A stretch of DNA of 64,000 nt from a virus, in IMG/VR virus record IMGVR_UViG_3300005663_000028, positions 115,554-179,553 of that record. One strand, 5' to 3'. Shown here in pieces: positions 1 to 64,000 of the stretch (position 1 is its first letter; the number at the start of each line of letters is the position of its first letter). Below the pieces are notes generated by a model, which saw only the letters and a list, made by a program, of their open reading frames with translations, searched no databases and was not told the origin of the DNA. Both the position numbers and the translations under genes were made by a program.

Positions 1-341
1 AAGGCTGCCATCTCACATTTTGGTGGACGATCGTCATTTAATTTCTTACATTCTATCGCATCAATAAGTACTCCGATACATGCTAAAGCACTTGCCAGAT
101 GAGGAACTTCGGTTTTTTGATCAGCCCATTCCCCATTAAACCACTTATCTAGATGACGATTTACTGCTGCAAAATAAACAGAAGCCTTAACACCAGAGAC
201 TCTGTAGTTATAGCCCCCATACTTCAGATCACCTTCAGTCATAGCTAGAGCACCATACGCCCTTGCTGTAGTAGGAAATAGGCTCAAATCTAGTCTAGCT
301 GTTGCCATTCTATCTTTAGGATTTGTATCTTTTTTCTTCAT
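1..341 (-). CDS. dATP/dGTP diphosphohydrolase-like protein (DUF5664), 3' end off window
   Basis: The visible 113 codons match the N-terminal domain of the phage dATP/dGTP diphosphohydrolase family: an NPKDRM start region, a YGGYNYR segment, then a helix with YFAAVNRHLDKW and a PHLASALACIGVLIDA helix. The family hydrolyses purine dNTPs to dNMP and pyrophosphate, and in some phages it supports modified-base genomes. The ATG at 341 overlaps the primase stop (TAATG), so it is translationally coupled. The catalytic C-terminal part may continue left of the window. No PurZ or DatZ partner is visible, so base modification cannot be claimed. Confidence 0.75.
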   Translation of the reverse strand, partial: MKKKDTNPKDRMATARLDLSLFPTTARAYGALAMTEGDLKYGGYNYRVSGVKASVYFAAVNRHLDKWFNGEWADQKTEVPHLASALACIGVLIDAIECKKLNDDRPPKCEMAA

Positions 342-1501
342 TAAACCTTTTCCTCCACCAAATAACCATCAGAAAACAACTCTGCCCGAGAAGCCTTCTG
401 TATGATAGGATTAATTTTCTTTACAATATCATCTGCAAACATCTCGCCAATATCTTTTCCAGTCTCAGGTGTTACGCAAAATACTCGAAAGTAATGAATC
501 AAATCTTGTTCTAACTTCTTCATAGCTTTGAGACCGGCTTCGTCATTATCAAGCATACACACAATGGTTAACGCCCCTGCGTTCTGTAGCATCAACCGCT
601 GCTGACGAGACATGCTAACCCCTAGTAGTGCTACGCTATTTCTAATCCCTGCCGCCTCACATGCCCAAACATCTCCAGGGCCTTCAACCAAAACAGCATA
701 GCCCGTTTTGTTAATAAATGGTTTCGCATACCAAATATTGTAAAGACTCAATTCCCCACGGAAGTCTTTGGAATGCTTCCATTTCGTGTACACTCCACCG
801 TACTGCTTATCTGGACACGATTGTCGTTCAGGATGGTGATGCATTCCACACTTAGAGCATTTGTCATAAATACTACGACCGGACCATCCAATCACATTTC
901 TCCCTGTCACATCCAGAATAGGGAAAAACGCTCTTTTGTACATAGGTTTACCCTTAACGTTGCAGAATGAAATATAGTATCTAGCAATAATCTCCGGAGA
1001 AACACCTCGGTTAGGATAATAAACCTGATCTGATTGTAGCTGAGAAACTATATCTCTCAGTGGTGTCCCCTTCCTATTGATAGTCGCTTGTTTTTTCTTA
1101 TGCTGCTTGACAAATTTAGCTATCTCAATATCCTGAGCCGTACTTGCATCAACACTACACTTATCCAACCCCAATGCCTGAGACACGAATCTGACCGCTT
1201 GCTGAAACCCCCATACTTTTTCTGTCTTGCTGCTCATCGCCCCACGGACCAACCCAAACACGCTTGTCGATGGACCAGTTATCGGTTCAAGATGACAACC
1301 CCTGGTTTTACACTGCCAATGATTAGATCGAATAGCCCAAAACATACCTCTTTGATTATCTCCCTCATGAACAGGACAGGCACATTGAAGATAATCGTGA
1401 CGTTCAACAAATTCTAATCCTAGCGCATCGAACACCTCTGCTATGCGGTCATTAGCTCGATCTTGGATAAATGCCACTTTGTCACTGCTAATGTGTTTCA
1501 T
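341..1501 (-). CDS. DNA primase, zinc-binding plus Toprim
   Basis: A 386-aa DnaG-type primase. The N-terminal zinc site is C40/C42/H45 with C64 and C69. A second Cys/His cluster lies at 215-229. The Toprim domain has E273 in LVEGPGD and the acidic pair D318/D320 in MLDNDEAG, then a KDIGEMF segment at about 349-355. It would lay RNA primers for the adjacent DnaB-like helicase. An ATG at 1531 is in frame, but 1501 has GAGG seven bases upstream and gives the small 14-base overlap typical here, so 1501 is preferred. Confidence 0.9.
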   Translation of the reverse strand: MKHISSDKVAFIQDRANDRIAEVFDALGLEFVERHDYLQCACPVHEGDNQRGMFWAIRSNHWQCKTRGCHLEPITGPSTSVFGLVRGAMSSKTEKVWGFQQAVRFVSQALGLDKCSVDASTAQDIEIAKFVKQHKKKQATINRKGTPLRDIVSQLQSDQVYYPNRGVSPEIIARYYISFCNVKGKPMYKRAFFPILDVTGRNVIGWSGRSIYDKCSKCGMHHHPERQSCPDKQYGGVYTKWKHSKDFRGELSLYNIWYAKPFINKTGYAVLVEGPGDVWACEAAGIRNSVALLGVSMSRQQRLMLQNAGALTIVCMLDNDEAGLKAMKKLEQDLIHYFRVFCVTPETGKDIGEMFADDIVKKINPIIQKASRAELFSDGYLVEEKV

Positions 1502-2930
1502 GAGCCTCGTTATCCGGCACAGATTGCGCAACTTGTGAAAACTGCTTACCTTCTATAAACGCCCCTACTGATAACCTGCTTAAGATATTGATATAATTAC
1601 CGCTTTCCATTCCCGGTCCGTTTCTAGTGTCTGTTACTACCAATTTTTTAGTTCCATTTACTGGGGGGTCTTCGTTCAATTCTGTTGGTGTTTTATCTTT
1701 TAGGATGGTAAAGTTAGAGCATAGCCATCCAATTCTATCTGACCCAGAAATTACATGAGCACCTTCTTTTTCAACACCATCTCGGTTTAATTGAACAGTA
1801 GCAAGAATGGGTAATCCAAATTTAACGGCAAAGTTATGCAACGCAGTAATGAGAAACCCGAGTAATTGATGTTCTTGTAGATTATTTTTAAACCCACCAT
1901 CATCCATCAGTTTCAAATAGTCGTAAATAATTAAACATGGCTTAGTTGCCCCACTATCAGTAAATCCAACAGTTTTAGATAACCATCGTCTTGCAATCGA
2001 CATAATTGCTTGCGGAGATAAGCCTGCTACGGAAAAATGATCAATGGGAAGTTGTTCAATCTTTTTCTGACAACCCCAGAGAGCTTCTGACTCATGTTCA
2101 TTACTTTCGAATTGACCAGTTTCAACATGATTCAATTCCACGCCAGATACCAAAGAAGTTAACCTATACAATTGCATATCACTGGTAAGTTCTGTATCTA
2201 AATACAGTACCGGTATTCCGTTCCCTGCTACGTTACGAGCTATATTTATACAGAGAAAACTTTTTCCTTGCTTCTGACGAGCCCCAATAACATTAACCGT
2301 AGCGGGACGAAAACCTCCTCCAATCATAGCATCCCATATAGGAAATCCCGTTGGTATACCTACAATGTCCTGTGGATTTTCTGATAAAGCATCCATGGTG
2401 CTCTTGAACTTATCTCCTAAAGTTACAACCCCAACACCCTGGCTCGTTATTTGACCAGTAAACTCAAACACCGGCTCTTCAATTAAGCTGATGATTTCAT
2501 CAACACCTTCTACTCCAGTAACCTTTTTAAGACTGGATTGTATCGTTGCTGCTATCATATACGCACGACGAGCTAAGGATAGTTTATATACCGCAGCTAC
2601 TAATGACCGAACATTATCTTGAGACGACCCTGTTTCACCAATAATATCCTCAAGATATTCTGAGTATTTTCCTCCCGTAATGAAATTGCTGTACCCAAGA
2701 ATTTTTGCCACTGCCTGTATACTCGGAATATCGAATGTTTTAGTATCTTCGTTATGAACCAGATGGGAGATGATTTTGAAAAGTTTTTGGTTGTGGGTCC
2801 AATAGAAGTCTCTTACACTAATAATCTCTTCAACTTCAAAGAAACAATCTGCTCCGTACGTAGTTATTCCGGCAAGGATAGCTCGTTCCATACCAGAGTC
2901 TTGAAGAATAGCGTTGGTCTTGTTACCCAT
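1488..2930 (-). CDS. dnaB: Replicative DNA helicase, DnaB family
   Basis: A 480-aa protein with DnaB order: an N-terminal helical domain (about 13-130) and a RecA-fold helicase core from about 180. Walker A is GARQKQGKS (216-224), followed by VLYLDTEL, a Walker B-like CLIIYDYLKL and an ATVQLNRDG sensor region. It should unwind DNA at the phage fork and recruit the primase encoded just downstream. The start overlaps the preceding gene by 8 bases. Confidence 0.93.
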   Translation of the reverse strand: MGNKTNAILQDSGMERAILAGITTYGADCFFEVEEIISVRDFYWTHNQKLFKIISHLVHNEDTKTFDIPSIQAVAKILGYSNFITGGKYSEYLEDIIGETGSSQDNVRSLVAAVYKLSLARRAYMIAATIQSSLKKVTGVEGVDEIISLIEEPVFEFTGQITSQGVGVVTLGDKFKSTMDALSENPQDIVGIPTGFPIWDAMIGGGFRPATVNVIGARQKQGKSFLCINIARNVAGNGIPVLYLDTELTSDMQLYRLTSLVSGVELNHVETGQFESNEHESEALWGCQKKIEQLPIDHFSVAGLSPQAIMSIARRWLSKTVGFTDSGATKPCLIIYDYLKLMDDGGFKNNLQEHQLLGFLITALHNFAVKFGLPILATVQLNRDGVEKEGAHVISGSDRIGWLCSNFTILKDKTPTELNEDPPVNGTKKLVVTDTRNGPGMESGNYINILSRLSVGAFIEGKQFSQVAQSVPDNEAHETH

Positions 2931-3444
2931 TAAGTCTACCCTTAGTTCCTTTGAGACATTTTGGACACTTTTGTCCTATCTCTCCGTTGGGCCTATCAGA
3001 ATTAAAAAATTCAGTACATTCGCTGCACGTTGCTTTGTAAATTGTCGCAGGTGGTCTTTTTACCCTTGTTTTGTTATTCCTTGTTTTCATCGCCTTTTGT
3101 TTATTTTTTTCTATTTCTTCAGGATCAGGGGAGTTGGTAATAAAGTGAGTATTATCATCTGTTAAGATAGAATCGTCTTCTACCTCCTTGGTTTTTTTCT
3201 TCTTTTTCCCACTTCCCTTTGGGCGTCCAGACTTTTTCTTTTCTGGATTTGTGGTTTTCCGTATTGAGGTATTGGATACTATAGCACCAATGTTAGCCAA
3301 TGCTTCTTCTGCCGAAAAAGTCCCAATAAATTCCTCTATTTGTGGTACCGGCAATGAAATCCCCGTTAACAATGAGTATCCCTGACAAACATCTTCCCAA
3401 CTACCTTTTGTAATACCTTGTTTTATATAATCTATTGGACTCAT
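2923..3444 (-). CDS. Unknown protein with basic linker and C-terminal zinc ribbon
   Basis: 173 aa. Residues 1-55 look helical, 65-90 form a Lys-rich low-complexity linker, and the C-terminus carries CSEC and CPKC about 18 residues apart, a plausible zinc ribbon. Its place between the helicase and recombination genes suggests a DNA-binding accessory role (helicase loader or ssDNA-binding type), but no family is recognised. It overlaps both neighbours by a few bases. Confidence 0.7.
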   Translation of the reverse strand: MSPIDYIKQGITKGSWEDVCQGYSLLTGISLPVPQIEEFIGTFSAEEALANIGAIVSNTSIRKTTNPEKKKSGRPKGSGKKKKKTKEVEDDSILTDDNTHFITNSPDPEEIEKNKQKAMKTRNNKTRVKRPPATIYKATCSECTEFFNSDRPNGEIGQKCPKCLKGTKGRLNG

Positions 3445-3860
3445 CTATTCACCCCTTCGTTATACCTAGCTCTAACTAACCCACTAATACTTTGTCCAAT
3501 CATTTCAATTCTACGGGTAAGATATGCAATCCGTTCCACTCTTAACTCTGCCAACCTTACCCATTCGTTCAGTTTTGGTTTGTCGTCTCCGAATAAACGA
3601 TTGACTACTTGGCCAGACCATCTGAGAAAGGTCTTACATTCATTCGTCTTCTGTTGGAGGAATAGGGCGTATTGCGATAAAATGACTGCGTCTTCGGATA
3701 ATTCTGTTGACGACCTTTCTCTTAGAGACTCCCTTGTAAACCCAAGAATATCTTCTACCTCAGTGTTGGATGGTTGATAGTAAGGAAGCCCAAGAGATTC
3801 TATCCATCGATCAAGCTCGTTCCTATAAACAGTTTTTTCATCTTGCAAGCTACTCATCAT
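3441..3860 (-). CDS. Helical protein, possible UvsY-like recombination mediator
   Basis: 139 aa, mostly alpha-helical by composition, no cysteine motif. The order of a central helix (EDAVILSQYALFLQQK) and a C-terminal amphipathic helix resembles T4 UvsY, which loads the RecA-like UvsX onto ssDNA. The RecA-like gene lies three genes upstream. This is an analogy from length, helix pattern and neighbourhood only. It could equally be an unrelated coiled-coil protein. Confidence 0.6.
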   Translation of the reverse strand: MMSSLQDEKTVYRNELDRWIESLGLPYYQPSNTEVEDILGFTRESLRERSSTELSEDAVILSQYALFLQQKTNECKTFLRWSGQVVNRLFGDDKPKLNEWVRLAELRVERIAYLTRRIEMIGQSISGLVRARYNEGVNR

Positions 3861-4209
3861 AAATCTCTAAAAGTCGAAATCCGTTCAGGTTACACCAATC
3901 TCTCTTATTCTGATCCGTAGTCTGCTGTTTGTGAAACGCTCTTTTCGTTTTATGAAAATGCTTTATGTGCTCTGTGTGTTGACGTCCATGCGCCTCTACC
4001 ACCAAGTCTAATGATGGTATGAAAAAATCTAAAATAAAACCTTCCCCTGGAACTATAACCTCCTCAAAAATAACATCATGAGGGTATTGTTGGACTAGTT
4101 GCTGTCCTATTTCGTACTGAAATTGTGACTTAGATTTACCTCTAGTTCGAAGTCTTTTATTACTCAAGCGAAGATTGGTAGTTCCACCACTAAGTAGTTT
4201 AACTTCCAT
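3850..4209 (-). CDS. Vsr/DUF559-like PD-(D/E)XK endonuclease
   Basis: 119 aa. The core reads FILDFFIPSLDLVVEAHG, giving the D61...E72-x-H74 pattern of very short patch repair (Vsr) and DUF559-type nucleases, followed by a KRDWCNLNGFRLLEI strand-helix ending typical of that fold. An upstream acidic pair (E49/E50) may complete the site. Its place beside RecA-like and helicase genes suggests a recombination or repair nuclease acting on branched or nicked DNA. Confidence 0.75.
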   Translation of the reverse strand: MEVKLLSGGTTNLRLSNKRLRTRGKSKSQFQYEIGQQLVQQYPHDVIFEEVIVPGEGFILDFFIPSLDLVVEAHGRQHTEHIKHFHKTKRAFHKQQTTDQNKRDWCNLNGFRLLEIYDE

Positions 4210-4210
4210 G

Positions 4211-4732
4211 TTAAACTACCGTCACCACTAATTTTCTAATTGTCTCAAGTTCTTTCGTTATCAACAGTCGATTGTTGGGCTCCCACCTAACAACTTCTAT
4301 ATCCTGATTTTCTAACATGTCTCTAACAACCGAATTAAGATTATCAACCCGAGCATTAGAATACGCTCCTTTTGATGATGTTGTAATCGGTCCATATACT
4401 ACTCGTTTAATTCCCTTTTGAATGATATGAGCCCAGCAGTGGGTACACGGCGGTCCTGTTACATACACAGTAGCCCCATCTAGGTCACCAATAGCATTTA
4501 GTATTGCATTTTCTTCTGAGTGTAAAATTGGTGGGTATTTTTCAGGTCTAGTTTGAGGCATTTTGTCATCATCAACACCCCTTGGGTATCCATTATAACC
4601 TTGACCAACAGGACGACCACGTTTATCAACTATTACACATCCACATTGCGTACTCTCATCTGGACTTCGAACCTTAGCCCAAAGAGCCTGAATCATGAAA
4701 TAGTCATCAAAACACAATCTACTTCTTAACAT
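4211..4732 (-). CDS. Deoxycytidylate (dCMP) deaminase
   Basis: 173 aa. Zinc-dependent cytidine/dCMP deaminase signatures are present: HSE (H71, E73) and PCTHC (C96, C99). The extra N-terminal DESTQCGCVIV and YNGYPRG segments are typical of the dCMP branch. It converts dCMP to dUMP, the substrate of the ThyX encoded near 20-22 kb, so the two would act in one dTMP pathway. The ATG at 4732 follows GGAGACAGGTG. Confidence 0.92.
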   Translation of the reverse strand: MLRSRLCFDDYFMIQALWAKVRSPDESTQCGCVIVDKRGRPVGQGYNGYPRGVDDDKMPQTRPEKYPPILHSEENAILNAIGDLDGATVYVTGPPCTHCWAHIIQKGIKRVVYGPITTSSKGAYSNARVDNLNSVVRDMLENQDIEVVRWEPNNRLLITKELETIRKLVVTVV

Positions 4733-5774
4733 CACCTGTCTCCTGTGGGAGAACTATATCTCTCACTTCGTCTTCTAATTTCTTCAGTTTATCTGGATTC
4801 TCAGTCAAAAAATTCGATAACCTAGCAAGCCCCTGAAATTTCGGTGGATCGCCGCCATCTGCAAACATCGGAATTGCATACCATGATCCGGCCTTCTCGA
4901 TTAGTCCAAGGTTCTCTGCTGTCGTAACTATATCCCTGGTAGTGTCTATGCCAATTCCATACCTAAGAGGTAATACGCAAGGCAACAGTGGCCTTCCCAT
5001 CGCAGATGATTGTATTGTTATGTGCATGTCGTGGCCGTCTGGGGCATTAGTCTCTGGGTTTTTCTCCCATTGCTTGGTCCAAGTGACCTTTAGCCAAACA
5101 GAACAGGCATATTGTATCGCCAACCCACCTTTCTCCATCCACTTTGGACCCATGGGTTCCCTGTTGGTCATCATCTGAGATATGAAAATTAAAATTACAT
5201 CATTAGTATCAACAACTTGCTGAGCCCTTCTGAAAAACGCCGACAACAACTTTGCTGGTCCTGCCATATCCTTATTAGAACCAATATCTTCTTCATGTTC
5301 TGTCATTGTCGAGAGTGCTGCAATGCTGTCTATTACAACCACGGCCTTTTTTTGTGTTTTAGCGATGCGTTCTATGATGTTCAAATAGTCTTCTGCCATG
5401 AGCGGTTTATCTAGTTGGCTTGGAATTACCTTAAGTTTGGTCGGGTCAAGTTCCCTAATTGTAGCCAATAGAGATGGGGTACATCGTTTTTCTATATTGA
5501 TGTAAAATGTGGGACGATTAACCAATTGTGCATTTTTAAGCAATTCAAGACATAGGGATGTTTTTCCGGACTTTGGCTTGCCTGTTATTAGACAAATTGT
5601 TCCATCAGGAATCCCCCCGCTTAATGCCATGTCAAGAGACAATGGGGTGTGAAGAACATCTCTAGATCGTGGAGCCAGAGCGTCACTCGCTGGAGCAATT
5701 ATTCCTTCACCATGTATTCTAATAAGAAAAGCATCTAGCGATTCATTTTCGATCTTCGACTTCTTTTTAGCCAC
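4719..5774 (-). CDS. RecA/UvsX-like recombinase
   Basis: 351 aa. Walker A is GKPKSGKT (65-72), Walker B is AVVVIDS with D149, followed by an IFISQMMTNR segment that fits RecA motif 3 and loop L1. It lacks the long C-terminal domain of bacterial RecA and is closer in length to phage UvsX. It would form filaments on ssDNA for strand exchange. Neighbouring genes (Vsr-like nuclease, possible mediator) fit a recombination operon. Confidence 0.9.
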   Translation of the reverse strand: MAKKKSKIENESLDAFLIRIHGEGIIAPASDALAPRSRDVLHTPLSLDMALSGGIPDGTICLITGKPKSGKTSLCLELLKNAQLVNRPTFYINIEKRCTPSLLATIRELDPTKLKVIPSQLDKPLMAEDYLNIIERIAKTQKKAVVVIDSIAALSTMTEHEEDIGSNKDMAGPAKLLSAFFRRAQQVVDTNDVILIFISQMMTNREPMGPKWMEKGGLAIQYACSVWLKVTWTKQWEKNPETNAPDGHDMHITIQSSAMGRPLLPCVLPLRYGIGIDTTRDIVTTAENLGLIEKAGSWYAIPMFADGGDPPKFQGLARLSNFLTENPDKLKKLEDEVRDIVLPQETGDVKK

Positions 5775-6237
5775 CCTCTATTTCCCTTATCTTTGCCAGT
5801 ACACCCTTTTTACCCGTATCAACAAATGTTGAATTCCTTTTGGAATCAATTTCTTTTACGGAGGGTTTTGCACTAAGTTCAGTTCTTTTCTTTTGCAATT
5901 CAGCTTTTCTAGCAACAATACACCTAGTTACTTTTTGCACAGTAGTTTTGTATGATAGTGATTTTATGTTATGCTCTTTAATTATTTGAGTAAAAGCTGT
6001 TTGAGTAAGCGGGTCTTTATTTCCAACACTCTTAAGAACATTAGACACACCCTTAACTTCGCGTCCGAATTTTGGACCCCAGTATTTTTTGTCACTCCAG
6101 AATCTTGGACCTATCTTACTGTTTACATTTAGACAAATCAACTCTATAATATAAGCTTGAAAGGTGACATATAACCCAGGTGTTGTCGGTGACTTAAATG
6201 GAAACTTTTCACTCTGTGGTTGATGTCGTATTGCCAT
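5767..6237 (-). CDS. Unknown protein
   Basis: 156 aa, basic, with a Lys-rich C-terminus and no recognised domain. Residues 1-60 look mixed alpha/beta (SPTTPGLYVTFQAYIIEL), and 60-125 are helical. It overlaps the RecA-like gene by 8 bases and is co-oriented with it, so a replication or recombination accessory role is a context guess only. Confidence 0.65.
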   Translation of the reverse strand: MAIRHQPQSEKFPFKSPTTPGLYVTFQAYIIELICLNVNSKIGPRFWSDKKYWGPKFGREVKGVSNVLKSVGNKDPLTQTAFTQIIKEHNIKSLSYKTTVQKVTRCIVARKAELQKKRTELSAKPSVKEIDSKRNSTFVDTGKKGVLAKIREIEGG

Positions 6238-6674
6238 TATGTATTCTTTATTAAAAAGAAACCAGCTTCTATCACAGTCTTTTCTTCTGCAAACGCCTGA
6301 TCGAATTTTGGTTGTCTATACCACGATACATTAACCTTTTGTCCGTCATAATAGCCAATACCACAATCATTGTATTGAGGACCGTTCCAAACACCACGGT
6401 GCTTGTTTCCAAAGAAATACCCCTTTTGGTTCGGAGGCATTTTTATATCCACACCATTCGGTCCCTGAAGTCTCATTTCAGTTATCGAAATACCTGGATT
6501 AACCTTTAGCCAATCGGCAAGTCTTGCCCATGCATGTCGAATATTTTCCTTTCTATCATCCTGAATAACAGTTCTTCCATCAGACAGTGATGCCAAAAAT
6601 CTCACCACCGGTGTTTTTTTTGTTACTTCAAACGCTAATGTCTGGTCATTGACTGTTTCTGTTTTATTCTCCAT
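6237..6674 (-). CDS. Unknown protein
   Basis: 145 aa from the ATG at 6674, chosen because AAAGGA lies five bases upstream; an in-frame ATG at 6734 has no such site. The sequence is mixed alpha/beta with a Gly/Asn-rich middle (PNQKGYFFGNKHRG). No family recognised. Its stop abuts the next gene's ATG. Confidence 0.65.
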   Translation of the reverse strand: MENKTETVNDQTLAFEVTKKTPVVRFLASLSDGRTVIQDDRKENIRHAWARLADWLKVNPGISITEMRLQGPNGVDIKMPPNQKGYFFGNKHRGVWNGPQYNDCGIGYYDGQKVNVSWYRQPKFDQAFAEEKTVIEAGFFLIKNT

Positions 6675-7026
6675 CTTGATCCTTTCCACTAAAAGGAGAG
6701 CGACCCAACTGCTCATCCGCCCTTTGAGATTCACTCGGAGTCATAGCATGAACACCTTTACCGGCATTCAGTGCAATTGCTTTGTTCTTAGGTTTAAGGC
6801 AAACGAGACGGTCATCCATATGATTAGGCTTTGATTTCTTTTTCTTATCCTTTTTGGGTTTTTCTGTTTGTTCGGACATATCTTCTTGGCTAGATAAAAA
6901 ACTATCAAGAATAGCAGATATATCGCTCAGAAAAACCTGTCGTGTTTTCGTCGTTTTCCGACCTAGATTCACCGTCGAATCTTCTAGAAACCTTAAAAGC
7001 TTTGCCTTAAATTTACTTGCTGTCAT
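6664..7026 (-). CDS. Unknown Lys-rich protein
   Basis: 120 aa. A helical N-terminus (1-45) is followed by a strongly basic KPKKDKKKKSKP stretch (about 56-67) and a polar tail. Such tails usually bind nucleic acid or are disordered. No family recognised. Confidence 0.6.
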   Translation of the reverse strand: MTASKFKAKLLRFLEDSTVNLGRKTTKTRQVFLSDISAILDSFLSSQEDMSEQTEKPKKDKKKKSKPNHMDDRLVCLKPKNKAIALNAGKGVHAMTPSESQRADEQLGRSPFSGKDQDGE

Positions 7027-7321
7027 TACGAAACCTCCTTTGTGCTACAATATACGATGTTCTATTTTTACTTCGCAAAAATGTCGTATACTGCTGATAA
7101 CACTCCTGACTACACGCTATTAATTTCCAAAACATACCACCACGTTCTTTGTCTTTCTTGTGTACATTGTTGCTAGAGTTCAGTGGGTCAAACAAGTCCC
7201 CCTCACCAGACGCTAACACAAAAAATCTATTATCCAACCACTTAGCAAAAACCTTAAAATCCACAACCACTCCATCGGTTTTGTGGGGTGTTCCATTTAT
7301 GTCAACAGTAATTAAATTCAT
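7013..7321 (-). CDS. Unknown protein
   Basis: 102 aa. It begins with a beta-hairpin-like MNLITVDINGTPHKTDG and contains WLDNRFF and GGMFWKLIACSQECYQQY. No domain recognised. It overlaps both neighbours (14 and 4 bases), consistent with an operon. Confidence 0.6.
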   Translation of the reverse strand: MNLITVDINGTPHKTDGVVVDFKVFAKWLDNRFFVLASGEGDLFDPLNSSNNVHKKDKERGGMFWKLIACSQECYQQYTTFLRSKNRTSYIVAQRRFRNDSK

Positions 7322-7656
7322 TTTTTAACCCACGTCTTAAAAAGAAAGTCTGCTTCTGGAGCCCCGGTGGTATCGTTCTCAATATCGAATCCAATCTGAT
7401 CGTTGGGAGCACCAGGATAAAACTGTCCAGCAACTTGTTCCACATAAGAATATCCAGAACAAAATCCACACTTAGCAACCACTCTTGTAAGCACTTGTGA
7501 TTGAGGTTGAGGTTCTTTACTAATACTGGTTAGCTGTAAACACAATAGTTTTTCCCCACAGTCTGCACAACAAAGAGTGACAATACCTCTGTCTACCAAA
7601 CCCTTGAGTTGGCGTTCTTGCTGTTTTCCAATTTCGAGTTTCTTTTTTTCCATCAA
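7318..7656 (-). CDS. Unknown zinc-ribbon protein
   Basis: 112 aa. Two Cys pairs, CCADC near residue 30 and KCGFC near 66, are spaced as in a zinc ribbon with beta strands between. No larger family recognised. It starts inside the stop of the FmdB-like gene, so the two zinc-ribbon genes are probably co-translated. Confidence 0.6.
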   Translation of the reverse strand: MMEKKKLEIGKQQERQLKGLVDRGIVTLCCADCGEKLLCLQLTSISKEPQPQSQVLTRVVAKCGFCSGYSYVEQVAGQFYPGAPNDQIGFDIENDTTGAPEADFLFKTWVKK

Positions 7657-7964
7657 TCTATCGTTCCTTCCCTAATGTATTTTTCCGGATTCTTGAGTAT
7701 TCTTTTGTCTACTTTACCATCTCGCCACCACGGTTGCTCTGCCTTAAACTTACCCTCTCCAAGCTTATCCTTCTTAGGCAAAACTCGCCCCCCAGTACAC
7801 TTATTCTTTGTTCCTTCAATGATTGGCGACAAACCCATACCAATCAGTTTAATCAACTTTGGTCGACCACACCTAGGGCAATCAACAAGAGGCTCTGAAG
7901 ACATCGAATGAAACGCCTCAAATCCATGATCACACTCACCGCATTCATACTCATATGTCGGCAT
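7653..7964 (-). CDS. FmdB-type zinc ribbon protein
   Basis: 103 aa. The start MPTYEYECGECDHGFE and the later CPRCGR match the FmdB/CxxC_CxxC regulatory zinc ribbon: a beta hairpin at residues 1-40 binding one zinc through C8, C11 and a second CxxC. The rest is charged and probably flexible. Function in phages is unknown; nucleic-acid or protein binding is likely. Confidence 0.8.
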   Translation of the reverse strand: MPTYEYECGECDHGFEAFHSMSSEPLVDCPRCGRPKLIKLIGMGLSPIIEGTKNKCTGGRVLPKKDKLGEGKFKAEQPWWRDGKVDKRILKNPEKYIREGTID

Positions 7965-8266
7965 TAATCATTCCTAGTTGTTGATAATACTTTCACCGAA
8001 TCCGGAGGAATTTCTTTAATGTTCTCCATGGGATCAGGCTCTTGACTTAGGGTGTCAAAATGTGCAAGAACTTTTTCTCTATCACATTCATCAACACCAA
8101 ACAATAATTGTTCTTTTAATCTTTGCGCCTTTTGCTCTTCTGTCGGTTTCAAGTTTAGAAGATCACCCAGTCCTTGCGCATCTTCCTTCAAATCCCAAAC
8201 ACAGAAGTTCTGAAAAGTTCTACGAATCCACCTACAAAAACGTGCTACTAATCTTTTTAATACCAT
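7964..8266 (-). CDS. Unknown protein with basic helical N-terminus
   Basis: 100 aa. The first 20 residues are Arg-rich and amphipathic (MVLKRLVARFCRWIRRTF); the remainder is acidic and helical. The start could be membrane-associating, but no clear transmembrane segment follows. No family recognised. Confidence 0.55.
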   Translation of the reverse strand: MVLKRLVARFCRWIRRTFQNFCVWDLKEDAQGLGDLLNLKPTEEQKAQRLKEQLLFGVDECDREKVLAHFDTLSQEPDPMENIKEIPPDSVKVLSTTRND

Positions 8267-8272
8267 AATTTC

Positions 8273-8488
8273 TTATCCCATGTTGATATTAACCTGAATC
8301 ATATCTTTAACCTGTTCGGCATCACCGTTCATACTGAATTCTTTTAGAAAAAGAACTATATCCCCAAGAGTCGCTTTATCAAGATAAACATTGTGAAGAC
8401 GCTGCATATTGGTTGATCTTATTTTTTTCTCAACTTCCCGTTGAGTTTCTGATTGTTCACAAACAGACATTGTATTGGTTACTGTCAT
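8273..8488 (-). CDS. Unknown small protein, first gene after a phage promoter
   Basis: 71 aa, helical and polar, no recognised domain. GGGGAACAG lies just before the ATG. The gene is preceded by the conserved promoter motif and the 9-bp-arm dyad at 8516-8560, so it probably heads the 341-8488 transcription unit. Confidence 0.6.
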   Translation of the reverse strand: MTVTNTMSVCEQSETQREVEKKIRSTNMQRLHNVYLDKATLGDIVLFLKEFSMNGDAEQVKDMIQVNINMG

Positions 8489-8515
8489 TCTGTTCCCCTT
8501 TTTTGTTTTTCTTAC

Positions 8516-8560
8516 GATAACGGGTATACCCCGTTATCTTACTATACCTCTAACTCCTTT
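8516..8560 (-). promoter_or_regulatory. Promoter with inverted repeat over the start site
   Basis: On the minus strand GGAGTTAGAGG precedes a -10 box TATAGT (8541-8546), then AAG and an inverted repeat with arms GATAACGGG and CCCGTTATC (8516-8538). The same arrangement recurs at 20149-20195. Because the dyad covers the expected transcription start, it may be an operator or a 5'-end hairpin. The -10 box overlaps the stop codon of the upstream gene. Confidence 0.65.
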
Positions 8561-9111
8561 TTTTGCCCCACAAATGTCCCTCTTTTTCTTGCAAAATGTC
8601 CTAAATTTTTCCGATCCTTCTCACAATAATCACCCAGAGCAACACATTTTTTCAATTCCCCCTTGATTTTCGACACAGTGTCCGGAGAATCTTTTCCCAC
8701 ATCTTTAATCGCACCGGTCAGCATTGACAACATGTTACCCCGTTTCATAAACGCCCGGACCAACAAAAGACCCGCTCCAAGAAAAATTACAGCCATGATA
8801 GATGTTCCTATGACTACGGCTCCAGCACCACTATAATTGATAGTCTCCGCCTGTATGCTTTTCCTCCAGACGGATAATTCTTCGGCGATTTGAGTCGTTT
8901 GTTCTATTCGATTGTTGACCTCCCCTATCTGATCTGCAACGACGGTATTATCGGCCTTTTGGTCAACGATTTTTTCAAGGACACCCATATCATTACGAAT
9001 CCCCTGTATATCTGTCTTGACTGCCTCTGGAGAGACGCAGGATAGCAAGACACAAAATAGAATAGTAAAGACTACAGCACCGACGCTTACTTTTTTCGTT
9101 TCTTTGGACAT
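8542..9111 (-). CDS. Probable lipoprotein/membrane protein with coiled coil
   Basis: 189 aa from MSKETKK. Residues 10-27 form a hydrophobic segment ending LLSC, a possible lipobox. About 30-85 has heptad-like repeats (DIQGIRNDMGVLEKIVDQ), and 100-125 is a second strong hydrophobic helix. The layout could suit a spanin-like or envelope protein, but no lysis gene is recognised nearby. The longer in-frame start at 9183 overlaps RNase H deeply and was rejected. Confidence 0.65.
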   Translation of the reverse strand: MSKETKKVSVGAVVFTILFCVLLSCVSPEAVKTDIQGIRNDMGVLEKIVDQKADNTVVADQIGEVNNRIEQTTQIAEELSVWRKSIQAETINYSGAGAVVIGTSIMAVIFLGAGLLLVRAFMKRGNMLSMLTGAIKDVGKDSPDTVSKIKGELKKCVALGDYCEKDRKNLGHFARKRGTFVGQKKELEV

Positions 9112-9524
9112 TTTTGTTTCCTCTTTTCGAATACTGCATTGACTAGAGCATCCGCACGCTTGTTCTGGTTTCGTGGCACCCACTTAATTGTGTAATCTTC
9201 AAAGTGATCCAATAGTTTCAACACGTGATCTCTATGATCTATTAATTCTTGTTTCTTGGCCTTAAACGCTCCAGTAACTTGCTTAATGATTAACTGCGAG
9301 TCACCGATTATATAGATGATATCTACTCCAGCTTTGAGAGCACCTTGTAGGCCAGCAATCAAGGCTCTATACTCAGCCAAATTTGATGTACCTGTCCCAC
9401 AGGTTCTACTTCCAGATGCAAAAACTTCGGTTTCATCTTCTGGATTGCAGATATACCAACCATATGCCATCTGACCCTGTCGAATACCCCCATCGAAATA
9501 GAGTGTGGCACAGAATTCATTCAT
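9087..9524 (-). CDS. rnhA: Ribonuclease HI
   Basis: 145 aa. The four catalytic carboxylates of RNase HI are visible: D11 in YFDGG, E51 in NLAEYRA, D75 in IGDSQL and D125 in NKRADAL. It cleaves RNA in RNA-DNA hybrids and would remove the primers made by the primase. The ATG at 9524 overlaps the preceding stop (ATGA), and GGGGAA lies just upstream; an ATG at 9536 is possible. Confidence 0.93.
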   Translation of the reverse strand: MNEFCATLYFDGGIRQGQMAYGWYICNPEDETEVFASGSRTCGTGTSNLAEYRALIAGLQGALKAGVDIIYIIGDSQLIIKQVTGAFKAKKQELIDHRDHVLKLLDHFEDYTIKWVPRNQNKRADALVNAVFEKRKQKCPKKRKK

Positions 9525-9739
9525 AAAGTTCCCCATCTAATAACTTCCCCAGTAGAGTGATCAATAGGTTTTCCGAGAACGTGTGCTGCCCATTCCCGCT
9601 CCTCCCTGGTATATTGTTGACGTTCGCACTTTGTCCCTCTTCCCGCACAAATTTTTTCAGCCATATCCAAAATAAATGTTCGTCCAAAAACAGGACAGTT
9701 CATCAACCCAAGATTAAATGTGTCGTCAGTGACTTTCAA
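9521..9739 (-). CDS. Unknown small protein
   Basis: 72 aa. It contains REEREWAAHVLGKPID and ends VIRWGTL. No domain recognised. It overlaps the nuclease gene upstream and RNase H downstream by 4 bases each. Confidence 0.6.
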   Translation of the reverse strand: MKVTDDTFNLGLMNCPVFGRTFILDMAEKICAGRGTKCERQQYTREEREWAAHVLGKPIDHSTGEVIRWGTL

Positions 9740-10692
9740 AACGGTGTCTCCCCATCTTCAATTTCAGTTATCGGACCTGAGCACATATCGCGCATAAAGC
9801 ATTTTTTACACGCATATTCATTATCCGTCTTGGGGAAAAAGTCGGGGTTGTCTCTATTTTCGAAAGCCTTCTTAAGCATTGGGGATTCATTCCGAATTAT
9901 ACCAGCCTGTCGCTTCATGTGCTGCATCGTTACTTCTAGATGTGGAGCGGCCTGTTCTCCCAATTCTGCAAACGCTGCGAGATACACTGGGATAATCACA
10001 ATATCTTCTGGCTTCTTGGCCCATTTCTGCTTTAAAGCATAAATCCCATAAGTAACCAACTGGTCTATCACTGAGTCAGACACTTTACCAGTCTTCCAGT
10101 CCAGGAGATAAACTTTACCTTTATACCTAAATCCACAGTCGATCTTAAGCGTTACCTCCTCTCCCGTGTCTAGCTGAAACTTCTGGAAATCCTCTAATGT
10201 CAACCAATCTTCGTTTTTCAGACCCTTAAGAACCTCGAATAGAGGCATCTCATAAAAAGCCTTGAGTGATTTTAAAACCTTCTGCTTACATCGATCGGTA
10301 GTATCCTTATCGATATCCTCTTGATAAAAATGTTCTGAGAGGTTAATATTTCCCTTTGGCCTCCCCTGCCACCTCTTATCGATGCTTTGCTTCCAGCCCT
10401 TTCTGAGAGCTTGAATGCCACCCTTTTGTGCTTGCTCTAAATTTATCCACTCTCCAGTGGCCCGACCAGTTGTGATGATTTCTTCTATGATATTATGCAC
10501 CACTGAGCCCGTCCACATCGCAAAATTCGTCATCTGTTTGAGCATATAGGCGCGCCTTTTTTCTTGAGGAGCTTGTGATTCCCAACCTTTCCAGGCAGTA
10601 TTATACATTAAATTATACTTCCACATACACTCTCGCATACACTGAACACGAGAATTCGACCACGCATAAGATTGCTCGAATATTTTACCCAT
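9736..10692 (-). CDS. PD-(D/E)XK nuclease, Cas4/RecB type
   Basis: 318 aa. The catalytic core reads LKIDCGF then YLLDWKTGK, giving D185, D198 and K200, with a supporting H66. Four cysteines frame the domain (C18 or C22 near the N-terminus; C295, C298, C304 in CKKCFMRDMC), the Cas4/AddB-type pattern that can hold an Fe-S cluster. Phage members act as 5'-3' exonucleases in replication and recombination. No cas genes or CRISPR arrays are nearby. Confidence 0.88.
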   Translation of the reverse strand: MGKIFEQSYAWSNSRVQCMRECMWKYNLMYNTAWKGWESQAPQEKRRAYMLKQMTNFAMWTGSVVHNIIEEIITTGRATGEWINLEQAQKGGIQALRKGWKQSIDKRWQGRPKGNINLSEHFYQEDIDKDTTDRCKQKVLKSLKAFYEMPLFEVLKGLKNEDWLTLEDFQKFQLDTGEEVTLKIDCGFRYKGKVYLLDWKTGKVSDSVIDQLVTYGIYALKQKWAKKPEDIVIIPVYLAAFAELGEQAAPHLEVTMQHMKRQAGIIRNESPMLKKAFENRDNPDFFPKTDNEYACKKCFMRDMCSGPITEIEDGETPF

Positions 10693-11335
10693 TGATTTTT
10701 CCTTTCCTTGTTCTTACCGGTGTCGTTAAAGCTTTTTCTATTGTCCATTTACGTCTTAATCTCGTAAAAAGTGTACTAGGTTTAATATCAACTTCTTCGG
10801 CCCAAGCTGCAATGCATTGTGTTTTCCCAAAACAAGTAATTAAACGATTGTTTCGCTTATTTCTCATTTGTTCTTTTTTAGTTGCCCATCGACAGTTGGA
10901 TTTATAGTATCCTTTATCATTATTAATTCTGTCAATCTGAAGCCCCTTTGGGGCTTCACCCATATCTTTGAGAAAATTTTCAAATTTTCTCCATCGCTTG
11001 CAGACTGTAATTCCTCGACCACCGTAATCTTTCCATTGTTTATTATTCGGATTATTACATCTTTGAATCATATCCTGCCATATTTGAAAAATACGAGTTA
11101 CTTTATTTTTTCTTGCGTGTCCGTGTTGAGTAAATCTTTTTATAGATTCTTCTTTTCGCCAACATCCACAACTTTGAGTATGACAATTCTTAAGACTCCC
11201 AGCCCGTGCAGTAATCTTATTTCCACAATCACATATACATAGCCACTGAATATTATTGTGTTTATCCTTGCCGTCCACACGAATAATAATCAATCTCCCG
11301 AACCTCTTCCCAGTTAAATCAATAAACTTACCCAC
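10685..11335 (-). CDS. HNH endonuclease (copy 1), free-standing mobile gene
   Basis: 216 aa from a GTG at 11335. It has N-terminal Cys pairs (CICDCG, CGC), the HNH-like core YGGRGITVCKRW ... IDRINNDKGY ... NCRWATKKEQ, and a C-terminal helix-turn-helix-like segment. The close paralogue at 25241-25888 also starts at GTG with an aligned N-terminus, which supports this start; upstream in-frame ATGs lie in a repetitive stretch inside the preceding gene. Such genes spread by homing. Confidence 0.88.
   Translation of the reverse strand: MGKFIDLTGKRFGRLIIIRVDGKDKHNNIQWLCICDCGNKITARAGSLKNCHTQSCGCWRKEESIKRFTQHGHARKNKVTRIFQIWQDMIQRCNNPNNKQWKDYGGRGITVCKRWRKFENFLKDMGEAPKGLQIDRINNDKGYYKSNCRWATKKEQMRNKRNNRLITCFGKTQCIAAWAEEVDIKPSTLFTRLRRKWTIEKALTTPVRTRKGKING
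10908..11014. repeat. 107-bp direct repeat, HNH copy 1
   Basis: This stretch is nearly identical, with about two mismatches seen by eye, to 25461-25567. It codes for the central HNH core in both endonuclease genes, while flanking parts have diverged more. Recent gene conversion or strong selection on the core would explain it. Confidence 0.85.
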
Positions 11336-11882
11336 TTTTCCACTCTTCTCCTTCATCATCCTCATCGTCACAATCATTCTCATTCTCATCCTCATCCTCA
11401 CCATATTTATCCAACCACATCCCGACTCCTTCCAGGACTCCTTCTCCTATTATGGAAATACCCATCGCTTGCATGAATAGATTCTCAGAATCATAAATCA
11501 GTTTCAGGATAGGTTCGTCGTCAATTACAATGGATGTCAAAGAAAACTCGAAAATAAAGTAGATAATTTTTAACACTTCAGATGACAATGATTGTCGAGC
11601 AGCCATTTCGTCTAATAGATGGCGTAACGATTTTTGGCAATTATCTTTGAATTCGATGTCTTGTTGATCGATTTCCAAAAATTCTTCTGCAACAGCCTCA
11701 ATTACCTTGACAACCTTTCTGGATTCCCAGCGAAGGACATAAACAGTTGTCATTGCAGACTTCATTTTGATTTTTTCAAATCCCTCAATAATGTCTTTAT
11801 GTTCCTGATCATTTTCAGGTGCGAGCATTTTGACATTATGTTCTTCAACAACCTTCACTTTTCTTCTCCTTAATAATCTCAT
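11328..11882 (-). CDS. Unknown helical protein with acidic tail
   Basis: Up to 184 aa. Mostly helical, ending in a run of Asp/Glu (about 157-180) that creates the repetitive DNA in which the next gene starts. A GTG eight codons inside (at 11858) has an ideal GGAG spacer and may be the real start. The first 30-40 bases duplicate the start of the gene at 12282. No domain recognised. Confidence 0.6.
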   Translation of the reverse strand: MRLLRRRKVKVVEEHNVKMLAPENDQEHKDIIEGFEKIKMKSAMTTVYVLRWESRKVVKVIEAVAEEFLEIDQQDIEFKDNCQKSLRHLLDEMAARQSLSSEVLKIIYFIFEFSLTSIVIDDEPILKLIYDSENLFMQAMGISIIGEGVLEGVGMWLDKYGEDEDENENDCDDEDDEGEEWKSG

Positions 11883-11912
11883 TACCGTCCACTAACAACG
11901 ATCACAATCAAT
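11874..11912. repeat. Duplicated intergenic/start segment, copy A
   Basis: Sequence around the start of the 11882 gene (AATCTCATTACCG ... CTAACAACGATC on the plus strand) recurs at 12276-12310 around the start of the 12282 gene. In both cases the repeat holds the end of a Cys-rich gene and the next ATG, consistent with tandem duplication. Confidence 0.6.
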
Positions 11913-12282
11913 CTTTCACACAATCACAATCAATATCCCGATTTAGCATAGGAACTCGTCCTGTTCCATGACAGTCCAGACACCTTGTGTTTGGCAATTG
12001 ACTAAACCAATCGATAAATGACTTAATAGTACCTTGATCCACAATAAAAAGATACCCACTTAAAAATACCTCAAAATAATCTCTATTATCTTTTAGTGCG
12101 GACTGTAATTCATCACAAAAGACCTTGTGTTGTTTAATTGGACGAGTAAGTGAGTGTATGGGTTCGATATTGGGAGGGTGTGTGATTTCTGTAAGAATAC
12201 CTTGATCACAATATGTATAAGTTATTGTAGTTTGTCCTGTACTGATCAACATTGAGTTATTAGAATCTTTTAATAATCTCAT
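11908..12282 (-). CDS. Unknown protein with C-terminal CxxCxGxG zinc motif
   Basis: 124 aa. The C-terminus has CLDCHGTG and then CDC, a DnaJ-like zinc knuckle also seen in the next gene upstream. The first 90 residues are mixed alpha/beta with no recognised domain. Its 3' end carries a remnant resembling the end of the 12531 gene, so the pair looks like a diverged duplication. Confidence 0.6.
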   Translation of the reverse strand: MRLLKDSNNSMLISTGQTTITYTYCDQGILTEITHPPNIEPIHSLTRPIKQHKVFCDELQSALKDNRDYFEVFLSGYLFIVDQGTIKSFIDWFSQLPNTRCLDCHGTGRVPMLNRDIDCDCVKD

Positions 12283-12312
12283 TACCGCCCCCTAACAACG
12301 ATCGCAATCGAT
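12276..12312. repeat. Duplicated intergenic/start segment, copy B
   Basis: Partner of 11874-11912. It spans the stop of the 12292-12531 gene and the ATG of the 11908-12282 gene. Confidence 0.6.
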
Positions 12313-12531
12313 AGTTTTGGAAACACGTCTATTTTCACCACAAGTAGCTTGAGCACATGAAGCATCGTTATCTCGAACCCTAACTTTCCCTGTTCCATTA
12401 CACTTTAAGCAAGTAGCCATTCGGACCATTGCGACACAATTACCACACAGATCATAAATGCCAAAAGACACACTGCCCTTATCTTCACTGTTTATACCCT
12501 CATTACAAATATCACATTTACGACTTTTCAT
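12292..12531 (-). CDS. Small zinc-finger protein (DnaJ-like CxxCxGxG)
   Basis: 79 aa from the ATG at 12531, which follows AGGGGAAG. Cys pairs CDIC, CGNC, CLKCNGTG and a final CDRC give enough ligands for two zincs. Likely binds protein or nucleic acid; no specific function can be assigned. Confidence 0.65.
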   Translation of the reverse strand: MKSRKCDICNEGINSEDKGSVSFGIYDLCGNCVAMVRMATCLKCNGTGKVRVRDNDASCAQATCGENRRVSKTIDCDRC

Positions 12532-12541
12532 TTTCTTCCCC

Positions 12542-13717
12542 TTAAACAAAAATTGGAGCTTCCACAGTCTTACCCTTCAAAGGGTGTATTAAGAAAAATG
12601 ACTGCTGTGGAGTTTCGAAGGCAGCTTTTATGCTAAGACTATATGGTCCATACCCAATTATCGATCCATTTCCAACAAAGTTTTTGCTAGAAATCCTCTG
12701 GTGCCAGTGGCCAAAAACATCCAAGCTTGCCGGTTTGGATTGATTCCACTTATCTATTGCTTTATTCAAGGGGATAGTAACTCCCCCTACTCCCCCTGCA
12801 TATCGTATATAGTTCCCGTGATGAAATCGTATGGTCTGATCATATACATCTAAATAATTGAAATACCCTCTAGACAACTTAAATCGTACCACCTTAGACT
12901 GTTCATAGTATGACAGCAAAAAGTTGTAGATTAGCCATTCGAAGTTGTTTTCAACGCATGTAGATATTCTTATCTTCGGCGTCGTCCGACTATGGTTCCC
13001 AACGCTGGTGACAACAGTTATCTCGTCAAAGTCCCCATTTTCTACCATATAGTCTATCGCTGATACGCACATCTTGTATACGTCTATAGAAGCTTCTACC
13101 GGGGACATAGCATTGCTTTCCATAAGCTCTTCGTGTATGTATCCAGCGATCATATCTCCACCGAGCCAAAGTACTAATTTTCTAATATTTGACTTAGACC
13201 TTGTCATGTCTATCAACTTCAAGCCGTTCTTAAATACTTTGTTGAATCGCTCTTTAGCTATCTTTGGATTATATTCATTGAGTCCATCTATGGTTCTCGG
13301 ATCAACAATCTCTTCGTAGTGTAAATCAGAACACAGGATGACAGCAGTAGACTCAGAAGGTCTACCATCTGTGACCACCTTTATTTTTTCGTGATCTATT
13401 AGATCAAGGTTTCTACTAAATAACTCTATGCTGTTGAGTTGATTCGTCTGTTGCTCCATCACCCCAAGAAGTTCATCATACTTTTTCTTTAGCAATCTCT
13501 TTTCTATTGTCGCTCTCTTCAGTTTCGCATCCAGACCAATCTCTTGTCCAGCAGACAACTGTGGAGTCCCTGGTACATAACCTTTGTCTAGGGCCTTATT
13601 GTAGCGACTACTAAGGGTTTTGCGAGGAATACCCATCACTTTTGCCGCTTCCGTTACGCTACTGTACTGCGATACAGCATCTATTGCCTCTTGTAATGTT
13701 TTGTTTTCACTTTCCAT
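12542..13717 (-). CDS. Metallophosphoesterase with N-terminal helix-turn-helix
   Basis: 391 aa. Residues 18-42 resemble an HTH (VTEAAKVMGIPRKTLSSRY), followed by a coiled coil (about 65-95). The calcineurin-like core has SDLHYEE (D131, H133), GGDM (D188), GNHSR (N241, H242), FHHG and GHWHQ (H337, H339). Phage homologues with this build are usually called DNA-associated phosphoesterases; a nuclease or phosphatase role at DNA is inferred. Confidence 0.85.
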   Translation of the reverse strand: MESENKTLQEAIDAVSQYSSVTEAAKVMGIPRKTLSSRYNKALDKGYVPGTPQLSAGQEIGLDAKLKRATIEKRLLKKKYDELLGVMEQQTNQLNSIELFSRNLDLIDHEKIKVVTDGRPSESTAVILCSDLHYEEIVDPRTIDGLNEYNPKIAKERFNKVFKNGLKLIDMTRSKSNIRKLVLWLGGDMIAGYIHEELMESNAMSPVEASIDVYKMCVSAIDYMVENGDFDEITVVTSVGNHSRTTPKIRISTCVENNFEWLIYNFLLSYYEQSKVVRFKLSRGYFNYLDVYDQTIRFHHGNYIRYAGGVGGVTIPLNKAIDKWNQSKPASLDVFGHWHQRISSKNFVGNGSIIGYGPYSLSIKAAFETPQQSFFLIHPLKGKTVEAPIFV

Positions 13718-13746
13718 AGTTTCTAATCACCTTTCTTCGACGATTT

Positions 13747-15516
13747 CTAAAGATCACATGTACCACTAGGGCAGTCATCAACTGCCGCCTGTTCTTCCGA
13801 CTGCTCCAAGTACTTTTTAGCTTCTGACAGCGGGACAGGTGTTAGGGGAGACTCGCTCCGACTACCGTCCCGATATATGGTAACACCCTTCAACTCACCT
13901 ATGTATTTTCTGATAGCGAGGGATAGTTGCTCGACAGAAAAGTCTGTAGAAACATTAATTGTTTTGCTAATCGCCCCGTCAATATGTCTCTGACACACCG
14001 CTTGCATTTTCAGATGATCTTCTGGTGAAATATCGTGTGCGTTTTGAATGTGCTTAATGGACTTATTTTTCCTGAGAAACTCAGCTAGTAATGGATGAAT
14101 TATAACTCTTGTTGTTCCATTTCTTTTATCTTTGTTGTGCATGTCTTTGTGTTTGTTGAATCGTCTCTTATGAACTGCCTGAAACACTGGTTCTATACCC
14201 GACGAACAACCAGCGACTAATGAGATAGTCCCGGTCGGCGCGGCCGCTAGTAAGGCACAATTGCGAATACCATGTTCTTTGATTAGACGATGATGACTGC
14301 GAGTAAGATGTTTTTTTGCAAATCCAGTTCTGGTGTGCTTAGTTGCATCAAAAGCTTGAAATGACCCCTTCTCTACGGCCAAAGTAATACTAGCATGATA
14401 AGCCTGCTTTTTGATAAAGTTCATAACCTTATCCACAACTTCTCTAGCTTCTTTACTAGAATATTTGAGGCCAAGTTCAATCAACATGTCGTGCAACCCC
14501 ATGACACCTAAACCAATCCGACGATGTTTTTGTGATGTCTGCTTAATGATTTCGAGTGGGTAATTGTTTTGTTCCAATACGTTGTCTAGAAACCTGACTC
14601 CAATAGCAACAGTTTCTTCTAGTAAGTCCCAATCTACTTCTCCGTTTATTATATGTGTGTGGAGATTAACAGCACCTAAGCAACAACATCCGTATTCTTC
14701 CAACGAAACCTCACCACATGGATTAGGAGACGAAACCTCTCCACCACTAACATATGATATAGTATTTTGTTCTTGCATGAGGCCCATATTGAGTAAACCA
14801 GGGTCTCCACCGTTCCATGCATTTTGAATAATCTTATCCCACAAGTCTTGAGCAGCAATCTTTCCTCGCTCTTCACCCTGCCACTTAAAGACTACGTCTT
14901 CCTTACTATCCAGTAGTTTGAAAAACTCATCATCAACCAGTACAGAAATGTTTGCATTAGTCAACTCATTATGGTCTAGCTTAGCTTCAAGAAACTCTGG
15001 CAAATCAGGGTGTCTCCAATCAAGACAGTAGAGTAAGGCACTTCTTCTGCCACCTCCCTCACGTAACTCATTACAGACTGCGTTTATGGCTCGCATAAGA
15101 CTAACCGCTCCGGTAGCCTCGCCGCCAGTTCCTCGAATGGGAGTACCTCTTGGACGTATTTTTGAAAAGCTAATTCCAACCCCTCCGCCTGTACCAGATA
15201 TAATCGTAACCGACCTGAGAACATCTCCCCATCCTTCTCTACTATCCTCAGCAGGCAAACAAAAACAATTTAATAACATCCCCCTTGGTCGTCCTGCTCC
15301 CCTCCATATTCTTCCCCCAGGAGAAAACCGGTTGGTTTGCAAAACATCCAAAAATCTATCAAAGTATTCATTTCGTTTAGTACCTAATTCTGCATCAGCT
15401 ATTGTTCGAGCTACTCGTTCACACGCTTCGGCAAAAGTTTCATCTTTGTGGATTGCATAACGATCTAGAAAAATTTCTAGAGCATTGCCTTTTGGTTCGT
15501 AAACTTCCAGACTCAC
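13747..15516 (-). CDS. nrdJ: Ribonucleotide reductase, class II (B12-dependent) type
   Basis: 589 aa. It has the catalytic NPCGE loop (N265, C267, E269), the partner cysteine C84 in LLNC, the glycine-rich SGTGGGVG segment (107-114), an ATP-like APTGTISLVAG segment, and a C-terminal CPSGTC (C582, C587) that can re-reduce the active site. No small subunit (NrdB) gene is nearby, which fits the adenosylcobalamin class. It would supply dNTPs, with dCMP deaminase and ThyX acting downstream. Confidence 0.9.
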   Translation of the reverse strand: MSLEVYEPKGNALEIFLDRYAIHKDETFAEACERVARTIADAELGTKRNEYFDRFLDVLQTNRFSPGGRIWRGAGRPRGMLLNCFCLPAEDSREGWGDVLRSVTIISGTGGGVGISFSKIRPRGTPIRGTGGEATGAVSLMRAINAVCNELREGGGRRSALLYCLDWRHPDLPEFLEAKLDHNELTNANISVLVDDEFFKLLDSKEDVVFKWQGEERGKIAAQDLWDKIIQNAWNGGDPGLLNMGLMQEQNTISYVSGGEVSSPNPCGEVSLEEYGCCCLGAVNLHTHIINGEVDWDLLEETVAIGVRFLDNVLEQNNYPLEIIKQTSQKHRRIGLGVMGLHDMLIELGLKYSSKEAREVVDKVMNFIKKQAYHASITLAVEKGSFQAFDATKHTRTGFAKKHLTRSHHRLIKEHGIRNCALLAAAPTGTISLVAGCSSGIEPVFQAVHKRRFNKHKDMHNKDKRNGTTRVIIHPLLAEFLRKNKSIKHIQNAHDISPEDHLKMQAVCQRHIDGAISKTINVSTDFSVEQLSLAIRKYIGELKGVTIYRDGSRSESPLTPVPLSEAKKYLEQSEEQAAVDDCPSGTCDL

Positions 15517-16151
15517 TAAGCATCTCCCCCTTTTATATGCATCCCCTGAAACGGACAGGTGAATTTAGGTTGTTCGGTCCCAGGCTGTTTTCTTAGATAA
15601 GACAAAACGGCTGAGTAAAATGGTTCTATGTATCTATTATAATACTGTTTAGAACCTGAATAAGATGCAGAATCTGCAATCCGTACAGCAAACCAATTAC
15701 CTATGTTGTCTTGCCCCACATCGGCAACAAATTTACGTATTGTTTTTTCCCGTGCCGCATTGCTTATGTCATACATATGAGTAGAGACTATTCGAGACAC
15801 TCGATCAATTATGTAGTCAGAAGCGCCCCATGAACTCAAAGTATCTTCAGCAATATTCGCCGACGCTATGGGGTGTCCAGGAAACCTAGGCAAAGATGGA
15901 TCATCAACTGGTTGTATATCACATTTCCCAAGATCGTGGAATAAACCTGCAAGCAAAGCTATGTCTTTATCGTCATGCAAAAGATCGATCACCGCCATTG
16001 TGTGTTCCCATACTGACTGGCCGTTTTTTTGATTTACATATTTCGTCGCTTCGAGTTCTGGAAAATTAATGCTTGGACATATCCAACACATACTTGGCCA
16101 ATCATTTCGCATTCGCAACAAAATTGTTTTCAGTGATGACGATTTAGTCAT
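15516..16151 (-). CDS. HD-domain phosphohydrolase
   Basis: About 211 aa. The HD signature is present: H in VWEHTMAV, the HD pair in LFHDLGK, H in GHPIAS, and D in VRIADSAS. This order resembles the HD domain of tRNA nucleotidyltransferases and dNTP/nucleotide hydrolases. The stop overlaps the reductase ATG, so a role in nucleotide turnover is a reasonable inference. The in-frame ATG at 16169 is an alternative start. Confidence 0.85.
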   Translation of the reverse strand: MTKSSSLKTILLRMRNDWPSMCWICPSINFPELEATKYVNQKNGQSVWEHTMAVIDLLHDDKDIALLAGLFHDLGKCDIQPVDDPSLPRFPGHPIASANIAEDTLSSWGASDYIIDRVSRIVSTHMYDISNAAREKTIRKFVADVGQDNIGNWFAVRIADSASYSGSKQYYNRYIEPFYSAVLSYLRKQPGTEQPKFTCPFQGMHIKGGDA

Positions 16152-16971
16152 CACACACCACATTTTCATCGATAAATTGATTCACTATTGTCATAGAAAT
16201 AGCATAAGATAGGTGGGGAAAAAATTGTCCATTAAAAGCAATGTCAACCTTAAATGGAATGCCTATCAAATAATAGTGACCATCGTAGAACTTAAACAAA
16301 CCACCACCACTGGAGCCTGGGGCTATATGTGCCGTACTAGTGTATAGGGTGTATTCTTGTCCGTCCTGAATCTTAGTCAATATCTGAGACACAATCCCAA
16401 AAGTGGGACTAGGACTATTTCCAAGTTGACAACCAACCGCATATACTTCATCAAAAACTCTTACGATTTCTAACATTTTTTGGTTGGCTAATTTTACTAC
16501 GGCAAATTGTTTAGAAGACTCAAACGACAAAAGGGCTAAGTCGCGATGAATACTTTCGGCAACGATCCGTGTTTTATGTCGCGTTCTTTCTTTTGTTTGA
16601 TGGTCAAACGTTAGAACAGAACAACCATAATTAACTTTTACTATTTTTGGTTTACCCGTTACAACATCTGCTCCAACCACATATTCAGCAATACGATTTG
16701 CTATAACGTGTGCGTTAGTTAACACCCTATATTCGAATACCTCTTTTTCGTCAATATCTAAACGATCAATGATGGTCCCAGACCCATTTCCGAAATGTGT
16801 CCCAACGAGAACTACAACATCCCTCATTTCTTTTTGTTTCAAAGTGATCGTGTCTACGGACACAACAATCGTTGATTCTGTATTGTGACTACTGTCTACT
16901 GTTTCGGGAGCAGAAATCAACATAATTCCTGCAAGTAAACCAATAATATATTGCACTATCTTCAAAAACAT
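16144..16971 (-). CDS. Exported trypsin-like serine protease
   Basis: 275 aa. Residues 3-20 form a signal peptide or anchor. The chymotrypsin-fold triad is visible: H88 in LTNAHV, D144 in HRDLALL and S221 in PGSSGGG. No PDZ domain follows, unlike DegP. It should act outside the cytoplasmic membrane, perhaps in host envelope remodelling or in defence against competitors. The ATG at 16971 follows GGGAG. It lies just past a strong terminator. Confidence 0.87.
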   Translation of the reverse strand: MFLKIVQYIIGLLAGIMLISAPETVDSSHNTESTIVVSVDTITLKQKEMRDVVVLVGTHFGNGSGTIIDRLDIDEKEVFEYRVLTNAHVIANRIAEYVVGADVVTGKPKIVKVNYGCSVLTFDHQTKERTRHKTRIVAESIHRDLALLSFESSKQFAVVKLANQKMLEIVRVFDEVYAVGCQLGNSPSPTFGIVSQILTKIQDGQEYTLYTSTAHIAPGSSGGGLFKFYDGHYYLIGIPFKVDIAFNGQFFPHLSYAISMTIVNQFIDENVVCDD

Positions 16972-16980
16972 TTTTACTCC

Positions 16981-17015
16981 CAAAAATATAAGGGTGGTCC
17001 AACTGGACCACCCTT
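16981..17015 (-). terminator. Rho-independent terminator
   Basis: Perfect 11-bp stem (16990-17000 with 17005-17015, GGGTGGTCC core) and AACT loop, followed on the minus strand by ATATTTTTG. It ends the lipoprotein transcript of 17026-17472. Confidence 0.88.
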
Positions 17016-17025
17016 ATTAATGCGA

Positions 17026-17472
17026 TTAATTCCTAAATTCCTCAACGGCATCAAGAGCACCATCGATACCTGCGTTGATTAGACCAATAATGAGTTCTTG
17101 GTCATCAGTAACGCTAAGATTTGCCCTAACTAAATATCTCTCCAATAAATCAATAATCGTTAAGCCGTAAATTTGATATTTCTGTGGAAGCTGCATTTTT
17201 GCAAGCTGCCGAGCACCAGCAAAATTAGGGGTACCGGGTACAGCCAACAAATCTTTTAACGCAATCAAATATCCTTCTACGACTACCACATCCTCAGAAG
17301 GAGTATTTGCCTCACTTAAAACAAGTCTCGTAGCCAGTTTAGAAAAGACAAAAATATCAGACTTGAGAGTCTGTGCATTATCCTGCCAATTGTTTCCGTT
17401 TGTCGTAGAACAACCAGCCATTGGCAAAACCATCGCCACCAACATCAACAATACTGCTAAAACACGCTTCAT
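17026..17472 (-). CDS. Putative lipoprotein
   Basis: 148 aa. A classic lipoprotein signal peptide: KR, a hydrophobic run, then MAGC with the lipidated Cys at 21. The mature part is helical with no recognised domain. Expected at the host membrane, possibly for superinfection exclusion or lysis timing; this is inference. The gene is followed by a strong terminator. Confidence 0.8.
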   Translation of the reverse strand: MKRVLAVLLMLVAMVLPMAGCSTTNGNNWQDNAQTLKSDIFVFSKLATRLVLSEANTPSEDVVVVEGYLIALKDLLAVPGTPNFAGARQLAKMQLPQKYQIYGLTIIDLLERYLVRANLSVTDDQELIIGLINAGIDGALDAVEEFRN

Positions 17473-17516
17473 TATCCATTCTCCTTACACACAAAAACTA
17501 TAATCCAGTTAAGGGT

Positions 17517-17864
17517 TTATACACCTTCCGACCTACCTCTTTCCAATTTTTCTCGTCTCCTTTGTTTAGACACTTGGTTCTCACTTCCCTCATTTTTATT
17601 TCTTTCATCCCTATCTTTACCAAATTTTCGTCCCCTCTTTTGTTTTTGTGATTTGTCACCGTGTATAGTAGCAGTATTAATTCTGTAACATTCTCCACAT
17701 TCTACATTTCCTGTACCTGTATTAATATGTTTTTTCCTGCATTCACCTTCACATTTTAACACATGTCCCCCAGAACAGGCACACAAATCAACCCCCAATA
17801 ATCGTTCTAAACGATTAATTCGTTTTTTAGCTTTGTTGCTCTTGTTTCTAACCTTTTCGTTCAC
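17517..17864 (-). CDS. Unknown small basic zinc-finger protein
   Basis: 115 aa from a GTG at 17864 with GGAG upstream. Cys/His residues in CACSGGHVLKCEGEC and CGEC give two possible zinc sites. The C-terminal 45 residues are Lys/Arg/Glu-rich and probably disordered. It starts next to the sigma-factor stop, so the two are likely co-expressed. Confidence 0.55.
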   Translation of the reverse strand: MNEKVRNKSNKAKKRINRLERLLGVDLCACSGGHVLKCEGECRKKHINTGTGNVECGECYRINTATIHGDKSQKQKRGRKFGKDRDERNKNEGSENQVSKQRRREKLERGRSEGV

Positions 17865-17865
17865 A

Positions 17866-18381
17866 CTACTTCTCCAATTCCATCTGATGCCTCTGTCGCA
17901 TTTTACCTATTGCCCTATCCCTTGTTCGACAAATTGTAGAAGAAACACTCCCACAATTTTGTGATATTTCTCTGATAGTTTTATTGTTAAAAAATAATTC
18001 TATTATTACATGATGTTCGTCCCTGGTTAAAAAGCTGAGATATTCTTGCACTGTCATATTCGCATCCATATCGTGGATAGGACTAACAATATTAGCTGTT
18101 GAATTTTCAGATACGGATTGTGTGCGACTTGCCCTCTGTTCCACATCTCGAACATGTCGTAACACACCAAATAGTCTACTATAGAAAAATGTTGTAAACG
18201 CCCCTCGCCCATCGTAGCGAATCATACATCTTAGCAACTCCTCTTTCGCGTGAGACTTTAGATTCTCTATATTCATCCTGTTACGACTAACCCTATAAAC
18301 TATCCTATGTATTAAAGGTACGTATTTTTTACAAGCGTACATAAAATATGCTTTTGTTATACGGCGTTCCGGTGAAATCAT
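17866..18381 (-). CDS. Sigma-70 family RNA polymerase sigma factor
   Basis: 171 aa. Region 2 is seen at about 38-85 (AKEELLRCMIRYDGRGAF, FYSRLFGVLRHVRD), and region 4 with its HTH at about 117-165 (LTRDEHHVIIELFF, then TIREISQNCGSVSSTICRTR). Size and layout fit a phage or ECF-like sigma. It is the natural candidate to read the GAGTT...TATAAT promoter motif found at 8.5, 20.2 and 38.5 kb. Confidence 0.82.
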   Translation of the reverse strand: MISPERRITKAYFMYACKKYVPLIHRIVYRVSRNRMNIENLKSHAKEELLRCMIRYDGRGAFTTFFYSRLFGVLRHVRDVEQRASRTQSVSENSTANIVSPIHDMDANMTVQEYLSFLTRDEHHVIIELFFNNKTIREISQNCGSVSSTICRTRDRAIGKMRQRHQMELEK

Positions 18382-19034
18382 TAAATAAAATCTCCGTCAA
18401 TTTGCTGTTCCATCTTCGGGGTCCAAATACCATCGATTAAACCTATTTTCATTGCTTGTTTAGGAGACATCCATCCAGTATCTCGCATAAGTTCCTTAAG
18501 CTTTTTCGGAGAAAGCTTTGATCTTTTCGCTAAATCGGTTACCTTCTTGTCATAATCATCCTTCAGATAACCTGTCATTGCTAAGTGCTTCTCAATGGAA
18601 TCCGCTGGAGCTTGAATTACTATAGAATGTAACATCATTGACGAATTGGGTGTTGCAAATCTAAACCCTTTTGTTCCATACATGGCAATCATAGCGCCCA
18701 TAGAATGAGCATATCCACGAACAATAGTATTGATGGGAGCACGACACGCTGCCATTTGATCTATAATTGCGTATCCAGAAGACATACACCCTCCTGGACT
18801 ATTGATGTACATATATATAGGGTCTTTAGATAAAGAAAACACTTGCAAATAACTACAAGTTTGTAAAGACGTGATTTCATCTATAACACCAGAAATTAGT
18901 AGTCGCCGTGTTTTTATTAGGAAATCTTCAACCAACTCATTAAACTCTACACAAATCGAACCGCCCCCCTCCTGTTCTGGACTATGTGTTTCTTCACAAT
19001 TACCGTTGCATTTCTTTTTTTTACTAAACTGCAT
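18381..19034 (-). CDS. clpP: ClpP-family serine protease
   Basis: 217 aa. The ClpP triad is present: S111 in GYAHSMGAM, H136 in MMLHS and D185 in MRDTGWMS. The INSPGG oxyanion loop is at 78-82. The N-terminal 30 residues are extra and Cys/Lys-rich. In phages ClpP-like enzymes can be prohead proteases, but no capsid genes are near, so partnership with a host Clp ATPase or a separate role is open. The stop overlaps the sigma-factor ATG. Confidence 0.9.
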   Translation of the reverse strand: MQFSKKKKCNGNCEETHSPEQEGGGSICVEFNELVEDFLIKTRRLLISGVIDEITSLQTCSYLQVFSLSKDPIYMYINSPGGCMSSGYAIIDQMAACRAPINTIVRGYAHSMGAMIAMYGTKGFRFATPNSSMMLHSIVIQAPADSIEKHLAMTGYLKDDYDKKVTDLAKRSKLSPKKLKELMRDTGWMSPKQAMKIGLIDGIWTPKMEQQIDGDFI

Positions 19035-19908
19035 TAATTTCTCCGAAAGGATGACACCGTTTGTGGAGTAATTTCAATTTTTCTGGACTAGTGACAAGAT
19101 AAGTCTGTGTTGTCGATAGATGTTTGTGACCCAACAAAACTTGAATAAGTTCAAGATCAACTCCTCGATCCATAAGTGACGTTGCGCATGATCGTCGCAG
19201 TGTATGAGAAGTAGTGTGTTTCACACCAGCACGACGCGAAAGAGATAGTAACATACCACTAACCGCCCTGCGACTAATCCTCTGGCCATCCCCCTTGACA
19301 AAAACAGCATTAGAGGTAGATTTCCGTTCTAAATCTATGTATTCTTTAATAGCCTCTATGCATCGACTAGTGGTTGGGACGATTCTCTCGCAGAAACCCT
19401 TGCCCTTCACCTTCATTTCTCGTCTGGCAAAATTGATGTCGCAGACATCAAGACTACATAATTCTGAGACTCGCAGCCCACTGTGATACATAGTCAGTAT
19501 AATAGCGACATCCCTACGAACGTTAGTTGCTCGCAATACGGGTACACGATTTTCCACAGTGGCCACCAGAGCGTCCACAGCCTGAGATTCAAGTACATCA
19601 AATGTTCCTTTTTCAATACGAACAGAGTCTGTCATTCCTAGAATGTTTTTATCCAATTTTCCAAGACTGATGAGGTGGTTACAAAAACAACGAATAGACA
19701 TGTATTTTCTACGTACACTTGTCGACTTAAGCCCTCGTTGGTGTAGACTGCTAACAAATTCTTCAATAAGTTTCGCCGTCAACTGTTTGTTTCCGATAAA
19801 ACATAGAAATTCTTTCACATCTCTAGTGTACGCTGAAAGTGTTTCCTGAGATAAACCAAGTTCTGTTAGGATGTATGTTTCAAACCCATCAATTGTTAGG
19901 GAAGTCAC
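19024..19908 (-). CDS. Tyrosine recombinase (Xer/integrase family)
   Basis: 294 aa from a GTG at 19908. A SAM-like N-terminal domain (about 5-90) precedes the catalytic domain with R146 (SGLRVSEL), a Lys near 168-170, H235 and R238 (HTLRRS), H261 (LGHKHLSTTQ) and nucleophile Y270. The build is XerC/D-like with no arm-binding domain. It could integrate the phage or resolve genome multimers. No att site could be identified by eye. Confidence 0.9.
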   Translation of the reverse strand: MTSLTIDGFETYILTELGLSQETLSAYTRDVKEFLCFIGNKQLTAKLIEEFVSSLHQRGLKSTSVRRKYMSIRCFCNHLISLGKLDKNILGMTDSVRIEKGTFDVLESQAVDALVATVENRVPVLRATNVRRDVAIILTMYHSGLRVSELCSLDVCDINFARREMKVKGKGFCERIVPTTSRCIEAIKEYIDLERKSTSNAVFVKGDGQRISRRAVSGMLLSLSRRAGVKHTTSHTLRRSCATSLMDRGVDLELIQVLLGHKHLSTTQTYLVTSPEKLKLLHKRCHPFGEINAV

Positions 19909-20125
19909 GCTGAAATTCCAATCTCATTTCTTTGGAATTAAAAATGGCCTGCATATAAGATTCCGGAGAACCGTCTCCCCATTGAAGTCTCGCTTGAGTA
20001 GAAATCTCTCTGAAAGAAAAACATATTTTGGATTCTAATCCGCAACACTTACCGTCTTGTCCAATATTCTGTGCCTCTGCACAGATATGTGGTCGATCCG
20101 GATTTTGTTCACACTCATAACACAT
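19889..20125 (-). CDS. Unknown Cys-rich small protein, first gene after promoter
   Basis: 78 aa from the ATG at 20125, which follows AAGGAAAAG. Cysteines at the N-terminus (MCYECEQ, HICAEAQ, KCCGLESKIC) could bind zinc. No family recognised. It is the first gene after the promoter and dyad at 20149-20195, ahead of the recombinase, ClpP and sigma genes. Confidence 0.6.
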   Translation of the reverse strand: MCYECEQNPDRPHICAEAQNIGQDGKCCGLESKICFSFREISTQARLQWGDGSPESYMQAIFNSKEMRLEFQRDFPNN

Positions 20126-20148
20126 TGTTTCTTTTCCTTTTTTCTTGC

Positions 20149-20195
20149 GATAACGGGTATTTCCCGTTATCTTATTGTACACCTAACTCGATTTT
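20149..20195 (-). promoter_or_regulatory. Promoter with inverted repeat over the start site
   Basis: Second copy of the 8516-8560 arrangement: an A-tract, CGAGTTAGGTG, a -10 box TACAAT (20174-20179), AAG, then the dyad with arms GATAACGGG and CCCGTTATC (20149-20171). Sharing both promoter and dyad suggests common control of the two operons. Confidence 0.65.
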
Positions 20196-20204
20196 TTGTC
20201 CCAA

Positions 20205-20236
20205 AAATGTAAGGAAAACCATGGTTTTTTTCTTAC
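20205..20236 (-). terminator. Probable terminator after thyX
   Basis: GTAAG-AAAACC pairs with GGTTTT-CTTAC around an AT loop (20209-20236), followed on the minus strand by ATTTTTG. It overlaps the thyX stop codon. The stem is A/T-rich, so strength is uncertain. Confidence 0.55.
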
Positions 20237-22050
20237 ACTCTAGGATATTTTGATTCAACCCCCTCGGTTCCATCTTCCAGCTTGACTATTTCCAGTCCAT
20301 GTGCAAAAAGCGGTGCTTTATCTTGTAGGATACGGCAGATTTTGACGGCAAGCTTTCTTATCTCAAGGTCGGCGGCCGGATTTGCCCGTAATTCAATCAA
20401 GTGACGAATTGCTCTTGCATTCATTGTGACAACTATTTTGGTTTCTGTGGCATTCGGCAATACAGATCGTGCAGCTTGACGAGCCTTTTTCCTCCGTTCT
20501 AGTCCACTCTCTATATCACTATACATATCCGATAGTTTAGTTGTCAATTCTTCATAGACTTGTCGAGACCTTTCGCAGTGTTCAATCCACGATCGATAAG
20601 CTTCTGGATCAATCTTTTCCAATTCTTGCATAGCAGGAGGAACTATAAAGGACACATCAGAAGAATCAACATACCGTTGACTAATTTGAGAATACGAAGC
20701 AATTCTGTGACGAACTAACTCGTGTGTTAAGCTGCGGGAAACATTCCATATTAAGAAATTGAAACTGGCATGCTCAATACAAGAATTTCCACACCATACC
20801 GGTTTACCATTTCTTCTGACATAAAGTGTATGATTTGGAACTTCTACGCAATAAACATTCCCTTCCCAGGAATCAATCCAGGATGTTTTTCCTACGCAGT
20901 CAACATATTTGTTCACTTCAGGCTTAAGTTCTTTTCTTATGACAGATAAACGTATAAGTGTTTTATTCCCGAATGAATTTTTTCTTTGTGTTCCTTCGTA
21001 TTCGTGGCAGATGTTGGCAGCCAATCCTATGTGTAGACATAATTGTTGAAACTGGTTTGCCAATTTCCTACTCGTAGTGTCAAAGGATATTTGGTGTGAT
21101 CCCCGCGATCCATCAGCTTCTATCAAGCCTTCATACAAAGCAGTTAATTGATCAATGGAACTTTTCACAAATAAATATTGTGGAATTTGCTTGTTTCTAT
21201 CCTCGGTATACATATCTCTAAACACACGAACTTCTGCATCAGTAGACAAGGTTACAGCAAAGTTTCCGTCTTGACCCTCCCTAATTGGTAAATTCAGTGA
21301 CTCACACAATCCTTTTAGAAAAGAAATTTTTCTCTCCTTGTATAGATGAAACTTTACTTGCCTGCTGTTTGGTTGACTACTTCCGTCTCCAATGGCAAAT
21401 CCCAACAATTTATAATGATTACAACTCATATCATCTGTTTGGTGTCTGATTTTCCAATCCGCAGTTTTAATATATGCGTGTGAGGAATCATTTAGTTCAT
21501 CCGCCCTAATTAGGTCAAAATTTTCTCTTTTTCTGCCTTGTTTAGTGGTGGTTTTGCATACCAACATACTGTGATTAGGAGTCACTAATAAGTCTACACC
21601 CTTACCCTCCACTCGATACATCTTACCTTTATGTAAGTATGTCGTAAAGTTAGATGCTGGTTGATATTCCAGTTTGCCATCTACACTTCTCGTAGCAAAC
21701 AAATCTTTGTCACAAATATCTCTAAAGTATTTCCACCCATCAGATGTAAGAACTTCTGTCTCTTCATCATAACAGCCATGTCCTATCTCAATGAGATGCT
21801 TAATATGATCTTCGTGAGACCTTCCCTTGGGTTCCTCTCCCTGTTTGGGCCAACTTAAGTAGCATAATCTCCCCGCTGCTTCCACTAGCCATTCCGCATC
21901 GTCATCACCAAGAGATATCATAGACTCTAGCTTCTTTTCGAATTCAGGCCAAGCGAGGCCATGGTCTTGTAAGAATTCTGTTATTCCATCAATTTCTATA
22001 ACTGGTTTTCCCACCAGTACGACTTTCGGTTCAGTTACAAAATTACTCAT
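20233..22050 (-). CDS. thyX: Flavin-dependent thymidylate synthase ThyX with intein
   Basis: 605 aa in one frame. Extein parts 1-92 and 423-605 join to a 275-aa ThyX with the signature RHRIASYSQISQR. The intein runs from C93 (block A CYDEETEVLT) to HTLYVRRNGKPVWCGN with the +1 residue S423, about 330 aa. It carries two LAGLIDADG-type motifs (LLGFAIGDGS and LYEGLIEADGS), so it is probably an active homing endonuclease. It interrupts the conserved GH-x-S segment. ThyX makes dTMP from dUMP using FAD and folate, downstream of the dCMP deaminase. Confidence 0.94.
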   Translation of the reverse strand: MSNFVTEPKVVLVGKPVIEIDGITEFLQDHGLAWPEFEKKLESMISLGDDDAEWLVEAAGRLCYLSWPKQGEEPKGRSHEDHIKHLIEIGHGCYDEETEVLTSDGWKYFRDICDKDLFATRSVDGKLEYQPASNFTTYLHKGKMYRVEGKGVDLLVTPNHSMLVCKTTTKQGRKRENFDLIRADELNDSSHAYIKTADWKIRHQTDDMSCNHYKLLGFAIGDGSSQPNSRQVKFHLYKERKISFLKGLCESLNLPIREGQDGNFAVTLSTDAEVRVFRDMYTEDRNKQIPQYLFVKSSIDQLTALYEGLIEADGSRGSHQISFDTTSRKLANQFQQLCLHIGLAANICHEYEGTQRKNSFGNKTLIRLSVIRKELKPEVNKYVDCVGKTSWIDSWEGNVYCVEVPNHTLYVRRNGKPVWCGNSCIEHASFNFLIWNVSRSLTHELVRHRIASYSQISQRYVDSSDVSFIVPPAMQELEKIDPEAYRSWIEHCERSRQVYEELTTKLSDMYSDIESGLERRKKARQAARSVLPNATETKIVVTMNARAIRHLIELRANPAADLEIRKLAVKICRILQDKAPLFAHGLEIVKLEDGTEGVESKYPRV

Positions 22051-22319
22051 CAGATTTTTCCCTCGTTTTCAACAATAAGGTCCAATTCTTTAGCCCGATT
22101 CCCACACTCTATCAATTTACGTCCAATCATAATAGCTTCATCCCCTGTAAAATCCATAGGGAAAAATCCTTTGGGCCAATAATTTCCCATTTTCTCTAAA
22201 TCAAGCTCCACGTTAACACATACATCTGGTCCTTCTCCCCATGTACAAGATATACTTACCTCATCCCCCGTTTTCAAAACATATTCCGATACCGGACCTT
22301 TATCGTGGTGCATCTTCAT
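22050..22319 (-). CDS. Unknown small protein
   Basis: 89 aa. Beta-rich start (VLKTGDEVSISCTWGEGPDV) and helical end. No domain recognised. The stop overlaps the thyX ATG, so it is probably co-translated with ThyX. Confidence 0.6.
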   Translation of the reverse strand: MKMHHDKGPVSEYVLKTGDEVSISCTWGEGPDVCVNVELDLEKMGNYWPKGFFPMDFTGDEAIMIGRKLIECGNRAKELDLIVENEGKI

Positions 22320-22356
22320 TACCCTTTCTTATTTCACAAACTTCCAACAATTCCCA

Positions 22357-22686
22357 CTAACGACAAGTTTCACCCCATCTATACTCTTCTAGTTCATTAA
22401 CATTCCCTATATAACAAAGCGCTCTTAAAGCATCTAAATTATTCCCATTGTAAATTGGATTTATCGTCGAATATAAGTCGAATCTCCAACAACCATCCCA
22501 TATTCCTTTAATTACACCATCTTTGTGACAAAAGACACAGGTTCTCTCATATGAAGTTTTACCCATTGGGTGCCAAATATGTCCAAATGGCCAAGTCCAA
22601 AAACATTGCTTGTGAGATAGAAAACCGTTTCTGTTTATTAATTTGTCAATTTTCCTGGTTATTGCAGCCCTAAGTTTTGTTCTCAT
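22357..22686 (-). CDS. Unknown Trp-rich small protein
   Basis: 109 aa. It holds several Trp/Cys/His residues (CFWTWPFGHIWHPMGKTSYERTC as two clusters, then CHKDG), and ends with a helical segment. The Cys/His pattern hints at a zinc site. No family recognised. Confidence 0.55.
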   Translation of the reverse strand: MRTKLRAAITRKIDKLINRNGFLSHKQCFWTWPFGHIWHPMGKTSYERTCVFCHKDGVIKGIWDGCWRFDLYSTINPIYNGNNLDALRALCYIGNVNELEEYRWGETCR

Positions 22687-23096
22687 TTTCTCTTTCTCTT
22701 ATCAACAGCCTTTTGCAATGCTTTAATCATCGGTTTTACATCCCAACTCCACATGAATTGGTCGAATGGCGATTCCGGATCCAAGCATTCAGCGTCAATT
22801 TCAGTCAATGGACATTTACCACAATCGCCGCTACGACGGGGATCATGAGTTTTACACAACGCACATGTAGAATCATCAATTCTTAGATAAGCAATATCAC
22901 GATCACAATCATCTTCATCGTCAGTAACATCCGATTTATTCATCACATTTCCATCGTATAGTACTACATCGTGTTTCTTTAGGTTTGCGGGTTTAAGGCC
23001 AAGCCATTTCTTAAGTGAGTGTCTAAGAGCGTATCTTTTAGACACTTTATCTGCCGGTGTTCGATAAAACTCTTTTTTCCATGTTGCCAAACTCAT
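22683..23096 (-). CDS. Unknown protein with Cys cluster
   Basis: 137 aa. The middle holds CALCKTHDPRRSGDCGKC and a later C, consistent with a zinc or Fe-S site; the N-terminus is basic and the C-terminus helical. It overlaps both neighbours by 4 bases. Confidence 0.6.
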   Translation of the reverse strand: MSLATWKKEFYRTPADKVSKRYALRHSLKKWLGLKPANLKKHDVVLYDGNVMNKSDVTDDEDDCDRDIAYLRIDDSTCALCKTHDPRRSGDCGKCPLTEIDAECLDPESPFDQFMWSWDVKPMIKALQKAVDKRKRK

Positions 23097-23356
23097 TGTT
23101 TTCTCCTTAAATCATAAAGCATTTTACACTTCTCTTCTTCGACTTTATTCAAGTTAATATCGAAATAATCTGCTAACCATTGTTCAATTCTAGAATGAAT
23201 GGGCCAGTATTCTTCGTTTTCCCTATTGCATATGAACAAATGTTTTTCATCTTGTAGCCATTCCAAAAATCCACCTATCGTCTGCGACTGATCTCTTACT
23301 GCCGCCATTTTTTCGCATTCCAGATATCTTTTTGGTTTATCCTGTTGATTTTTCAT
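23093..23356 (-). CDS. Unknown small protein
   Basis: 87 aa, charged and helical, no recognised domain. Its ATG overlaps the stop of a 16-codon mini-ORF upstream (23353-23403). Confidence 0.55.
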   Translation of the reverse strand: MKNQQDKPKRYLECEKMAAVRDQSQTIGGFLEWLQDEKHLFICNRENEEYWPIHSRIEQWLADYFDINLNKVEEEKCKMLYDLRRKQ

Positions 23357-23403
23357 TTCTTTTCATCCAAAAAGATATCAGATTGTATTGTTGGCGGTTT
23401 CAT
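23353..23403 (-). CDS. Mini-ORF linking two genes
   Basis: A 16-aa ORF (MKPPTIQSDIFLDEKK) with AAAGGAAAG before its ATG. Its ATG overlaps the stop of 23400-23777 and its TGA overlaps the next ATG. It may be a tiny gene or a translational relay. Confidence 0.35.
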   Translation of the reverse strand: MKPPTIQSDIFLDEKK

Positions 23404-23777
23404 ATTTTCTTTCCTTTATGCGAATATGCGAAACTAATACAAAACGAATCCACATTGGGAATAAACGGCAAAGCGAATATTTCTTTAGTTTTCTGATGTA
23501 AAATAACTTCTGACATCAAATGATCAATGAGTTGCCCCCGCTCTGTTGCTGTTTTTGTGTATTCAACGTTTAAAGAAATATGAGTAATTTGTCCATTTCC
23601 ATCAAACTCTTCTTGAAGAAAGAGTAGTTGTTTACGTCTACCTTTCTGAGTTTTTGCAAATTCCAAACAATAGATTTTAAAAGAATAATCATCTCCATAA
23701 TCTACTTCATAAGTTTCAACAACTTCACTACCTTGGATTTGAATTTTATTTGATTCCAGAAAGCTTTTCGTCAACAC
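23400..23777 (-). CDS. Unknown protein
   Basis: 125 aa. Predicted beta-rich (SEVVETYEVDYGDDYSF then QITHISLNVEYTK) with a helical segment between. No family recognised. It overlaps the BrxL-like gene by 7 bases, so the two are probably expressed together. Confidence 0.6.
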   Translation of the reverse strand: MLTKSFLESNKIQIQGSEVVETYEVDYGDDYSFKIYCLEFAKTQKGRRKQLLFLQEEFDGNGQITHISLNVEYTKTATERGQLIDHLMSEVILHQKTKEIFALPFIPNVDSFCISFAYSHKGKKI

Positions 23778-25240
23778 TTGACTTCTCCTTTTGTTATTTT
23801 GTACGGAAGCGTAACGCCCTTAAATTCGTTCGGTGAAATTATTGCTAACTGTTCCACCACACGACTCCTAAGACTAACAGCAATATCTAAAACAATTTTC
23901 AATTCACTCGACTCAACAGTATCAGAAGTTCTATGGGGAAATATCAGCTTCAACAACCCCGATCCAATCCGGACCAAAGACCTTTGATTCCGTTGAGACA
24001 TATCCCCAAAATCGACGTTACCCATTATAAGCGGAGCGTAGTTTCTATCTCTCATATGATGCATAATTTCACTGATATAATCGGCCATAAACCCTTCACC
24101 CTTAGCGAGCTTTGATTCACGAATCTGTGGGATGCGCCAACCTGGAATATACCCGTGTATTCTATCAAGGAAGGCTCTGTCTTGATTGATTACTTGGGGG
24201 AATGGGGAGAACAAACTGCGATATCTTACAGAGACTTCTCTTTTGTTGCGATCACAATCAATGTTGCCAGCAAACATAATGGAGCAACCGGAAGTAAATT
24301 CCGCTGTACCACGACCAAATCGCCCCGAATTCATAAAGTCCTTCAACATATCTATCAAGTCGCCTTGCCCAGACCACTTATTGGCCCCTCGACTACTAGC
24401 AAACTCATCGAACATAACTACATCTCGGTATCCAATGAGACCCAACTGTCGTCTCAGTTTGTCATAAAACAAGGATGCTACAGTAGTTTGACCACCAGAA
24501 ATAACAAAACTATAAGAACTGAGTGATTGATATGCAAATGTCTTTCCAGTCTCTGGTGGTCCCAGTTCTACAAGATTGACGTTGGGTTCAATAAACGGGA
24601 CCAATCTTGCTATGTATAACCACTTCTCCTCTTCAGAAAGATGATCCGGATCAAACCCAATGCTGGTAATCATCAAGTCCAACCATTCTTGGTCTGTAAG
24701 TTTAGCTCTACGTTCTATCCAAGTATCGACGTTGATTCCAGTAATTTGAATTGGCTTGAACTCGGTCAGTAAAAACGGATACAATTTGTTTCTCATCACA
24801 AACGAATCATCATAAATGATTTTGAAAACCCCCCAAGCCCCTGTCGTCAAGAGAGTCTCCCCGAATTCTGCGATAAGATAGGGGTCTATCCTTACGTATT
24901 GGTTCCCCAAAGCTGTGACATCACACCAATATTCATCTTTCGATTCATCATATCGACATCTGATTCGGCCAATGAGGGTGTATTCACCCTTCTCACGAAT
25001 TTGACTTTTCACCCAATCCTTCTGATCAGCTTCCATAAAATGCGAATCGAGAAGCTTACCAATTCTTTCCAACCCAGGAGTCGGATCGGTGGGGTCTACC
25101 ATTTCTGCAACAAGGAAATCTGCTACAAAACTTGGTAATTTTCTCCATTGTTCATTCAAGATTGTCAGACTTTTGTTTACAATTATTCCGCGATCTGGGA
25201 AAACAGTAGTTATTTTTGATCTTGTCTCAGTTTCGATCAT
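23771..25240 (-). CDS. BrxL-like AAA+ protein lacking the Lon protease domain
   Basis: 489 aa. The whole length follows the N-terminal and AAA+ parts of BREX-system BrxL: an N-terminal domain (LPSFVADFLVAEM, SQIREKGEYTLIGRI), the LVELGPPETGKT Walker A (227-234), the SGGQTTVASLFYD segment, DVVMFDEF Walker B (273-280), KDFMNSGRFGRG, MFAGNID and LDRIHGYIPGW. Full BrxL is longer because of a C-terminal Lon-like domain; here the protein ends soon after the AAA+ lid. BrxL forms MCM-like rings on DNA. No other BREX gene is in the window, so a phage replication or counter-defence role is inferred. Confidence 0.85.
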   Translation of the reverse strand: MIETETRSKITTVFPDRGIIVNKSLTILNEQWRKLPSFVADFLVAEMVDPTDPTPGLERIGKLLDSHFMEADQKDWVKSQIREKGEYTLIGRIRCRYDESKDEYWCDVTALGNQYVRIDPYLIAEFGETLLTTGAWGVFKIIYDDSFVMRNKLYPFLLTEFKPIQITGINVDTWIERRAKLTDQEWLDLMITSIGFDPDHLSEEEKWLYIARLVPFIEPNVNLVELGPPETGKTFAYQSLSSYSFVISGGQTTVASLFYDKLRRQLGLIGYRDVVMFDEFASSRGANKWSGQGDLIDMLKDFMNSGRFGRGTAEFTSGCSIMFAGNIDCDRNKREVSVRYRSLFSPFPQVINQDRAFLDRIHGYIPGWRIPQIRESKLAKGEGFMADYISEIMHHMRDRNYAPLIMGNVDFGDMSQRNQRSLVRIGSGLLKLIFPHRTSDTVESSELKIVLDIAVSLRSRVVEQLAIISPNEFKGVTLPYKITKGEVKC

Positions 25241-25888
25241 TTATTTTCTCCGCTTCTTATGTTTTCTCACTGGTGTCATTAAGGCTTTTTCTATTGACCA
25301 ACCATGATTTAATCTCCAGTAAATAGTATTGACATGAATTCCAATTTCTTCAGCCCATGCTGTAATGCATTGTGTTTTCCCAAAACAAGTAATTAAATGA
25401 TTTGTCCGTGTATTTCTTGCCTGTTCTTTTCTGGTAGCCCAGCGACAATTAGATTTACAATATCCTTTATCATTATTAATTCTGTCAATCTGAAGCCCCT
25501 TTGGGGCTTCACCCATATCTTTGAGAAAATTTTCAAATTTTCTCCATCGCTTGCAAACTGTAATTCCACGACCACCATAATAGAGATAATTACCATTACT
25601 GGGATTGGTACATCGTTGAATTATGGCAGCCCATATCATATAAGTTTTAGATGATTGACCATTCTTGTTATGACCATGAATTGTATTTTTCATGCTAGTC
25701 ATTTTCTTTTGTAGACAACCACAACTTTGTGTGTGGCCACTCTTTAGATAATCACCGCGAATAATTTTTTCTTGTCCACAATCACATCGACACAACCATT
25801 CATGATTTCCATATTTATCTTTTTTAAGATGTCTTAATACCAAAAGTTTACCAAATTTTTGTCCAACCAAATTTATTAATTTTGACAC
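25241..25888 (-). CDS. HNH endonuclease (copy 2)
   Basis: 215 aa from a GTG at 25888. Same architecture as 10685-11335: N-terminal Cys pairs (CRCDCG, CGC), core YGGRGITVCKRW ... IDRINNDKGY ... NCRWATRKEQ, then an HTH-like C-terminus. It sits directly upstream of the BrxL-like gene with no gap, consistent with a homing gene that inserts between ORFs without breaking them. Confidence 0.88.
   Translation of the reverse strand: MSKLINLVGQKFGKLLVLRHLKKDKYGNHEWLCRCDCGQEKIIRGDYLKSGHTQSCGCLQKKMTSMKNTIHGHNKNGQSSKTYMIWAAIIQRCTNPSNGNYLYYGGRGITVCKRWRKFENFLKDMGEAPKGLQIDRINNDKGYCKSNCRWATRKEQARNTRTNHLITCFGKTQCITAWAEEIGIHVNTIYWRLNHGWSIEKALMTPVRKHKKRRK
25461..25567. repeat. 107-bp direct repeat, HNH copy 2
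   Basis: Partner of 10908-11014; nearly identical DNA covering the HNH core. Confidence 0.85.
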
Positions 25889-26148
25889 AATATTTCACTA
25901 CCTTCTAAGAGGGACAATGCATCTGATCGTTGTACCAAAAACTCTTCCCCAACAAACTCGGGAGTAGCTGTATTTGACATCCTTGTGGCCGCTACTGGAT
26001 TCCTTAGACACATCAGGTGTATCGCCCCCACCAATCCCTCAGACTCTTTAGAATAGCTCCAAGAGCCGTCTGTGGAATACTCGACTTGGTTTCCGTAAAA
26101 TATTTCTTCTCCAGGTTGAATTTTTCCATTACAAATTAAACATTCCAT
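25876..26148 (-). CDS. Unknown small protein with CxxC / HxxC
   Basis: 90 aa. MECLICNGKI at the start and HLMCLRNP in the middle give a likely four-ligand zinc site. GGAG lies before the ATG. It is the first gene left of the largest gene-poor gap and may begin a transcript there. Confidence 0.6.
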   Translation of the reverse strand: MECLICNGKIQPGEEIFYGNQVEYSTDGSWSYSKESEGLVGAIHLMCLRNPVAATRMSNTATPEFVGEEFLVQRSDALSLLEGSEILCQN

Positions 26149-26535
26149 TATCCCGTAATCTCCGTGCGCACCGCCTAAGATAAATTAAATCATGAGTTAA
26201 GTCTAATTCAATGGAATCTTCGTTTTGACTCATGATATCATTGTTGCGTTGAAATTAACATTTGCTTCGATCTTTCTATAAGATAATAAATCACAGAGAT
26301 ATTCAGCTAGACAGAGAATATATGTGGTTGTTTCACTGGTAATCCCTTCTAAGTTATTTGCGCCATAATTCTAATACTTATTTCAATTAAAATGGTTCAT
26401 TTATGAGAGAGAATACGAGCAAAGTAAAGTAACTGAATTACTATTAGTATAGAGAGGGAGTTTTTGCAAAAATGTTCCAACAAAATCAGAAAAAAATGAA
26501 GAAAATCTTTTCTCTACAGTTACCACTTTATTCCT
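26149..26535. other. Longest gene-poor stretch; AT-rich, one inverted repeat
   Basis: No convincing ORF on either strand. It is AT-rich and contains an inverted repeat with 9-bp arms ATCATGAGT and ACTCATGAT (about 26190-26238). A plus-strand 37-codon ORF starts near 26472 but runs antisense into the deformylase gene and is not credited. The stretch could hold a promoter for 26148 or an origin; neither is shown. Confidence 0.5.
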
Positions 26536-27042
26536 TTAAGTGTCAAATTTTTTCCTTAGTTGTTTCAGAGCACTTTTGTTAGTCAGACTTTCGTCAGGAT
26601 TCATGCGGTCAATTATCAACTTTCCATCTAGGTGGTCGATTTCGTGTTGCCAAATTCTAGTTGTGACACTATCTCCAATTGTCCGAATCGGGAGTCCATT
26701 AAGTCCTTCACCTTCTAAAATTGAAGAGGTGGCTCTTTGTATTGTTACAGAAACTCCAGGCAAAGAAAGACATGCCTCGATTGCTTCGCTTTGTCCACTA
26801 AGATAAAGTAACACTGGATTCCAAACAACTTGATTCGTATAATTTTGCTTCCAAACAAACATACGGATATTAAGTCCGACTTGGGGTGCTGCAAGTCCGC
26901 AACCTATTCTATTCGTCATTATTTTCCACATCTCTGTTGCTAATGGGAGTCGTTCCTTCAGAACTGTTTCTCTATTTATTCCATTAACAGCATCATTACA
27001 TATCTTATAGAGTATTGGATCAGGATAATATACTAGTTGCAT
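26536..27042 (-). CDS. def: Peptide deformylase
   Basis: 168 aa. The three PDF motifs are present: GCGLAAPQVG (47-56), EACLSLPG (C91; Ala replaces the usual Gly) and QHEIDHLDG (H133, E134, H137). The metal ligands C91, H133 and H137 and the catalytic E134 are intact. It removes N-formyl groups from new proteins; phage copies are thought to help maturation of host or phage proteins. Confidence 0.93.
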   Translation of the reverse strand: MQLVYYPDPILYKICNDAVNGINRETVLKERLPLATEMWKIMTNRIGCGLAAPQVGLNIRMFVWKQNYTNQVVWNPVLLYLSGQSEAIEACLSLPGVSVTIQRATSSILEGEGLNGLPIRTIGDSVTTRIWQHEIDHLDGKLIIDRMNPDESLTNKSALKQLRKKFDT

Positions 27043-27266
27043 TGAGCCATCCTTAACATATGATCAGTAACCCAAAGAGATGCATTTCTATACCTACACA
27101 CCCACTTACCAAACTCTTCATCTAACATTTCTGTGTCTGGCAATCCCAATTCTATTGGAGAATCAAACCAGAGGAGTCTACAAATATCTGGAATTTCCCC
27201 GTGACAGACTTCGAGTACGAAGTCATTGCTCCGGCACCTTATTACTGTCGGCATTAATTTACTCAT
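27033..27266 (-). CDS. Unknown small protein
   Basis: 77 aa. It contains a CRSNDFVLEVCHGEIPD strand-turn region and WVCRYRNASLWVTD. No domain recognised. It overlaps the deformylase start by 10 bases. Confidence 0.55.
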   Translation of the reverse strand: MSKLMPTVIRCRSNDFVLEVCHGEIPDICRLLWFDSPIELGLPDTEMLDEEFGKWVCRYRNASLWVTDHMLRMAQCN

Positions 27267-27504
27267 CAATTGTCCTTTCCTCTATAAATAATTTCCTTTT
27301 CCAATTCTTGAAGTCGTTATCTACGTCAGCCTTGGGATTACTATGTGTTTGTTTACATGTTGGGCACTTAATACATTCTTCTTCTATTGGTCCTATTTCG
27401 TTTTCTGCCTTTTGTTTTGTGGAGAATACACCTCTGACCCTACTACTCCCTACTGGTTTGTTGCCACACAATTGATCACTTTGCATTACTAGATAGACTT
27501 TCAT
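27259..27504 (-). CDS. Unknown small protein with CxxCxxC
   Basis: 81 aa. Starts with MKVYLVMQSD, as many small phage proteins do; the middle has CIKCPTCKQTH, a possible zinc knuckle. No function assigned. Confidence 0.55.
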   Translation of the reverse strand: MKVYLVMQSDQLCGNKPVGSSRVRGVFSTKQKAENEIGPIEEECIKCPTCKQTHSNPKADVDNDFKNWKRKLFIEERTIDE

Positions 27505-27938
27505 TTGATTTTCCTTTTGAGTATTTTTTCTAGTCTTTTTATTCCCTTATTATTTGTCTTTTTCTCAGGGTACGCAAAGCTTTTGTGAACAATACGTCCT
27601 TCTACAAAAATGCCGTAATGTAGTGAGTCTATTATATCTACGGTAAATTTAGGCAAACCTTCAGGAAAGAAGGCATCCTTAAACTTTTGGACCTCTTCTT
27701 GGTTTTCGTAACCTTCTAATAGTAATTCAAGATAAAAACCTTCCTTTGTCTGAAGCTCTGAACAACTCATATTTTTACCTTCTACAACGATCTCCCCAGT
27801 ACAAGGTTCTCCCCATCCTTGATCTAGATTATTTTGATTCCACTCAGCTAGTTCTTCTGTATCGAACAATCTTGGATATGCCGACCCATCACCACAATCC
27901 TCTATAGAATAATAAATAATCAACTTCTCCACCTTCAT
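27501..27938 (-). CDS. Unknown protein
   Basis: 145 aa from MKVEKLI, chosen because AAGGAGAG lies just upstream; the in-frame start at 28046 has none and overlaps the previous gene. Acidic, mixed alpha/beta, with a beta-rich start (KLIIYYSIEDCGDGSAYPRL). The C-terminus is Lys-rich. Confidence 0.6.
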   Translation of the reverse strand: MKVEKLIIYYSIEDCGDGSAYPRLFDTEELAEWNQNNLDQGWGEPCTGEIVVEGKNMSCSELQTKEGFYLELLLEGYENQEEVQKFKDAFFPEGLPKFTVDIIDSLHYGIFVEGRIVHKSFAYPEKKTNNKGIKRLEKILKRKIK

Positions 27939-27969
27939 AATACTCTCCTTGTAACACACACATACTAAA

Positions 27970-28227
27970 CTAGCCTGACTGACGGAATTCTTTTGCAGTA
28001 CTTTCCTTGTATAGTTCCGGAAAATCATCGCCATCGATTCGAACATATATAGGGAATTTTATTGATCTTTGTAGACGTTCTGCTCGTTTGATTGCCTTAT
28101 CCTTTGTCTCTGTTTTCTTCCAACATCTCCTAAGAGATACAAATATTTCGTTATGGATTAATAAATTAACAGAAGCTGTTTTATCTGGCCATACATTTAT
28201 CTCTATTCGATTTGCATGCGATTTCAT
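27970..28227 (-). CDS. Unknown small protein
   Basis: 85 aa. Beta strand pair at the start (RIEINVWPDKTASVNLLI), then a basic helix (about 35-58) and a final strand. No family recognised. Confidence 0.55.
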   Translation of the reverse strand: MKSHANRIEINVWPDKTASVNLLIHNEIFVSLRRCWKKTETKDKAIKRAERLQRSIKFPIYVRIDGDDFPELYKESTAKEFRQSG

Positions 28228-28241
28228 ATTAACTTCCTTTC

Positions 28242-28427
28242 TTAAGGCTTAAAAGTTTTTCCGATAGAGGGATGTCTCATTATTTCAAATTCAATTGTAT
28301 TTCTTAGGTCGGCCTCAAGTGTATCCAGAAATTCCTTTGAAACGCGACTCATCGGCCTCCCCGCCCGCATTTCCTCAAATCTAACCAAAATGAACTTCTT
28401 GACTGCCGCTCTATTTAGTAGACTCAT
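28242..28427 (-). CDS. Unknown small helical protein
   Basis: 61 aa from the ATG at 28427, which overlaps the DUF2997 stop (TAATG). Helical and basic, no domain recognised. Confidence 0.55.
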   Translation of the reverse strand: MSLLNRAAVKKFILVRFEEMRAGRPMSRVSKEFLDTLEADLRNTIEFEIMRHPSIGKTFKP

Positions 28428-28633
28428 TACCTTCCCCCACACTGAGTTTCCCGCTCCTGAGTTTCCTCTCTTTGGTAATATTCTTCTTTGTCTCGCTGAG
28501 AAACTGTCTCCCCCAAAGCCTCTTCTATCTCACCTATGAAGTGAGCACATTCGGCACCTAGGAATCCTTGTCCATCTATGGAACAATTACCTTCGGTGTC
28601 TATGTCGATGACTATTTTCTTTTCACCTCTCAT
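28427..28633 (-). CDS. DUF2997 family protein
   Basis: 68 aa. It begins KKIVIDIDTEGNCSID, then GFLGAECAHFIGEIEEALG and EEYYQ, matching DUF2997 (a small beta-beta-alpha protein). In cyanobacteria and other bacteria DUF2997 genes commonly lie beside DUF1257 (Ycf35) and a Ycf46-type AAA+ gene; both are also in this window (33.9 and 36.7 kb). Molecular function unknown. Confidence 0.75.
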   Translation of the reverse strand: MRGEKKIVIDIDTEGNCSIDGQGFLGAECAHFIGEIEEALGETVSQRDKEEYYQREETQERETQCGGR

Positions 28634-28646
28634 ATTATTCCTCCGT

Positions 28647-29183
28647 TTAGTACTTCAGTCCTTCGAAGTAAAGGAATCGCTCGTATTCCCCCTTACACCC
28701 ATCTTGTTTAGCTAATTCGTCGCTCGCATCACAGAGTTCTTTAATATCTTGCTTGAATTTAGCTAATTCGATCTGCAATTGGTCGGACGTAAAAACACCC
28801 TTTTTCTTTCTTGCTCCAATCCATGTTTTTTTACTTATTTCTACATCTACGTCCAAAGCAGATATCCACTTAGCTTCGACCCTGATGCCACACTCTTCCC
28901 AAATTCGAACGAGATACGTTCTAGGTTTGAGTAGCCGACGAAGTTCTCTTGCAGCTTCTTTTTTTGTCATGGTTTCTTTCCTAGTTGAAACTCTTGGTAT
29001 GTAAATTGTTTGTATCCCCCTCCTACCTTTTCTTCTCGTAAATGGTTTGTACCAAATTTTTTCACAACCACTTCCCCCACAAGTTGCACATATTACTGCG
29101 GTTCCTTTTGGCTCAGCACACCCAATATATAAACCAGTTCCATCACAATCCCAACATTCTGCTTCTATACTTTCCTGACTCAT
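28647..29183 (-). CDS. Unknown protein with DnaJ-like zinc motif
   Basis: 178 aa. The N-terminus has CWDCDGTG and CATCGGSG, the DnaJ zinc-centre pattern, followed by a basic linker and a helical domain (about 90-178). A chaperone or nucleic-acid-binding role is possible; no family recognised. Confidence 0.6.
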   Translation of the reverse strand: MSQESIEAECWDCDGTGLYIGCAEPKGTAVICATCGGSGCEKIWYKPFTRRKGRRGIQTIYIPRVSTRKETMTKKEAARELRRLLKPRTYLVRIWEECGIRVEAKWISALDVDVEISKKTWIGARKKKGVFTSDQLQIELAKFKQDIKELCDASDELAKQDGCKGEYERFLYFEGLKY

Positions 29184-29237
29184 CGTTTTATTTCTCCAAT
29201 CACTAGGGACAAGGTTCAGATAAGGGCTCTAATTGTC

Positions 29238-29474
29238 TCATAATATACCCCAAGGTGTCATCCAACAATTTCTATAAGCGGCTTGACGAGCCCTTCTCCT
29301 TGCTACGACTAATGACGTACATCTTTTGATTTTACGAACATAAGCCGCTTGTTCTTTCATGTAAGGCAAGTGCCAATCTATCCATTGTTTGTAATTGAGT
29401 TGTCCCAGGCCGAATAAGCATACACCTTCTTCGCAATGACTACTACCATCAAAGATTTTCCAGTTAATTTTCAT
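29238..29474 (-). CDS. Unknown small basic protein
   Basis: 78 aa from MKINWK at 29474 (AAGGATC just upstream). Trp-rich with a basic stretch RRRARQAAYRNCW near the C-terminus. It overlaps the previous gene by 11 bases. A longer in-frame reading to 29672 is out of phase with that gene and was rejected. Confidence 0.55.
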   Translation of the reverse strand: MKINWKIFDGSSHCEEGVCLFGLGQLNYKQWIDWHLPYMKEQAAYVRKIKRCTSLVVARRRARQAAYRNCWMTPWGIL

Positions 29475-29703
29475 GATCCTTATTTTCCACAAGAGCCAAT
29501 AATCTTCTAGCCCATAGAACTTTTCCTGCATTTTGTCCCGCTCTGTATGCCCGCTGGGGAGAGTATTCTGCATAACCACACACTGTACCATTCTTATCCC
29601 TTTTAAGTTGGTCTGACCAACACTGTTTTTCTGCCATCTGCCTAATGTGTTTAACCAATACAATGAACTCATCTGCCATATCTTTATTACGTGCCCATCC
29701 CAT
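29464..29703 (-). CDS. Unknown small protein
   Basis: 79 aa with AAGGAGAAG before the ATG. Helical; contains YSPQRAYRAGQNAGKVLWARR. No domain recognised. Confidence 0.55.
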   Translation of the reverse strand: MGWARNKDMADEFIVLVKHIRQMAEKQCWSDQLKRDKNGTVCGYAEYSPQRAYRAGQNAGKVLWARRLLALVENKDHEN

Positions 29704-29721
29704 TTTTCTTCTCCTTATGAA

Positions 29722-29744
29722 ATTTTTCTGTTTACAGAAAATTT
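29722..29744. repeat. Small AT-rich hairpin between two genes
   Basis: Arms AATTTTTCTG and CAGAAAATT around a short loop. It lies just past the stop of the 29746-29916 gene on the minus strand. It could be a weak terminator, but no T-run follows. Confidence 0.35.
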
Positions 29745-29745
29745 C

Positions 29746-29916
29746 TTATCTAGAGTCTGTGACCCCTACACTTTTAACCCGAACATCTATAATATCAAGA
29801 TCGTCTGCGTCCATTTCTGGAAAAAAGTCAGCCCCTTCAAGAGCATATGTGCCGTTAGCTTCTTCGTCTTCGTGAAGCAAAACATCTAGAACTACTCTAT
29901 AATGTACTTTTCTCAT
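29746..29916 (-). CDS. Unknown small acidic protein
   Basis: 56 aa. It starts MRKVHYRVVLDVLLHEDEE and ends DVRVKSVGVTDSR, with acidic DDLDIIDV. A beta-alpha-beta fold is plausible. GAGAAAAAT precedes the ATG. No family recognised. Confidence 0.55.
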   Translation of the reverse strand: MRKVHYRVVLDVLLHEDEEANGTYALEGADFFPEMDADDLDIIDVRVKSVGVTDSR

Positions 29917-29927
29917 ATTTTTCTCTC

Positions 29928-30149
29928 TTATTTTGTTAAGCCTCTAGCAAACTGTTTCGCATCAGAAAAGCAGAAAAAATCTTGATACCACGATTGGCGT
30001 TTTGGGGAGATAGACACGGAATAATAGAATCTATTTCCGTATGCATTATATTTTCTTATGGCATAACTTCCATTATTCTGGACTAATTTTCCCCTGGAAT
30101 CGTATTCTCTAATCCAAACTGTTTTACTTCTACCTCTAGTTCGAGACAT
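29928..30149 (-). CDS. Unknown small basic protein
   Basis: 73 aa from MSRTRGRSK at 30149, which follows AGGAGG. Arg/Tyr-rich beta segments (FYYSVSISPKRQSWYQ). The start at 30233 was rejected because it overlaps the upstream gene by nearly 100 bases. Confidence 0.55.
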   Translation of the reverse strand: MSRTRGRSKTVWIREYDSRGKLVQNNGSYAIRKYNAYGNRFYYSVSISPKRQSWYQDFFCFSDAKQFARGLTK

Positions 30150-30390
30150 AAAACAAACCTCCTGGAGAAAACTCCTTAATCTCGAACTCAATCGCTTTCT
30201 CACGGTTTTTGTTTTGGTGAAGAATTTTCCCATCTAGAGATAAGACCTGCCAGACTTGTTCGCCTTCATGAAATTCTACGTTTGATGCTTTGTGGACATT
30301 TGTTACTTTACCAATAGCGAACAAGTCGATTTGGTCTGTCCATAAACAGTGAACATCACCTTGGTTATCTATGTCTAAAACCACCTTCAT
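30136..30390 (-). CDS. Unknown small protein
   Basis: 84 aa, beta-rich (MKVVLDIDNQGDVHCLW at the start resembles the DUF2997-like opening of 28427). No firm family. It overlaps the next gene by 14 bases. Confidence 0.55.
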   Translation of the reverse strand: MKVVLDIDNQGDVHCLWTDQIDLFAIGKVTNVHKASNVEFHEGEQVWQVLSLDGKILHQNKNREKAIEFEIKEFSPGGLFYVSN

Positions 30391-30412
30391 CGATCAGACT
30401 CCACTTTTATTT

Positions 30413-30598
30413 CTATGGTTCAATGCAATATACAACTAACGCTACTATAGAAAGCATCCAAGCGACCAAAATAACTAGGGTTATTTTCCAACTAAAAATC
30501 AATCCTAACAAAGCTAAACAGAGTCCTCCCCCAAAAAGCCAAACACAAATAACGGAGTCCCAAATTTTCATGAGTTTCTTTTTTATTTTACTTTTCAT
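30413..30598 (-). CDS. Small two-helix membrane protein
   Basis: 61 aa with a basic N-terminus (KSKIKKKLMK) and two hydrophobic helices (about 17-36 and 39-58). Topology resembles small phage inner-membrane proteins. Function unknown. Its ATG overlaps the end of the amber-interrupted ORF upstream. Confidence 0.6.
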   Translation of the reverse strand: MKSKIKKKLMKIWDSVICVWLFGGGLCLALLGLIFSWKITLVILVAWMLSIVALVVYCIEP

Positions 30599-30749
30599 TT
30601 TGTTGTTCCCAAGCGTAGTGTCCCGTTCCGAAAGGCCCCCACCCTGTTATCCTTGGTGCTGCCTGAAGTGCCGCACCAAGTGTCCAACTATACCAGACAC
30701 ATAACGATAGTAATCCCGTCTAAAAACATACTTGGCCTAATTTTTTCAT
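30588..30749 (-). pseudogene. Small ORF with in-frame TAG at codon 10
   Basis: Reading from the ATG at 30749 (AGGGAA upstream) gives 54 codons ending at TAA 30588, interrupted once by TAG after MKKLGQVCF. The remainder is protein-like (hydrophobic, then GWGPFGTGHYAWEQQNEK), and its end overlaps the next gene's ATG as real genes here do. It may be a nonsense mutant, a sequencing error or a readthrough gene. None of the tRNAs seen reads UAG. Confidence 0.45.
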
Positions 30750-30760
30750 ATTATTTTCCC

Positions 30761-30985
30761 TTAATAGTCCCACATAGGGACAAATCCAAAAACATCGACT
30801 AATTCCGCTAATAGTTCTGGACCTTCTAAACAATTTTCATCATTTTGCATAACAGATTCACCGTTAAAACATTGAGTTTTAATAAAAAATTCCAAAACTT
30901 TTTCAAAGACTTTATTTTTTGTTTCTTGATCATCGTGATACATAAGATTCAATAGCGATTCTCCCTCAAATGTTCTCATTGTCAT
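30761..30985 (-). CDS. Unknown small acidic protein
   Basis: 74 aa, helical and acidic (EKVLEFFIKTQCFNGES), ending VFGFVPMWDY. AAAGGA lies before the ATG. It overlaps the upstream gene by 20 bases. Confidence 0.55.
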   Translation of the reverse strand: MTMRTFEGESLLNLMYHDDQETKNKVFEKVLEFFIKTQCFNGESVMQNDENCLEGPELLAELVDVFGFVPMWDY

Positions 30986-31181
30986 TTTTTATCCTTTCTT
31001 GTTTGTCCATAGCACTTTCAAGGTCTTTCCCCACCGCTTCCCAATCTTTGCGAATAGTATCCTCATCAGTCACAGACAGTATTTTTTCCGTTTCTGCGAA
31101 TGGACGAGGGTTTTCTTTTGGGAAAATACCGATCTGTGACATAGCTTTCCATAGATTTTTCCAGAACTTTTTAAGGGTCAC
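30966..31181 (-). CDS. Unknown small protein
   Basis: 71 aa, helical with many Lys/Glu. No domain recognised. Overlaps the 31178-31420 gene by 4 bases. Confidence 0.55.
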   Translation of the reverse strand: MTLKKFWKNLWKAMSQIGIFPKENPRPFAETEKILSVTDEDTIRKDWEAVGKDLESAMDKQERIKNDNENI

Positions 31182-31420
31182 TTTTTCTTTCCTTCATTAG
31201 CTCTTTTTTCAATTTGTCTAATCTCTTCTTGTGAAAGATATTTGTAAGCAGCCATCCTTTGCTCTTTTGCATATTCTACTAAACTACCACAGCTAGCCCC
31301 ACCAAAAACACCTCTGACAAAAAGTTGTGTTCTTGCCGACAGATCGTCTGTATCGTATTTGTCTATAACGAATGTGGTGAATTCAGCTAATGCATAGGCT
31401 ATTTTATCGACAGACATCAT
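31178..31420 (-). CDS. Unknown small helical protein
   Basis: 80 aa, fully helical, ending in Lys-rich KRANEGKKK. No family recognised. The start (ATG at 31420 or 31417) overlaps the end of the GMP reductase-like gene. Confidence 0.55.
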   Translation of the reverse strand: MMSVDKIAYALAEFTTFVIDKYDTDDLSARTQLFVRGVFGGASCGSLVEYAKEQRMAAYKYLSQEEIRQIEKRANEGKKK

Positions 31421-32930
31421 TAATTGTCCCTTTTTGGTTTGTTATAGTAAAATCGACATTTGTTCGAAATTCATTAATATCAGAACATCCAGCATACGAT
31501 ATTCCCGACCTTAAAGAACCTGCATATCTTTTAAGTAACTTTTCTAATGATTCTCCTAGTGGAAGGTATTTTACGCAACCTTCCGGGGCGTCATTACTTA
31601 CTGAGCCTCTCCATTTTTCTTGTACTAATCTACTGGCCATTCCTGCATAGATTTTTTCTCCGTGTTCATTTAACAAGGCGGCACTTTCCGGGCATGAAGC
31701 AAAAATCTTACCAGCCATTACACTCGATGAGCCTGCGGCTATTGCCTTAACAAAGTCTGCTGGTTCCCTAATTCCTCCATCGCTAATTATTGGTAATCCG
31801 TAGGTTCTAGAGGCTGTTATACATTTCTGGATGGCTGAAAATTGTTTCTCCGTTACACCTGCCGTATTTTTGGTTTCACAAACAAATCCTTGTGCTATCC
31901 CAACCTTTACGGCCGATGCAAAGTCTGCGCTTTCTGCGAACAAACCTGGGTTAATTGTATTTCCAACTACGATATGAACGTTTGGTGCAAACTGTTTAAT
32001 TAGACGGCCAAGTTCTATAACAGGTTCACAATATCCATGCGCTACATCAATAAAAATAATATTAGCATTAGCCCGAATGAGCTTCTTGGCTAGATCAAAT
32101 TGTGAAACACCGATACCTACCGAAACCGCTACCCATCTGTTGTTTTTATGTATTTGGTTAGTCCATTTTTCCAACACGTTATCAGAAGAGGCCCTATGGA
32201 GAACCCCCATAGCTCCTAATTTTTCTAATAAAATACAAAATTCAGGGTTGGTTACAGTGCTCATGTTAGAAGCAATTAATGGAATATCTAATTCAACACC
32301 TCTTATTATTTCGGATACAATATTTACATTAGACCGTGATTGAACTACTGATTTTTTTTGAAGAATACTGACGTCTTCGAATCCGAGAGATATTGGTGTT
32401 GTCGACATTTTGATAGAGGGGTTAATAAAATATTCACAAGTACTATGGTCAAAATGAATAATACCCCGACCGACGAGATCAAAAGCAATTTTTTCCAATT
32501 TTGAATGTAATTTTCTATGGTTGGAATTACTTGATACGGCACAGAGGTTTGTCAATGAGTTATCGTCTTTTCGGCCGTTAATGTGGTGGATTATCCACCC
32601 ATTATCTATCAAATTAAACCCCGTGGTTTCTTCCATAACTAGATGGTGTTCCCCAATATAGCGTTTTCGTCTTTCATCCCAAATCATTATGTAATTACCA
32701 GGCTTACCGGCCTTGATTTTCCTACCGAATCTGGTTTTTATTTTTTGGTTGTCCCTGCTTCTGGAGCATGGTCCACACAAATCCTTTCCCCATTTTTCCC
32801 TAGAATCTTTGGCTTTTCTCCACTGTGGTTTACTTTCTGTCCCACAAGAGTCACATATCTTTAATACTAGGTATGTTCTCTTTAATGTTGAAAAGTCGTT
32901 TATTGTTTTATTATCAAGTGTTTTGATCAT
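31404..32930 (-). CDS. HNH endonuclease fused to GMP reductase/IMP dehydrogenase-like enzyme
   Basis: 508 aa. Residues 1-170 are an HNH domain: CDSCG and CGPC zinc pairs, then EHHLVMEE, HHINGRKDDNSLTNL and HRKLHSK. Residues 175-508 are a full TIM-barrel GMPR/IMPDH without CBS domains, starting LGFEDVSILQKKS, with SNMSTVTN, FIDVAHGY, and the active-site loop VGIAQGFVCETKNTAG (C351). GMP reductase is about this length. No ribosome site precedes M175, so one fused polypeptide is likely. Its ATG overlaps the stop of a 38-codon ORF that looks like another GMPR/IMPDH N-terminus. Confidence 0.85.
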   Translation of the reverse strand: MIKTLDNKTINDFSTLKRTYLVLKICDSCGTESKPQWRKAKDSREKWGKDLCGPCSRSRDNQKIKTRFGRKIKAGKPGNYIMIWDERRKRYIGEHHLVMEETTGFNLIDNGWIIHHINGRKDDNSLTNLCAVSSNSNHRKLHSKLEKIAFDLVGRGIIHFDHSTCEYFINPSIKMSTTPISLGFEDVSILQKKSVVQSRSNVNIVSEIIRGVELDIPLIASNMSTVTNPEFCILLEKLGAMGVLHRASSDNVLEKWTNQIHKNNRWVAVSVGIGVSQFDLAKKLIRANANIIFIDVAHGYCEPVIELGRLIKQFAPNVHIVVGNTINPGLFAESADFASAVKVGIAQGFVCETKNTAGVTEKQFSAIQKCITASRTYGLPIISDGGIREPADFVKAIAAGSSSVMAGKIFASCPESAALLNEHGEKIYAGMASRLVQEKWRGSVSNDAPEGCVKYLPLGESLEKLLKRYAGSLRSGISYAGCSDINEFRTNVDFTITNQKGTINDVCR

Positions 32931-33043
32931 GTTGTTGCTTCAGCTAGTCTGATAATTATATTCTGGGTCTTGTTCGAATTCAGAGAAGGTCGTTGCGGGA
33001 CCAGCAAGATGTCGTTAAAACAAAGATCGTGTTGTTCAGTCAT
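32927..33043 (-). pseudogene. Orphan N-terminal fragment of a GMP reductase/IMP dehydrogenase gene
   Basis: 38 aa. LCFNDILLVPQRPSLNS matches the universal IMPDH/GMPR start (usually FDDVLL-P-RS), then the frame ends. The TGA overlaps the ATG of the HNH-fused enzyme, which carries its own different version of the same segment. This looks like the 5' remnant of a resident gene displaced by an HNH-bearing copy. The ATG at 33043 overlaps the previous stop (TAATG). Confidence 0.65.
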
Positions 33044-33300
33044 TAGTCAATTTTCCATTTCTTGTTTTTCCCAAGGGTTAGTCCTAACGCGAAAGCTCTC
33101 ACTTCGTCTAGAGATTGAAATACCCCCATTTTAGTTTCACATCTTGGGTCTTGGCTATCCATCATAGACTGCCATTTGTTTATATACCTACTATCTCCCA
33201 CAATAAAGTTTTGATTATTTAAGATATCAAGGAAATAACAGTTTCTTCTCAGTTCGTCTTGTAATCGACGAAATCTAATTACCGTGGTAGAGTCGTACAT
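33043..33300 (-). CDS. Unknown small protein
   Basis: 85 aa. Contains RFRRLQDELRRNCYFLDIL and a C-terminal GVFQSLDEVRAFALGLTLG helix. No family recognised. Confidence 0.55.
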   Translation of the reverse strand: MYDSTTVIRFRRLQDELRRNCYFLDILNNQNFIVGDSRYINKWQSMMDSQDPRCETKMGVFQSLDEVRAFALGLTLGKNKKWKID

Positions 33301-33312
33301 TTGTTTCTCTCC

Positions 33313-33723
33313 TTAAAGTTTTATTTTTCTTACCAACGAATATTTCTTTTTGTCTGTTGGTTTCGGTTTGGGATTTTTGACGGCGTACTCGGATGCATAA
33401 TTTTTACCACCATGCCCTTCAACCACATTCAATACACTGTCTCCCGGTGCCGCTGCTGGTGCCCCCGCACACATTTTGAAAAATTGTTCTGGACTTATTA
33501 AGTCTATTCCTAAATATCGAGCAATTTTTGCCTTAGCAGACATGCTTGCCGGGTCAGCTATAACCAGTATAGTTGTTTTACTAGTTACTGTTTTGGTTGT
33601 TGACGCATTGGCAGCTACTGCTATGGCCTCCATTTCGCTACGAGGTTTAGGACTTTTACCTGTGAAGCAGAATATTGCTGGCTTTATGGCTCCAGTACTG
33701 TCATTCAAAAATTGCATTGGCAT
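33313..33723 (-). CDS. BRCT-domain protein
   Basis: About 136 aa. A single BRCT domain of the DNA-ligase type: IFCFTGKSPKPRSEMEAIA, then TILVIADPASMSAKAKIARYLGIDLISPEQF. The C-terminal 45 residues are basic and probably disordered. BRCT domains bind DNA ends or phosphoproteins; here it may serve replication or repair. No ligase catalytic domain is attached. Start is ATG 33723; an upstream TTG frame also exists. Confidence 0.83.
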   Translation of the reverse strand: MPMQFLNDSTGAIKPAIFCFTGKSPKPRSEMEAIAVAANASTTKTVTSKTTILVIADPASMSAKAKIARYLGIDLISPEQFFKMCAGAPAAAPGDSVLNVVEGHGGKNYASEYAVKNPKPKPTDKKKYSLVRKIKL

Positions 33724-33725
33724 TT

Positions 33726-33929
33726 CTATTCTGGTCCCCAACTGTATGACTTAAGAACCTTTCCATCTCTTTTAACCTCGAACGATCCACTACCATCTGC
33801 ATTTATAGTGGTTGAGGAGAATGTTCTCCAAGTATCCGCTTTACCCGTAGCCGATTGACTACCGAGTCTACTAGACCCTTTACACCTATTTGCATCATAT
33901 CCAAAAGCTCTTGCTCTACATTTAGCCAT
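33726..33929 (-). CDS. Unknown small protein
   Basis: 67 aa. Basic N-terminus (MAKCRARAFGYDANRCKGSSR), then beta strands (TINADGSGSFEVKRDGKVL). No family recognised. It lies between the BRCT and DUF1257 genes. Confidence 0.55.
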   Translation of the reverse strand: MAKCRARAFGYDANRCKGSSRLGSQSATGKADTWRTFSSTTINADGSGSFEVKRDGKVLKSYSWGPE

Positions 33930-33940
33930 AACAATTCTCC

Positions 33941-34357
33941 TTACCTATATCCAGTAATCTCAACCCTTTGGTGACCACTCTCAGGGCATCGCTCTCTAGT
34001 GACGGTCCGCCCCATCTCTTCTTGGTCTAGCTTCAGTTTATGAAACGCATAATTTTGCCTGAGTTGCCCAACCCATTTTGCCCCATACCTAGTGGAGTCA
34101 TATTCTGAGATAATGGCTTGATATGTTTCTTCTTCGGTTTTTGCGAAACCCAAATCATTAGACATGTCTCCGACATGTCTCTTTCGGATTATGATATGGG
34201 CCTTCTCTGCCCTCTCGTCATCTTTCCAGCCAACGAGAGACTGAGGGGTAGCATGTACCTCTATTTGGTCGAGGCTCCACTTACCAGTTTCCATTAAAGC
34301 AGCGACTAATGCTGTTTTGTCGGTAAAAACGGTCTTTACTATGCAATATCTTGACAC
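33941..34357 (-). CDS. DUF1257 / Ycf35 family protein
   Basis: 138 aa from a GTG at 34357 with GGAG seven bases upstream. It has VKTVFTDKTALVAALME, IEVHATPQSLVGW, AHIIIRKRHVG, SNDLGFAKTEEETYQAII and YGAKWVGQLRQNYAFHK, the full-length DUF1257 (Ycf35) pattern. Ycf35 is conserved in cyanobacteria, plastids and many bacteria and often neighbours DUF2997 and Ycf46-like AAA+ genes. Its biochemical role is unknown. Confidence 0.87.
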   Translation of the reverse strand: MSRYCIVKTVFTDKTALVAALMETGKWSLDQIEVHATPQSLVGWKDDERAEKAHIIIRKRHVGDMSNDLGFAKTEEETYQAIISEYDSTRYGAKWVGQLRQNYAFHKLKLDQEEMGRTVTRERCPESGHQRVEITGYR

Positions 34358-34358
34358 G

Positions 34359-35390
34359 TTATTCTCCTTGGTTTTTGAGGTACCGGGCTCTTGCAAAAGC
34401 ATTTAGGGGTGGAATTACCACCCCATTACATTCACAATTATTCTGTAATTCTCCACAGTCTGAGCAAAATGAGTCATCGCAACGACAGGGATAAAAATCA
34501 CAATCACCACACCATTCGTCGTCGTCATTATCATTCCATTTCTTTATCCCCGCACGAGGGTACCATTTACAGACAGTGGAATCATTTTGAAGGACATCAC
34601 CGCATCTGCACCTACGTGGAGATACCACTTTGGGATCGTCAGGACAGACACAGTCGAATCCGTGGCAATCTTCACATAGTTCGTCGCAGATACACACATC
34701 TTCGAGACAAACATCGCACCAAGGATCATTTTCATCACTGTCGTCTAGACAATCGGTACACCATACCTCTCCCTTTTCACGATCCATAATACCACAAAGA
34801 TTGCACCCGGCGTTATCTTTGTCGAGCCCGCATAAACATTGACAATGAACATCGTCTACGAAACCACAATCACAGTCAAGGAAATCATCTAGACAGCTTT
34901 TACAGATGAATCTGCCGTCAGTTGTTTTCCTTGCAATACTACAAACGGAACATCCCCTACCCTCACAGCAGTCACTTACGCTATCACTACATTCGATACA
35001 ACAATCATTGTCTTCGTCACAGAGACAGTCACAATCATGGTCACTATTGTGACCCGAGCAATCAATGAATCTTTGGTGACATTTATCGCATGTGTCGTCT
35101 GCTATACATTCTTCGCATAGTTTTTTGTTACCATCAGCCAAACTTCCGTTACAATCGACACAAGTTCCTCGATAGACTTCGTCAGCATCAGCTTTGCACT
35201 GATCATCTTGACTACATTCGGGACACTCACATCGACCAGCCATAAACTCGTTAATACTGGTCAATAAATCATGGATCGCTATCGCGTCGGGAGTGTTGAC
35301 CCCTTCTGATGTGCGAATCCAACCGTGGTCCCATATTCTTTGGAATTCCTGAAATAAAGACGTCGCTACTTGAATATTACTTTTTACCAT
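34359..35390 (-). CDS. Extremely cysteine- and aspartate-rich protein
   Basis: 343 aa. After an ordinary helical start (1-50), nearly every line has CxxC or CxC pairs (for example CECPEC, CDKCHQ, CLCDEDNDCC, CICDELCEDC). Cys and Asp together make up a large share of residues 53-325, implying many zinc or other metal ions. The protein is not obviously one known family; RING-like or ferredoxin-like repeats are possible. It adjoins DUF1257 directly and lies two genes from the AAA+ gene, so it may belong to that set. Confidence 0.7.
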   Translation of the reverse strand: MVKSNIQVATSLFQEFQRIWDHGWIRTSEGVNTPDAIAIHDLLTSINEFMAGRCECPECSQDDQCKADADEVYRGTCVDCNGSLADGNKKLCEECIADDTCDKCHQRFIDCSGHNSDHDCDCLCDEDNDCCIECSDSVSDCCEGRGCSVCSIARKTTDGRFICKSCLDDFLDCDCGFVDDVHCQCLCGLDKDNAGCNLCGIMDREKGEVWCTDCLDDSDENDPWCDVCLEDVCICDELCEDCHGFDCVCPDDPKVVSPRRCRCGDVLQNDSTVCKWYPRAGIKKWNDNDDDEWCGDCDFYPCRCDDSFCSDCGELQNNCECNGVVIPPLNAFARARYLKNQGE

Positions 35391-35401
35391 TTTTTCTCTC
35401 C

Positions 35402-35662
35402 TTAAAGTTCCGAGGGTTTTTGAAATTTACGTGGTTTAGGATTTTTGTTTTCCCATTGTAGTAAGCCTGTTTTTATTTCTGCCTCCATTTGTTCTTTTAG
35501 TTTTTGAACTATTTTTAATCTTTGTTTATGCTTTTTATCATCCCATTTAACAAACTCTGATGTGAGCTTTTTCTTTCCGTTACAGTACCCACACCGTACA
35601 GAGCGGTGCCCCAACCTTGTTTTTCCTTGTCCGTAACACTCGGGACAATTCCTAATTTTCAT
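35402..35662 (-). CDS. Small zinc-finger protein (DnaJ-like)
   Basis: 86 aa. N-terminal CPECYGQGKTRLGHRSVRC then GYCNGKK gives one zinc site; the remainder is a basic helix. It overlaps the DUF3150-like gene by 4 bases. Confidence 0.6.
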   Translation of the reverse strand: MKIRNCPECYGQGKTRLGHRSVRCGYCNGKKKLTSEFVKWDDKKHKQRLKIVQKLKEQMEAEIKTGLLQWENKNPKPRKFQKPSEL

Positions 35663-36651
35663 AATATGATCCTTCGTTTGAGTTCCCCAAGGAACCCACC
35701 TGCATTTTCACCCTCTGCCGCCGCCTTTTGTCTAATCGAGTTTAGCGCATTTGTTACTCCATCCTGCACTGTGGTTGATTCGAAATCTTCAGGAGATGCT
35801 GTAGAGTCCAGAAACATTTCGCTAAACTCTGTGAGCATTTTTTCTATGTCTTGGTCTTCAAAGATATTCATCTTCCGGAAACGATCGACGTACTTGCGAT
35901 AGCTGGTAATTGACCTAGCTGTTAGTTTCTTGCTCTTCTCCTCATCCTTGTAAGGTTGGCCACTGACACGGGCGGTCATCATGTCACAGAATTCGATCGT
36001 TTCTTGTCGCATGGCGGCTACATATTCGCCTACGAATTTCTCCACCTCTTTCTGCATTTGTTGTCGAAGTTCTTTTTCTCGTTCTATCTGGATTTTTTGT
36101 TTCGCCGAAACTTCCTCGACTGTGGTTTCTTGGATTGATCCAATCCCAGCTATTTGGAACAAATACCAATCGAACTTATATCGCTTTCTGAGGTGCTTTG
36201 TGCTTGCCGGGTAGTTTCCCTTGAGACATTTTTCCCAAAAATCAGGATGATCCTCCTTTATTTTACCAACGGTGTCGTCGAATCTGACCATGAAGCTGTC
36301 TACCCTATTGAAAAATTCCTCTTTGAGGTCTTTCAACTGTTGCTCTACGGTAGTTAGAATGTTGTTCGGTACAAAATGGGCGCTAGCCACGCAAAACGGG
36401 ATTGACCATTGTTCCAGAATCTTCCTTGCTTTTTGACTTATCTGGTCAAAGGCTTGAAGCTCTTCCTTTGGCACCATTAATTTTCTGCCGAGGTTGACTA
36501 TGTCGCTTGGAAGATTCTCTTGGTTTTCATATCCCATCTTGACGAGGTCTGCTCGTGTTAGCATTTTGCGTCCGCTCCACACCCCTATCTTAAGATTGAC
36601 GAGTGTTCCAAGTTCAAACAGATTGATTGTGTTTTTGTCTGTCGTTGTCAT
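35659..36651 (-). CDS. DUF3150-like protein
   Basis: 330 aa. The opening ELGTLVNLKIGVWSGRKML, the later LGRKLMVPKEEL, and the long central coiled coil (about 105-140, 180-225) resemble DUF3150 proteins of plasmids and integrative elements, which also sit beside AAA+ ATPases. The match is from memory and moderate. It lies directly downstream of the Ycf46-type AAA+ gene and may be its partner. Confidence 0.6.
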   Translation of the reverse strand: MTTTDKNTINLFELGTLVNLKIGVWSGRKMLTRADLVKMGYENQENLPSDIVNLGRKLMVPKEELQAFDQISQKARKILEQWSIPFCVASAHFVPNNILTTVEQQLKDLKEEFFNRVDSFMVRFDDTVGKIKEDHPDFWEKCLKGNYPASTKHLRKRYKFDWYLFQIAGIGSIQETTVEEVSAKQKIQIEREKELRQQMQKEVEKFVGEYVAAMRQETIEFCDMMTARVSGQPYKDEEKSKKLTARSITSYRKYVDRFRKMNIFEDQDIEKMLTEFSEMFLDSTASPEDFESTTVQDGVTNALNSIRQKAAAEGENAGGFLGELKRRIIL

Positions 36652-36660
36652 TTTTTTATC

Positions 36661-38244
36661 CTAGTTTGAGTTAGGGTCTCCATTACTCAATACAATTTTT
36701 CTACCTTCTGCTTTTGGTTGAGGATTCTCCTTATGGGGATTTGCGGGCTTCGCGTGTTTTTTGCACCACATTCTTATTGAACCAATACGATCCGATTCAG
36801 TTACTGATAGTGGTATAATTTCTCCTATTGCTTGTATCAGGTGTTTTTGCTTAAGCTTTTTATCATTTCCAAATGCTATCTTTAAGGACACCTTAACTAT
36901 TTGTTCTATATCGGCTCCCGTACACCCAGGAGTGGCAATTGCCAGTTTTGTAATATCTAAATCTTTTGATATTTTATTTCTTTTGGAAAGATGGATATTG
37001 AATATTTCTTGACGCTCTCCTTCGCTCGGCAGGTCTAATCCAAAAATTTCATCGAACCGCCCTTTGCGACAAAATTCTGGAGGCAGTGACTGGACCTGAT
37101 TAGCTGTCGCTATTACATAGACAGGGGATGTTTTATCATTTAGCCATTTCAGAAATATTCCAAAGACCCTACGAGAAGAACCTCCATCTGAATCTCCGGT
37201 TCCTCCGAAGCCTTTTTCTATCTCGTCCAAAACAAGTACACAAGGAGCGATAGTCTCAAGCATCCTGATAGCATCTCTCATATTAGACTCTGATTCCCCA
37301 ACATACTTATTCATAATACTACCAACGTCGAGCGAAATAAGTGGTAAGCCAAGTTCAGAAGCAACGGCCAGAGAGAGTAATGTTTTTCCACAGCCAGGAA
37401 TACCGACGAGCATCAATCCTTTAGGAAACTCAATACCAAAATCCCTTGCCTCTTGGGTGAAGCAGGGTTGATCTAATCGAATGTGTTGTTTCAACGCTTC
37501 ATAACCACCAACACTATCTAAACCACCTTCTGGGGGTTCTATGTAGGTAAGCAACCCAGACGCACGAATTATGGCAGCTTTTTCCCTAATTATTGTTTGG
37601 ACTGCATCGACATTCAGGTCTTTATGTTTTCTCAACGCCAACGCAACTCTGTCTGCCACCTGCTGAGTAATCATTCCTTGACACGCATCGATAATTTGTG
37701 GTAAGATTTCTGGATCGGGTTCAAATTTACCCCCGTCTTCTGTTTCCACACTACGACATACATAAGAGATTCGTTCTGCTATCTGCTTTTTGTCTGGTAG
37801 ACTGAATTCAATAGTTGTTATGTCATGAAGTAACTGTTTGGGTACATGGAAATCCGGTCCGACGAAAACGATGGTTTGTTCTACGGACGATATTATTTTG
37901 CGCAGATCATCTAAATATCCTATGGCCATGTCGTGTTTTGAGTACTTGCCTTGTTGTAGATAGAGTCCAAAATCTCTTAAAACACAAACGGTTTTCTCTG
38001 GGAACCCAAGAATTGCTGGTAAATGATCCTCGACGGGCACCTTCGACTTAGGAGCCCCGCTTACCGCTATTCCTCCTTCGTCAATCCATCCCTGGGAGAT
38101 GGACCACACAAAGACTTTCCTGTCAATTTCTGCCGCCGCCTCTGCAATTTCAGCAATAGCCCTGTCTTTTTCAAAGGTATCTACATTCAACAAAGCATGA
38201 CCCGAAAGTATGTAATCGATAAGGTCTTCTTTGAAATTTCCCAT
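36661..38244 (-). CDS. Ycf46-type AAA+ ATPase
   Basis: 527 aa. The N-terminal domain (1-235) has the Ycf46 features VFVWSISQGW, CVLRDFGLYL, TIVFVGPDFHVP and the following all-helical part. The AAA+ core has GIPGCGKT (281-288), Walker B CVLVLDE (D340, E341), a GRFDEIF box and sensor 2 helix. Ycf46 proteins are conserved in cyanobacteria and plastids, function largely unknown. Here it heads a unit with DUF3150-like, zinc-finger, Cys-rich and Ycf35 genes. Confidence 0.88.
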   Translation of the reverse strand: MGNFKEDLIDYILSGHALLNVDTFEKDRAIAEIAEAAAEIDRKVFVWSISQGWIDEGGIAVSGAPKSKVPVEDHLPAILGFPEKTVCVLRDFGLYLQQGKYSKHDMAIGYLDDLRKIISSVEQTIVFVGPDFHVPKQLLHDITTIEFSLPDKKQIAERISYVCRSVETEDGGKFEPDPEILPQIIDACQGMITQQVADRVALALRKHKDLNVDAVQTIIREKAAIIRASGLLTYIEPPEGGLDSVGGYEALKQHIRLDQPCFTQEARDFGIEFPKGLMLVGIPGCGKTLLSLAVASELGLPLISLDVGSIMNKYVGESESNMRDAIRMLETIAPCVLVLDEIEKGFGGTGDSDGGSSRRVFGIFLKWLNDKTSPVYVIATANQVQSLPPEFCRKGRFDEIFGLDLPSEGERQEIFNIHLSKRNKISKDLDITKLAIATPGCTGADIEQIVKVSLKIAFGNDKKLKQKHLIQAIGEIIPLSVTESDRIGSIRMWCKKHAKPANPHKENPQPKAEGRKIVLSNGDPNSN

Positions 38245-38279
38245 AGAAAAATCTCCATATGTTTGTTTAGTTAATTAAA

Positions 38280-38301
38280 GGAATCTTGTACTCAAGATTC
38301 C
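38280..38301 (-). terminator. Probable terminator
   Basis: Perfect 9-bp stem GGAATCTTG / CAAGATTCC with a 4-base loop, followed on the minus strand by TTTAATTAA. It overlaps the stop of the 38292-38507 gene. The T-run is imperfect. Confidence 0.6.
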
Positions 38302-38507
38302 AGGAGTGAACGGACTTGGAAAAGCTCATTTCGAGTAGAGAAGACATCAAACCCCAAATCTTTCACCAGTAACGATAGGTGCTCCAATAACACCTCTATA
38401 TCATCCTCGTGTTTGGCAGATTTCTTTCTGCTTATCAGACTATCAGGCCCGATATCCTCTCGATTAAGGATTTCCCTCAATTTGGCTTTTATTTGCTTCT
38501 GATCCAT
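38292..38507 (-). CDS. Unknown small helical protein
   Basis: 71 aa, helical and charged. The promoter -10 box at 38514-38519 ends only about 6 bases before the ATG (38507), so the mRNA may be leaderless or nearly so. Terminator right after. No family recognised. Confidence 0.55.
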   Translation of the reverse strand: MDQKQIKAKLREILNREDIGPDSLISRKKSAKHEDDIEVLLEHLSLLVKDLGFDVFSTRNELFQVRSLLES

Positions 38508-38510
38508 CAC

Positions 38511-38540
38511 CTTATTATACGTCCAACTCCTTTTTTTGTT
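38511..38540 (-). promoter_or_regulatory. Promoter, same motif as 8.5 and 20.2 kb but without dyad
   Basis: An A-tract, GGAGTTGGACG and TATAATAAG (-10 at 38514-38519) on the minus strand. It fits the three-site consensus GAGTTrGnnGTAyAATAAG. It lacks the GATAACGGG inverted repeat. Confidence 0.65.
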
Positions 38541-38563
38541 TCATAAATCCTAGCTTTTCTTTT

Positions 38564-38761
38564 TCATGAGTTCTCGGACCTGGACTGCGGAACAACCGAA
38601 CCTTCATCATTCCTGAAAAGCCCTATCTTCCCCAACACGACTTTTTCTGTCTGGCTACCCCCATCACACCCACTAATCTCAACCCAATGAGTATGACAAA
38701 GGTTTTTCCCGATATACTTGTAATCGGACATATTCCGACATCGGGGGAAGTCACATATCAT
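38564..38761 (-). CDS. Unknown small protein with zinc site
   Basis: 65 aa. CDFPRC, then CHTH and C give a plausible single zinc site, as in small treble-clef proteins. No function assigned. Confidence 0.55.
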   Translation of the reverse strand: MICDFPRCRNMSDYKYIGKNLCHTHWVEISGCDGGSQTEKVVLGKIGLFRNDEGSVVPQSRSENS

Positions 38762-39021
38762 ACTAGCTCTACGTTATGTATCGTTAAATTACCCAAAGTT
38801 CCATCCCACTCATCAGGATATGGTCTTGCTCTCATAAGGCGACTTCTGGGCATAGTTGTTGATATCATTTCTGTAGTACGGCCCTTTTTCTCCCAATACA
38901 AAATACTATATTCGTCTTTACAATACGCCCCTCCCATGACTATGCATACTTGTTCGTCATAACCAGTACAATTTTTGTTGTCAAACCTAACAATCGCCAA
39001 ATCACCAATTCTCGCCCTCAT
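38758..39021 (-). CDS. Unknown beta-rich small protein
   Basis: 87 aa from ATG 39021 (AGGGG upstream). It begins RARIGDLAIVRFDNKNC and is beta-rich, like small SH3-type phage proteins. No family recognised. Confidence 0.55.
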   Translation of the reverse strand: MRARIGDLAIVRFDNKNCTGYDEQVCIVMGGAYCKDEYSILYWEKKGRTTEMISTTMPRSRLMRARPYPDEWDGTLGNLTIHNVELV

Positions 39022-39040
39022 CACTTTACCCCTTTGTTTG

Positions 39041-39328
39041 TTACGAGTCGTCTACTTGGTCTGTAAACAACTCTGGGTCCAGGTCAGTTTCTTCAATAGT
39101 TTTTTTATCATATAGTACATCGCCGCATGTATCTAGGATGTGTCCCAGTTTACGAAGGATACGAGAACCTTTTCGGTGATCACCAGTGCTACACAATTGA
39201 TTAGACATAGCCCCTATGATTCCCCTCTGAACTACAATGGTTGTCTCTCCTGTTGCCGTATTGACTTCGACAACTTCGAACGGCGGGTCATTCCGGGTTT
39301 CACGTTCCATCTGATCTGACATTTTCAT
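39041..39328 (-). CDS. Unknown small protein
   Basis: 95 aa. Acidic C-terminus; beta segment FEVVEVNTATGETTIVV in the middle. No family recognised. 39329-39363 is a short spacer. Confidence 0.55.
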   Translation of the reverse strand: MKMSDQMERETRNDPPFEVVEVNTATGETTIVVQRGIIGAMSNQLCSTGDHRKGSRILRKLGHILDTCGDVLYDKKTIEETDLDPELFTDQVDDS

Positions 39329-39363
39329 ACTCCTGTCTTAAAAAGAGATTAGTGCCTGTAATT

Positions 39364-39537
39364 TCATTTTGTTTCGTTTGAGTTTGTGACAACAAACTCT
39401 ATTTCATCGGCCCGGTAACGACCTTTGAGACCATCATCCCACTCCACAGAGATGATTGCTCCTTCTTCGTCAAAATTGATTTCCCCAATCTCTCCCAAAC
39501 CAAACTGGCCGTGCTCTACCTTAATGATTGCAGTCAT
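39364..39537 (-). CDS. Unknown small beta-barrel-like protein
   Basis: 57 aa from ATG 39537 (GGAGG upstream). GQFGLGEIGEINFDEEGAI and WDDGLKGRYRADEIEFV suggest an SH3-like barrel. No function assigned. Confidence 0.6.
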   Translation of the reverse strand: MTAIIKVEHGQFGLGEIGEINFDEEGAIISVEWDDGLKGRYRADEIEFVVTNSNETK

Positions 39538-39779
39538 CTGATTACCTCCGCATAATATTTTTTTGCAATAGCTCTCCACGCGACTAGGATAATTACGGTG
39601 TCTGCGGCTCCAGGAACATTAAAATGCGACTTTAATTCCTTAACCCATTTTGGACATCCTGGCCCTTTCCAAACTCCATTCCTTTCTAAGTACATCAAGT
39701 CTTGGTATATTTCATCTGCTTGACACAATATTAAATCATTGGCAAGAATTTCTTCTGCTATTGACAGTACGTGTGACAT
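39534..39779 (-). CDS. Unknown small helical protein
   Basis: 81 aa; helices interrupted by GVWKGPGCPKW. It faces the plus-strand lipoprotein genes across 39780-39869. No family recognised. Confidence 0.55.
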   Translation of the reverse strand: MSHVLSIAEEILANDLILCQADEIYQDLMYLERNGVWKGPGCPKWVKELKSHFNVPGAADTVIILVAWRAIAKKYYAEVIR

Positions 39780-39869
39780 AATTCAACTCTCCCTTTAAGA
39801 GCCAGAACTTTTTTGTGGTGTATAACATATATGCTTTGGTACATAAATTGGTAGAAAAGGAGGTTTACG
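39780..39869 (+). promoter_or_regulatory. Divergent intergenic region with plus-strand promoter candidate
   Basis: Between a minus-strand start and the plus-strand lipoprotein start. It contains TTGTGG, GTGTATAAC and, before the ATG, AAAAGGAGG. A promoter for the two lipoproteins must lie here; the exact boxes are uncertain. Confidence 0.4.
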
Positions 39870-40109
39870 ATGAGTAAACGTATTACAAGACTGTTACTGG
39901 TTGCTGGTTTTCTGTTCTGTGTTACAGGATGTTCTATAGTTACGAACGGTGAAGCTAGTTGGGAAGTATTCATGGGTGCAAGACACAAACAGATTGGTGA
40001 AAAGCCCGCTTCTGTTGGTATACAGTCCAAGGTCATAGAAGATGTGATTTCTGCTATGGTCGGGACCAAAGATGCCCCGGAAGATACCCCAGAAAATACT
40101 CCTGAGTAA
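39870..40109 (+). CDS. Putative lipoprotein A of a tandem pair
   Basis: 79 aa. Signal peptide with VTGC lipobox (Cys 21). The mature part SWEVFMGARHKQ ... SVGIQSKVIEDVI is clearly related to the next gene. It is one of very few plus-strand genes in the phage region, with its own strong ribosome site. Expected at the host membrane; a superinfection-exclusion or moron role is inferred. Confidence 0.78.
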   Translation: MSKRITRLLLVAGFLFCVTGCSIVTNGEASWEVFMGARHKQIGEKPASVGIQSKVIEDVISAMVGTKDAPEDTPENTPE

Positions 40110-40124
40110 TTAATAGCTACTGTG

Positions 40125-40412
40125 ATGAGAAACATTAGTATACTACTACTATCCGTCTACCTACTCATATTTTCTCTAAGCTGTTCCGTTACAACGAGGG
40201 GTGGTAGTTGGGAAATTTTCACTGGAGTTAGGATAACTCAACACAGCATACAACAGCCTTCTATCGGAATAGAGTCTCAAGTTTTAGACGGGCTTATTGA
40301 GGCTCTTACTGATGGAAAAATAACACCTGCCGAAAAAGAAATCATAATTAAAATCATCTGGTGGACTGCTAAGTGGTACTTTAACATTCCCGGTGTGATG
40401 GATTTGTTTTAG
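40125..40412 (+). CDS. Putative lipoprotein B of a tandem pair
   Basis: 95 aa from ATG 40125. Signal peptide with SLSC lipobox. SWEIFTGVRITQ ... SIGIESQVLDGLI parallels lipoprotein A, then it is longer, with an amphipathic WWTAKWYFNIPG end. No clear ribosome site, so it may rely on translation of gene A. Confidence 0.75.
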   Translation: MRNISILLLSVYLLIFSLSCSVTTRGGSWEIFTGVRITQHSIQQPSIGIESQVLDGLIEALTDGKITPAEKEIIIKIIWWTAKWYFNIPGVMDLF

Positions 40413-40441
40413 TTCTGTGTTTGCGAACATACCTTAATAGT

Positions 40442-40720
40442 TTATTCCCCCCTCTTGTCTTCCAAAAGTGTACGGAGCACCGCACACTCGCGCCGCGTAG
40501 CTTCAAGGTCAAATACAACATAGTTTGTGACCAACCTTACGGAATTCATGGAATCCATAACAGTCGAAAGGACTTTACCGACAGTCTGGAGATTCTCTTT
40601 GTGTTGTTCATCTTGTTGTTCCTCGACCATAAGACTTATTCCTTCTTTTAGTTTTGATAGACTGCTTATTAGTCCACTGAGGAGGTTTACGAGTTCGTCT
40701 CCTGATTTTTCTTTAGACAT
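40442..40720 (-). CDS. Unknown small helical protein
   Basis: 92 aa from MSKEKSG at 40720 (AGGAAG upstream). Long helices with heptad character (SLSKLKEGISLMVEEQQDE). Convergent with the lipoproteins. A TATAAT box lies at 40750-40755. Confidence 0.6.
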   Translation of the reverse strand: MSKEKSGDELVNLLSGLISSLSKLKEGISLMVEEQQDEQHKENLQTVGKVLSTVMDSMNSVRLVTNYVVFDLEATRRECAVLRTLLEDKRGE

Positions 40721-40743
40721 TTTGAATCTTCCTATTTTTGGTG

Positions 40744-40854
40744 TCAATCATTATACCCACCTTTAGTGCAGGTTATCATGTATTTAGATTTTATACGGAT
40801 CGCTTCTGGTGGAGTATAACCCACTCCATGTTTGGAACACAGTAAGCAATTCAT
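40744..40854 (-). CDS. Tiny Cys-containing protein
   Basis: 36 aa starting MNCLLCSKHGVGYTPPEA and ending CTKGGYND. CxxC, His and a later Cys could bind one zinc. GGGG precedes the ATG, and it follows the radical SAM gene by 22 bases. Short length keeps confidence low. Confidence 0.4.
   Translation of the reverse strand: MNCLLCSKHGVGYTPPEAIRIKSKYMITCTKGGYND
40748..40775 (-). promoter_or_regulatory. Possible promoter before 40442-40720
   Basis: GGTGGGTATAATG on the minus strand (TATAAT at 40750-40755), about 30 bases before the gene start. It lacks the GAGTT element of the main motif. Confidence 0.35.
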
Positions 40855-40878
40855 CCCCTGGTCAATCTGTTTTATTCT

Positions 40879-41538
40879 CTAGTCAATCATTTTCTCTCTG
40901 GTTTCGTAGTAGTCGCATTGTGAGAAATGTTTGTATGGAGATTCACCCAATGGGCACCAATGTATTATTCCGTTTTCGTCGACAAACATATTGTCGTTCA
41001 TAGCGTTGTCACACATAGCTACGTCTTGATATTTGCTTGGCACGTTGTTATCATACGCCCTACCAACTAATACAATGTTCAGACCCAAGTCCCCAGCGAA
41101 TTGCACAAAAATACGATGCTTATGTTTGAATGATTGTTTTAGTTTTTCAAAAGCTTCTTGTCCGTATCCATCTTTGGAATGAAATTGTGATTGAGATATT
41201 CTAATGGTAATATTTTGAGTATCTAAGCTCAAAATAACACGAACAAATTCATCAAGGGTTGCTTTTTGTTTTACGAATACACCATTTGTCATTATGCCTC
41301 CCTGATAATGGCCTTGAAAGGTGTTTCTCATTAGATCGCCGTAATTCGGAATTAAAGATACTTCTCCACCCATTACGGATATATTTGAATCCACTCCTTT
41401 AGGTAACCATTCATTTAATTGTTGGGACATCTTTTCCGTCATGTGGGTCTTATTTGATGGGCCAGACCTGAACATGCAATGATCACACGTCTCGTTGCAA
41501 AAGTTCGTTAATCTGATCGTTGTTTCGTGTTTGGACAT
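40879..41538 (-). CDS. Radical SAM protein
   Basis: 219 aa. The 4Fe-4S motif CNETCDHC (C14, C18, C21), the GGE (57-59) and a shortened barrel are present. The C-terminus has Cys residues (VAMCDNAMN, HWCPLG, FSQCDY) like a reduced SPASM domain, suggesting a second cluster and a peptide substrate. No obvious precursor peptide gene adjoins, although the 36-aa ORF downstream is worth checking. Confidence 0.85.
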   Translation of the reverse strand: MSKHETTIRLTNFCNETCDHCMFRSGPSNKTHMTEKMSQQLNEWLPKGVDSNISVMGGEVSLIPNYGDLMRNTFQGHYQGGIMTNGVFVKQKATLDEFVRVILSLDTQNITIRISQSQFHSKDGYGQEAFEKLKQSFKHKHRIFVQFAGDLGLNIVLVGRAYDNNVPSKYQDVAMCDNAMNDNMFVDENGIIHWCPLGESPYKHFSQCDYYETREKMID

Positions 41539-41583
41539 GTAGTTGACTCCGCTAACATTGATTATGTTTGTGGTCCAAACACA

Positions 41584-41868
41584 TTAAATCTCGTTCTCAT
41601 TTGGGTGATCTATGCAAAAGCAAAGTTCCCATTCTCCTACATGGCTGGTGGTTGTGTTGCTTTGGTTGTCCCATATACCACAATTATCAATAGAGAGGAA
41701 CATCGGTGACTCCTCTCCCTTGGATTTCATAAGCGACAACAGAGCTTCGGCAACTTCTTCTTTCGAAAAACAAAATGTCGTCGACGCCCTACACTCACAT
41801 TTTCGCAACCCGTGCATTTTACTCGTTGGTGAGCATCTACACTCTTTTGGTCTGTGTGTTTTCTTCAT
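41584..41868 (-). CDS. Unknown Cys-rich small protein
   Basis: 94 aa. N-terminal CRCS ... CECRAS and C-terminal CFCID give likely metal ligands. The gap 41539-41583 shows nothing. No family recognised. Confidence 0.5.
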   Translation of the reverse strand: MKKTHRPKECRCSPTSKMHGLRKCECRASTTFCFSKEEVAEALLSLMKSKGEESPMFLSIDNCGIWDNQSNTTTSHVGEWELCFCIDHPNENEI

Positions 41869-41870
41869 TT

Positions 41871-42464
41871 TTAACTCTCCAGTTCTTTCCAGTATTTTTT
41901 ATCGAGATGATCCCTCATTCCGTTTTCTGAAGGATTGTCTCCATAAAACCCCCAACACGAATTCAGGTTTGGACCCTTACCGTCGCAATGTTCATAGGGT
42001 GGACCCCGTAGGACAAATCTATATACGTCACCTCTAAGATATTGATCATATGTCTCAACTTCACCGATTAGGCACTGACGGGTTTTCCTTCTTATTTCTG
42101 TTTTAAGGGTGTTCGTTCCGCCGAACGTTGATTCTGCCATTGCTTTAGTACAAAATATAAAACCGATTTGACCACTGTCCCACCGACAACCGAATGGGGT
42201 TGTTTGGATAGCAAGACCAGAGTGGTTCATCAGGTAAAGGGGTAGGATTACCGCAACGTCATTAGACGCTTCGATTACATTTTCCATTTCGTCCCATGAA
42301 TTATAATCATCATGTTTCAATTCGTGTTCGTCACCAAGATTGAGATTTTTGTGAAAACAAACCATTTGCCCAATATTATCCCAACTTCTTGGGGATTCGA
42401 CGTCTTCGTCTGGGTGGATTTCTAACGTGCAGCCGTCTTTGAGTTTTATTGTTTTAATCATCAT
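41871..42464 (-). CDS. Conserved phage protein of unknown function
   Basis: 197 aa. It resembles proteins found in many phages that share WDNIGQMVCFH, LPLYLMNHSGLAIQTTPF, CRWDSGQIGFI and GEVETYDQYLRGDVYRF. No enzymatic motif is clear. Confidence 0.7.
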   Translation of the reverse strand: MMIKTIKLKDGCTLEIHPDEDVESPRSWDNIGQMVCFHKNLNLGDEHELKHDDYNSWDEMENVIEASNDVAVILPLYLMNHSGLAIQTTPFGCRWDSGQIGFIFCTKAMAESTFGGTNTLKTEIRRKTRQCLIGEVETYDQYLRGDVYRFVLRGPPYEHCDGKGPNLNSCWGFYGDNPSENGMRDHLDKKYWKELES

Positions 42465-42466
42465 TT

Positions 42467-42805
42467 TTAGCTCGCCCCTTCCTTCTTTTGCTCTAGGAAC
42501 TTTTCCAATCGATTTTGAAACTGTTCAACATACATTTTAAGTTCGCCTAGATCACACTCAAATGACACGGTAATAGATGAACACATGTCCAAATAGACTT
42601 CTTCAACGGAGGCTATGTCCGGAGGTATATTGAGATCGAATAATCCTTCAGATAACACATTTGTGTTTCTGTATCCTTTTACTTGTCCTGCATATGCGTG
42701 CCCACCGTCGTACCTTTCTGTTACCTCCTCATCAAATTGTCTGTCGGACGTCCAATCTGGTAAACCAAATATCACCTGAACGCATTCAATACTACTTTGG
42801 GCCAC
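42467..42805 (-). CDS. Unknown protein
   Basis: 112 aa from a GTG. Mixed alpha/beta with a C-terminal helix rich in Glu/Lys. No family recognised. Overlaps 42792-43019 by 14 bases. Confidence 0.55.
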   Translation of the reverse strand: MAQSSIECVQVIFGLPDWTSDRQFDEEVTERYDGGHAYAGQVKGYRNTNVLSEGLFDLNIPPDIASVEEVYLDMCSSITVSFECDLGELKMYVEQFQNRLEKFLEQKKEGAS

Positions 42806-43019
42806 GATTCCATTCCTTCCATTTTTCGATAAGTGCCATCGCCTCTTTGTCAGAAAGCCATTGTTTAGACACTCCGTTTTCTGCGGCGAAGTAGAACTGT
42901 TTGCCTGTTGTGGATTGTTCGTTTACGGAGACATGGATTATATGGTTGGTTCTCATACACGGATAATATGGATACCCAAGCCCTTCATCTCTGGTCATAG
43001 TAGCGATAATCCACTTCAT
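42792..43019 (-). CDS. Unknown small protein
   Basis: 75 aa; beta-rich, ends in a LSDKEAMALIEKWKEW helix. It follows the E1-like gene by 3 bases and may be co-expressed with the Ubl cassette. Confidence 0.55.
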   Translation of the reverse strand: MKWIIATMTRDEGLGYPYYPCMRTNHIIHVSVNEQSTTGKQFYFAAENGVSKQWLSDKEAMALIEKWKEWNRGPK

Positions 43020-43022
43020 ATT

Positions 43023-43682
43023 CTACTTCGCTCCCATTTCATTTGTAAGCAAATTCAAATCGATTTCTTTATCAAGCTCGCAACCTCTCAGCCACTTGGC
43101 GAATTGTGCAACTCTTAATCCCGCTGAAACGTTTGCGCAGTAAATGGTTGTCTTAGCCGTACACGACCCATTGTAAGTTTCTGCTTGTGGGAAAAATGTT
43201 GTGCCGTAGTGCTCTCGTGAAGTGTCATCATAGACGATGAATATTCTCATATATTCAGCGCTCATCCTGGCATCTATAAATAAGTCTGCTCGTTCTTTTA
43301 CGGTTTCGAAAATTGATTTTCTGGTGGAAATTTTATCTACACAACAAAATAGTACACCCCCAGTGAAGTCCATTGATCGGAACTTACGGTTGACGGTAGT
43401 TATTTCAATTGCGGGGTTGATAGCAGCACAAATATCCTTGACTGCATCTACTTTGAATTTTCCGAGATCGGCTTCGTGATATCCTTGACAAGCAAGATTC
43501 TCTACAGAAACTAAATCGAAGTCGATAAGCCGTAGTCGTGGCACTCCAATAGCTGCCAGTTGAAGTGCCACTTGTCTTCCTCCTGCACCGACACCAACTA
43601 TTGTGGCTCTAATAGCGGATAGTTTATCTGGTGGTATTAATTCTTTTTGTCTGATGTCTCTATTTTTTAGCAGATTTTCCAT
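43023..43682 (-). CDS. E1-like ThiF/MoeB family adenylating enzyme
   Basis: 219 aa, a single Rossmann adenylation domain. It has the GVGAGG nucleotide loop (30-35), the LIDFDLVSVENL strand (D54, D56), the Arg-containing QGYHEADLGKFKVDA region and DxxSTR-like VDKISTRKSIFE. C174 in NGSCTAK is the likely catalytic Cys. E1/ThiF proteins adenylate the C-terminus of a Ubl protein and pass it to Cys or sulfur. In the same window lie a beta-grasp Ubl, an E2-like protein and a JAB peptidase. It lacks UBA-like or second repeats. Confidence 0.88.
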   Translation of the reverse strand: MENLLKNRDIRQKELIPPDKLSAIRATIVGVGAGGRQVALQLAAIGVPRLRLIDFDLVSVENLACQGYHEADLGKFKVDAVKDICAAINPAIEITTVNRKFRSMDFTGGVLFCCVDKISTRKSIFETVKERADLFIDARMSAEYMRIFIVYDDTSREHYGTTFFPQAETYNGSCTAKTTIYCANVSAGLRVAQFAKWLRGCELDKEIDLNLLTNEMGAK

Positions 43683-43689
43683 GGTTTTC

Positions 43690-43720
43690 TACTCCTTTTG
43701 TGTATAATAAGGTTGGAGGA
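43690..43720 (+). promoter_or_regulatory. Plus-strand promoter for the HNH gene
   Basis: TATAAT (43703-43708) followed by AAGG, the same -10 flank as the main phage motif, just upstream of GGAGG and the ATG at 43727. The expected start site gives a very short leader. Confidence 0.5.
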
Positions 43721-43726
43721 AAGGTT

Positions 43727-44365
43727 ATGAAATATTCGAAAGCCCAACAAAGTCGCGTAGATAAGGGGTTGTGCGCTAAATGTGGGGAGCCCACTGATCA
43801 TACTGTTTATTGTTCCAAATGTACTAGAGTGTGTACTGAATACAATAGACAGAGAAGGGCCAAGCGACGAGAGTTGGGAATATGTTATACGTGCGGAAAC
43901 AGTACGGAAAATAATCGTGCGTATTGTCCAGAGTGTCTAAAAAAGGCTCGTAAATATAGAACTGCTTACAAATTGAAGGCTCCATACGGTGTTTGTGTTA
44001 TTTGTCGTGTGGAATCATGCCTGCCATCATTAGTAGACGCAACATTATATCGGCGAATTTGTCAGAACTGTTATCTTAAAAACGCGTCCTGTTCACAATT
44101 AGGGTCGGTTGAATACTGGAAGCAATTGCTTTGTAAACTAGAAGCCCAACAATTTCGTTGTGTATATTCTGGAGATGAACTTATATTGGGAGTTAACGAT
44201 TCCATGGATCATATTTATCCAAAATCTAGGTATCCTGACAAAGCCCTAGACCCATCTAATATCCAATGGGTTACTCGCACAGTCAATATGGCTAAGGGGT
44301 GTTTAGATCATGATGAGTTTTTAACCCTAATTCGCCGTATCAACAACCGTTTTCCAAAAGACTAA
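43727..44365 (+). CDS. HNH endonuclease on the plus strand
   Basis: 212 aa. N-terminal zinc pairs (CAKCGE, CSKC, CYTCGN, CPEC) lead to an HNH domain with SMDHIYPKSRYPDKALDPSNIQWV and later NMAKGCL. It has its own promoter and interrupts the E1-JAB gene order in opposite orientation, so it looks like a recent mobile insertion in the Ubl cassette. Confidence 0.85.
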   Translation: MKYSKAQQSRVDKGLCAKCGEPTDHTVYCSKCTRVCTEYNRQRRAKRRELGICYTCGNSTENNRAYCPECLKKARKYRTAYKLKAPYGVCVICRVESCLPSLVDATLYRRICQNCYLKNASCSQLGSVEYWKQLLCKLEAQQFRCVYSGDELILGVNDSMDHIYPKSRYPDKALDPSNIQWVTRTVNMAKGCLDHDEFLTLIRRINNRFPKD

Positions 44366-44430
44366 TCCTCTTCTGTGTTCATGATTAGTTTTCGTTGACG
44401 AATATCCCTATCTTCAATAACTGAAGTCAT
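44362..44430 (-). CDS. Mini-ORF
   Basis: A 22-aa ORF (MTSVIEDRDIRQRKLIMNT then EED) with GGAG upstream, starting 3 bases after the preceding stop and ending convergently within the HNH gene stop. It may be a small gene or chance. Confidence 0.35.
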   Translation of the reverse strand: MTSVIEDRDIRQRKLIMNTEED

Positions 44431-44432
44431 AC

Positions 44433-44609
44433 TTAATCTCCATAAAACCCTAACGTTGCTGAATTAGTTCTAGCCCAGCTTTTTTCTTCTGTTGTCGCCT
44501 TTACTCCATCTATGATGTCTCTAATTTGCAATTCTAATTCTGTCATATCTCGCGGATCGATCCTAACCATTTCGTTTTGTATTTTTTCGATTTTTTGTTC
44601 TGCATTCAT
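44433..44609 (-). CDS. Unknown small acidic protein
   Basis: 58 aa. Starts MNAEQKIEKIQNEMVRID; helical; ends NSATLGFYGD. Its ATG overlaps the stop of the JAB gene (ATGA), so it is probably part of the cassette transcript. Confidence 0.6.
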   Translation of the reverse strand: MNAEQKIEKIQNEMVRIDPRDMTELELQIRDIIDGVKATTEEKSWARTNSATLGFYGD

Positions 44610-45529
44610 TGTGCTGCCCTCATTATATCCAATCGTTCATCGGCATTGTCAGCCGCCCAGGTTTCCATAATTCTGGTGATTCTTGCTGTTGGTTTATTAA
44701 CTGGCATACCATCTTTGAACCACGTTTTGGTAATCGGGTTATAACTGTACCAAAAATTATCTTCAGGGTTCCAGCATTCAGCATCTCCGTCTGCAAGCCA
44801 ATAACAATCATAGTCATTGTCGTCGTAAAGGTAGTCGTTATTGTCGTTGTCAGAATGACAACTGATAATGTCCAGAGAATCGGAGGGTACCGATTCTCGG
44901 TTTTCCATATAGTAATCAAGCCAATTATCGTCATCGTCTAGAAATTGAGTTCCTCTATTAACAAGGGGTTTGTTAAAGGCTGAACAGAACTCAATTTCGG
45001 TGACTTTGTCTTTGTATTCCTTTTCCCATTCTTCTTTATTCGAACCCTGAAAGGGCTCTGACCAATCAATCTCTATCGGTAGTTCTTTGATTATACCAGG
45101 GCCAATGTTTACCTTTAGTCTACAATAGGTTGCACCTCCATTGGCTATGATGAACATGACTGCCCAATGTGGATGGGAGAAGGCGTTTCTGAAGTTGTTC
45201 TCGTCTGTTGGGGAGGGTTGTGGGCAATTTGCCGGATGGGAATGTGCGAGAATATTTAGACATTGCCACGAAGCAAGTCCAGCGTCTACCATGCGTTCCC
45301 CAAAATCAGCCAAATCTTCGGGGTCCATGTCGAATGATACACTTGTGCATTTTTGTTTGATCAATGCGAAGTCGGTTACTAATAGCGGGTCTTCTGTGCC
45401 AGTTATGCAATAACCGGCAACTTCTGTCGACCCCCTATTCCGCATCCACAAAAGCTTAGCGTAAGCATACGCGGAGAAACGCAATGCGTTTCCGAAGGTC
45501 ATCTTTGGTTCCATAAAATTGTTAGACAT
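44606..45529 (-). CDS. JAB/JAMM metallopeptidase (deubiquitinase-like)
   Basis: 307 aa. The JAMM site is complete: E36 in STEVAGY, and the HSHPANCPQPSPTD run with H96, H98, S106 and D109. JAMM enzymes cut isopeptide bonds of ubiquitin-like proteins or trim Ubl precursors. Residues 180-260 are Asp-rich, and the C-terminus is helical. Gene order with E1-, E2- and Ubl-like genes argues for a Ubl pathway rather than the tail-associated JAB/NlpC peptidase of lambda-type phages. Confidence 0.87.
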   Translation of the reverse strand: MSNNFMEPKMTFGNALRFSAYAYAKLLWMRNRGSTEVAGYCITGTEDPLLVTDFALIKQKCTSVSFDMDPEDLADFGERMVDAGLASWQCLNILAHSHPANCPQPSPTDENNFRNAFSHPHWAVMFIIANGGATYCRLKVNIGPGIIKELPIEIDWSEPFQGSNKEEWEKEYKDKVTEIEFCSAFNKPLVNRGTQFLDDDDNWLDYYMENRESVPSDSLDIISCHSDNDNNDYLYDDNDYDCYWLADGDAECWNPEDNFWYSYNPITKTWFKDGMPVNKPTARITRIMETWAADNADERLDIMRAAQ

Positions 45530-45538
45530 TTTTGTTTC

Positions 45539-45622
45539 CTAATTGTGAACGTACAACAAAAATTCAAGAAATGCATTAAGCATTCCAGCCATCATAAACA
45601 AAAAACTTACGAATCCTACCAT
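45539..45622 (-). CDS. Tiny membrane peptide
   Basis: 27 aa, almost entirely one hydrophobic helix (MVGFVSFLFMMAGMLNAFL then EFLLYVHN). GGAG is eight bases before the ATG, which follows the E2-like stop by a base. It could anchor a neighbouring protein. Confidence 0.4.
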   Translation of the reverse strand: MVGFVSFLFMMAGMLNAFLEFLLYVHN

Positions 45623-45623
45623 T

Positions 45624-46907
45624 TCATACTCCTGTTCCCGCTAGTATACAATAATGTTTGTCGTCGCATTTCTCGCACGATGAAACACCACAGTAAAGAC
45701 ACCTGTTAATACAATTACTGCAAGTCGTTTTACTGCAATCACCGCAAGTGTCTTCACAATTTGGACAGAGGTAATCTTCGCACACGCTACACTTCGGAGC
45801 ACCATCTACACAGTCGTCGCATATAGTTGAACTGCAATCGGCACAATTATTAGAACATTCGATGCAATGTTCTCTGTCTTCGTCACATATTTCACACGTT
45901 CTTATGCACGAACCGCAATGAATGTTCGTGCATAGGTTGCATGTATTAGCACAAGAGATACATAAGCCCTCATTACACTCATCACAAGATGTACTACATT
46001 CGTCACATCGCCAATTACCACAATCTTCGCAATAGACCATTTCTGCGCAATGGTCACATAGGCCGGTGTAACATTCTTCACAATAGATTGATTGTTCTTC
46101 GGATATAGATTCGTTACATGAATCACAACTGAGTTGATTTTCTTTGTACCAATACCGAAGTTTCTCATGGGGGAATTCGTCGTTATATGTTCGCATGATT
46201 GCTTCAACAGTTGAGAAGTAGTACTCAAGCGACCCATGGTTTAGTGCATTTGTCAGAGTTTCTTCCCCTTCTTGACCTTCGCAAAGTTTTTCGTTTAATA
46301 CGTGTGGGTGGGTAAGACCTTTGTTGCTTGATTGAACATTGTCGATAGATTCAATTGTTAATCCATCTTGTGGACATTGAATGTCTAGCTGCAACCAAAA
46401 GCCCCCTAATTCAACCTCCTCATTCCCGTCTTCCAAACACACATCGTTGATTTTGACATTTAGCCATCCATTCCTAAATATGACCTCAGACCATTGAGTG
46501 TTGATAGCTGTGATTTCTTCGATTGCTTCTTTCATAGTAAGCGGAACCATTGATTGGTCTGTTGCCCATATTTTCACATTTGCAGCTACCCTTGCCAACA
46601 TAGTCTCTACATCTCTTCCCAACTCAGGTAACATGGAGTCGACTATGTTTTGGTAAACGCCTGGGGTTACTATACCAATATATTCTTCGGTCCACTCTCC
46701 ACTCTCATTGTCGATAACATGGGTCGACTCCTGGGTTCTGGGTATCCCACTCAAACGGTAGATTTTTTCCCACTTAGCCATTTCCTGAATTTTTTGCTCC
46801 ATACCTTGGAGATAATGACTTATTCTGTCGCTAGGTGGGGTGGCCGCTTGTTCTACCATCCAATTTTTGTATGCTAGGGCAGCACGACGTACAAGTTTAT
46901 CATTCAT
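45624..46907 (-). CDS. E2-like (UBC-fold) protein with cysteine-rich tail
   Basis: 427 aa. Residues 1-130 are helical. About 135-255 reads like an E2: strands (GFWLQLDIQCPQ), then THPHVLNEKLC, equivalent to the HPN...G-x-C signature with catalytic C209, then NHGSLEYYFSTVEAIM and TYNDEFP. Residues 261-420 hold about 20 CxxC pairs in tandem (CDSC, CEEC, CDHC, CEDC, CDEC and so on), a RING- or treble-clef-like zinc array. An E2 fused to a possible E3-like tail would transfer the Ubl from the E1-like protein to targets. The E2 call is by motif only. Confidence 0.7.
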   Translation of the reverse strand: MNDKLVRRAALAYKNWMVEQAATPPSDRISHYLQGMEQKIQEMAKWEKIYRLSGIPRTQESTHVIDNESGEWTEEYIGIVTPGVYQNIVDSMLPELGRDVETMLARVAANVKIWATDQSMVPLTMKEAIEEITAINTQWSEVIFRNGWLNVKINDVCLEDGNEEVELGGFWLQLDIQCPQDGLTIESIDNVQSSNKGLTHPHVLNEKLCEGQEGEETLTNALNHGSLEYYFSTVEAIMRTYNDEFPHEKLRYWYKENQLSCDSCNESISEEQSIYCEECYTGLCDHCAEMVYCEDCGNWRCDECSTSCDECNEGLCISCANTCNLCTNIHCGSCIRTCEICDEDREHCIECSNNCADCSSTICDDCVDGAPKCSVCEDYLCPNCEDTCGDCSKTTCSNCINRCLYCGVSSCEKCDDKHYCILAGTGV

Positions 46908-47188
46908 TAGGATTCATCCACGAACAAGTGTTTAATTTGATCCCATGGATACCATTCATCTCCAATGTAAATACCGAGACCCTGTTCATGCATGAATCCC
47001 AGTATGTTTTGTGCGGTTTCGTCGCCGTCATCCATTACCCTGCTCAGGGCTTCCATATCGCTATCTGGCATAGAGTCCCACACATTGGAATATGTTTGTC
47101 CGTGATCATCATAGATGCGATACCCAAATGTTTCATTACCATATGGATGGTTGATGAAGATGGTGGGTTGTAGTGTGATTCTATTCAT
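46907..47188 (-). CDS. Unknown protein in the Ubl cassette
   Basis: 93 aa. Acidic, mixed alpha/beta (ETFGYRIYDDHGQTY, then DEWYPWDQIKHLF). No family recognised. It lies between the Ubl and E2-like genes and overlaps the E2-like ATG by one base. Confidence 0.6.
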   Translation of the reverse strand: MNRITLQPTIFINHPYGNETFGYRIYDDHGQTYSNVWDSMPDSDMEALSRVMDDGDETAQNILGFMHEQGLGIYIGDEWYPWDQIKHLFVDES

Positions 47189-47230
47189 TTAATCTACCCA
47201 ATCTCGACTTAGGTCCATAACCAACCGCTT

Positions 47231-47281
47231 AGTAAAAGAAAGGGGGCCGGGGAGATTCCCCGACCCCCATTTTCTTTTACT
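47231..47281 (-). terminator. Strong terminator after the Ubl gene
   Basis: G/C-rich stem 47242-47252 with 47258-47268 (one mismatch), extended by AGTAAAAGAAA / TTTTCTTTTACT flanks. The minus-strand side after the stem is TTTCTTTT. It partly separates the Ubl gene from the rest of the cassette. Confidence 0.85.
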
Positions 47282-47520
47282 TATTCACCTTCGATTTTTT
47301 TCGGCGTCAATGAGACCCGATCCTCATTTTGCAGAACATAGTCCTCATACGCTTCAATTGAGGTTCCATTCGCTCGAATCCGAATAAGAAACTCATCAGG
47401 ATCCCCGTTAAACGACACCTCAAGAAACTTCTCCAGAGTTGTGTTAGGGACCACGGGAATCCGAACAGGGATTCCACCATCAGCATTACTTACCAAGGTT
47501 ACTTCAATCATACCTTCCAT
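47281..47520 (-). CDS. Beta-grasp ubiquitin-like (MoaD/ThiS-type) protein
   Basis: 79 aa. Beta-grasp order: IEVTLVSN and PVRIPVVPN strands, the helix TTLEKFLEVSF, IRIRANG, then YVLQNEDRVSLTPKKIEGE. The last segment is the classic MoaD/ThiS/Ubl ending (GDRV-x-x-x-P-x-x-x-G). The C-terminus is GE rather than GG, so it may be used as is, trimmed by the JAB protein, or inactive. AGGAG lies before the ATG. It is the first gene of the cassette. Confidence 0.72.
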   Translation of the reverse strand: MEGMIEVTLVSNADGGIPVRIPVVPNTTLEKFLEVSFNGDPDEFLIRIRANGTSIEAYEDYVLQNEDRVSLTPKKIEGE

Positions 47521-47580
47521 CGTTCTTCTCCTTAAACAAGGGTTTCAGTGATTTACGTAAAATCACATTTGGTTACACTT

Positions 47581-47814
47581 CTACAAATGAGCTATTTGCT
47601 CCCATTTACGTTCCGTGATCTTTCTTGTTATTGAGTGCCAATCCATATTCATACCTATCGCCGCCGATTCAATAGCTTCGTCCAATGTATCTCCAGTCCC
47701 GAAAGAACACAAACCATTAGGAATGGATACTTTTACCTTATATCCAAACATAGGACTATATTGTTTTGTTACCACCATACCTACGAAAGCCACCTTTTCC
47801 GCCCATGTAATCAT
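47581..47814 (-). CDS. Unknown small protein
   Basis: 77 aa from ATG 47814 (AAAGGA upstream). Double-stranded RBD-like pattern: FGYKVKVSIPNGLCSFGTG, then DEAIESAAIGM helix. No firm assignment. The spacer 47521-47580 holds a weak hairpin (GTGATTT/AAATCAC). Confidence 0.55.
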   Translation of the reverse strand: MITWAEKVAFVGMVVTKQYSPMFGYKVKVSIPNGLCSFGTGDTLDEAIESAAIGMNMDWHSITRKITERKWEQIAHL

Positions 47815-47828
47815 ATTAGTTTTCCTTT

Positions 47829-48296
47829 TTATGGACCAAACCACTTATTGATTTTACGAACGAACCAACAAGGCCGGAATAAATAGTTATAAACACTGTC
47901 TCTCAGACGATCCCAAGTAACTTCCCACATCAATATCGGTTTATTACATTGGTATGTTAGACAGATCAAATGGCTTACTGGGTTTGGATAATTCATTACA
48001 CCATAGCTCTCGCACTTTTTATTTGTTACAACATGTTTGAGTTTCTCATCGAAGATTACTGTACGTACTTTGATTCCACTATACATGAAGGTTTCACAGT
48101 CAAGACTGTGCAACTCTTTTGCTGTCCAGTCCTCCCACTTACGGAATCGCCTAAAAAATTCATCGAAGTCATCGCTCGGAATTTTGAGCAATTGTTGTTT
48201 TCCATGCTGGTCAGTCCAGGAAAAATGATGATGGTCGTCCGCACCTTCCCAAACATAGAGAGACTCAGGATTACACAAACAACGAATGTATGACAT
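47829..48296 (-). CDS. Unknown protein
   Basis: 155 aa. Aromatic-rich, with DDFDEFFRRFRKWEDW and a C-terminal basic WFVRKINKWFGP. No family recognised. Confidence 0.55.
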   Translation of the reverse strand: MSYIRCLCNPESLYVWEGADDHHHFSWTDQHGKQQLLKIPSDDFDEFFRRFRKWEDWTAKELHSLDCETFMYSGIKVRTVIFDEKLKHVVTNKKCESYGVMNYPNPVSHLICLTYQCNKPILMWEVTWDRLRDSVYNYLFRPCWFVRKINKWFGP

Positions 48297-48299
48297 TAT

Positions 48300-48599
48300 T
48301 TATTCCTCTCCTATCCCATACTCTTCCATCACAGCCGCTGCACCATCCCGAATATCCATCAACAACTCCACAGCCAACCTTTCGGCGTCTCGCTGAGCGG
48401 CCTCCCGCGACCTTCTTAACCCACCTTTTCTTCTAAATGATCCAAAATACACTATTCCCGTCCACTCATCTGCCGCCCACACAGACTTTACACATGTGAG
48501 ATAAACATCTTTCCACAGAGCACAAGATGTACTGTGATTTGGATGTTGTTTGTTCGCCCATCTTTTAGTCAATGCTATTCTTTTATGTCGAATATTCAT
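48300..48599 (-). CDS. Unknown basic protein
   Basis: 99 aa from MNIRHKR at 48599 (GGGAG upstream; ATGA overlap with previous stop). Basic helices, Trp-containing middle, acidic C-terminus. No domain recognised. Confidence 0.55.
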   Translation of the reverse strand: MNIRHKRIALTKRWANKQHPNHSTSCALWKDVYLTCVKSVWAADEWTGIVYFGSFRRKGGLRRSREAAQRDAERLAVELLMDIRDGAAAVMEEYGIGEE

Positions 48600-48808
48600 A
48601 GCATCTTCTCCCACGTCCATGGGCCAAACATTAAACATACTTCACTTGAGTTCCATTCCCATCCGAAGTACCAATCCCCCTTTCCGGTAGGGAATGAAAA
48701 AAGAAAGGTACAATATTCCCAATAAGTATTTTTCCTTTTAAGACTAATTGGAAACATTAGGACAACAGAGAGCCAAAAAAATCCTAAAAACTTAATATCA
48801 ACACTCAT
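48596..48808 (-). CDS. Small membrane-associated protein
   Basis: 70 aa. One hydrophobic segment (FLGFFWLSVVLMFPISL), followed by a Trp/Phe-rich soluble part. Function unknown. Confidence 0.55.
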   Translation of the reverse strand: MSVDIKFLGFFWLSVVLMFPISLKRKNTYWEYCTFLFSFPTGKGDWYFGWEWNSSEVCLMFGPWTWEKML

Positions 48809-49035
48809 TCTCGTTTCCTCCCTTTCTTTGTCTTGCTACGAGACTCCGTCTTAGTCTCCCCCAACAGTTCGGTCGTCCTCGCTAAATGCAATTTAATCCA
48901 CTTTCTCTTAGTCTTATCGGAAGCATACCCATACCCTTCGCCTTCTTGTAGCAAAAGGTTCAACTCATTAACAGTTTTTGCGTTTTTGATACGATCCGCC
49001 AGACTGGTCAGATTAAATTCAACAGCTATCGTCAT
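48805..49035 (-). CDS. Unknown small helical protein
   Basis: 76 aa from MTIAVEF at 49035 (GGAGG upstream; ATGA overlap). Helical; Lys-rich end KTKKGRKRE. No family recognised. Confidence 0.55.
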   Translation of the reverse strand: MTIAVEFNLTSLADRIKNAKTVNELNLLLQEGEGYGYASDKTKRKWIKLHLARTTELLGETKTESRSKTKKGRKRE

Positions 49036-49307
49036 GACAGTTCCTCCAAAAGACCTAGCACCTCTATTTTCCCCATTAATTGACCGCATTCGGCATCAAT
49101 GATGGTTCCGCTAGATTGAATCTCCCCAAGATTACTGATGTGTAGGTGAAGGTGAGAGATGTCAGGATTGCCAAGTTTACATGCCACATCTTGTAGATGT
49201 TGAATAAGAGCCCTACACGAACTAGCTAGACTTTCTCTATGGTGTGTGATTCTTTTGTCTAGACGAGTTTTTAATTCCTCAAGTTCATTTAGTTGAGTCA
49301 AATTCAT
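49032..49307 (-). CDS. Unknown small helical protein
   Basis: 91 aa. Coiled-coil-like start (QLNELEELKTRLDKRITHH), His-rich SHLHLHIS. No family recognised. Confidence 0.55.
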   Translation of the reverse strand: MNLTQLNELEELKTRLDKRITHHRESLASSCRALIQHLQDVACKLGNPDISHLHLHISNLGEIQSSGTIIDAECGQLMGKIEVLGLLEELS

Positions 49308-49504
49308 TAGTTTTTTCTCCTAAACCAAAAAGAACAATTAATAGAATCTATTGTAATAGCTATTCCTAAAACAATACTGGCCATAATGCTAAATCTGTCG
49401 TCTGACATCATCTGTAGTTTGTCTCCATATTCCAGTCCAACAATATCCATACTACACTTAGCCACCACGAGTAACGGTATTACAATAGCTGTCCACGCCG
49501 TCAT
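49307..49504 (-). CDS. Small membrane protein
   Basis: 65 aa (ATG 49504 or 49510). Two hydrophobic segments separated by a short charged loop (YGDKLQMMSDDR). Function unknown. Confidence 0.55.
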   Translation of the reverse strand: MTAWTAIVIPLLVVAKCSMDIVGLEYGDKLQMMSDDRFSIMASIVLGIAITIDSINCSFWFRRKN

Positions 49505-49543
49505 TTGCATTCTCCTTTTCCCGAGAAGTTGTACTCAACTTAT

Positions 49544-49816
49544 CTAGTGCCCACTGCACGCATGCTTATTGATCATCATGAATGCACCAACTAAAATCAG
49601 TATGAAACCCGCAATCCAATGGGTCATATCGTGTGGAAGCCACTTTTCAACAATTCCCCCAATAGAGACACCAACTCCGGTCGCGACCGCTAAGCCGATT
49701 GCAGTACCAATGATCACTGTTGCCTTACCATATTCGGTAACAAGACAGGCTGATCGCAACAGGCACCCTATTTCTGCCATAAAGACCACAAATGCAATAA
49801 AAAGTGTTGTCTGCAT
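49544..49816 (-). CDS. UPF0016/GDT1-like half transporter with altered motif
   Basis: 90 aa, three hydrophobic helices. FVVFMAEIG starts like the E-x-G-D motif of UPF0016/GDT1 cation transporters, but EIGCLL replaces EIGDKTQ. Single-repeat (three-helix) members exist in bacteria. Loss of the Asp/Lys suggests altered or absent transport. Confidence 0.55.
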   Translation of the reverse strand: MQTTLFIAFVVFMAEIGCLLRSACLVTEYGKATVIIGTAIGLAVATGVGVSIGGIVEKWLPHDMTHWIAGFILILVGAFMMINKHACSGH

Positions 49817-49818
49817 GG

Positions 49819-50898
49819 TTAGTTCTCCTTTAGAACATTTTTATGCGGGCGAATTTGTTTCATTATATATTCTTCGACTCTTCTGTGGTTACCATCAAAT
49901 ATGGCGAACATTGCTAACTGGTGTTTCATCTCCTTAACTAAATTCGCAAAAGCTGCTCGCCCTGACAGGTTAGGAACTGTACTGACTTTACCCAGAACTG
50001 ACAAGAATTGTTTTTTAATCTCAAGAAGCAAAGTCATATATTCAAGTTCGAGGGAGGCGGCCAATCTGTCAAGTTCATTGTGATAATCTACATCAACAAC
50101 TCTCCACATAACCTCTGGAACCAGACCCGTAACCATCGTATCCCAAACACCGAGTGGAGTTAGGTCCGCTAACAAATTGCTCCGTCTAAGATAATCTTTA
50201 GATTTGATTTTTACCCGTAGACCGTTTGTGAATCTAACTATGAATCCCTCAAGTTCACTACCTGGAATCGTCTTGATTTGTCCACGGCAGTACCCAAGAT
50301 AAGTTTGATCATATGATTCCGCCAGTGTGAACCCGAACTGCCTACCCCATAACTCAACTCGTTCCCAACAATATTCTACCCCAGTGTGGCGATTATATGC
50401 CCCCAATAAAATTAAATCCTCCCGATTGCCGTAATCCACGACTATCCGGGTAGCAGGACAGATAAGTTCAAATAACAATGTTACTTCGTCTGGCAAACCT
50501 GTAAGGTCATATTTTTTCAAGAATTCTGTTGCCCAAACGGCGCCAATGCTCTTAAATGACCCCCTGGTGGCGATTTTGTGTTGATTATCGTGACGATATA
50601 GAATCCCAAGCCATCCATCTTCTTTACGGAAGAGTCTGAATCCATCTTTCCATGGAAGGTTATGTTCCTGAGTTTCCTTTGTTTGGTTCGTATTGAAAAA
50701 CTTTGGAAATGCCCTTGCGACGACCTCCCCTGTTTTTCTATTAAGAATGATTCCCCTACTGTTTAGGATGATGTCATCCCATTTTTGGGTTTTGTTGACG
50801 TATGAGTAAACCCTCAGATCGCCCAAGTCGTCGCATCTGAGTAGTTTCTGTTTAACCAATTGATCTCGTTGTTCGACTTCTTCTTTTGTGACCCTCAC
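49819..50898 (-). CDS. RNA ligase, T4 Rnl1 type
   Basis: 359 aa from a GTG at 50898. Nucleotidyltransferase motifs: I RKEDGWLG (adenylated K92), IIIa LLFELICP, IV ELEGFIV, V VKIKSKDYL. T4 RnlA seals tRNAs cut by host anticodon nucleases after end-healing by Pnkp. A 5' kinase (55.2 kb) and tRNA genes nearby fit the same pathway. Confidence 0.9.
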   Translation of the reverse strand: MRVTKEEVEQRDQLVKQKLLRCDDLGDLRVYSYVNKTQKWDDIILNSRGIILNRKTGEVVARAFPKFFNTNQTKETQEHNLPWKDGFRLFRKEDGWLGILYRHDNQHKIATRGSFKSIGAVWATEFLKKYDLTGLPDEVTLLFELICPATRIVVDYGNREDLILLGAYNRHTGVEYCWERVELWGRQFGFTLAESYDQTYLGYCRGQIKTIPGSELEGFIVRFTNGLRVKIKSKDYLRRSNLLADLTPLGVWDTMVTGLVPEVMWRVVDVDYHNELDRLAASLELEYMTLLLEIKKQFLSVLGKVSTVPNLSGRAAFANLVKEMKHQLAMFAIFDGNHRRVEEYIMKQIRPHKNVLKEN

Positions 50899-51071
50899 TC
50901 TTCTAGTCCTTCATGGTAATAAATAATGAGATAGTCCCCCTCATCAGATTCCTCGCAATTTTCTACTGCCCCAAATGCATTTTCGTATATAGCTGCAAGT
51001 TCATCTGCGCCGCAATCCCTGATTAATTCGTGCAATTCATCTGCCGCTTGTTGGTGACTAATCTTTTTCAT
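50895..51071 (-). CDS. Unknown small acidic protein
   Basis: 58 aa. KKISHQQAADELHELIRD helix, then EESDEGDYLIIYYHEGLEE. AGGAACC upstream of the ATG. Its TGA overlaps the ligase GTG, so the two are coupled. Confidence 0.6.
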   Translation of the reverse strand: MKKISHQQAADELHELIRDCGADELAAIYENAFGAVENCEESDEGDYLIIYYHEGLEE

Positions 51072-51283
51072 CTTAGGTTCCTTTGAAGTACTGGTCTGGT
51101 TAGTTTATTCTGAGCCTTGAAACACTCTAGACACGCTGTTTGTCCAAACCATTCTCCCTCCCAGTCATTGGGGAGTATGATATCTTCATACACAGGAATT
51201 CCATGCGTGTTATACGTGGATTCTCCACAAACAAAACAGTCAGCGTGGGATTCATTCATATTGATGATAAGGGTTTTGGGCAT
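51068..51283 (-). CDS. Unknown zinc-finger small protein
   Basis: 71 aa. CFVC and CLEC pairs 36 residues apart suggest one zinc. AGGAG precedes the ATG. No function assigned. Confidence 0.6.
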   Translation of the reverse strand: MPKTLIINMNESHADCFVCGESTYNTHGIPVYEDIILPNDWEGEWFGQTACLECFKAQNKLTRPVLQRNLR

Positions 51284-51297
51284 GGAATTCTCCTAAA

Positions 51298-51372
51298 TAC
51301 CCCTGACCGGGCTCGAACCGGCAAATCTCCAGGATGAAAACCTGGTGTCTTAACCAATTAGACGACAGGGGC
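51298..51372 (-). tRNA. tRNA-Glu (anticodon TTC)
   Basis: 75-nt cloverleaf: acceptor GCCCCTG/CAGGGGT, anticodon stem CCAGG/CCTGG with loop TTTTCAT, T-arm CCGG-TTCGAGC. Discriminator A; CCA not encoded. Confidence 0.92.
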
Positions 51373-51398
51373 GTTAAGAAGCGTAGCTTCTTCACTAG

Positions 51399-51653
51399 TT
51401 AAGTGATGTTGGCTATTATCTGGCGAATGTTGCCAACTGTACATGGAAACTCAGATTGATCAATACCGTGTGTTCGCTTATGCCACCAGTACGTATCTCT
51501 TTTGAAGGTATCGTGCCATTCTGAATGTAAGCAGGCGTGACACTGAGCCGCCGCTGCGATCTCAAGTCCTGCGAGGAAATTTTCTTGATCGCGTTTTTCG
51601 AGATCGTCTGGACTCAATGACCAGAACGGGTCTTCATCTCCATCCTGAAACAT
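51399..51653 (-). CDS. Unknown small protein
   Basis: 84 aa. Acidic N-terminus, then CHACLHSEWHD, a possible zinc site. No clear ribosome site at 51653; a later start is possible. Between it and 51785 lies a terminator. Confidence 0.5.
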   Translation of the reverse strand: MFQDGDEDPFWSLSPDDLEKRDQENFLAGLEIAAAAQCHACLHSEWHDTFKRDTYWWHKRTHGIDQSEFPCTVGNIRQIIANIT

Positions 51654-51703
51654 AGAAAACTATTTAAGCCATTCGATTGGTGACAACATTCAATTCTCTC
51701 CGC

Positions 51704-51760
51704 AAAAAAGGGGTGGGGAAAGGGTAGGTAACCACCAAATCAACCCTATTCCCCCACCCC
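51704..51760 (-). terminator. Strong rho-independent terminator
   Basis: Long G/C-rich stem GGGGTGGGG.AAGGGT pairing with ACCCT.TTCCCCCACCCC across a 17-base loop, then TTTTTT on the minus strand. It ends the operon that includes 51785-51991. Confidence 0.85.
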
Positions 51761-51784
51761 AGGTGGTACAGAAGAAAAGTCTCC

Positions 51785-51991
51785 CTATTTTGAATTATGT
51801 GATTTGAAAAGGAAACCACATAGGATACTTAATCCCCATGCTTGTAGGAACCCAATTTCCTGAAGACCGAATATGTCGGGACATAGAACATTCCACAGCC
51901 ACAGTACTGGAAGAGCGAAGATCGCTGAGAACAAAACTACCGTAATTAAAAATCCAACTAATACTCCGATGAAAATCATAACACTCTGCAT
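51785..51991 (-). CDS. Small phage membrane protein
   Basis: 68 aa from MQSVMIF (AGGAG upstream). Two hydrophobic helices with LPVLWLWNVLCPDIFG between them and QAWGLSILCGFLF; similar small proteins occur in several T4-like phages. Function unknown. Confidence 0.65.
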   Translation of the reverse strand: MQSVMIFIGVLVGFLITVVLFSAIFALPVLWLWNVLCPDIFGLQEIGFLQAWGLSILCGFLFKSHNSK

Positions 51992-52040
51992 TGTAATCTC
52001 CTTTTTTGAATTTATCAATAGGTTGTTGTGACAACTCCCG

Positions 52041-52460
52041 TTACTCAATTAACTGATCCAGGGAAGGAAGACTACCCAGAATCGCCTTGGCGACTTCTAC
52101 ATCTTCAGCGAACTGAATTTCGACAATGGCATTGTCCATTGCTGTCGATAGCTTATTAACGGCGATTCTCTTGGAAGTCATGAGTTGGCCTTCATACGAC
52201 TCCACCGCCTTCTCGAATTCATCCCATTTGGAATCGAGTTGTTTTTGCTCTTGGTCCAGCTTTGTTTGTTTCGAAGCCAAGGATTCAAGTGTCTTAGTAA
52301 GACTTCTGCATAGTTTTGCAACAAAATCACTTGCATACTCTTGAATATCTTGGATTCTGTAACCACGTTTCTTGGGAAACTGCTTATCAAGCTCCCTCTC
52401 CAGAACCTTAGCTCGACCCTGAAGCATCTTTACCAACAAATCTCTCTGTTTCTGATTCAT
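52041..52460 (-). CDS. Coiled-coil protein
   Basis: 139 aa, nearly all helix with heptads (SLASKQTKLDQEQKQLDSK). Structural or oligomeric role likely; no family recognised. Confidence 0.6.
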   Translation of the reverse strand: MNQKQRDLLVKMLQGRAKVLERELDKQFPKKRGYRIQDIQEYASDFVAKLCRSLTKTLESLASKQTKLDQEQKQLDSKWDEFEKAVESYEGQLMTSKRIAVNKLSTAMDNAIVEIQFAEDVEVAKAILGSLPSLDQLIE

Positions 52461-52461
52461 T

Positions 52462-52680
52462 TCATTTTCCTTTCTTGAGAACTATTTGTTCAAATCTTTC
52501 TGGTAGAAAAAATCTACCATCACATGCATCAACGTGCTTCAATATTTCTTCTATTTCGGGTGTACGTCCTCCTTGTTCAATTACTACGTCAACGAGTACA
52601 TCATAGGCTTCTTCCCTAATTCCATCGTCGTCGTTTAGCAAGGCTATCATTAGCTTAGCCATAGGTTCATGAAATTTCAT
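52462..52680 (-). CDS. Unknown small acidic protein
   Basis: 72 aa. Helical, with a HEAT-repeat-like LMIALLNDDDGIREEAYDVL. Adjoins the coiled-coil gene with one base between. No function assigned. Confidence 0.55.
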   Translation of the reverse strand: MKFHEPMAKLMIALLNDDDGIREEAYDVLVDVVIEQGGRTPEIEEILKHVDACDGRFFLPERFEQIVLKKGK

Positions 52681-52729
52681 TTTCTTAATTCCTTTTTACG
52701 AGTCGTTAGTGGCGAACATCGCCACGTTT

Positions 52730-52912
52730 TTAGTCTGGATTAAAAAATTCCACTATCTCAGAAATAGCCCACATAAAGAGTGCGACACCGACAAAGACAC
52801 CAAGTGTACTAAGTACTTCCATTTCCAAAATCATTATAGTTATTAGCCCAATTGCAACCAACAACAAAATAATCGTGGCTATGGCCTTTCGAATACCCCA
52901 AACAATTCTCAT
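52730..52912 (-). CDS. Small membrane protein
   Basis: 60 aa from ATG 52912 (AGGAG six bases upstream). Two adjacent hydrophobic helices, basic N-terminus. Function unknown. Confidence 0.6.
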   Translation of the reverse strand: MRIVWGIRKAIATIILLLVAIGLITIMILEMEVLSTLGVFVGVALFMWAISEIVEFFNPD

Positions 52913-52924
52913 ACACATCTCCTA

Positions 52925-53197
52925 CTAATTATAGGGCCAATCACACTCATGACAAAAACACTCCGATCCTTCTGGAGCATTAGAATGCACTTCTAATGTT
53001 TTTTGTTTACAATTAGGGCACACATCCATATTCAAGGGTTTGACAGAGTCAAACCCGAAGCGTTTCATTAATTCAGCATCACCATACACCAATTCCCTAA
53101 TTGTCTTGGGTACTTCGTTAATGCGATTGGCGAAAGCCCGATCGCCTCCGAATTTGTTAACCCAAGAGTTCAATTTGCGGTATAGCTCTGGTCTCAT
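52925..53197 (-). CDS. Unknown protein with C-terminal zinc ribbon
   Basis: 90 aa from ATG 53197. Helical first 60 residues, then CPNC and CFCHEC, a zinc ribbon. No family recognised. Confidence 0.6.
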   Translation of the reverse strand: MRPELYRKLNSWVNKFGGDRAFANRINEVPKTIRELVYGDAELMKRFGFDSVKPLNMDVCPNCKQKTLEVHSNAPEGSECFCHECDWPYN

Positions 53198-53212
53198 TTT
53201 TTCTTTTCCCAC

Positions 53213-53298
53213 AAACGTTTACTACCAAGGTAGTATGATAAACAACAGATTACCCAACACAGCAAGACAGGCATATGGTTTTCCATATGATGTGTTCC
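53213..53298. repeat. Intergenic spacer with two small palindromes
   Basis: ACTACC-AA-GGTAGT and CATATGG-TTTT-CCATATG. They may be regulatory or part of a leader; no T-run follows either. Confidence 0.4.
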
Positions 53299-53487
53299 TT
53301 ATGTGTTTTTGCAACAAATTCTATTAAGGATTCTTTTCCAGAGGGGTGGGACAACAACAAACCAGTCTTTGTGGATCAATCTTCCGTTTACGGAGTAAGC
53401 GTTTCCTCTTGGGTCTAATTCAACTTTGTAAACCTTGCCACCTTTGATCCCCAAAGACGATAAATTACACTTAGCTCGGACTTTCAT
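53299..53487 (-). CDS. Unknown small beta-rich protein
   Basis: 62 aa. KVRAKCNLSSLGIKGGKVYKV suggests a small barrel; C-terminus basic with CC. GGGAGG precedes the ATG. It lies directly after tRNA-Met. Confidence 0.55.
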   Translation of the reverse strand: MKVRAKCNLSSLGIKGGKVYKVELDPRGNAYSVNGRLIHKDWFVVVPPLWKRILNRICCKNT

Positions 53488-53525
53488 TCTTCAACCTCCC
53501 TATATTCACAAAGCATTCCCGGAAC

Positions 53526-53600
53526 TGGGGGCTGTGGGATTCGAACCCACGATCTCAAAATTATGAGTTTTTTGCTTTGGTCCAGCTAAGCTAAGCCCCC
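53526..53600 (-). tRNA. tRNA-Met (anticodon CAT), or Ile2 if lysidine-modified
   Basis: 75 nt. Acceptor GGGGGCT/AGCCCCC, anticodon loop CTCATAA, T-arm GTGGG-TTCGAAT-CCCAC, discriminator A. A paired first base argues against initiator Met. The first anticodon-stem pair is mismatched. Confidence 0.88.
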
Positions 53601-53616
53601 GTAATAGATAAATAGA

Positions 53617-53829
53617 TTACGCTCTTAATTGTAGAGACACGATGTCTCTCCGTGAGATTGTTTCAGTCTTAATCTTGCCACTACCATTCTTATCTGTCCC
53701 GGCGCAATACTCAACTGTGATATTTCTCTCACTTGTTTCGAGAACCGTGCATGGCTGGTAAATAGCCTCTTTTGTCCCATTCATTGTCCGAACAATCACC
53801 AAATCACCCTTTTCTACTTTCTCTATCAC
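53617..53829 (-). CDS. Unknown small beta-rich protein
   Basis: 70 aa. KGDLVIVRTMNGTKEAIYQPC resembles a small SH3-like barrel. No function assigned. 53830-53880 shows nothing. Confidence 0.55.
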   Translation of the reverse strand: MIEKVEKGDLVIVRTMNGTKEAIYQPCTVLETSERNITVEYCAGTDKNGSGKIKTETISRRDIVSLQLRA

Positions 53830-53880
53830 AATATCTCCCTAAGTAAACTAGTCTCTAGTACAAACCCACCCCGCAGCTAT

Positions 53881-54051
53881 TTAGTCAATTCCAAGACTGA
53901 CCGCAATATCGTCTACACCAACGACCTGACCAGTTACGCCCGTTTCGCACATTTCCCCCAAACAAAACGCCGCCGCTTCAAATGAGGTAAATGGAGTGGT
54001 AATACTCCAGTGCAAAGCTCCGTGATTTTTATGTAAAATCACCCAGGACAT
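53881..54051 (-). CDS. Unknown small protein
   Basis: 56 aa. MSWVILHKNHGALHWSIT then FTSFEAAAFCLGEMCETG; AAGGAG before the ATG. No family recognised. Confidence 0.6.
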   Translation of the reverse strand: MSWVILHKNHGALHWSITTPFTSFEAAAFCLGEMCETGVTGQVVGVDDIAVSLGID

Positions 54052-54054
54052 TTG

Positions 54055-54285
54055 TTACTCCTTGTCAAGTATCCTTTCAAGACTCATCCAGATTTTTGAC
54101 ATAAACCCTTGGGTGTATGCTAGGTTTGACCTGGCCGATATAAATACCCACTGGTCGATTGTTGGGTCTAACCTTAGCATACCAACTTCGTAATTCCCAG
54201 ACCAAACACAAGCTCCAACCAAATCTCCACCTTCACTATCGTGAGGCAAAACCAGACAATCACAGTGAGTACTAAGAATAATCAT
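54055..54285 (-). CDS. Unknown small protein
   Basis: 76 aa from ATG 54285 (GGAG upstream). Cys near the N-terminus, beta strands in the middle, helical end. Upstream 54298-54424 holds hairpins (GGGGGAATTTATTCCCCC and GGCC-TTTCC-GGCC) and a weak 36-codon ORF ending at this ATG. Confidence 0.55.
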   Translation of the reverse strand: MIILSTHCDCLVLPHDSEGGDLVGACVWSGNYEVGMLRLDPTIDQWVFISARSNLAYTQGFMSKIWMSLERILDKE

Positions 54286-54424
54286 TGTCTTCTCCACCCG
54301 TTGGGGGAATTTATTCCCCCGACCGAAGTCCCACCCAATTCGGTATCGTGGTTACTACCACCCCGTCGCATACATATCGGCCTTTCCGGCCTCATTTACA
54401 TATCTTTCATTCCTCAGTCTCCAA

Positions 54425-55177
54425 TTAGTGATCCTTTTTATTATTACGTAACTGGCTTGTTCGTTCAGTCTTATGTTCATACAATACTGTTAATGTCGAG
54501 TTAATGTCAAAGGCTAGCCCTTCAAGTTCGTGCCAGTAATAACCAGACCCTTCAACTTGTTTCTGTGTCATAACAGATATATCCCCTAAGTATTGCTTGT
54601 AGGTTGCTACGTAACCTGGATCACGGAAATCACCATACTTAGGTGTCCAGTCATGCTTATGATACCACGACAATGGAAGTAATTTGCGATAACTATGATT
54701 GCGATCTTCATCGTGTCTATACCATACACGACGGACATGTATTGTTTCTGCAAAATCGGTTTTATCTATAATGACAAGTTTCATTCGAGATTGAGATTCT
54801 AGAACGAACAATCGTTTGTCTACGTGTGGAATGAACCACCCGTGATTATCAAGATCGTTGAATGTAAATCGATCTGTTTTCGTGTACTGTAATCTTTTGA
54901 GCATTTCATGGACCATTAGAATGTCGGGTAACATCTGTCGGAATCGGAACCACCCCAATCGATCCATCGTCCAACGGACTAATAGGTCAAAACACCCACG
55001 ATCTTCATCAACACTACTCAGTGCTGACGAGAAAAAGGTCGCCAAAATATCCGTATCCCCCGACCATTTGCGCCGTAGAATGTCTGCCACATGTATACCA
55101 AATGATTCAGCAACTCCATGTTGTTCCATATGTTTATCGAGATGGTTTGTAAGTTGATCTAGTTCTTTAGTAGTCAA
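54425..55177 (-). CDS. Unknown 250-aa protein
   Basis: 250 aa, helical N-terminus (1-90), then a His/Tyr/Trp-rich mixed domain (WFIPHVDKRLFVLESQS, RRVWYRHDEDRNHSYRK). No motif recognised. It overlaps the polynucleotide kinase by 11 bases, so a link to RNA repair is possible but unproven. Confidence 0.6.
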   Translation of the reverse strand: MTTKELDQLTNHLDKHMEQHGVAESFGIHVADILRRKWSGDTDILATFFSSALSSVDEDRGCFDLLVRWTMDRLGWFRFRQMLPDILMVHEMLKRLQYTKTDRFTFNDLDNHGWFIPHVDKRLFVLESQSRMKLVIIDKTDFAETIHVRRVWYRHDEDRNHSYRKLLPLSWYHKHDWTPKYGDFRDPGYVATYKQYLGDISVMTQKQVEGSGYYWHELEGLAFDINSTLTVLYEHKTERTSQLRNNKKDH

Positions 55178-55634
55178 TTGACTTCATCCTTTCGATATCC
55201 AAAAATCCCTCATCAAAACAAGGAGGACGAAACTCGGCGAACATCCTATTTATAATCTCATCAGGCACCTTTCTTTGTCGAGCTTTGTTCCTTTCAACAC
55301 AAACCGCAAATGGAGTATCCATCCACACACACGAAATGTCCACATTCAACTCCTCAGCTATTGTAATCCAGATTTTTCGACTCTCTTTTGTCAGATGGGT
55401 TCCGTCGATAATAACACTATGGCCGATATCGAGTAATACTCTCGCCACTGTTTTGACATGAGACCACACCATATCTTCCGCTGGTTCATGATAATCCGCA
55501 CCGGTCAAGGTCTTGCGAAACTCATCGGGACACAAAACTATTACGCCAGTTGAGCCACAATCTATACACTCTCGGATATTCTGTAGATATGTGGATTTGC
55601 CAGACCCAGGAGGGCCACACATGATTATCAGCAT
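55167..55634 (-). CDS. 5' polynucleotide kinase (T4 Pnkp kinase-like)
   Basis: 155 aa. P-loop MCGPPGSGKST (7-15), PDEFR (D37), IDGTHLTKESR (76-86) and the RNKAR lid (115-119) match the kinase domain of Pnkp and related AAA_33 enzymes. It lacks the 3' phosphatase domain. It would phosphorylate 5'-OH RNA ends for the RNA ligase at 49.8 kb. Confidence 0.87.
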   Translation of the reverse strand: MLIIMCGPPGSGKSTYLQNIRECIDCGSTGVIVLCPDEFRKTLTGADYHEPAEDMVWSHVKTVARVLLDIGHSVIIDGTHLTKESRKIWITIAEELNVDISCVWMDTPFAVCVERNKARQRKVPDEIINRMFAEFRPPCFDEGFLDIERMKSIDY

Positions 55635-55828
55635 TTTACACCTTCTCCACATACAACACAATAGATGGCGTCATTATCACCACAATCTGTCCATGAATTC
55701 GGTAGTCCAAGGTCACTCGTTATTCCCGTTTGATGTTCCGCCTCAGTCTTATTCTCCGGTGTAAAATGCTTCGCGCATAAACCTGTTTCACCACATGCTG
55801 TACCTTGTTGGGTTATTAAAGCGAACAT
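55628..55828 (-). CDS. Unknown small Cys-containing protein
   Basis: 66 aa. C-terminal CVVC and C; N-terminal C residues complete a possible zinc site. Overlaps the kinase start by 7 bases. Confidence 0.55.
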   Translation of the reverse strand: MFALITQQGTACGETGLCAKHFTPENKTEAEHQTGITSDLGLPNSWTDCGDNDAIYCVVCGEGVKC

Positions 55829-56085
55829 TTTACACTCCCGTCAATAACAGTTTGTGCTGCTTCGAAAAGGACCAATGAGGCCCCTTCTAATGACGATCTT
55901 AGGGCAGAATGAACTTGTCTAGTAGTTAGAACAGGTATGACTGCCTCATCTGGAGCTTGCGGATGTTGATATAGTTGTTCAACCACCTCATAGAGAGTAA
56001 TGTACTTTCCCTCGCTCGCCGGTTTGGTAAACCATGAGATATGCTTTTCGCTTACAGGTTTTTCGTTGATGACGGTAATTATCAT
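55816..56085 (-). CDS. Unknown small protein
   Basis: 89 aa. MIITVINEKPVSEKHISW start, then helical. No family recognised. Confidence 0.55.
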   Translation of the reverse strand: MIITVINEKPVSEKHISWFTKPASEGKYITLYEVVEQLYQHPQAPDEAVIPVLTTRQVHSALRSSLEGASLVLFEAAQTVIDGSVKCSL

Positions 56086-56101
56086 GGTATTTTCCTTTCC
56101 C

Positions 56102-56629
56102 CTACGGGTTGTTAATGATCAACTTGAGATGAGAAACTCTCAACTCTCTTTCTCTCCGTTCTCTCCTACTCATCCTACGTCTCGGTTGATTATTAATCCA
56201 CGCCAGTTCCCTATGAGCCCGAACAACTTTGGGATCACGCAACGCATCATGAATCTCACCAGAGGAAACTAAACCACACGCACTACCGTCAATCCGACGT
56301 GAAATCCGACTTGCAGTAGTCCTAGCTGATCTCGGCCTAATTAAAGTACCTCTCTTTTTCTTCCACTGCCCATCCAACCCCTGTTCCATATGAACATCGC
56401 TCTGACCCCTACGGCGAATCGAGAACCCCATGGTGCCATTGCCACATCTCTTTTGTGTCTGGCTATCCCCCTTAAACCTCTTTCCCCCCTTAACCGGAAC
56501 ACAATGCTCAGACCTGGGTATCTTGTGATCCTTCGCCCACTCCCCATCTTTCCCGTGGAGAAAATTATATCCATAACCACCACCAACAACTCCAAGAACA
56601 ACGACTTCTTTCTTTTCTCTGCGACTCAT
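56102..56629 (-). CDS. Unknown Arg/Lys-rich protein
   Basis: 175 aa, highly basic, with RRMSRRERRERELR near the end. Gly-rich N-terminus (VVVLGVVGGGYGYNF). Nucleic-acid binding is likely. No domain recognised. Confidence 0.55.
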   Translation of the reverse strand: MSRREKKEVVVLGVVGGGYGYNFLHGKDGEWAKDHKIPRSEHCVPVKGGKRFKGDSQTQKRCGNGTMGFSIRRRGQSDVHMEQGLDGQWKKKRGTLIRPRSARTTASRISRRIDGSACGLVSSGEIHDALRDPKVVRAHRELAWINNQPRRRMSRRERRERELRVSHLKLIINNP

Positions 56630-57285
56630 AGTGGCTCTCCTTTGCGAATATATTTGTCAACCACTCCAACAAATACCGAATCTTTCCGATTAAATTCATC
56701 CGTGACATATCTACTAACATTGTTGACACGAACCTCTTTTCCCGATTCAACAAGACGATAAATAGAGGTTCCAGCGATCTTGTCTTGTTCTTGTGAATAC
56801 CACGCATTGTTAATACCTGATTCTGCGGTGTGGTGTTTGGGTTTCCCGTGTTGCGAAACCTGTGGTTTCGCGACACATTCGAGACATGGTTTCGTTGATC
56901 CAGGAATGATCATGGCGATTTGTTTGGTTCCTTTGCACCATCTGCAAAGTTTGGGTCCAGAGTTAACTTCTTCCTCTTCTTTTTCCCAATCATCTAATCC
57001 CAGAACTTTGCGGAAGTGTGCTCTCTGCCTGTCTTGTAGAAGTTGATCCACGTTTCCGCAAGCAGAGATCAATTGTTTTCCTCCTCGTTTGATGATTCTA
57101 TATGAGTCTTCGTCTATCCATCCCGGCCAGTCGTTGACGTTATCTGGGTTTACGCACCATGTCAACCCGGCGTCTCTGCCGTTTGGTGGGTCCACTATGA
57201 TATATGTGTTTCCGTGAATGAAAGAACCTGGCTCGTCTATTACGACAGTGTCTCCCGGTTTGGCTTTTTCTAGTTCAGAACCCAT
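56626..57285 (-). CDS. Unknown zinc-finger protein, paralogue of 62433-62729
   Basis: 219 aa. N-terminus AKPGDTVVIDEPG ... YRIIKRGGKQ and the motif HFRKVLGLDDW are shared with the 62433-62729 protein. A zinc knuckle CRWCKGTKQ ... CLEC follows, then a mixed domain. It looks like a longer member of a small phage family. Confidence 0.6.
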   Translation of the reverse strand: MGSELEKAKPGDTVVIDEPGSFIHGNTYIIVDPPNGRDAGLTWCVNPDNVNDWPGWIDEDSYRIIKRGGKQLISACGNVDQLLQDRQRAHFRKVLGLDDWEKEEEEVNSGPKLCRWCKGTKQIAMIIPGSTKPCLECVAKPQVSQHGKPKHHTAESGINNAWYSQEQDKIAGTSIYRLVESGKEVRVNNVSRYVTDEFNRKDSVFVGVVDKYIRKGEPL

Positions 57286-57291
57286 TAAGGT

Positions 57292-57804
57292 TTACTCCTT
57301 TAGCTCACATTGCCTATCACCATTTATGAAGCCTAACACTCCATCTTTCGTACCCACTACGTTTATGCAAAAGAAAAGTGGCTTTCCTGATATCTGCTTT
57401 TTGTTTGGTAGGCTAAACTCAATATTTGTTTCTCTAGCTAGTTTGAGATATGAATAACCTTGAAAGATGAAAATAGAACCTGGGGGGATTTCATAAAACT
57501 CGATCTGATTACATGGGAATGGATGGGGCATTTTGATTGTAGAGACACCGTACTCAAGGATTGGGAAATCACTCTCCATGATTTCATCTTCCATTTTGAA
57601 CGCAAGCTTCCACGCCTCATTTATGTCGGTGAACACTTCGCACTTCCCAAACAAGCGATTTACCCAATCCATATTGAAGAATGGAGGCCCCATATCATCA
57701 GGAAGGTCTGGGTTGTAGTTAATGTTTTCAATTGCCATCGCATGGGCAACCCGATATTCCGGCCCCGCTGATTCGAGGACGTAGATTCCATTGTCAGCAC
57801 TCAT
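57292..57804 (-). CDS. Conserved phage protein (MSADNGIYVL family)
   Basis: 170 aa. The opening MSADNGIYVLES, RVAHAMAIENI and later WVNRLFGKCEVFTD are typical of a widespread phage hypothetical family. Function unknown. Confidence 0.7.
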   Translation of the reverse strand: MSADNGIYVLESAGPEYRVAHAMAIENINYNPDLPDDMGPPFFNMDWVNRLFGKCEVFTDINEAWKLAFKMEDEIMESDFPILEYGVSTIKMPHPFPCNQIEFYEIPPGSIFIFQGYSYLKLARETNIEFSLPNKKQISGKPLFFCINVVGTKDGVLGFINGDRQCELKE

Positions 57805-57819
57805 GCTTGCTCCTTTTCT

Positions 57820-58242
57820 TTATGAGCCCCACAAAATAGCCCAGATGCCAAATTCATTGTCATCCCAAAGACCAATTTTTTCTAACCCCCGTTCCATCCT
57901 CTTTCTGACATCCGAAGCGGGTAAGTGTATTAGTTGCGATGGTTTCTCACAATCATTAGCTACTTCAGAGACTGCTCCAGGACCAGCGACAGTAATGAAA
58001 TCCTCCCACTCGATATCGAACACTCGGAAGGTACACAGAGTATTCATATCACGGTTGTATTCAGGGATTGTTTTATGTAGAGTCACCCACAGCGGTTTAC
58101 CACATTTGGCGCAGAATTCGTCATCCTTAATCCGGGATTCTGGTATGTTGTGTTCACATTCCCTAACTTTTTCTGTCAGGAAGATTTTGGATTTAGGAAT
58201 TCGACATCCGACCACAGCGGCTGCGTGGTATGTTGTGCTCAT
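57820..58242 (-). CDS. Conserved phage protein with zinc site
   Basis: 140 aa. MSTTYHAAAVVG start, then CEHNIPESRIKDDEFCAKCG, a likely zinc ribbon. Function unknown. Confidence 0.65.
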   Translation of the reverse strand: MSTTYHAAAVVGCRIPKSKIFLTEKVRECEHNIPESRIKDDEFCAKCGKPLWVTLHKTIPEYNRDMNTLCTFRVFDIEWEDFITVAGPGAVSEVANDCEKPSQLIHLPASDVRKRMERGLEKIGLWDDNEFGIWAILWGS

Positions 58243-58260
58243 TCTTATTCTCTCTTTTTA

Positions 58261-58365
58261 TCACATAGATGAGGAAACGGTAGCATTCCGGAACATCAGA
58301 CACCAGAATGCCAGACACAAAAAGATGATTACTGCTGCTGTTGCGAATCTCCACGCCATTGACAT
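58261..58365 (-). CDS. Tiny membrane peptide
   Basis: 34 aa: MSMAWRFATAAVIIFLCLA, then FWCLMFRN. One hydrophobic helix; GGAGAGG upstream of the ATG. Fills a gap otherwise without genes. Confidence 0.45.
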   Translation of the reverse strand: MSMAWRFATAAVIIFLCLAFWCLMFRNATVSSSM

Positions 58366-58404
58366 GGTATTTCCTCTCCGAGAGAAATCCCAGGAGCTTT
58401 GCCC

Positions 58405-58773
58405 CTAGGTATTTTCTGTCTCAATTACGCCGTTATTATTACAGGTCCAGGCATAGACACGACAAGGACCATTGTAGTCATTGTCCTCTGGCATATCGTC
58501 ACCTTTGATTTGGTTGAAAACATCCCAGCATTCATCTTCTGAGTCACACAGGACTATCATTAACCCATCGGCAACGGCTTGGTCATCACCTTCGCAAGTG
58601 CAATTAACGAGACAATCCACCCCATGGACATCGTTTACGACAAGAAACGGAACAGCTTTTCGTAGCTCATCAAAACTATGATTTATGTCGGGGTCTGGGA
58701 ACAAAACAACGGCCCACTTACCAGAGAGTTTGCAATAATGTTGAACCAAATCTGTCAGTGTCAATTTTTTCAT
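58405..58773 (-). CDS. Unknown protein
   Basis: 122 aa from ATG 58773 (AAGGAG upstream). Acidic, mixed alpha/beta with several Cys. No family recognised. Its start overlaps the stop of the 22-codon ORF upstream. Confidence 0.55.
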   Translation of the reverse strand: MKKLTLTDLVQHYCKLSGKWAVVLFPDPDINHSFDELRKAVPFLVVNDVHGVDCLVNCTCEGDDQAVADGLMIVLCDSEDECWDVFNQIKGDDMPEDNDYNGPCRVYAWTCNNNGVIETENT

Positions 58774-58841
58774 CAATACTTCTCCTTGACTTCAGACCAG
58801 TTGTCAAGAACTACTATGGCTGCTTCTTGTGTTTGCGACAT
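58773..58841 (-). CDS. Mini-ORF before 58773 gene
   Basis: 22 aa (MSQTQEAAIVVLDNWSEV then KEKY). Its TGA overlaps the next ATG (TGATG), and the AAGGAG of that gene lies in its last codons. A leader peptide or tiny gene. Confidence 0.4.
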   Translation of the reverse strand: MSQTQEAAIVVLDNWSEVKEKY

Positions 58842-58865
58842 TTCAATACTTCACTTCTTTCCCAG

Positions 58866-59099
58866 TTAGTCCCAGTCGTAACTACACTGTTCCGTTCGCT
58901 TACCCTGTCGACACCATCTCTCATAATCCCAGCTATAGATAGCCATTTCACCATCAGGTGTCATTCCGCATGTTTGCCCACCCATCCACTCATGAAAATC
59001 CTTAGCTTCTTGTTCTGTGTGGGCTTTTTTGACCATCTCAGATGTGACATAGTAGAATTCACCCTCTTCATGGTAGATAAATTCGTTCTTTTGAATCAT
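58866..59099 (-). CDS. Unknown small protein
   Basis: 77 aa. Begins MIQKNEFIYHEEGEFYYV; Trp/Cys-rich C-terminus. No family recognised. Confidence 0.55.
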   Translation of the reverse strand: MIQKNEFIYHEEGEFYYVTSEMVKKAHTEQEAKDFHEWMGGQTCGMTPDGEMAIYSWDYERWCRQGKRTEQCSYDWD

Positions 59100-59123
59100 T
59101 TTGATCTTCCCTTTTCTGTCTGG

Positions 59124-59327
59124 CTAATCATTAAAATGAACACTGCCACGACACTTACCCATGCGGGTAATTCCCACAAATCTTAAAGATTTGCATATTC
59201 TATCTATGTTACCCCTTGGCCCATCTGGGCTTCCTCCCACACACTCTAATACCTGGAGCAAAACACTAGCTTCTTGTTGTGTCAGTTCCAGGGTAACTGG
59301 TTCTCTTGTTATACTAGCTTTAGCCAT
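59124..59327 (-). CDS. Unknown small protein
   Basis: 67 aa from MAKASIT at 59327 (AAAGGAG upstream). VTLELTQQEASVLLQVLE helix. The longer frame to 59405 runs through a tRNA and was rejected. Confidence 0.6.
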   Translation of the reverse strand: MAKASITREPVTLELTQQEASVLLQVLECVGGSPDGPRGNIDRICKSLRFVGITRMGKCRGSVHFND

Positions 59328-59357
59328 TTCAATCTCCTTTTTTGTTTTGCTTCTGAC

Positions 59358-59431
59358 TAGGGCGAGTGGGATTCGAACCCACAAACTATTGAGTTTTAAA
59401 CCCAATGCCTCTGCCGTTGGGCCACCGCCCC
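59358..59431 (-). tRNA. tRNA with anticodon TAA (Leu), short variable arm
   Basis: 74 nt. Acceptor GGGGCGG pairs with TCGCCCT using two G-U pairs, anticodon stem TTGGG/CTCAA with loop TTTAAAA, T-arm GTGGG-TTCGAAT-CCCAC. TAA decodes UUA (Leu), but bacterial tRNA-Leu has a long variable arm and this one does not. Identity by anticodon only. Confidence 0.75.
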
Positions 59432-59604
59432 TAATCTGGGTAATTTTCCCTAAAGGCTTTGCGAAGCTCTATGAGCCACATAGCCCTCTGTAGGCCACAG
59501 CAGCTTGCCAACTGCTCTCTGTTCATATCCATATGACCATGTTCTCCGATGTACTGACAGTCCGCTATGAGCCCTTCAATGGCCTCTCTGAGTCGATCGT
59601 TCAT
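59431..59604 (-). CDS. Unknown small protein
   Basis: 57 aa. Starts MNDRLREAIEGLIADC, helical; ends KAFRENYPD. Its TAG overlaps the first base of the tRNA by one. AAAAGGAAC upstream of the ATG. Confidence 0.6.
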   Translation of the reverse strand: MNDRLREAIEGLIADCQYIGEHGHMDMNREQLASCCGLQRAMWLIELRKAFRENYPD

Positions 59605-59607
59605 GTC

Positions 59608-59841
59608 TCAGTTCCTTTTATTAGCAATAAGCCTGTCAATCCATCCTTTTCTACCTGCTAAGGGATTCAAAAGGTCGTACTTACACCCTTTTACCCAATC
59701 CCCGTCCACAAAAGCCGCGTAACACAAAGTTGCCACGCCCGGTTCTTTCGGTGTTGCGCCGTCTGGTTCTTTGTTCAGGATGTAGTTTGAAGTGGCACTG
59801 CTAGTTAGACGGCCACAGTTAGTGCATTTGATTGATGCCAT
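59608..59841 (-). CDS. Unknown zinc-finger small protein
   Basis: 77 aa. CTNC near the start, CYAAF and C in the middle. AGGAG upstream of the ATG. Follows the structured element 59874-59950. Confidence 0.6.
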   Translation of the reverse strand: MASIKCTNCGRLTSSATSNYILNKEPDGATPKEPGVATLCYAAFVDGDWVKGCKYDLLNPLAGRKGWIDRLIANKRN

Positions 59842-60002
59842 GTTGCTTTTATCTCCTATATATCAAAAGGAAAGCCCCGCAACCAGTTGCACCAATCGTT
59901 GTGGAGTACTATACCACAAGCCTCTGGTTATCCGCAACTGACTACGGGGCCTATTGTCCCCCGGACATCCCGCACCTAAGCTCCCTTCGATGCGGTCCCC
60001 TA
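59842..60002. other. Intergenic region with nested inverted repeats
   Basis: Outer arms GCCCCGCAACCAGTTGC (59874-59890) and GCAACTGACTACGGGGC (59934-59950) pair over 17 bases with three mismatches. Inside, ACCA/TGGT and TTGTGG/CCACAA also pair. On the minus strand TTGCGG and TATAGT are 18 bases apart, so it could also be a promoter. A second small hairpin (CCGCA/TGCGG) follows. No ORF fits. Confidence 0.6.
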
Positions 60003-60374
60003 CTATCCTAGAATCCGTTGAACCACAATGGTTGTCGGTTGTAGTGCGTCCATGTAGTACGCAATGCTGTTAACAAGGCACACAATGGTCGATCCTACGA
60101 CTATAAGGGTGCCGAATATTCCGCCCACTATCCGAATAATGGACCCGTCTTCCTTTTGGCGACACCTCTTTGCCAGATTGAAGCAGCCCCAAAACAGAGC
60201 CACCCCAAGAGCCACAAAGAGTGGCCATACCGCGAGACACGTCCAAGCTGCGAACGTGTTACTCCGCACTACCTCCTCTATCATCGTCTCGGCTACTGGC
60301 AATATCCGCTCTGCTGCCATGCCCACCTTATCCGCCAGACTGTCCACAATCACACTAACATCGTTCACATCCAT
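60003..60374 (-). CDS. Membrane protein, two to three helices
   Basis: 123 aa from ATG 60374 (GGAGG upstream). Hydrophobic segments at about 42-66 and 82-105, with a charged RCRQKEDGS loop. A holin-like size, but no lysis enzyme is near, so no claim is made. Confidence 0.6.
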   Translation of the reverse strand: MDVNDVSVIVDSLADKVGMAAERILPVAETMIEEVVRSNTFAAWTCLAVWPLFVALGVALFWGCFNLAKRCRQKEDGSIIRIVGGIFGTLIVVGSTIVCLVNSIAYYMDALQPTTIVVQRILG

Positions 60375-60430
60375 CACTCAATCCTCCAAAATGGGTTTTC
60401 TACTATCTGAATCGGTCCCCCCGGACCTAG

Positions 60431-60604
60431 CTACCTTAGTGACGCCTTGACGTAGTCCATGTGTTCTGGTTTAACGTCAATCTGCCAATAATTATCCGGT
60501 AGTGGCATGGCCAGAAACCAAGCAGATCGCTCAATCAGTCTAGCCACCACTCCATGAACTTTGTGCCCTGGTACGTGAATCCACTCGGCTTCTGTTGTCT
60601 CCAT
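60431..60604 (-). CDS. Unknown small protein
   Basis: 57 aa. METTEAEWIHVPGHKVHG then ARLIERSAWFLAMPLPDNY. TAGGAGGG precedes the ATG. No family recognised. Confidence 0.6.
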   Translation of the reverse strand: METTEAEWIHVPGHKVHGVVARLIERSAWFLAMPLPDNYWQIDVKPEHMDYVKASLR

Positions 60605-60653
60605 CGTCTCACCCTCCTACCTGATTGATTGTCTCGTTTCCTTTACACTACCC

Positions 60654-60963
60654 TCAGATTCTGTTCAGTCTGCTGATAAGGCGTAGTTCGTTCCATTCCC
60701 TATTCTTTTCCGCTTCGTGCCTAAGCCGCAACGCCTCAATGTGAGCGTCACCCCATGCTTGGCAATCAATCGCAAACGCTCCCCAGTCTGCCCCACCGAT
60801 CTCACTCGCTCTGCCCCCCCATGGCTACCAAGTCGCCAGCCCCGTTGAACGAGAACGACCCGCTACCCTCAACCGTTGAGCATGGCCAACGCTCCGACCA
60901 CTCGGCCGCATCACGCTCACTGTACGTTACTGTGAATCCATCACCATTATCATACGTTCTCAT
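60654..60963 (-). CDS. Two-frame gene joined at a G7 run
   Basis: The first frame starts MRTYDNGDGFTVTY at 60963 and ends at 60802 just after a run of seven G. Dropping one G continues into a protein-like frame (ASEIGGADWGAFAIDCQAW ... NRI) to a stop at 60654, which has no start of its own. Together they would be about 102 aa. It is either a homopolymer error, a real frameshift mutation or programmed +1 slippage. Confidence 0.5.
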
Positions 60964-61036
60964 TTGGATTTCTCTCTTTGAATGGGGTGTTTTACGTACG
61001 GGGTAAGCAAGACAGGAACTAGGGGCGGCGGTGCAG

Positions 61037-61180
61037 CTACTCTCCTGTATTGATTGTAACTCCATCAGCGTCACACTCAACCGTTTCTATGGCGAGAGGT
61101 CCACAATCAAAACAGTCCACATCAACTTCGGCATCACTCGGATGCTTTGCGAGTTCGTCCATAAGTTCTTTTACTTTCAT
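61037..61180 (-). CDS. Unknown small protein
   Basis: 47 aa from ATG 61180 (AAGGAG upstream). MKVKELMDELAKHPSDAEVD, a widespread small phage motif (Lys-rich helix, then acidic strand). Lies just after the aberrant tRNA-like gene. Confidence 0.65.
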   Translation of the reverse strand: MKVKELMDELAKHPSDAEVDVDCFDCGPLAIETVECDADGVTINTGE

Positions 61181-61199
61181 AGTTTTCTCCTTGTTAAAA

Positions 61200-61303
61200 C
61201 GGAACTGGGAGGATTCGAACCTCCAACACCAGGAAATGAACAACCTCTACCCTGCCTCTACCCAAGTTCACGTCCCTTTCTCTGCCAATTGAGTTACAGT
61301 TCC
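61200..61303 (-). tRNA. Aberrant tRNA-like gene with extended anticodon arm
   Basis: 104 nt. Acceptor GGAACTG/CAGTTCC, D-arm ACTC-AATTGGCA-GAG and T-arm GGAGG-TTCGAAT-CCTCC are perfect. The anticodon region is about 30 nt too long: AGGGA/TTCCT pairs, then GTGAAC/GTTCAT extends the stem to a loop containing two GGGTAGAGG repeats. No normal 7-base anticodon loop can be drawn. It may be a tRNA pseudogene, an interrupted tRNA or a tRNA mimic. Confidence 0.6.
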
Positions 61304-61305
61304 AT

Positions 61306-61338
61306 AGAAAAAGGGGTCGGGTGTTACCACCCGACCCC
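61306..61338 (-). terminator. Rho-independent terminator upstream of the tRNA-like gene
   Basis: Perfect 11-bp stem GGGGTCGGGTG (61313-61323) / CACCCGACCCC (61328-61338), TTAC loop, then TTTTT on the minus strand. It lies between tRNA-Tyr and the aberrant tRNA-like gene. Confidence 0.85.
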
Positions 61339-61354
61339 CTCGGAAAGGAGCCGT

Positions 61355-61633
61355 ATGATCCACAAATGGACCATACATCGTCAACAACAAAAAGAGATCG
61401 AGCGGGGCACTGACCGCCCATGGGGTGATATCCCCAACCCGCCCGATCTCAAAGAAGAGCCGAAGGTAGTCGAGCTTCAAAATTATAACTACCGAACTCG
61501 TGCTCGACGACAAAGTAGGTTAACCGTCGACACCTACAATGCCCCCTATTACGGCTCAGACGGTATGAGGCTACCAGGGGTCGAACCTGGATTACGAGGG
61601 TTACAGCCCCGCATTCTACCAATTGAACTATAG
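61355..61633 (+). CDS. Possible plus-strand ORF
   Basis: 92 codons with AAAGGAG four bases before the ATG. Residues 1-65 look like a charged, ordinary protein (QQQKEIERGTDRPWGDIPN). The last 23 codons are antisense to tRNA-Tyr and typical of spurious translation. Either the gene is real up to there or the whole ORF is chance. No minus-strand gene fits 61342-61560. Confidence 0.3.
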   Translation: MIHKWTIHRQQQKEIERGTDRPWGDIPNPPDLKEEPKVVELQNYNYRTRARRQSRLTVDTYNAPYYGSDGMRLPGVEPGLRGLQPRILPIEL

Positions 61634-61637
61634 CCTC
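61566..61637 (-). tRNA. tRNA-Tyr (anticodon GTA), short variable arm
   Basis: 72 nt. Acceptor GAGGCTA/TAGCCTC, anticodon stem CGGGG/CCTCG with loop CTGTAAC, T-arm CCAGG-TTCGACC-CCTGG, discriminator A. The variable loop is short, unlike bacterial tRNA-Tyr. Confidence 0.88.
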
Positions 61638-61652
61638 AAAAGGAGTTGGGTA

Positions 61653-61871
61653 TTACCCATCTACCACACCCCTTAAGTGCCTTTCGGCATCATCCAAACT
61701 CCTGCCTAGGTCTGTTAGGGTAGCACGACCTACTGGTAGCACATGGTTTGGTTTTGTGTAGTCCAACAGTTCCAAATCTCCTCTCAATTCCCTCTGGATT
61801 TCCTGTACTTTGGGCAACAACTTTTTCGCGATACCGTCTATTGTTACCCTTTGTTCTGTTTTGTTTTTCAT
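61653..61871 (-). CDS. Unknown small helical protein
   Basis: 72 aa from ATG 61871 (GGAGG upstream). Helical; contains RATLTDLGRSLDDAERHL. No family recognised. Confidence 0.6.
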   Translation of the reverse strand: MKNKTEQRVTIDGIAKKLLPKVQEIQRELRGDLELLDYTKPNHVLPVGRATLTDLGRSLDDAERHLRGVVDG

Positions 61872-61898
61872 CACACCTCCTTATGCCAGGATACCCAC

Positions 61899-62231
61899 CT
61901 AATCACTCGCCACTTTCAGTCCGAGTTTCTCAGCTATAAACCATTCGTCGTCTCTTGCAGGTCCAAGTCCGAGAGTGATACTATACCCCTCCACTCTTAC
62001 TCGACCATCCAGTATTTTGACAAATGCGGCGCTTACAGCATTCCCTGATACAACTGCTGTTTCGTGATCACGCACATCCCAAGCCAATGCGTTTGCGAAA
62101 AAGAATGTGTCTTCCTCAAGCCTGACGTATTTTAGATATGGTTGACATTTTCCTTCACCGTTGTTGTTCCACCCATTAACAAACCACTTGGTTTGGTGTG
62201 TGTTCATCCAACACTCTGGTCTAGATGTCAT
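61899..62231 (-). CDS. Unknown protein
   Basis: 110 aa. Beta-rich, with EDTFFFANALAWDVRDHE and RVRVEGYSITLGLG. No family recognised. Confidence 0.55.
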   Translation of the reverse strand: MTSRPECWMNTHQTKWFVNGWNNNGEGKCQPYLKYVRLEEDTFFFANALAWDVRDHETAVVSGNAVSAAFVKILDGRVRVEGYSITLGLGPARDDEWFIAEKLGLKVASD

Positions 62232-62245
62232 AGCACCTTACTCCC

Positions 62246-62416
62246 TTAATCATTCTTGGGTAGATCAGGCAAAGGCCACCGTTTCAGTTGTCCACGATAA
62301 GGCGTACCCGTTTGTTCCAAATACGCTTCACGCCACTCTTTTCGCGATGCGTTTCTTTGTCTGGTCTGGTTGTTTCGATGACCCTTCGGGTTCTCTTTTT
62401 TCTTTTGATCGCTCAT
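62246..62416 (-). CDS. Unknown small basic protein
   Basis: 56 aa from MSDQKKK at 62416 (AAAGGA upstream). Lys/Arg/Asn-rich, probably disordered. The longer frame to 62581 is antiphase to the next gene and was rejected. Confidence 0.55.
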   Translation of the reverse strand: MSDQKKKENPKGHRNNQTRQRNASRKEWREAYLEQTGTPYRGQLKRWPLPDLPKND

Positions 62417-62432
62417 TATAGCTTCCTTTCTC

Positions 62433-62729
62433 TTACCAGGGGTCCAAACCCAAAACTTTTCGGAAGTGTTTTGTTTGCTGATCGCGGAGTTTTTGATCGA
62501 CGTCGGCGGGCATTGTATCCGTTTTTTGTCCATTGGCTCGGAGGACGATTCTGTAACTATGCAAACCGATACTCGATTCACCCCGTAAGACTCCTTTCAT
62601 CCAAACTCGCCCACATTCTTTTTCGTCAAGCCGTAACACTACTACTTCCATGTCGTAACTGGCACAAATTTTATTTGTAACCAGTATAGTATCTCCCACC
62701 TTTGCGTGTTCTTTGTTGACCGTACTCAT
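62433..62729 (-). CDS. Unknown protein, short pa­ralogue of 56626-57285
   Basis: 98 aa. Shares AKVGDTILV ... YRIVLRANGQ ... HFRKVLGLDPW with the N-terminal half of 56626-57285 but ends before the zinc region. Confidence 0.6.
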   Translation of the reverse strand: MSTVNKEHAKVGDTILVTNKICASYDMEVVVLRLDEKECGRVWMKGVLRGESSIGLHSYRIVLRANGQKTDTMPADVDQKLRDQQTKHFRKVLGLDPW

Positions 62730-62763
62730 AATCTTGCCCCAACGGATAAAGAACAGCGGGTTG

Positions 62764-62928
62764 CTAATCCCTTTTCGTAGACCCAGGACCGGCTTGTCTC
62801 TCTGTATTACAGATAGTACAGCGATAAGAGACTGTTCCGCCAGACTCCTTCATTTCGTTGTGAACTCGCTTATCTGTTCCATAAAGACGATCCTGCGCCG
62901 TGTGCTTACAGGTGCATTTGAGAATCAT
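62764..62928 (-). CDS. Unknown zinc-finger small protein, last phage gene
   Basis: 54 aa from MILKCTC at 62928 (AAGGAACC upstream). CTCKHTA and CTIC give a likely zinc site. Its upstream ribosome site at about 62932-62939 is the last sequence clearly of phage type before the junction. Confidence 0.6.
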   Translation of the reverse strand: MILKCTCKHTAQDRLYGTDKRVHNEMKESGGTVSYRCTICNTERQAGPGSTKRD

Positions 62929-62938
62929 TGTTGGTTCC

Positions 62939-62962
62939 TTTCTGTTGGTGTGTGTGGGGGTA
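62939..62962. other. Junction between phage-like and bacterial sequence
   Basis: Left of about 62939 is the leader of a phage minus-strand gene; from about 62960 the plus strand reads continuously as MgtC. The boundary falls in a T/G-rich stretch, so the exact base is unclear. No repeat or att-like sequence is evident. Confidence 0.6.
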
Positions 62963-63511
62963 GCAGGACATATGTTGGTGTCAGAACACATCTTTGTTCA
63001 GTATCAAGTTTATAAGCAAGATTCAATCCTCCGGATAGACCCTGCTAGAATTGCTGCTCAGGTCGTAACAGGGATAGGTTTTCTGGGTGCAGGTACTATT
63101 ATGAGGTTTAAGGGTAGTGTGAGGGGATTAACCACAGCAGCGTCTCTCTGGGTTGTAGCAGGTATTGGCCTGGCAATAGGTAGCGGATTTATTATACCCG
63201 CTATCTTCACAGCCTTTATTGCGATTATGACCTTAATTTTACTTCCAAAAGTTGAAAGTGAAATTAAGAAAGATAAATATATAACAATGAAAATGTTAAT
63301 TGCTGGTCAGGAACATTTTCTGGACAACATAAGAAGTGTTCTGGAAAGATATTCTCTAAAATTACAAACTTATAAATTTGAAAGGGACTTCCAAAAAAAT
63401 GAGATTATGTATGACATAAACGTTAAGTATAAGGATGAAGAGATGTTAATGCTTGCTTCGAACGAAATGACAAAAACAATCAGGGATATAAAAAAATTAG
63501 GCTGGGAATAA
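62945..63511 (+). CDS. mgtC: MgtC/SapB family membrane protein, 5'-truncated
   Basis: About 188 codons remain. FLLVCVGVA, DPARIAAQVVTGIGFLGAGTI, SVRGLTTAASLWVVAGIGLAIG and IMTLILLP are the conserved MgtC helices; the C-terminal 85 residues form its ACT-like domain. The first one or two helices are missing, cut at the junction. MgtC affects magnesium homeostasis and ATP synthase in bacteria. It is on the opposite strand to the phage genes and more AT-rich. Confidence 0.85.
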   Translation: MVCVGVAGHMLVSEHIFVQYQVYKQDSILRIDPARIAAQVVTGIGFLGAGTIMRFKGSVRGLTTAASLWVVAGIGLAIGSGFIIPAIFTAFIAIMTLILLPKVESEIKKDKYITMKMLIAGQEHFLDNIRSVLERYSLKLQTYKFERDFQKNEIMYDINVKYKDEEMLMLASNEMTKTIRDIKKLGWE

Positions 63512-63544
63512 TTCTTACTATAAATGAGGAGGTGCTAAATTACT

Positions 63545-64000
63545 ATGAAAAAAATTCTTATATTTCTTATTTTTTGTATTATACCTTCATTTCTCTTACT
63601 GGGTGCTTCAAATCCAGAACAGGTTCTTAAAAAACTTGATTCTATAGAAAAGACTATTTCTGATCTATCATTCAGAATTCTTGCCCTAGAGAAAAGGATT
63701 ATCTCACTTGAAGAAAAATTCTTGCTGGAGAGGTCTGAGACAGAAGCACAATTCAAAAGGATTCCTGATGTTTTCAAACAGTCTGATGAAGATTTTTCAA
63801 TAGTGAACGTTACTTACGAAACTCATTATAATGATACAATTTTTAAAGGTAACATTATAAATAAGTCAAATAAAGATTACAAATATGCACTCTTTAAAAT
63901 AAGTGTCTATGACAAAAAGGGTGCTGTCTTGGCAAGTAACGATTTCTACATATTGAATATGGACAGGGGGACAAGAAGGTCGTTTGAAGCAACAATGGGT
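63545..64000 (+). CDS. Exported protein with FxLYD-type domain, runs off window
   Basis: 152 codons visible. Signal peptide MKKILIFLIFCIIPSFLLL, a coiled-coil (KKLDSIEKTISDLSFRILALE), then a beta domain VTYETHYNDTIFKGNIINKS and YALFKISVYDKKG, resembling FxLYD domains. GAGGAGG precedes the ATG. Bacterial gene downstream of mgtC. Confidence 0.7.
   Translation, partial: MKKILIFLIFCIIPSFLLLGASNPEQVLKKLDSIEKTISDLSFRILALEKRIISLEEKFLLERSETEAQFKRIPDVFKQSDEDFSIVNVTYETHYNDTIFKGNIINKSNKDYKYALFKISVYDKKGAVLASNDFYILNMDRGTRRSFEATMG

Follow-up and report, generated by a model that had tools for sequence, protein, structure and literature searches.

A phage cassette predicted to encode a ubiquitin-like protein conjugation system, with relatives in planctomycete chromosomes

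The source record is a tailed phage of 179.5 kb with a terminase of its own, and the window, the stretch of 64,000 nucleotides analysed here, is its terminal part, which also encodes DnaB, UvsX/RecA, RNR and ThyX. On the minus strand of the window lie, in order, genes for a ubiquitin-like protein (Ubl, 47281-47520), an E2-like protein (45624-46907), a JAB peptidase (44606-45529) and an E1/ThiF protein (43023-43682). All four open reading frames of the preliminary description were thus present where it had placed them. Three further ORFs within the same stretch were absent from that description: the small 46907-47188 and 44433-44609, and 43700-44365 on the opposite strand. The cassette sits among small early-type ORFs, away from the structural genes.

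The E1 (43023..43682, minus strand) is a minimal ThiF-family adenylyltransferase of 219 aa (Pfam ThiF, E=4e-24). Residues R11, R36, D54, D56, N62, K77, D116 and C174 were invariant in 26/26 homologues, and the Rossmann-type adenylation domain with its conserved R, D, K and D places the protein in the ThiF/E1 superfamily. C174, the predicted catalytic Cys, would assign it to the thioester-forming type. Its nearest relatives are ThiF/MoeB, and the match of the E1 profile to UBA5 (5e-17) covers the adenylation core only. The original description as an E1-like ThiF protein with C174 therefore stands.

The JAB/JAMM peptidase (307 aa; 44606..45529, minus strand) scored 25.2 bits with Pfam Prok-JAB (PF14464; cut-off 25). 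The complete JAMM site that had been claimed, E36, H96, H98, S106 and D109 (E...HxH...SxxD), was identical in 31/31 sequences, and the C-terminal region carries a conserved W..Y.P....W. A small ORF of 58 aa (44433..44609, minus strand) overlaps the JAB stop; homologues of it were not found among the first relatives, and its match to CDC48_N (E=0.012) was judged to be chance. The JAB also weakly matched a PHROG tail protein (E=0.003), and phage Ubl-JAB pairs such as lambda TAPI/TAPK are known (PMC1779556), so that the cassette might serve virion or tail maturation. We consider this very improbable, as pairs of the TAPI/TAPK type come without E1 and E2, the phage terminase is 125 kb from the cassette (G000:32972-34201 of the record), and the set occurs in bacterial chromosomes without a phage.

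The Ubl (47281..47520, minus strand) is a predicted modifier precursor of 79 aa with a ThiS/MoaD-type beta-grasp and the end P-K-K-I-E-G78-E79. Pfam ThiS was matched by 15/23 members of the family (best 1.1e-5, all weak), the window Ubl itself being unmatched. L63 and G78 were invariant in all 23 aligned phage/MAG Ubls, and both results uphold the earlier call of a MoaD/ThiS-type protein ending in KKIEGE. The Gly was terminal in none, and 19 planctomycete Ubls likewise extend beyond it. Since residues follow the Gly in every Ubl, a processing peptidase would be needed, as expected for a precursor matured by the JAB. The top PDB profile match was SAMP2 (E=0.023); a synapsin match was judged to be chance. 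The window Ubl has a single domain, and tandem Ubls were found only in L030, L034 and L035.

ThiS is the closest relative of the Ubl, as ThiF/MoeB are of the E1, and ThiF-type sulfur E1s also have a conserved Cys. These likenesses fit a sulfur-carrier system, in which the E1 would thiocarboxylate the Ubl for delivery of sulfur to a cofactor, tRNA or nucleotide, with the JAB acting in maturation only and the E2-like protein as a scaffold. Sulfur operons combining JAB, ThiS and E1 are known (PMC1779556, row 4e). We nevertheless regard such a role as improbable, because every cassette with flanking sequence includes an E2-like protein whose H-P...C is invariant, the Ubl has a single Gly, not Gly-Gly, followed by a tail, and no rhodanese, sulfotransferase, cofactor or other sulfur gene was seen adjoining the cassette.

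The E2-like protein (427 aa; 45624..46907, minus strand) consists of a helical N-terminus, a UBC-like core and a Cys-rich tail. The core spans residues 121-262 (46122..46547, minus strand) and contains HPH at 200-202 and C209. H200, P201, C209 and G211 were invariant (25/25 members), and the family accordingly has the HP[NH] and downstream Cys of E2 enzymes. No member matched Pfam UQ_con or Prok-E2 (0/25 at E<=0.1), NCBIfam gave no match for the family, and PDB profile searches with the core returned a chance match only. A separate comparison of family profiles by hhalign aligned the E2-like proteins with planctomycete UQ_con E2s that are recognised by Pfam (Prob 80.6, E=1.3e-5 against A10, 112 columns, collinear), while unrelated controls reached 0.2%. 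This alignment pairs HPH with HPN and Cys with Cys, and the motif YN..SP..W is common to both families. Searches of the full-length model with Foldseek were swamped by zinc fingers, and the core was therefore modelled separately with AF2 (pLDDT 92.8, pTM 0.86). Its order of elements, alpha - four strands - active site - alpha - alpha, fits UBC. The UBC-like fold proposed earlier agrees with the modelled topology and the UQ_con profile alignment, but Foldseek of the core against the PDB found no significant E2 (best Cdc34, TM 0.39, E=2). A BFVD search gave three matches below 0.001, all to unnamed viral proteins. We regard these E2-like proteins as a previously unrecognised family.

The tail of the E2-like protein (45663..46127, minus strand) holds 39 Cys and 19 CxxC, which together with HPH and C209 bears out the HPH...C209 arrangement and cysteine-rich tail of the preliminary description. 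From its repeated CxxC and the model, the tail is predicted to bind zinc in a treble-clef manner. Top Foldseek matches of the full model were PHD, LIM and FYVE fingers, with E-values that were not significant and a FYVE probability of 0.92. Similar Cys-rich tails occur on four planctomycete UQ_con E2s (L115-L118). Between Ubl and E2 lies an ORF of 93 aa (46907..47188, minus strand) without a family match; a homologue in the same place was found only in L004 (53% identity).

Relatives were recovered with the Ubl and with an E1 profile. With the E2 or the JAB as query, neither single-sequence scanning of viral contigs nor phage tblastn gave a match. Scanning with just the E1 identified 29 viral contigs. 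Wherever a viral contig reached far enough upstream (26/26), Ubl, E2, JAB and E1 followed one another on a single strand (the Ubl of L041, one of these, was found by clustering), which answers the question, posed in the preliminary description, whether the four genes stay together in related phages. The same order on one strand was found in 19/20 planctomycete stretches, and the cassette was present in 17/392 Planctomycetota genomes. As the gene order is kept in both the 26 viral contigs and planctomycete chromosomes, a chance arrangement is excluded. The idea that all four genes occur together in a phage therefore holds across phages, but the set is not confined to them and has additional companions. 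Purifying selection clearly acts on E1 and JAB where it was measurable, between L034 and L035 (E1 dN 0.16, dS 1.2; JAB dN 0.24, dS 1.4); in pairs involving the window sequence, dS was saturated. The crAss-like and Flavobacterium phages have a homologous E1 and a JAMM motif; homology of their E2 and Ubl was unsupported (hhalign 2% and 0.5%). One locus, L044, comes from a Heimdallarchaeota record, which brought an Asgard host into consideration. As L044 groups within the phage clade, phage sequence in a Heimdallarchaeota assembly is the simpler reading. Literature searches outside Burroughs 2011 found no description of a phage Ubl cassette.

The usual planctomycete layout is DUF1257-DUF2997-AAA+-DUF3150-Ubl-E2-JAB-E1, and the phage has homologues of AAA+, DUF3150 and DUF1257 near its cassette, all on the minus strand. 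The AAA+ ATPase (36661..38244; Pfam AAA, 4e-31), a predicted remodelling partner, has relatives in 15/33 clustered loci and upstream of the cassette in 14/20 planctomycete stretches. Adjoining it is a DUF3150 protein (35659..36651; PF11348, 1.4e-23), a relative of which is next to the AAA+ gene in 14 planctomycete stretches. A DUF1257 (Ycf35-type) protein is encoded at 33941..34402 (PF06868, 2.3e-9), and the first gene of the planctomycete operon is of this type. A radical SAM protein (40879..41538, minus strand; Pfam Radical_SAM, 6e-7) appears to be an optional companion, its family being found in 7 loci. Judged from gene content, the predicted system is larger than four genes, comprising AAA+, DUF3150, DUF1257 and, in some, radical SAM. 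In phages as in bacteria, the cassette is found together with relatives of AAA+ and DUF3150; the window itself has ~5 kb and other genes between AAA+ and E1, so the ATPase need not share the pathway. The opposite-strand ORF (43700..44365, plus strand) has by eye a zinc-ribbon-like CxxC and an HNH-like stretch, gave no significant Pfam match, and has relatives in 6 loci; it splits the cassette and is probably not a member of it.

By gene content the cassette resembles Bil and Iyer-6d operons, and it lacks defining features of both. BilABCD, a bacterial ISG15-like conjugation and anti-phage defence system, likewise has four genes, for Ubl, E2, a JAB deconjugase that exposes the Ubl Gly, and E1 (PMC11354881). 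However, its E1 (BilD) forms a pseudodimer of two domains and has a Cys domain, whereas the phage E1 is one domain of 219 aa, BilA has two Ubl domains and the phage Ubl one, and BilB shows C..E.H..H after the Cys where the phage E2 has HPH before it. PADLOC found no Bil-type match. Type 6d (PRTRC-like) operons of Iyer 2006 also have separate Ubl (with conserved C-terminal Gly), JAB, E1 and E2 genes (PMC1779556). Their E2 lacks a His before the Cys, in contrast to the phage HPH, their JAB has an additional N-terminal domain, the operon includes a helical protein, and no Cys-rich E2 tail has been described; the PRTRC ThiF model scored 28.6 bits on the phage E1, below its cut-off of 144.75. Tri-ligase Ubl systems of planctomycetes (Kaur 2020, Burroughs 2011) likewise have E1, E2, JAB and a zinc-finger E3 (PMC7159879), and the Cys-rich tails of the four planctomycete UQ_con E2s are a further likeness; in the tri-ligase systems, the RING E3 is a gene of its own and the Ubl is fused to E2, unlike in the phage cassette. 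The E1, E2 and JAB activities recall type II CBASS Cap2/Cap3, and the phage E1 and JAB match CBASS models partially; Cap2, however, is an E1-E2 fusion, whereas the phage has separate E1 and E2 genes and a Ubl. UBA5-UFC1-UFM1 also has a minimal homodimer-type E1 and a single C-terminal Gly exposed by processing, with a Cys protease in place of the JAB.

The cassette probably encodes a reversible system, complete in itself, for conjugating a ubiquitin-like protein. The gene set, its order and the catalytic residues agree with the tagging and removal system first proposed, and from them we infer conjugation and each of its chemical steps. The JAB would cut the Ubl precursor after Gly78, and the E1 would adenylate the Gly and carry the Ubl on C174 in thioester linkage. 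From there the Ubl would move to C209 of the E2-like protein, which would attach it to a target amine, with the putative zinc tail acting as a substrate or E3-like module; no separate E3 was identified. Removal of the tag may also fall to the JAB. The AAA+, DUF3150 and DUF1257 proteins would act downstream, probably remodelling tagged proteins.

Conflict or takeover involving planctomycete-type hosts, their phages and integrated elements is the most likely setting, although this is weakly supported. The cassette may be a carried anti-phage weapon that tags proteins of rival phages or elements as BilABCD does, leading to superinfection exclusion. In its favour, the same four activities make up the BilABCD defence system (PMC11354881), and the copies in planctomycetes, up to six per genome, are found close to recombinases and transposases. 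We hold this only tentatively, as a search for defence families gave partial E1 and JAB domain matches only and no effector was identified. Just as conceivable, and just as doubtful, is host takeover or counter-defence, whereby the phage would tag or strip host proteins, perhaps neutralising similar host Ubl systems. Homologous systems exist in planctomycete hosts and could be subverted by the phage copy, and a position outside the structural genes, amid small early-type ORFs, is in keeping with takeover; the planctomycete copies, on the other hand, point to a system that functions without a phage. Somewhat less likely is an autonomous viral Ubl pathway, in which the fusion of E2 and zinc-finger array would act as a combined E2/E3 and tagged proteins would pass to a dedicated AAA+, for use in conflict between phage, integrated element and planctomycete-type host. 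If true, this would be a miniature ubiquitin-Cdc48-like route in such conflict.

Operons of E1, E2, JAB and Ubl are known chiefly from bacteria, often as anti-phage systems. Here the complete set is a stable component of more than one phage lineage and of planctomycete chromosomes, with AAA+ companions. This raises the question of what benefit phages may draw from ubiquitin-like tagging, and the compact four-gene system is open to expression and testing.

Four ORFs on the minus strand of the window encode a Ubl (47281-47520), an E2-like protein (45624-46907), a JAB peptidase (44606-45529) and an E1/ThiF protein (43023-43682), and their position agrees with that given in the preliminary description. 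In single-sequence family searches the E1 and JAB had Pfam matches, and neither the Ubl nor the E2-like protein was recognized. The virus record, of which the window forms positions 115554-179553, is 179,553 bases long and includes a terminase; phage replication and nucleotide genes were found inside the window.

The four genes also stayed together in related phages, a question that the preliminary description had raised. Scanning with the Ubl as query yielded five related contigs, each with the order Ubl-E2-JAB-E1. A scan with the E1 profile only yielded 29 viral contigs, three of which ended too near E1 and were left out of the order count. In all 26 with enough flank (about 23 distinct, as three near-duplicate pairs are included), E2, JAB and E1 were in order on one strand with the Ubl upstream, that of contig L041 being detected by clustering; as these loci were picked by E1 patterns, the sample represents relatives of this E1 rather than phage ThiF genes as a whole. 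A terminase was detected in 8 of 23 cassette-bearing viral records, of several lengths, which places the cassette in more than one phage lineage. Three loci (L030, L034 and L035) carried one ORF with tandem Ubl domains and a second E1 upstream of the main cassette, where L030 additionally had a second JAB and a second Ubl.

The cassette is not limited to phages. E1 homologue matches were present in six metagenome-assembled genomes (MAGs) and, at E<1e-30, in 17 of 392 Planctomycetota genomes, one of which had six copies on a single 8.3-Mb contig. Ubl-E2-JAB-E1 was found in 19 of 20 fetched planctomycete stretches, with an AAA+ gene upstream in 14 of the 20 (window AAA+, 36661-38244, minus strand). 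The usual order by clustering and Pfam was DUF1257, DUF2997, AAA+, DUF3150-related, small ORFs, Ubl, E2, JAB, E1; the DUF3150 assignment reflects similarity to the phage family, the single copy tested having no Pfam match. Some of these operons had a conserved protein between DUF2997 and AAA+ (L090:3027-3812 and relatives) that looked TOPRIM-type by eye and had no Pfam match, and recombinase- or transposase-like genes, also recognized by eye, lay near some stretches. In the E1 tree, many inner branches of which are open, the window fell inside a clade of 14 rows (13 phage and one MAG; SH-aLRT 96) and most planctomycete copies in another (support 100); phage rows were interspersed in both regions. 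A close phage-type cassette (L044), from a record named as a Candidatus Heimdallarchaeota chromosome, nests in the phage clade and is therefore likely integrated or mis-assembled phage sequence.

None of the 25 E2 family members matched any Pfam or NCBIfam family. AF2 modeled the whole protein with pLDDT 86 and pTM 0.50, and its core with pLDDT 92.8 and pTM 0.86; the core model runs from an alpha helix through four strands and the active-site segment to two further helices. A Foldseek search of the core against PDB gave nothing significant, the best E2 being Cdc34 (TM 0.39). The family profile aligned with that of nine planctomycete UQ_con E2s over 112 columns (probability 80.6; E=1.3e-5, which applies to one single comparison), pairing HPH with HPN, Cys with Cys, and YN..SP..W; two unrelated control comparisons gave a probability of 0.2. 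With planctomycete members added, the profile matched UQ_con at 82.3 over a shorter stretch of 54 columns. In four of these UQ_con E2s (L115-L118) the tail is rich in Cys and contains 11 CxxC. Homology of the E2-like protein to E2s is likely but not proven. A ThiF homologue lay inside the fetched stretch in three of those four loci. In loci L006/L007 the Cys-rich E2 tail runs on in another frame (L007:8295-9260 and 9055-9633), through a frameshift, a split gene or an assembly error.

Catalytic residues were well conserved: E1 C174, K77, D54, D116, R36 and others were invariant in 26/26 homologues, the JAB catalytic residues were kept in 31/31, and E2 H200, P201, C209 and G211 were identical in 25/25, with H202 in at least 90%. 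Ubl G78 was invariant (23/23). Every Ubl examined extended past this Gly, by one residue in the window and up to 82 in L015 (L005), where it is joined in one protein to a domain that L004 encodes as an ORF of its own; planctomycete Ubls had 2-36 residues past it in copies where the motif was read. By the established chemistry of these families, JAB would mature the Ubl at G78, E1 would adenylate it and then form a thioester, E2 would conjugate it and JAB would reverse conjugation. The JAB and Ubl profiles weakly matched JAMM1 (5lda_A) and SAMP2 (5lda_B), partners within one solved complex, which is no more than suggestive. From context, we would guess that the predicted zinc tail of E2 is an E3-like module and the AAA+ protein a remodeller.

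Bil, Iyer 6d/PRTRC, type II CBASS and the planctomycete tri-ligase have activities in common with the cassette, but it departs from each in at least one tested feature and is a member of none. We infer that it works, conjugation included, like a Ubl conjugation system. Literature searches, which covered open-access papers and thus not the key 2011 survey, turned up no such cassette in a phage.

Other minus-strand genes of the window encode a BrxL-like protein (23771-25240; Pfam BrxL_ATPase, 6.5e-104, and BrxL_N), here a phage-borne BREX-type component, ThyX with a LAGLIDADG insertion that is probably an intein (20233-22050), an HNH endonuclease domain N-terminal to an IMP dehydrogenase/GMP reductase domain (31404-32930), a BRCT-domain protein near the DUF1257 gene (33313-33741) and, upstream of the cassette, a T4-type RNA ligase (49819-50898). 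Two phages share an in-frame TAG within their radical SAM ORFs (L003:12617-13381 and L005:12340-13122), at a codon that is Trp (TGG) in homologues; the remaining frame is open, and both phages also use TAG as an ordinary stop.

Finally, in crAss-like phage cr128_1, Dulem virus 41 and Flavobacterium phage Fpv3 the E1 homologue follows one ORF with the JAMM motif and another with H-S-H...C; in Xanthomonas phage PhiXhv-15 it follows an ORF that contains HPH...C and is rich in Cys at its end. Profile tests gave no confirmation that the E2- and Ubl-like ORFs of these loci (L128-L131) are homologous to the cassette, and the loci are therefore a lead to a possible divergent version of it, with two of the four phages having named laboratory hosts.
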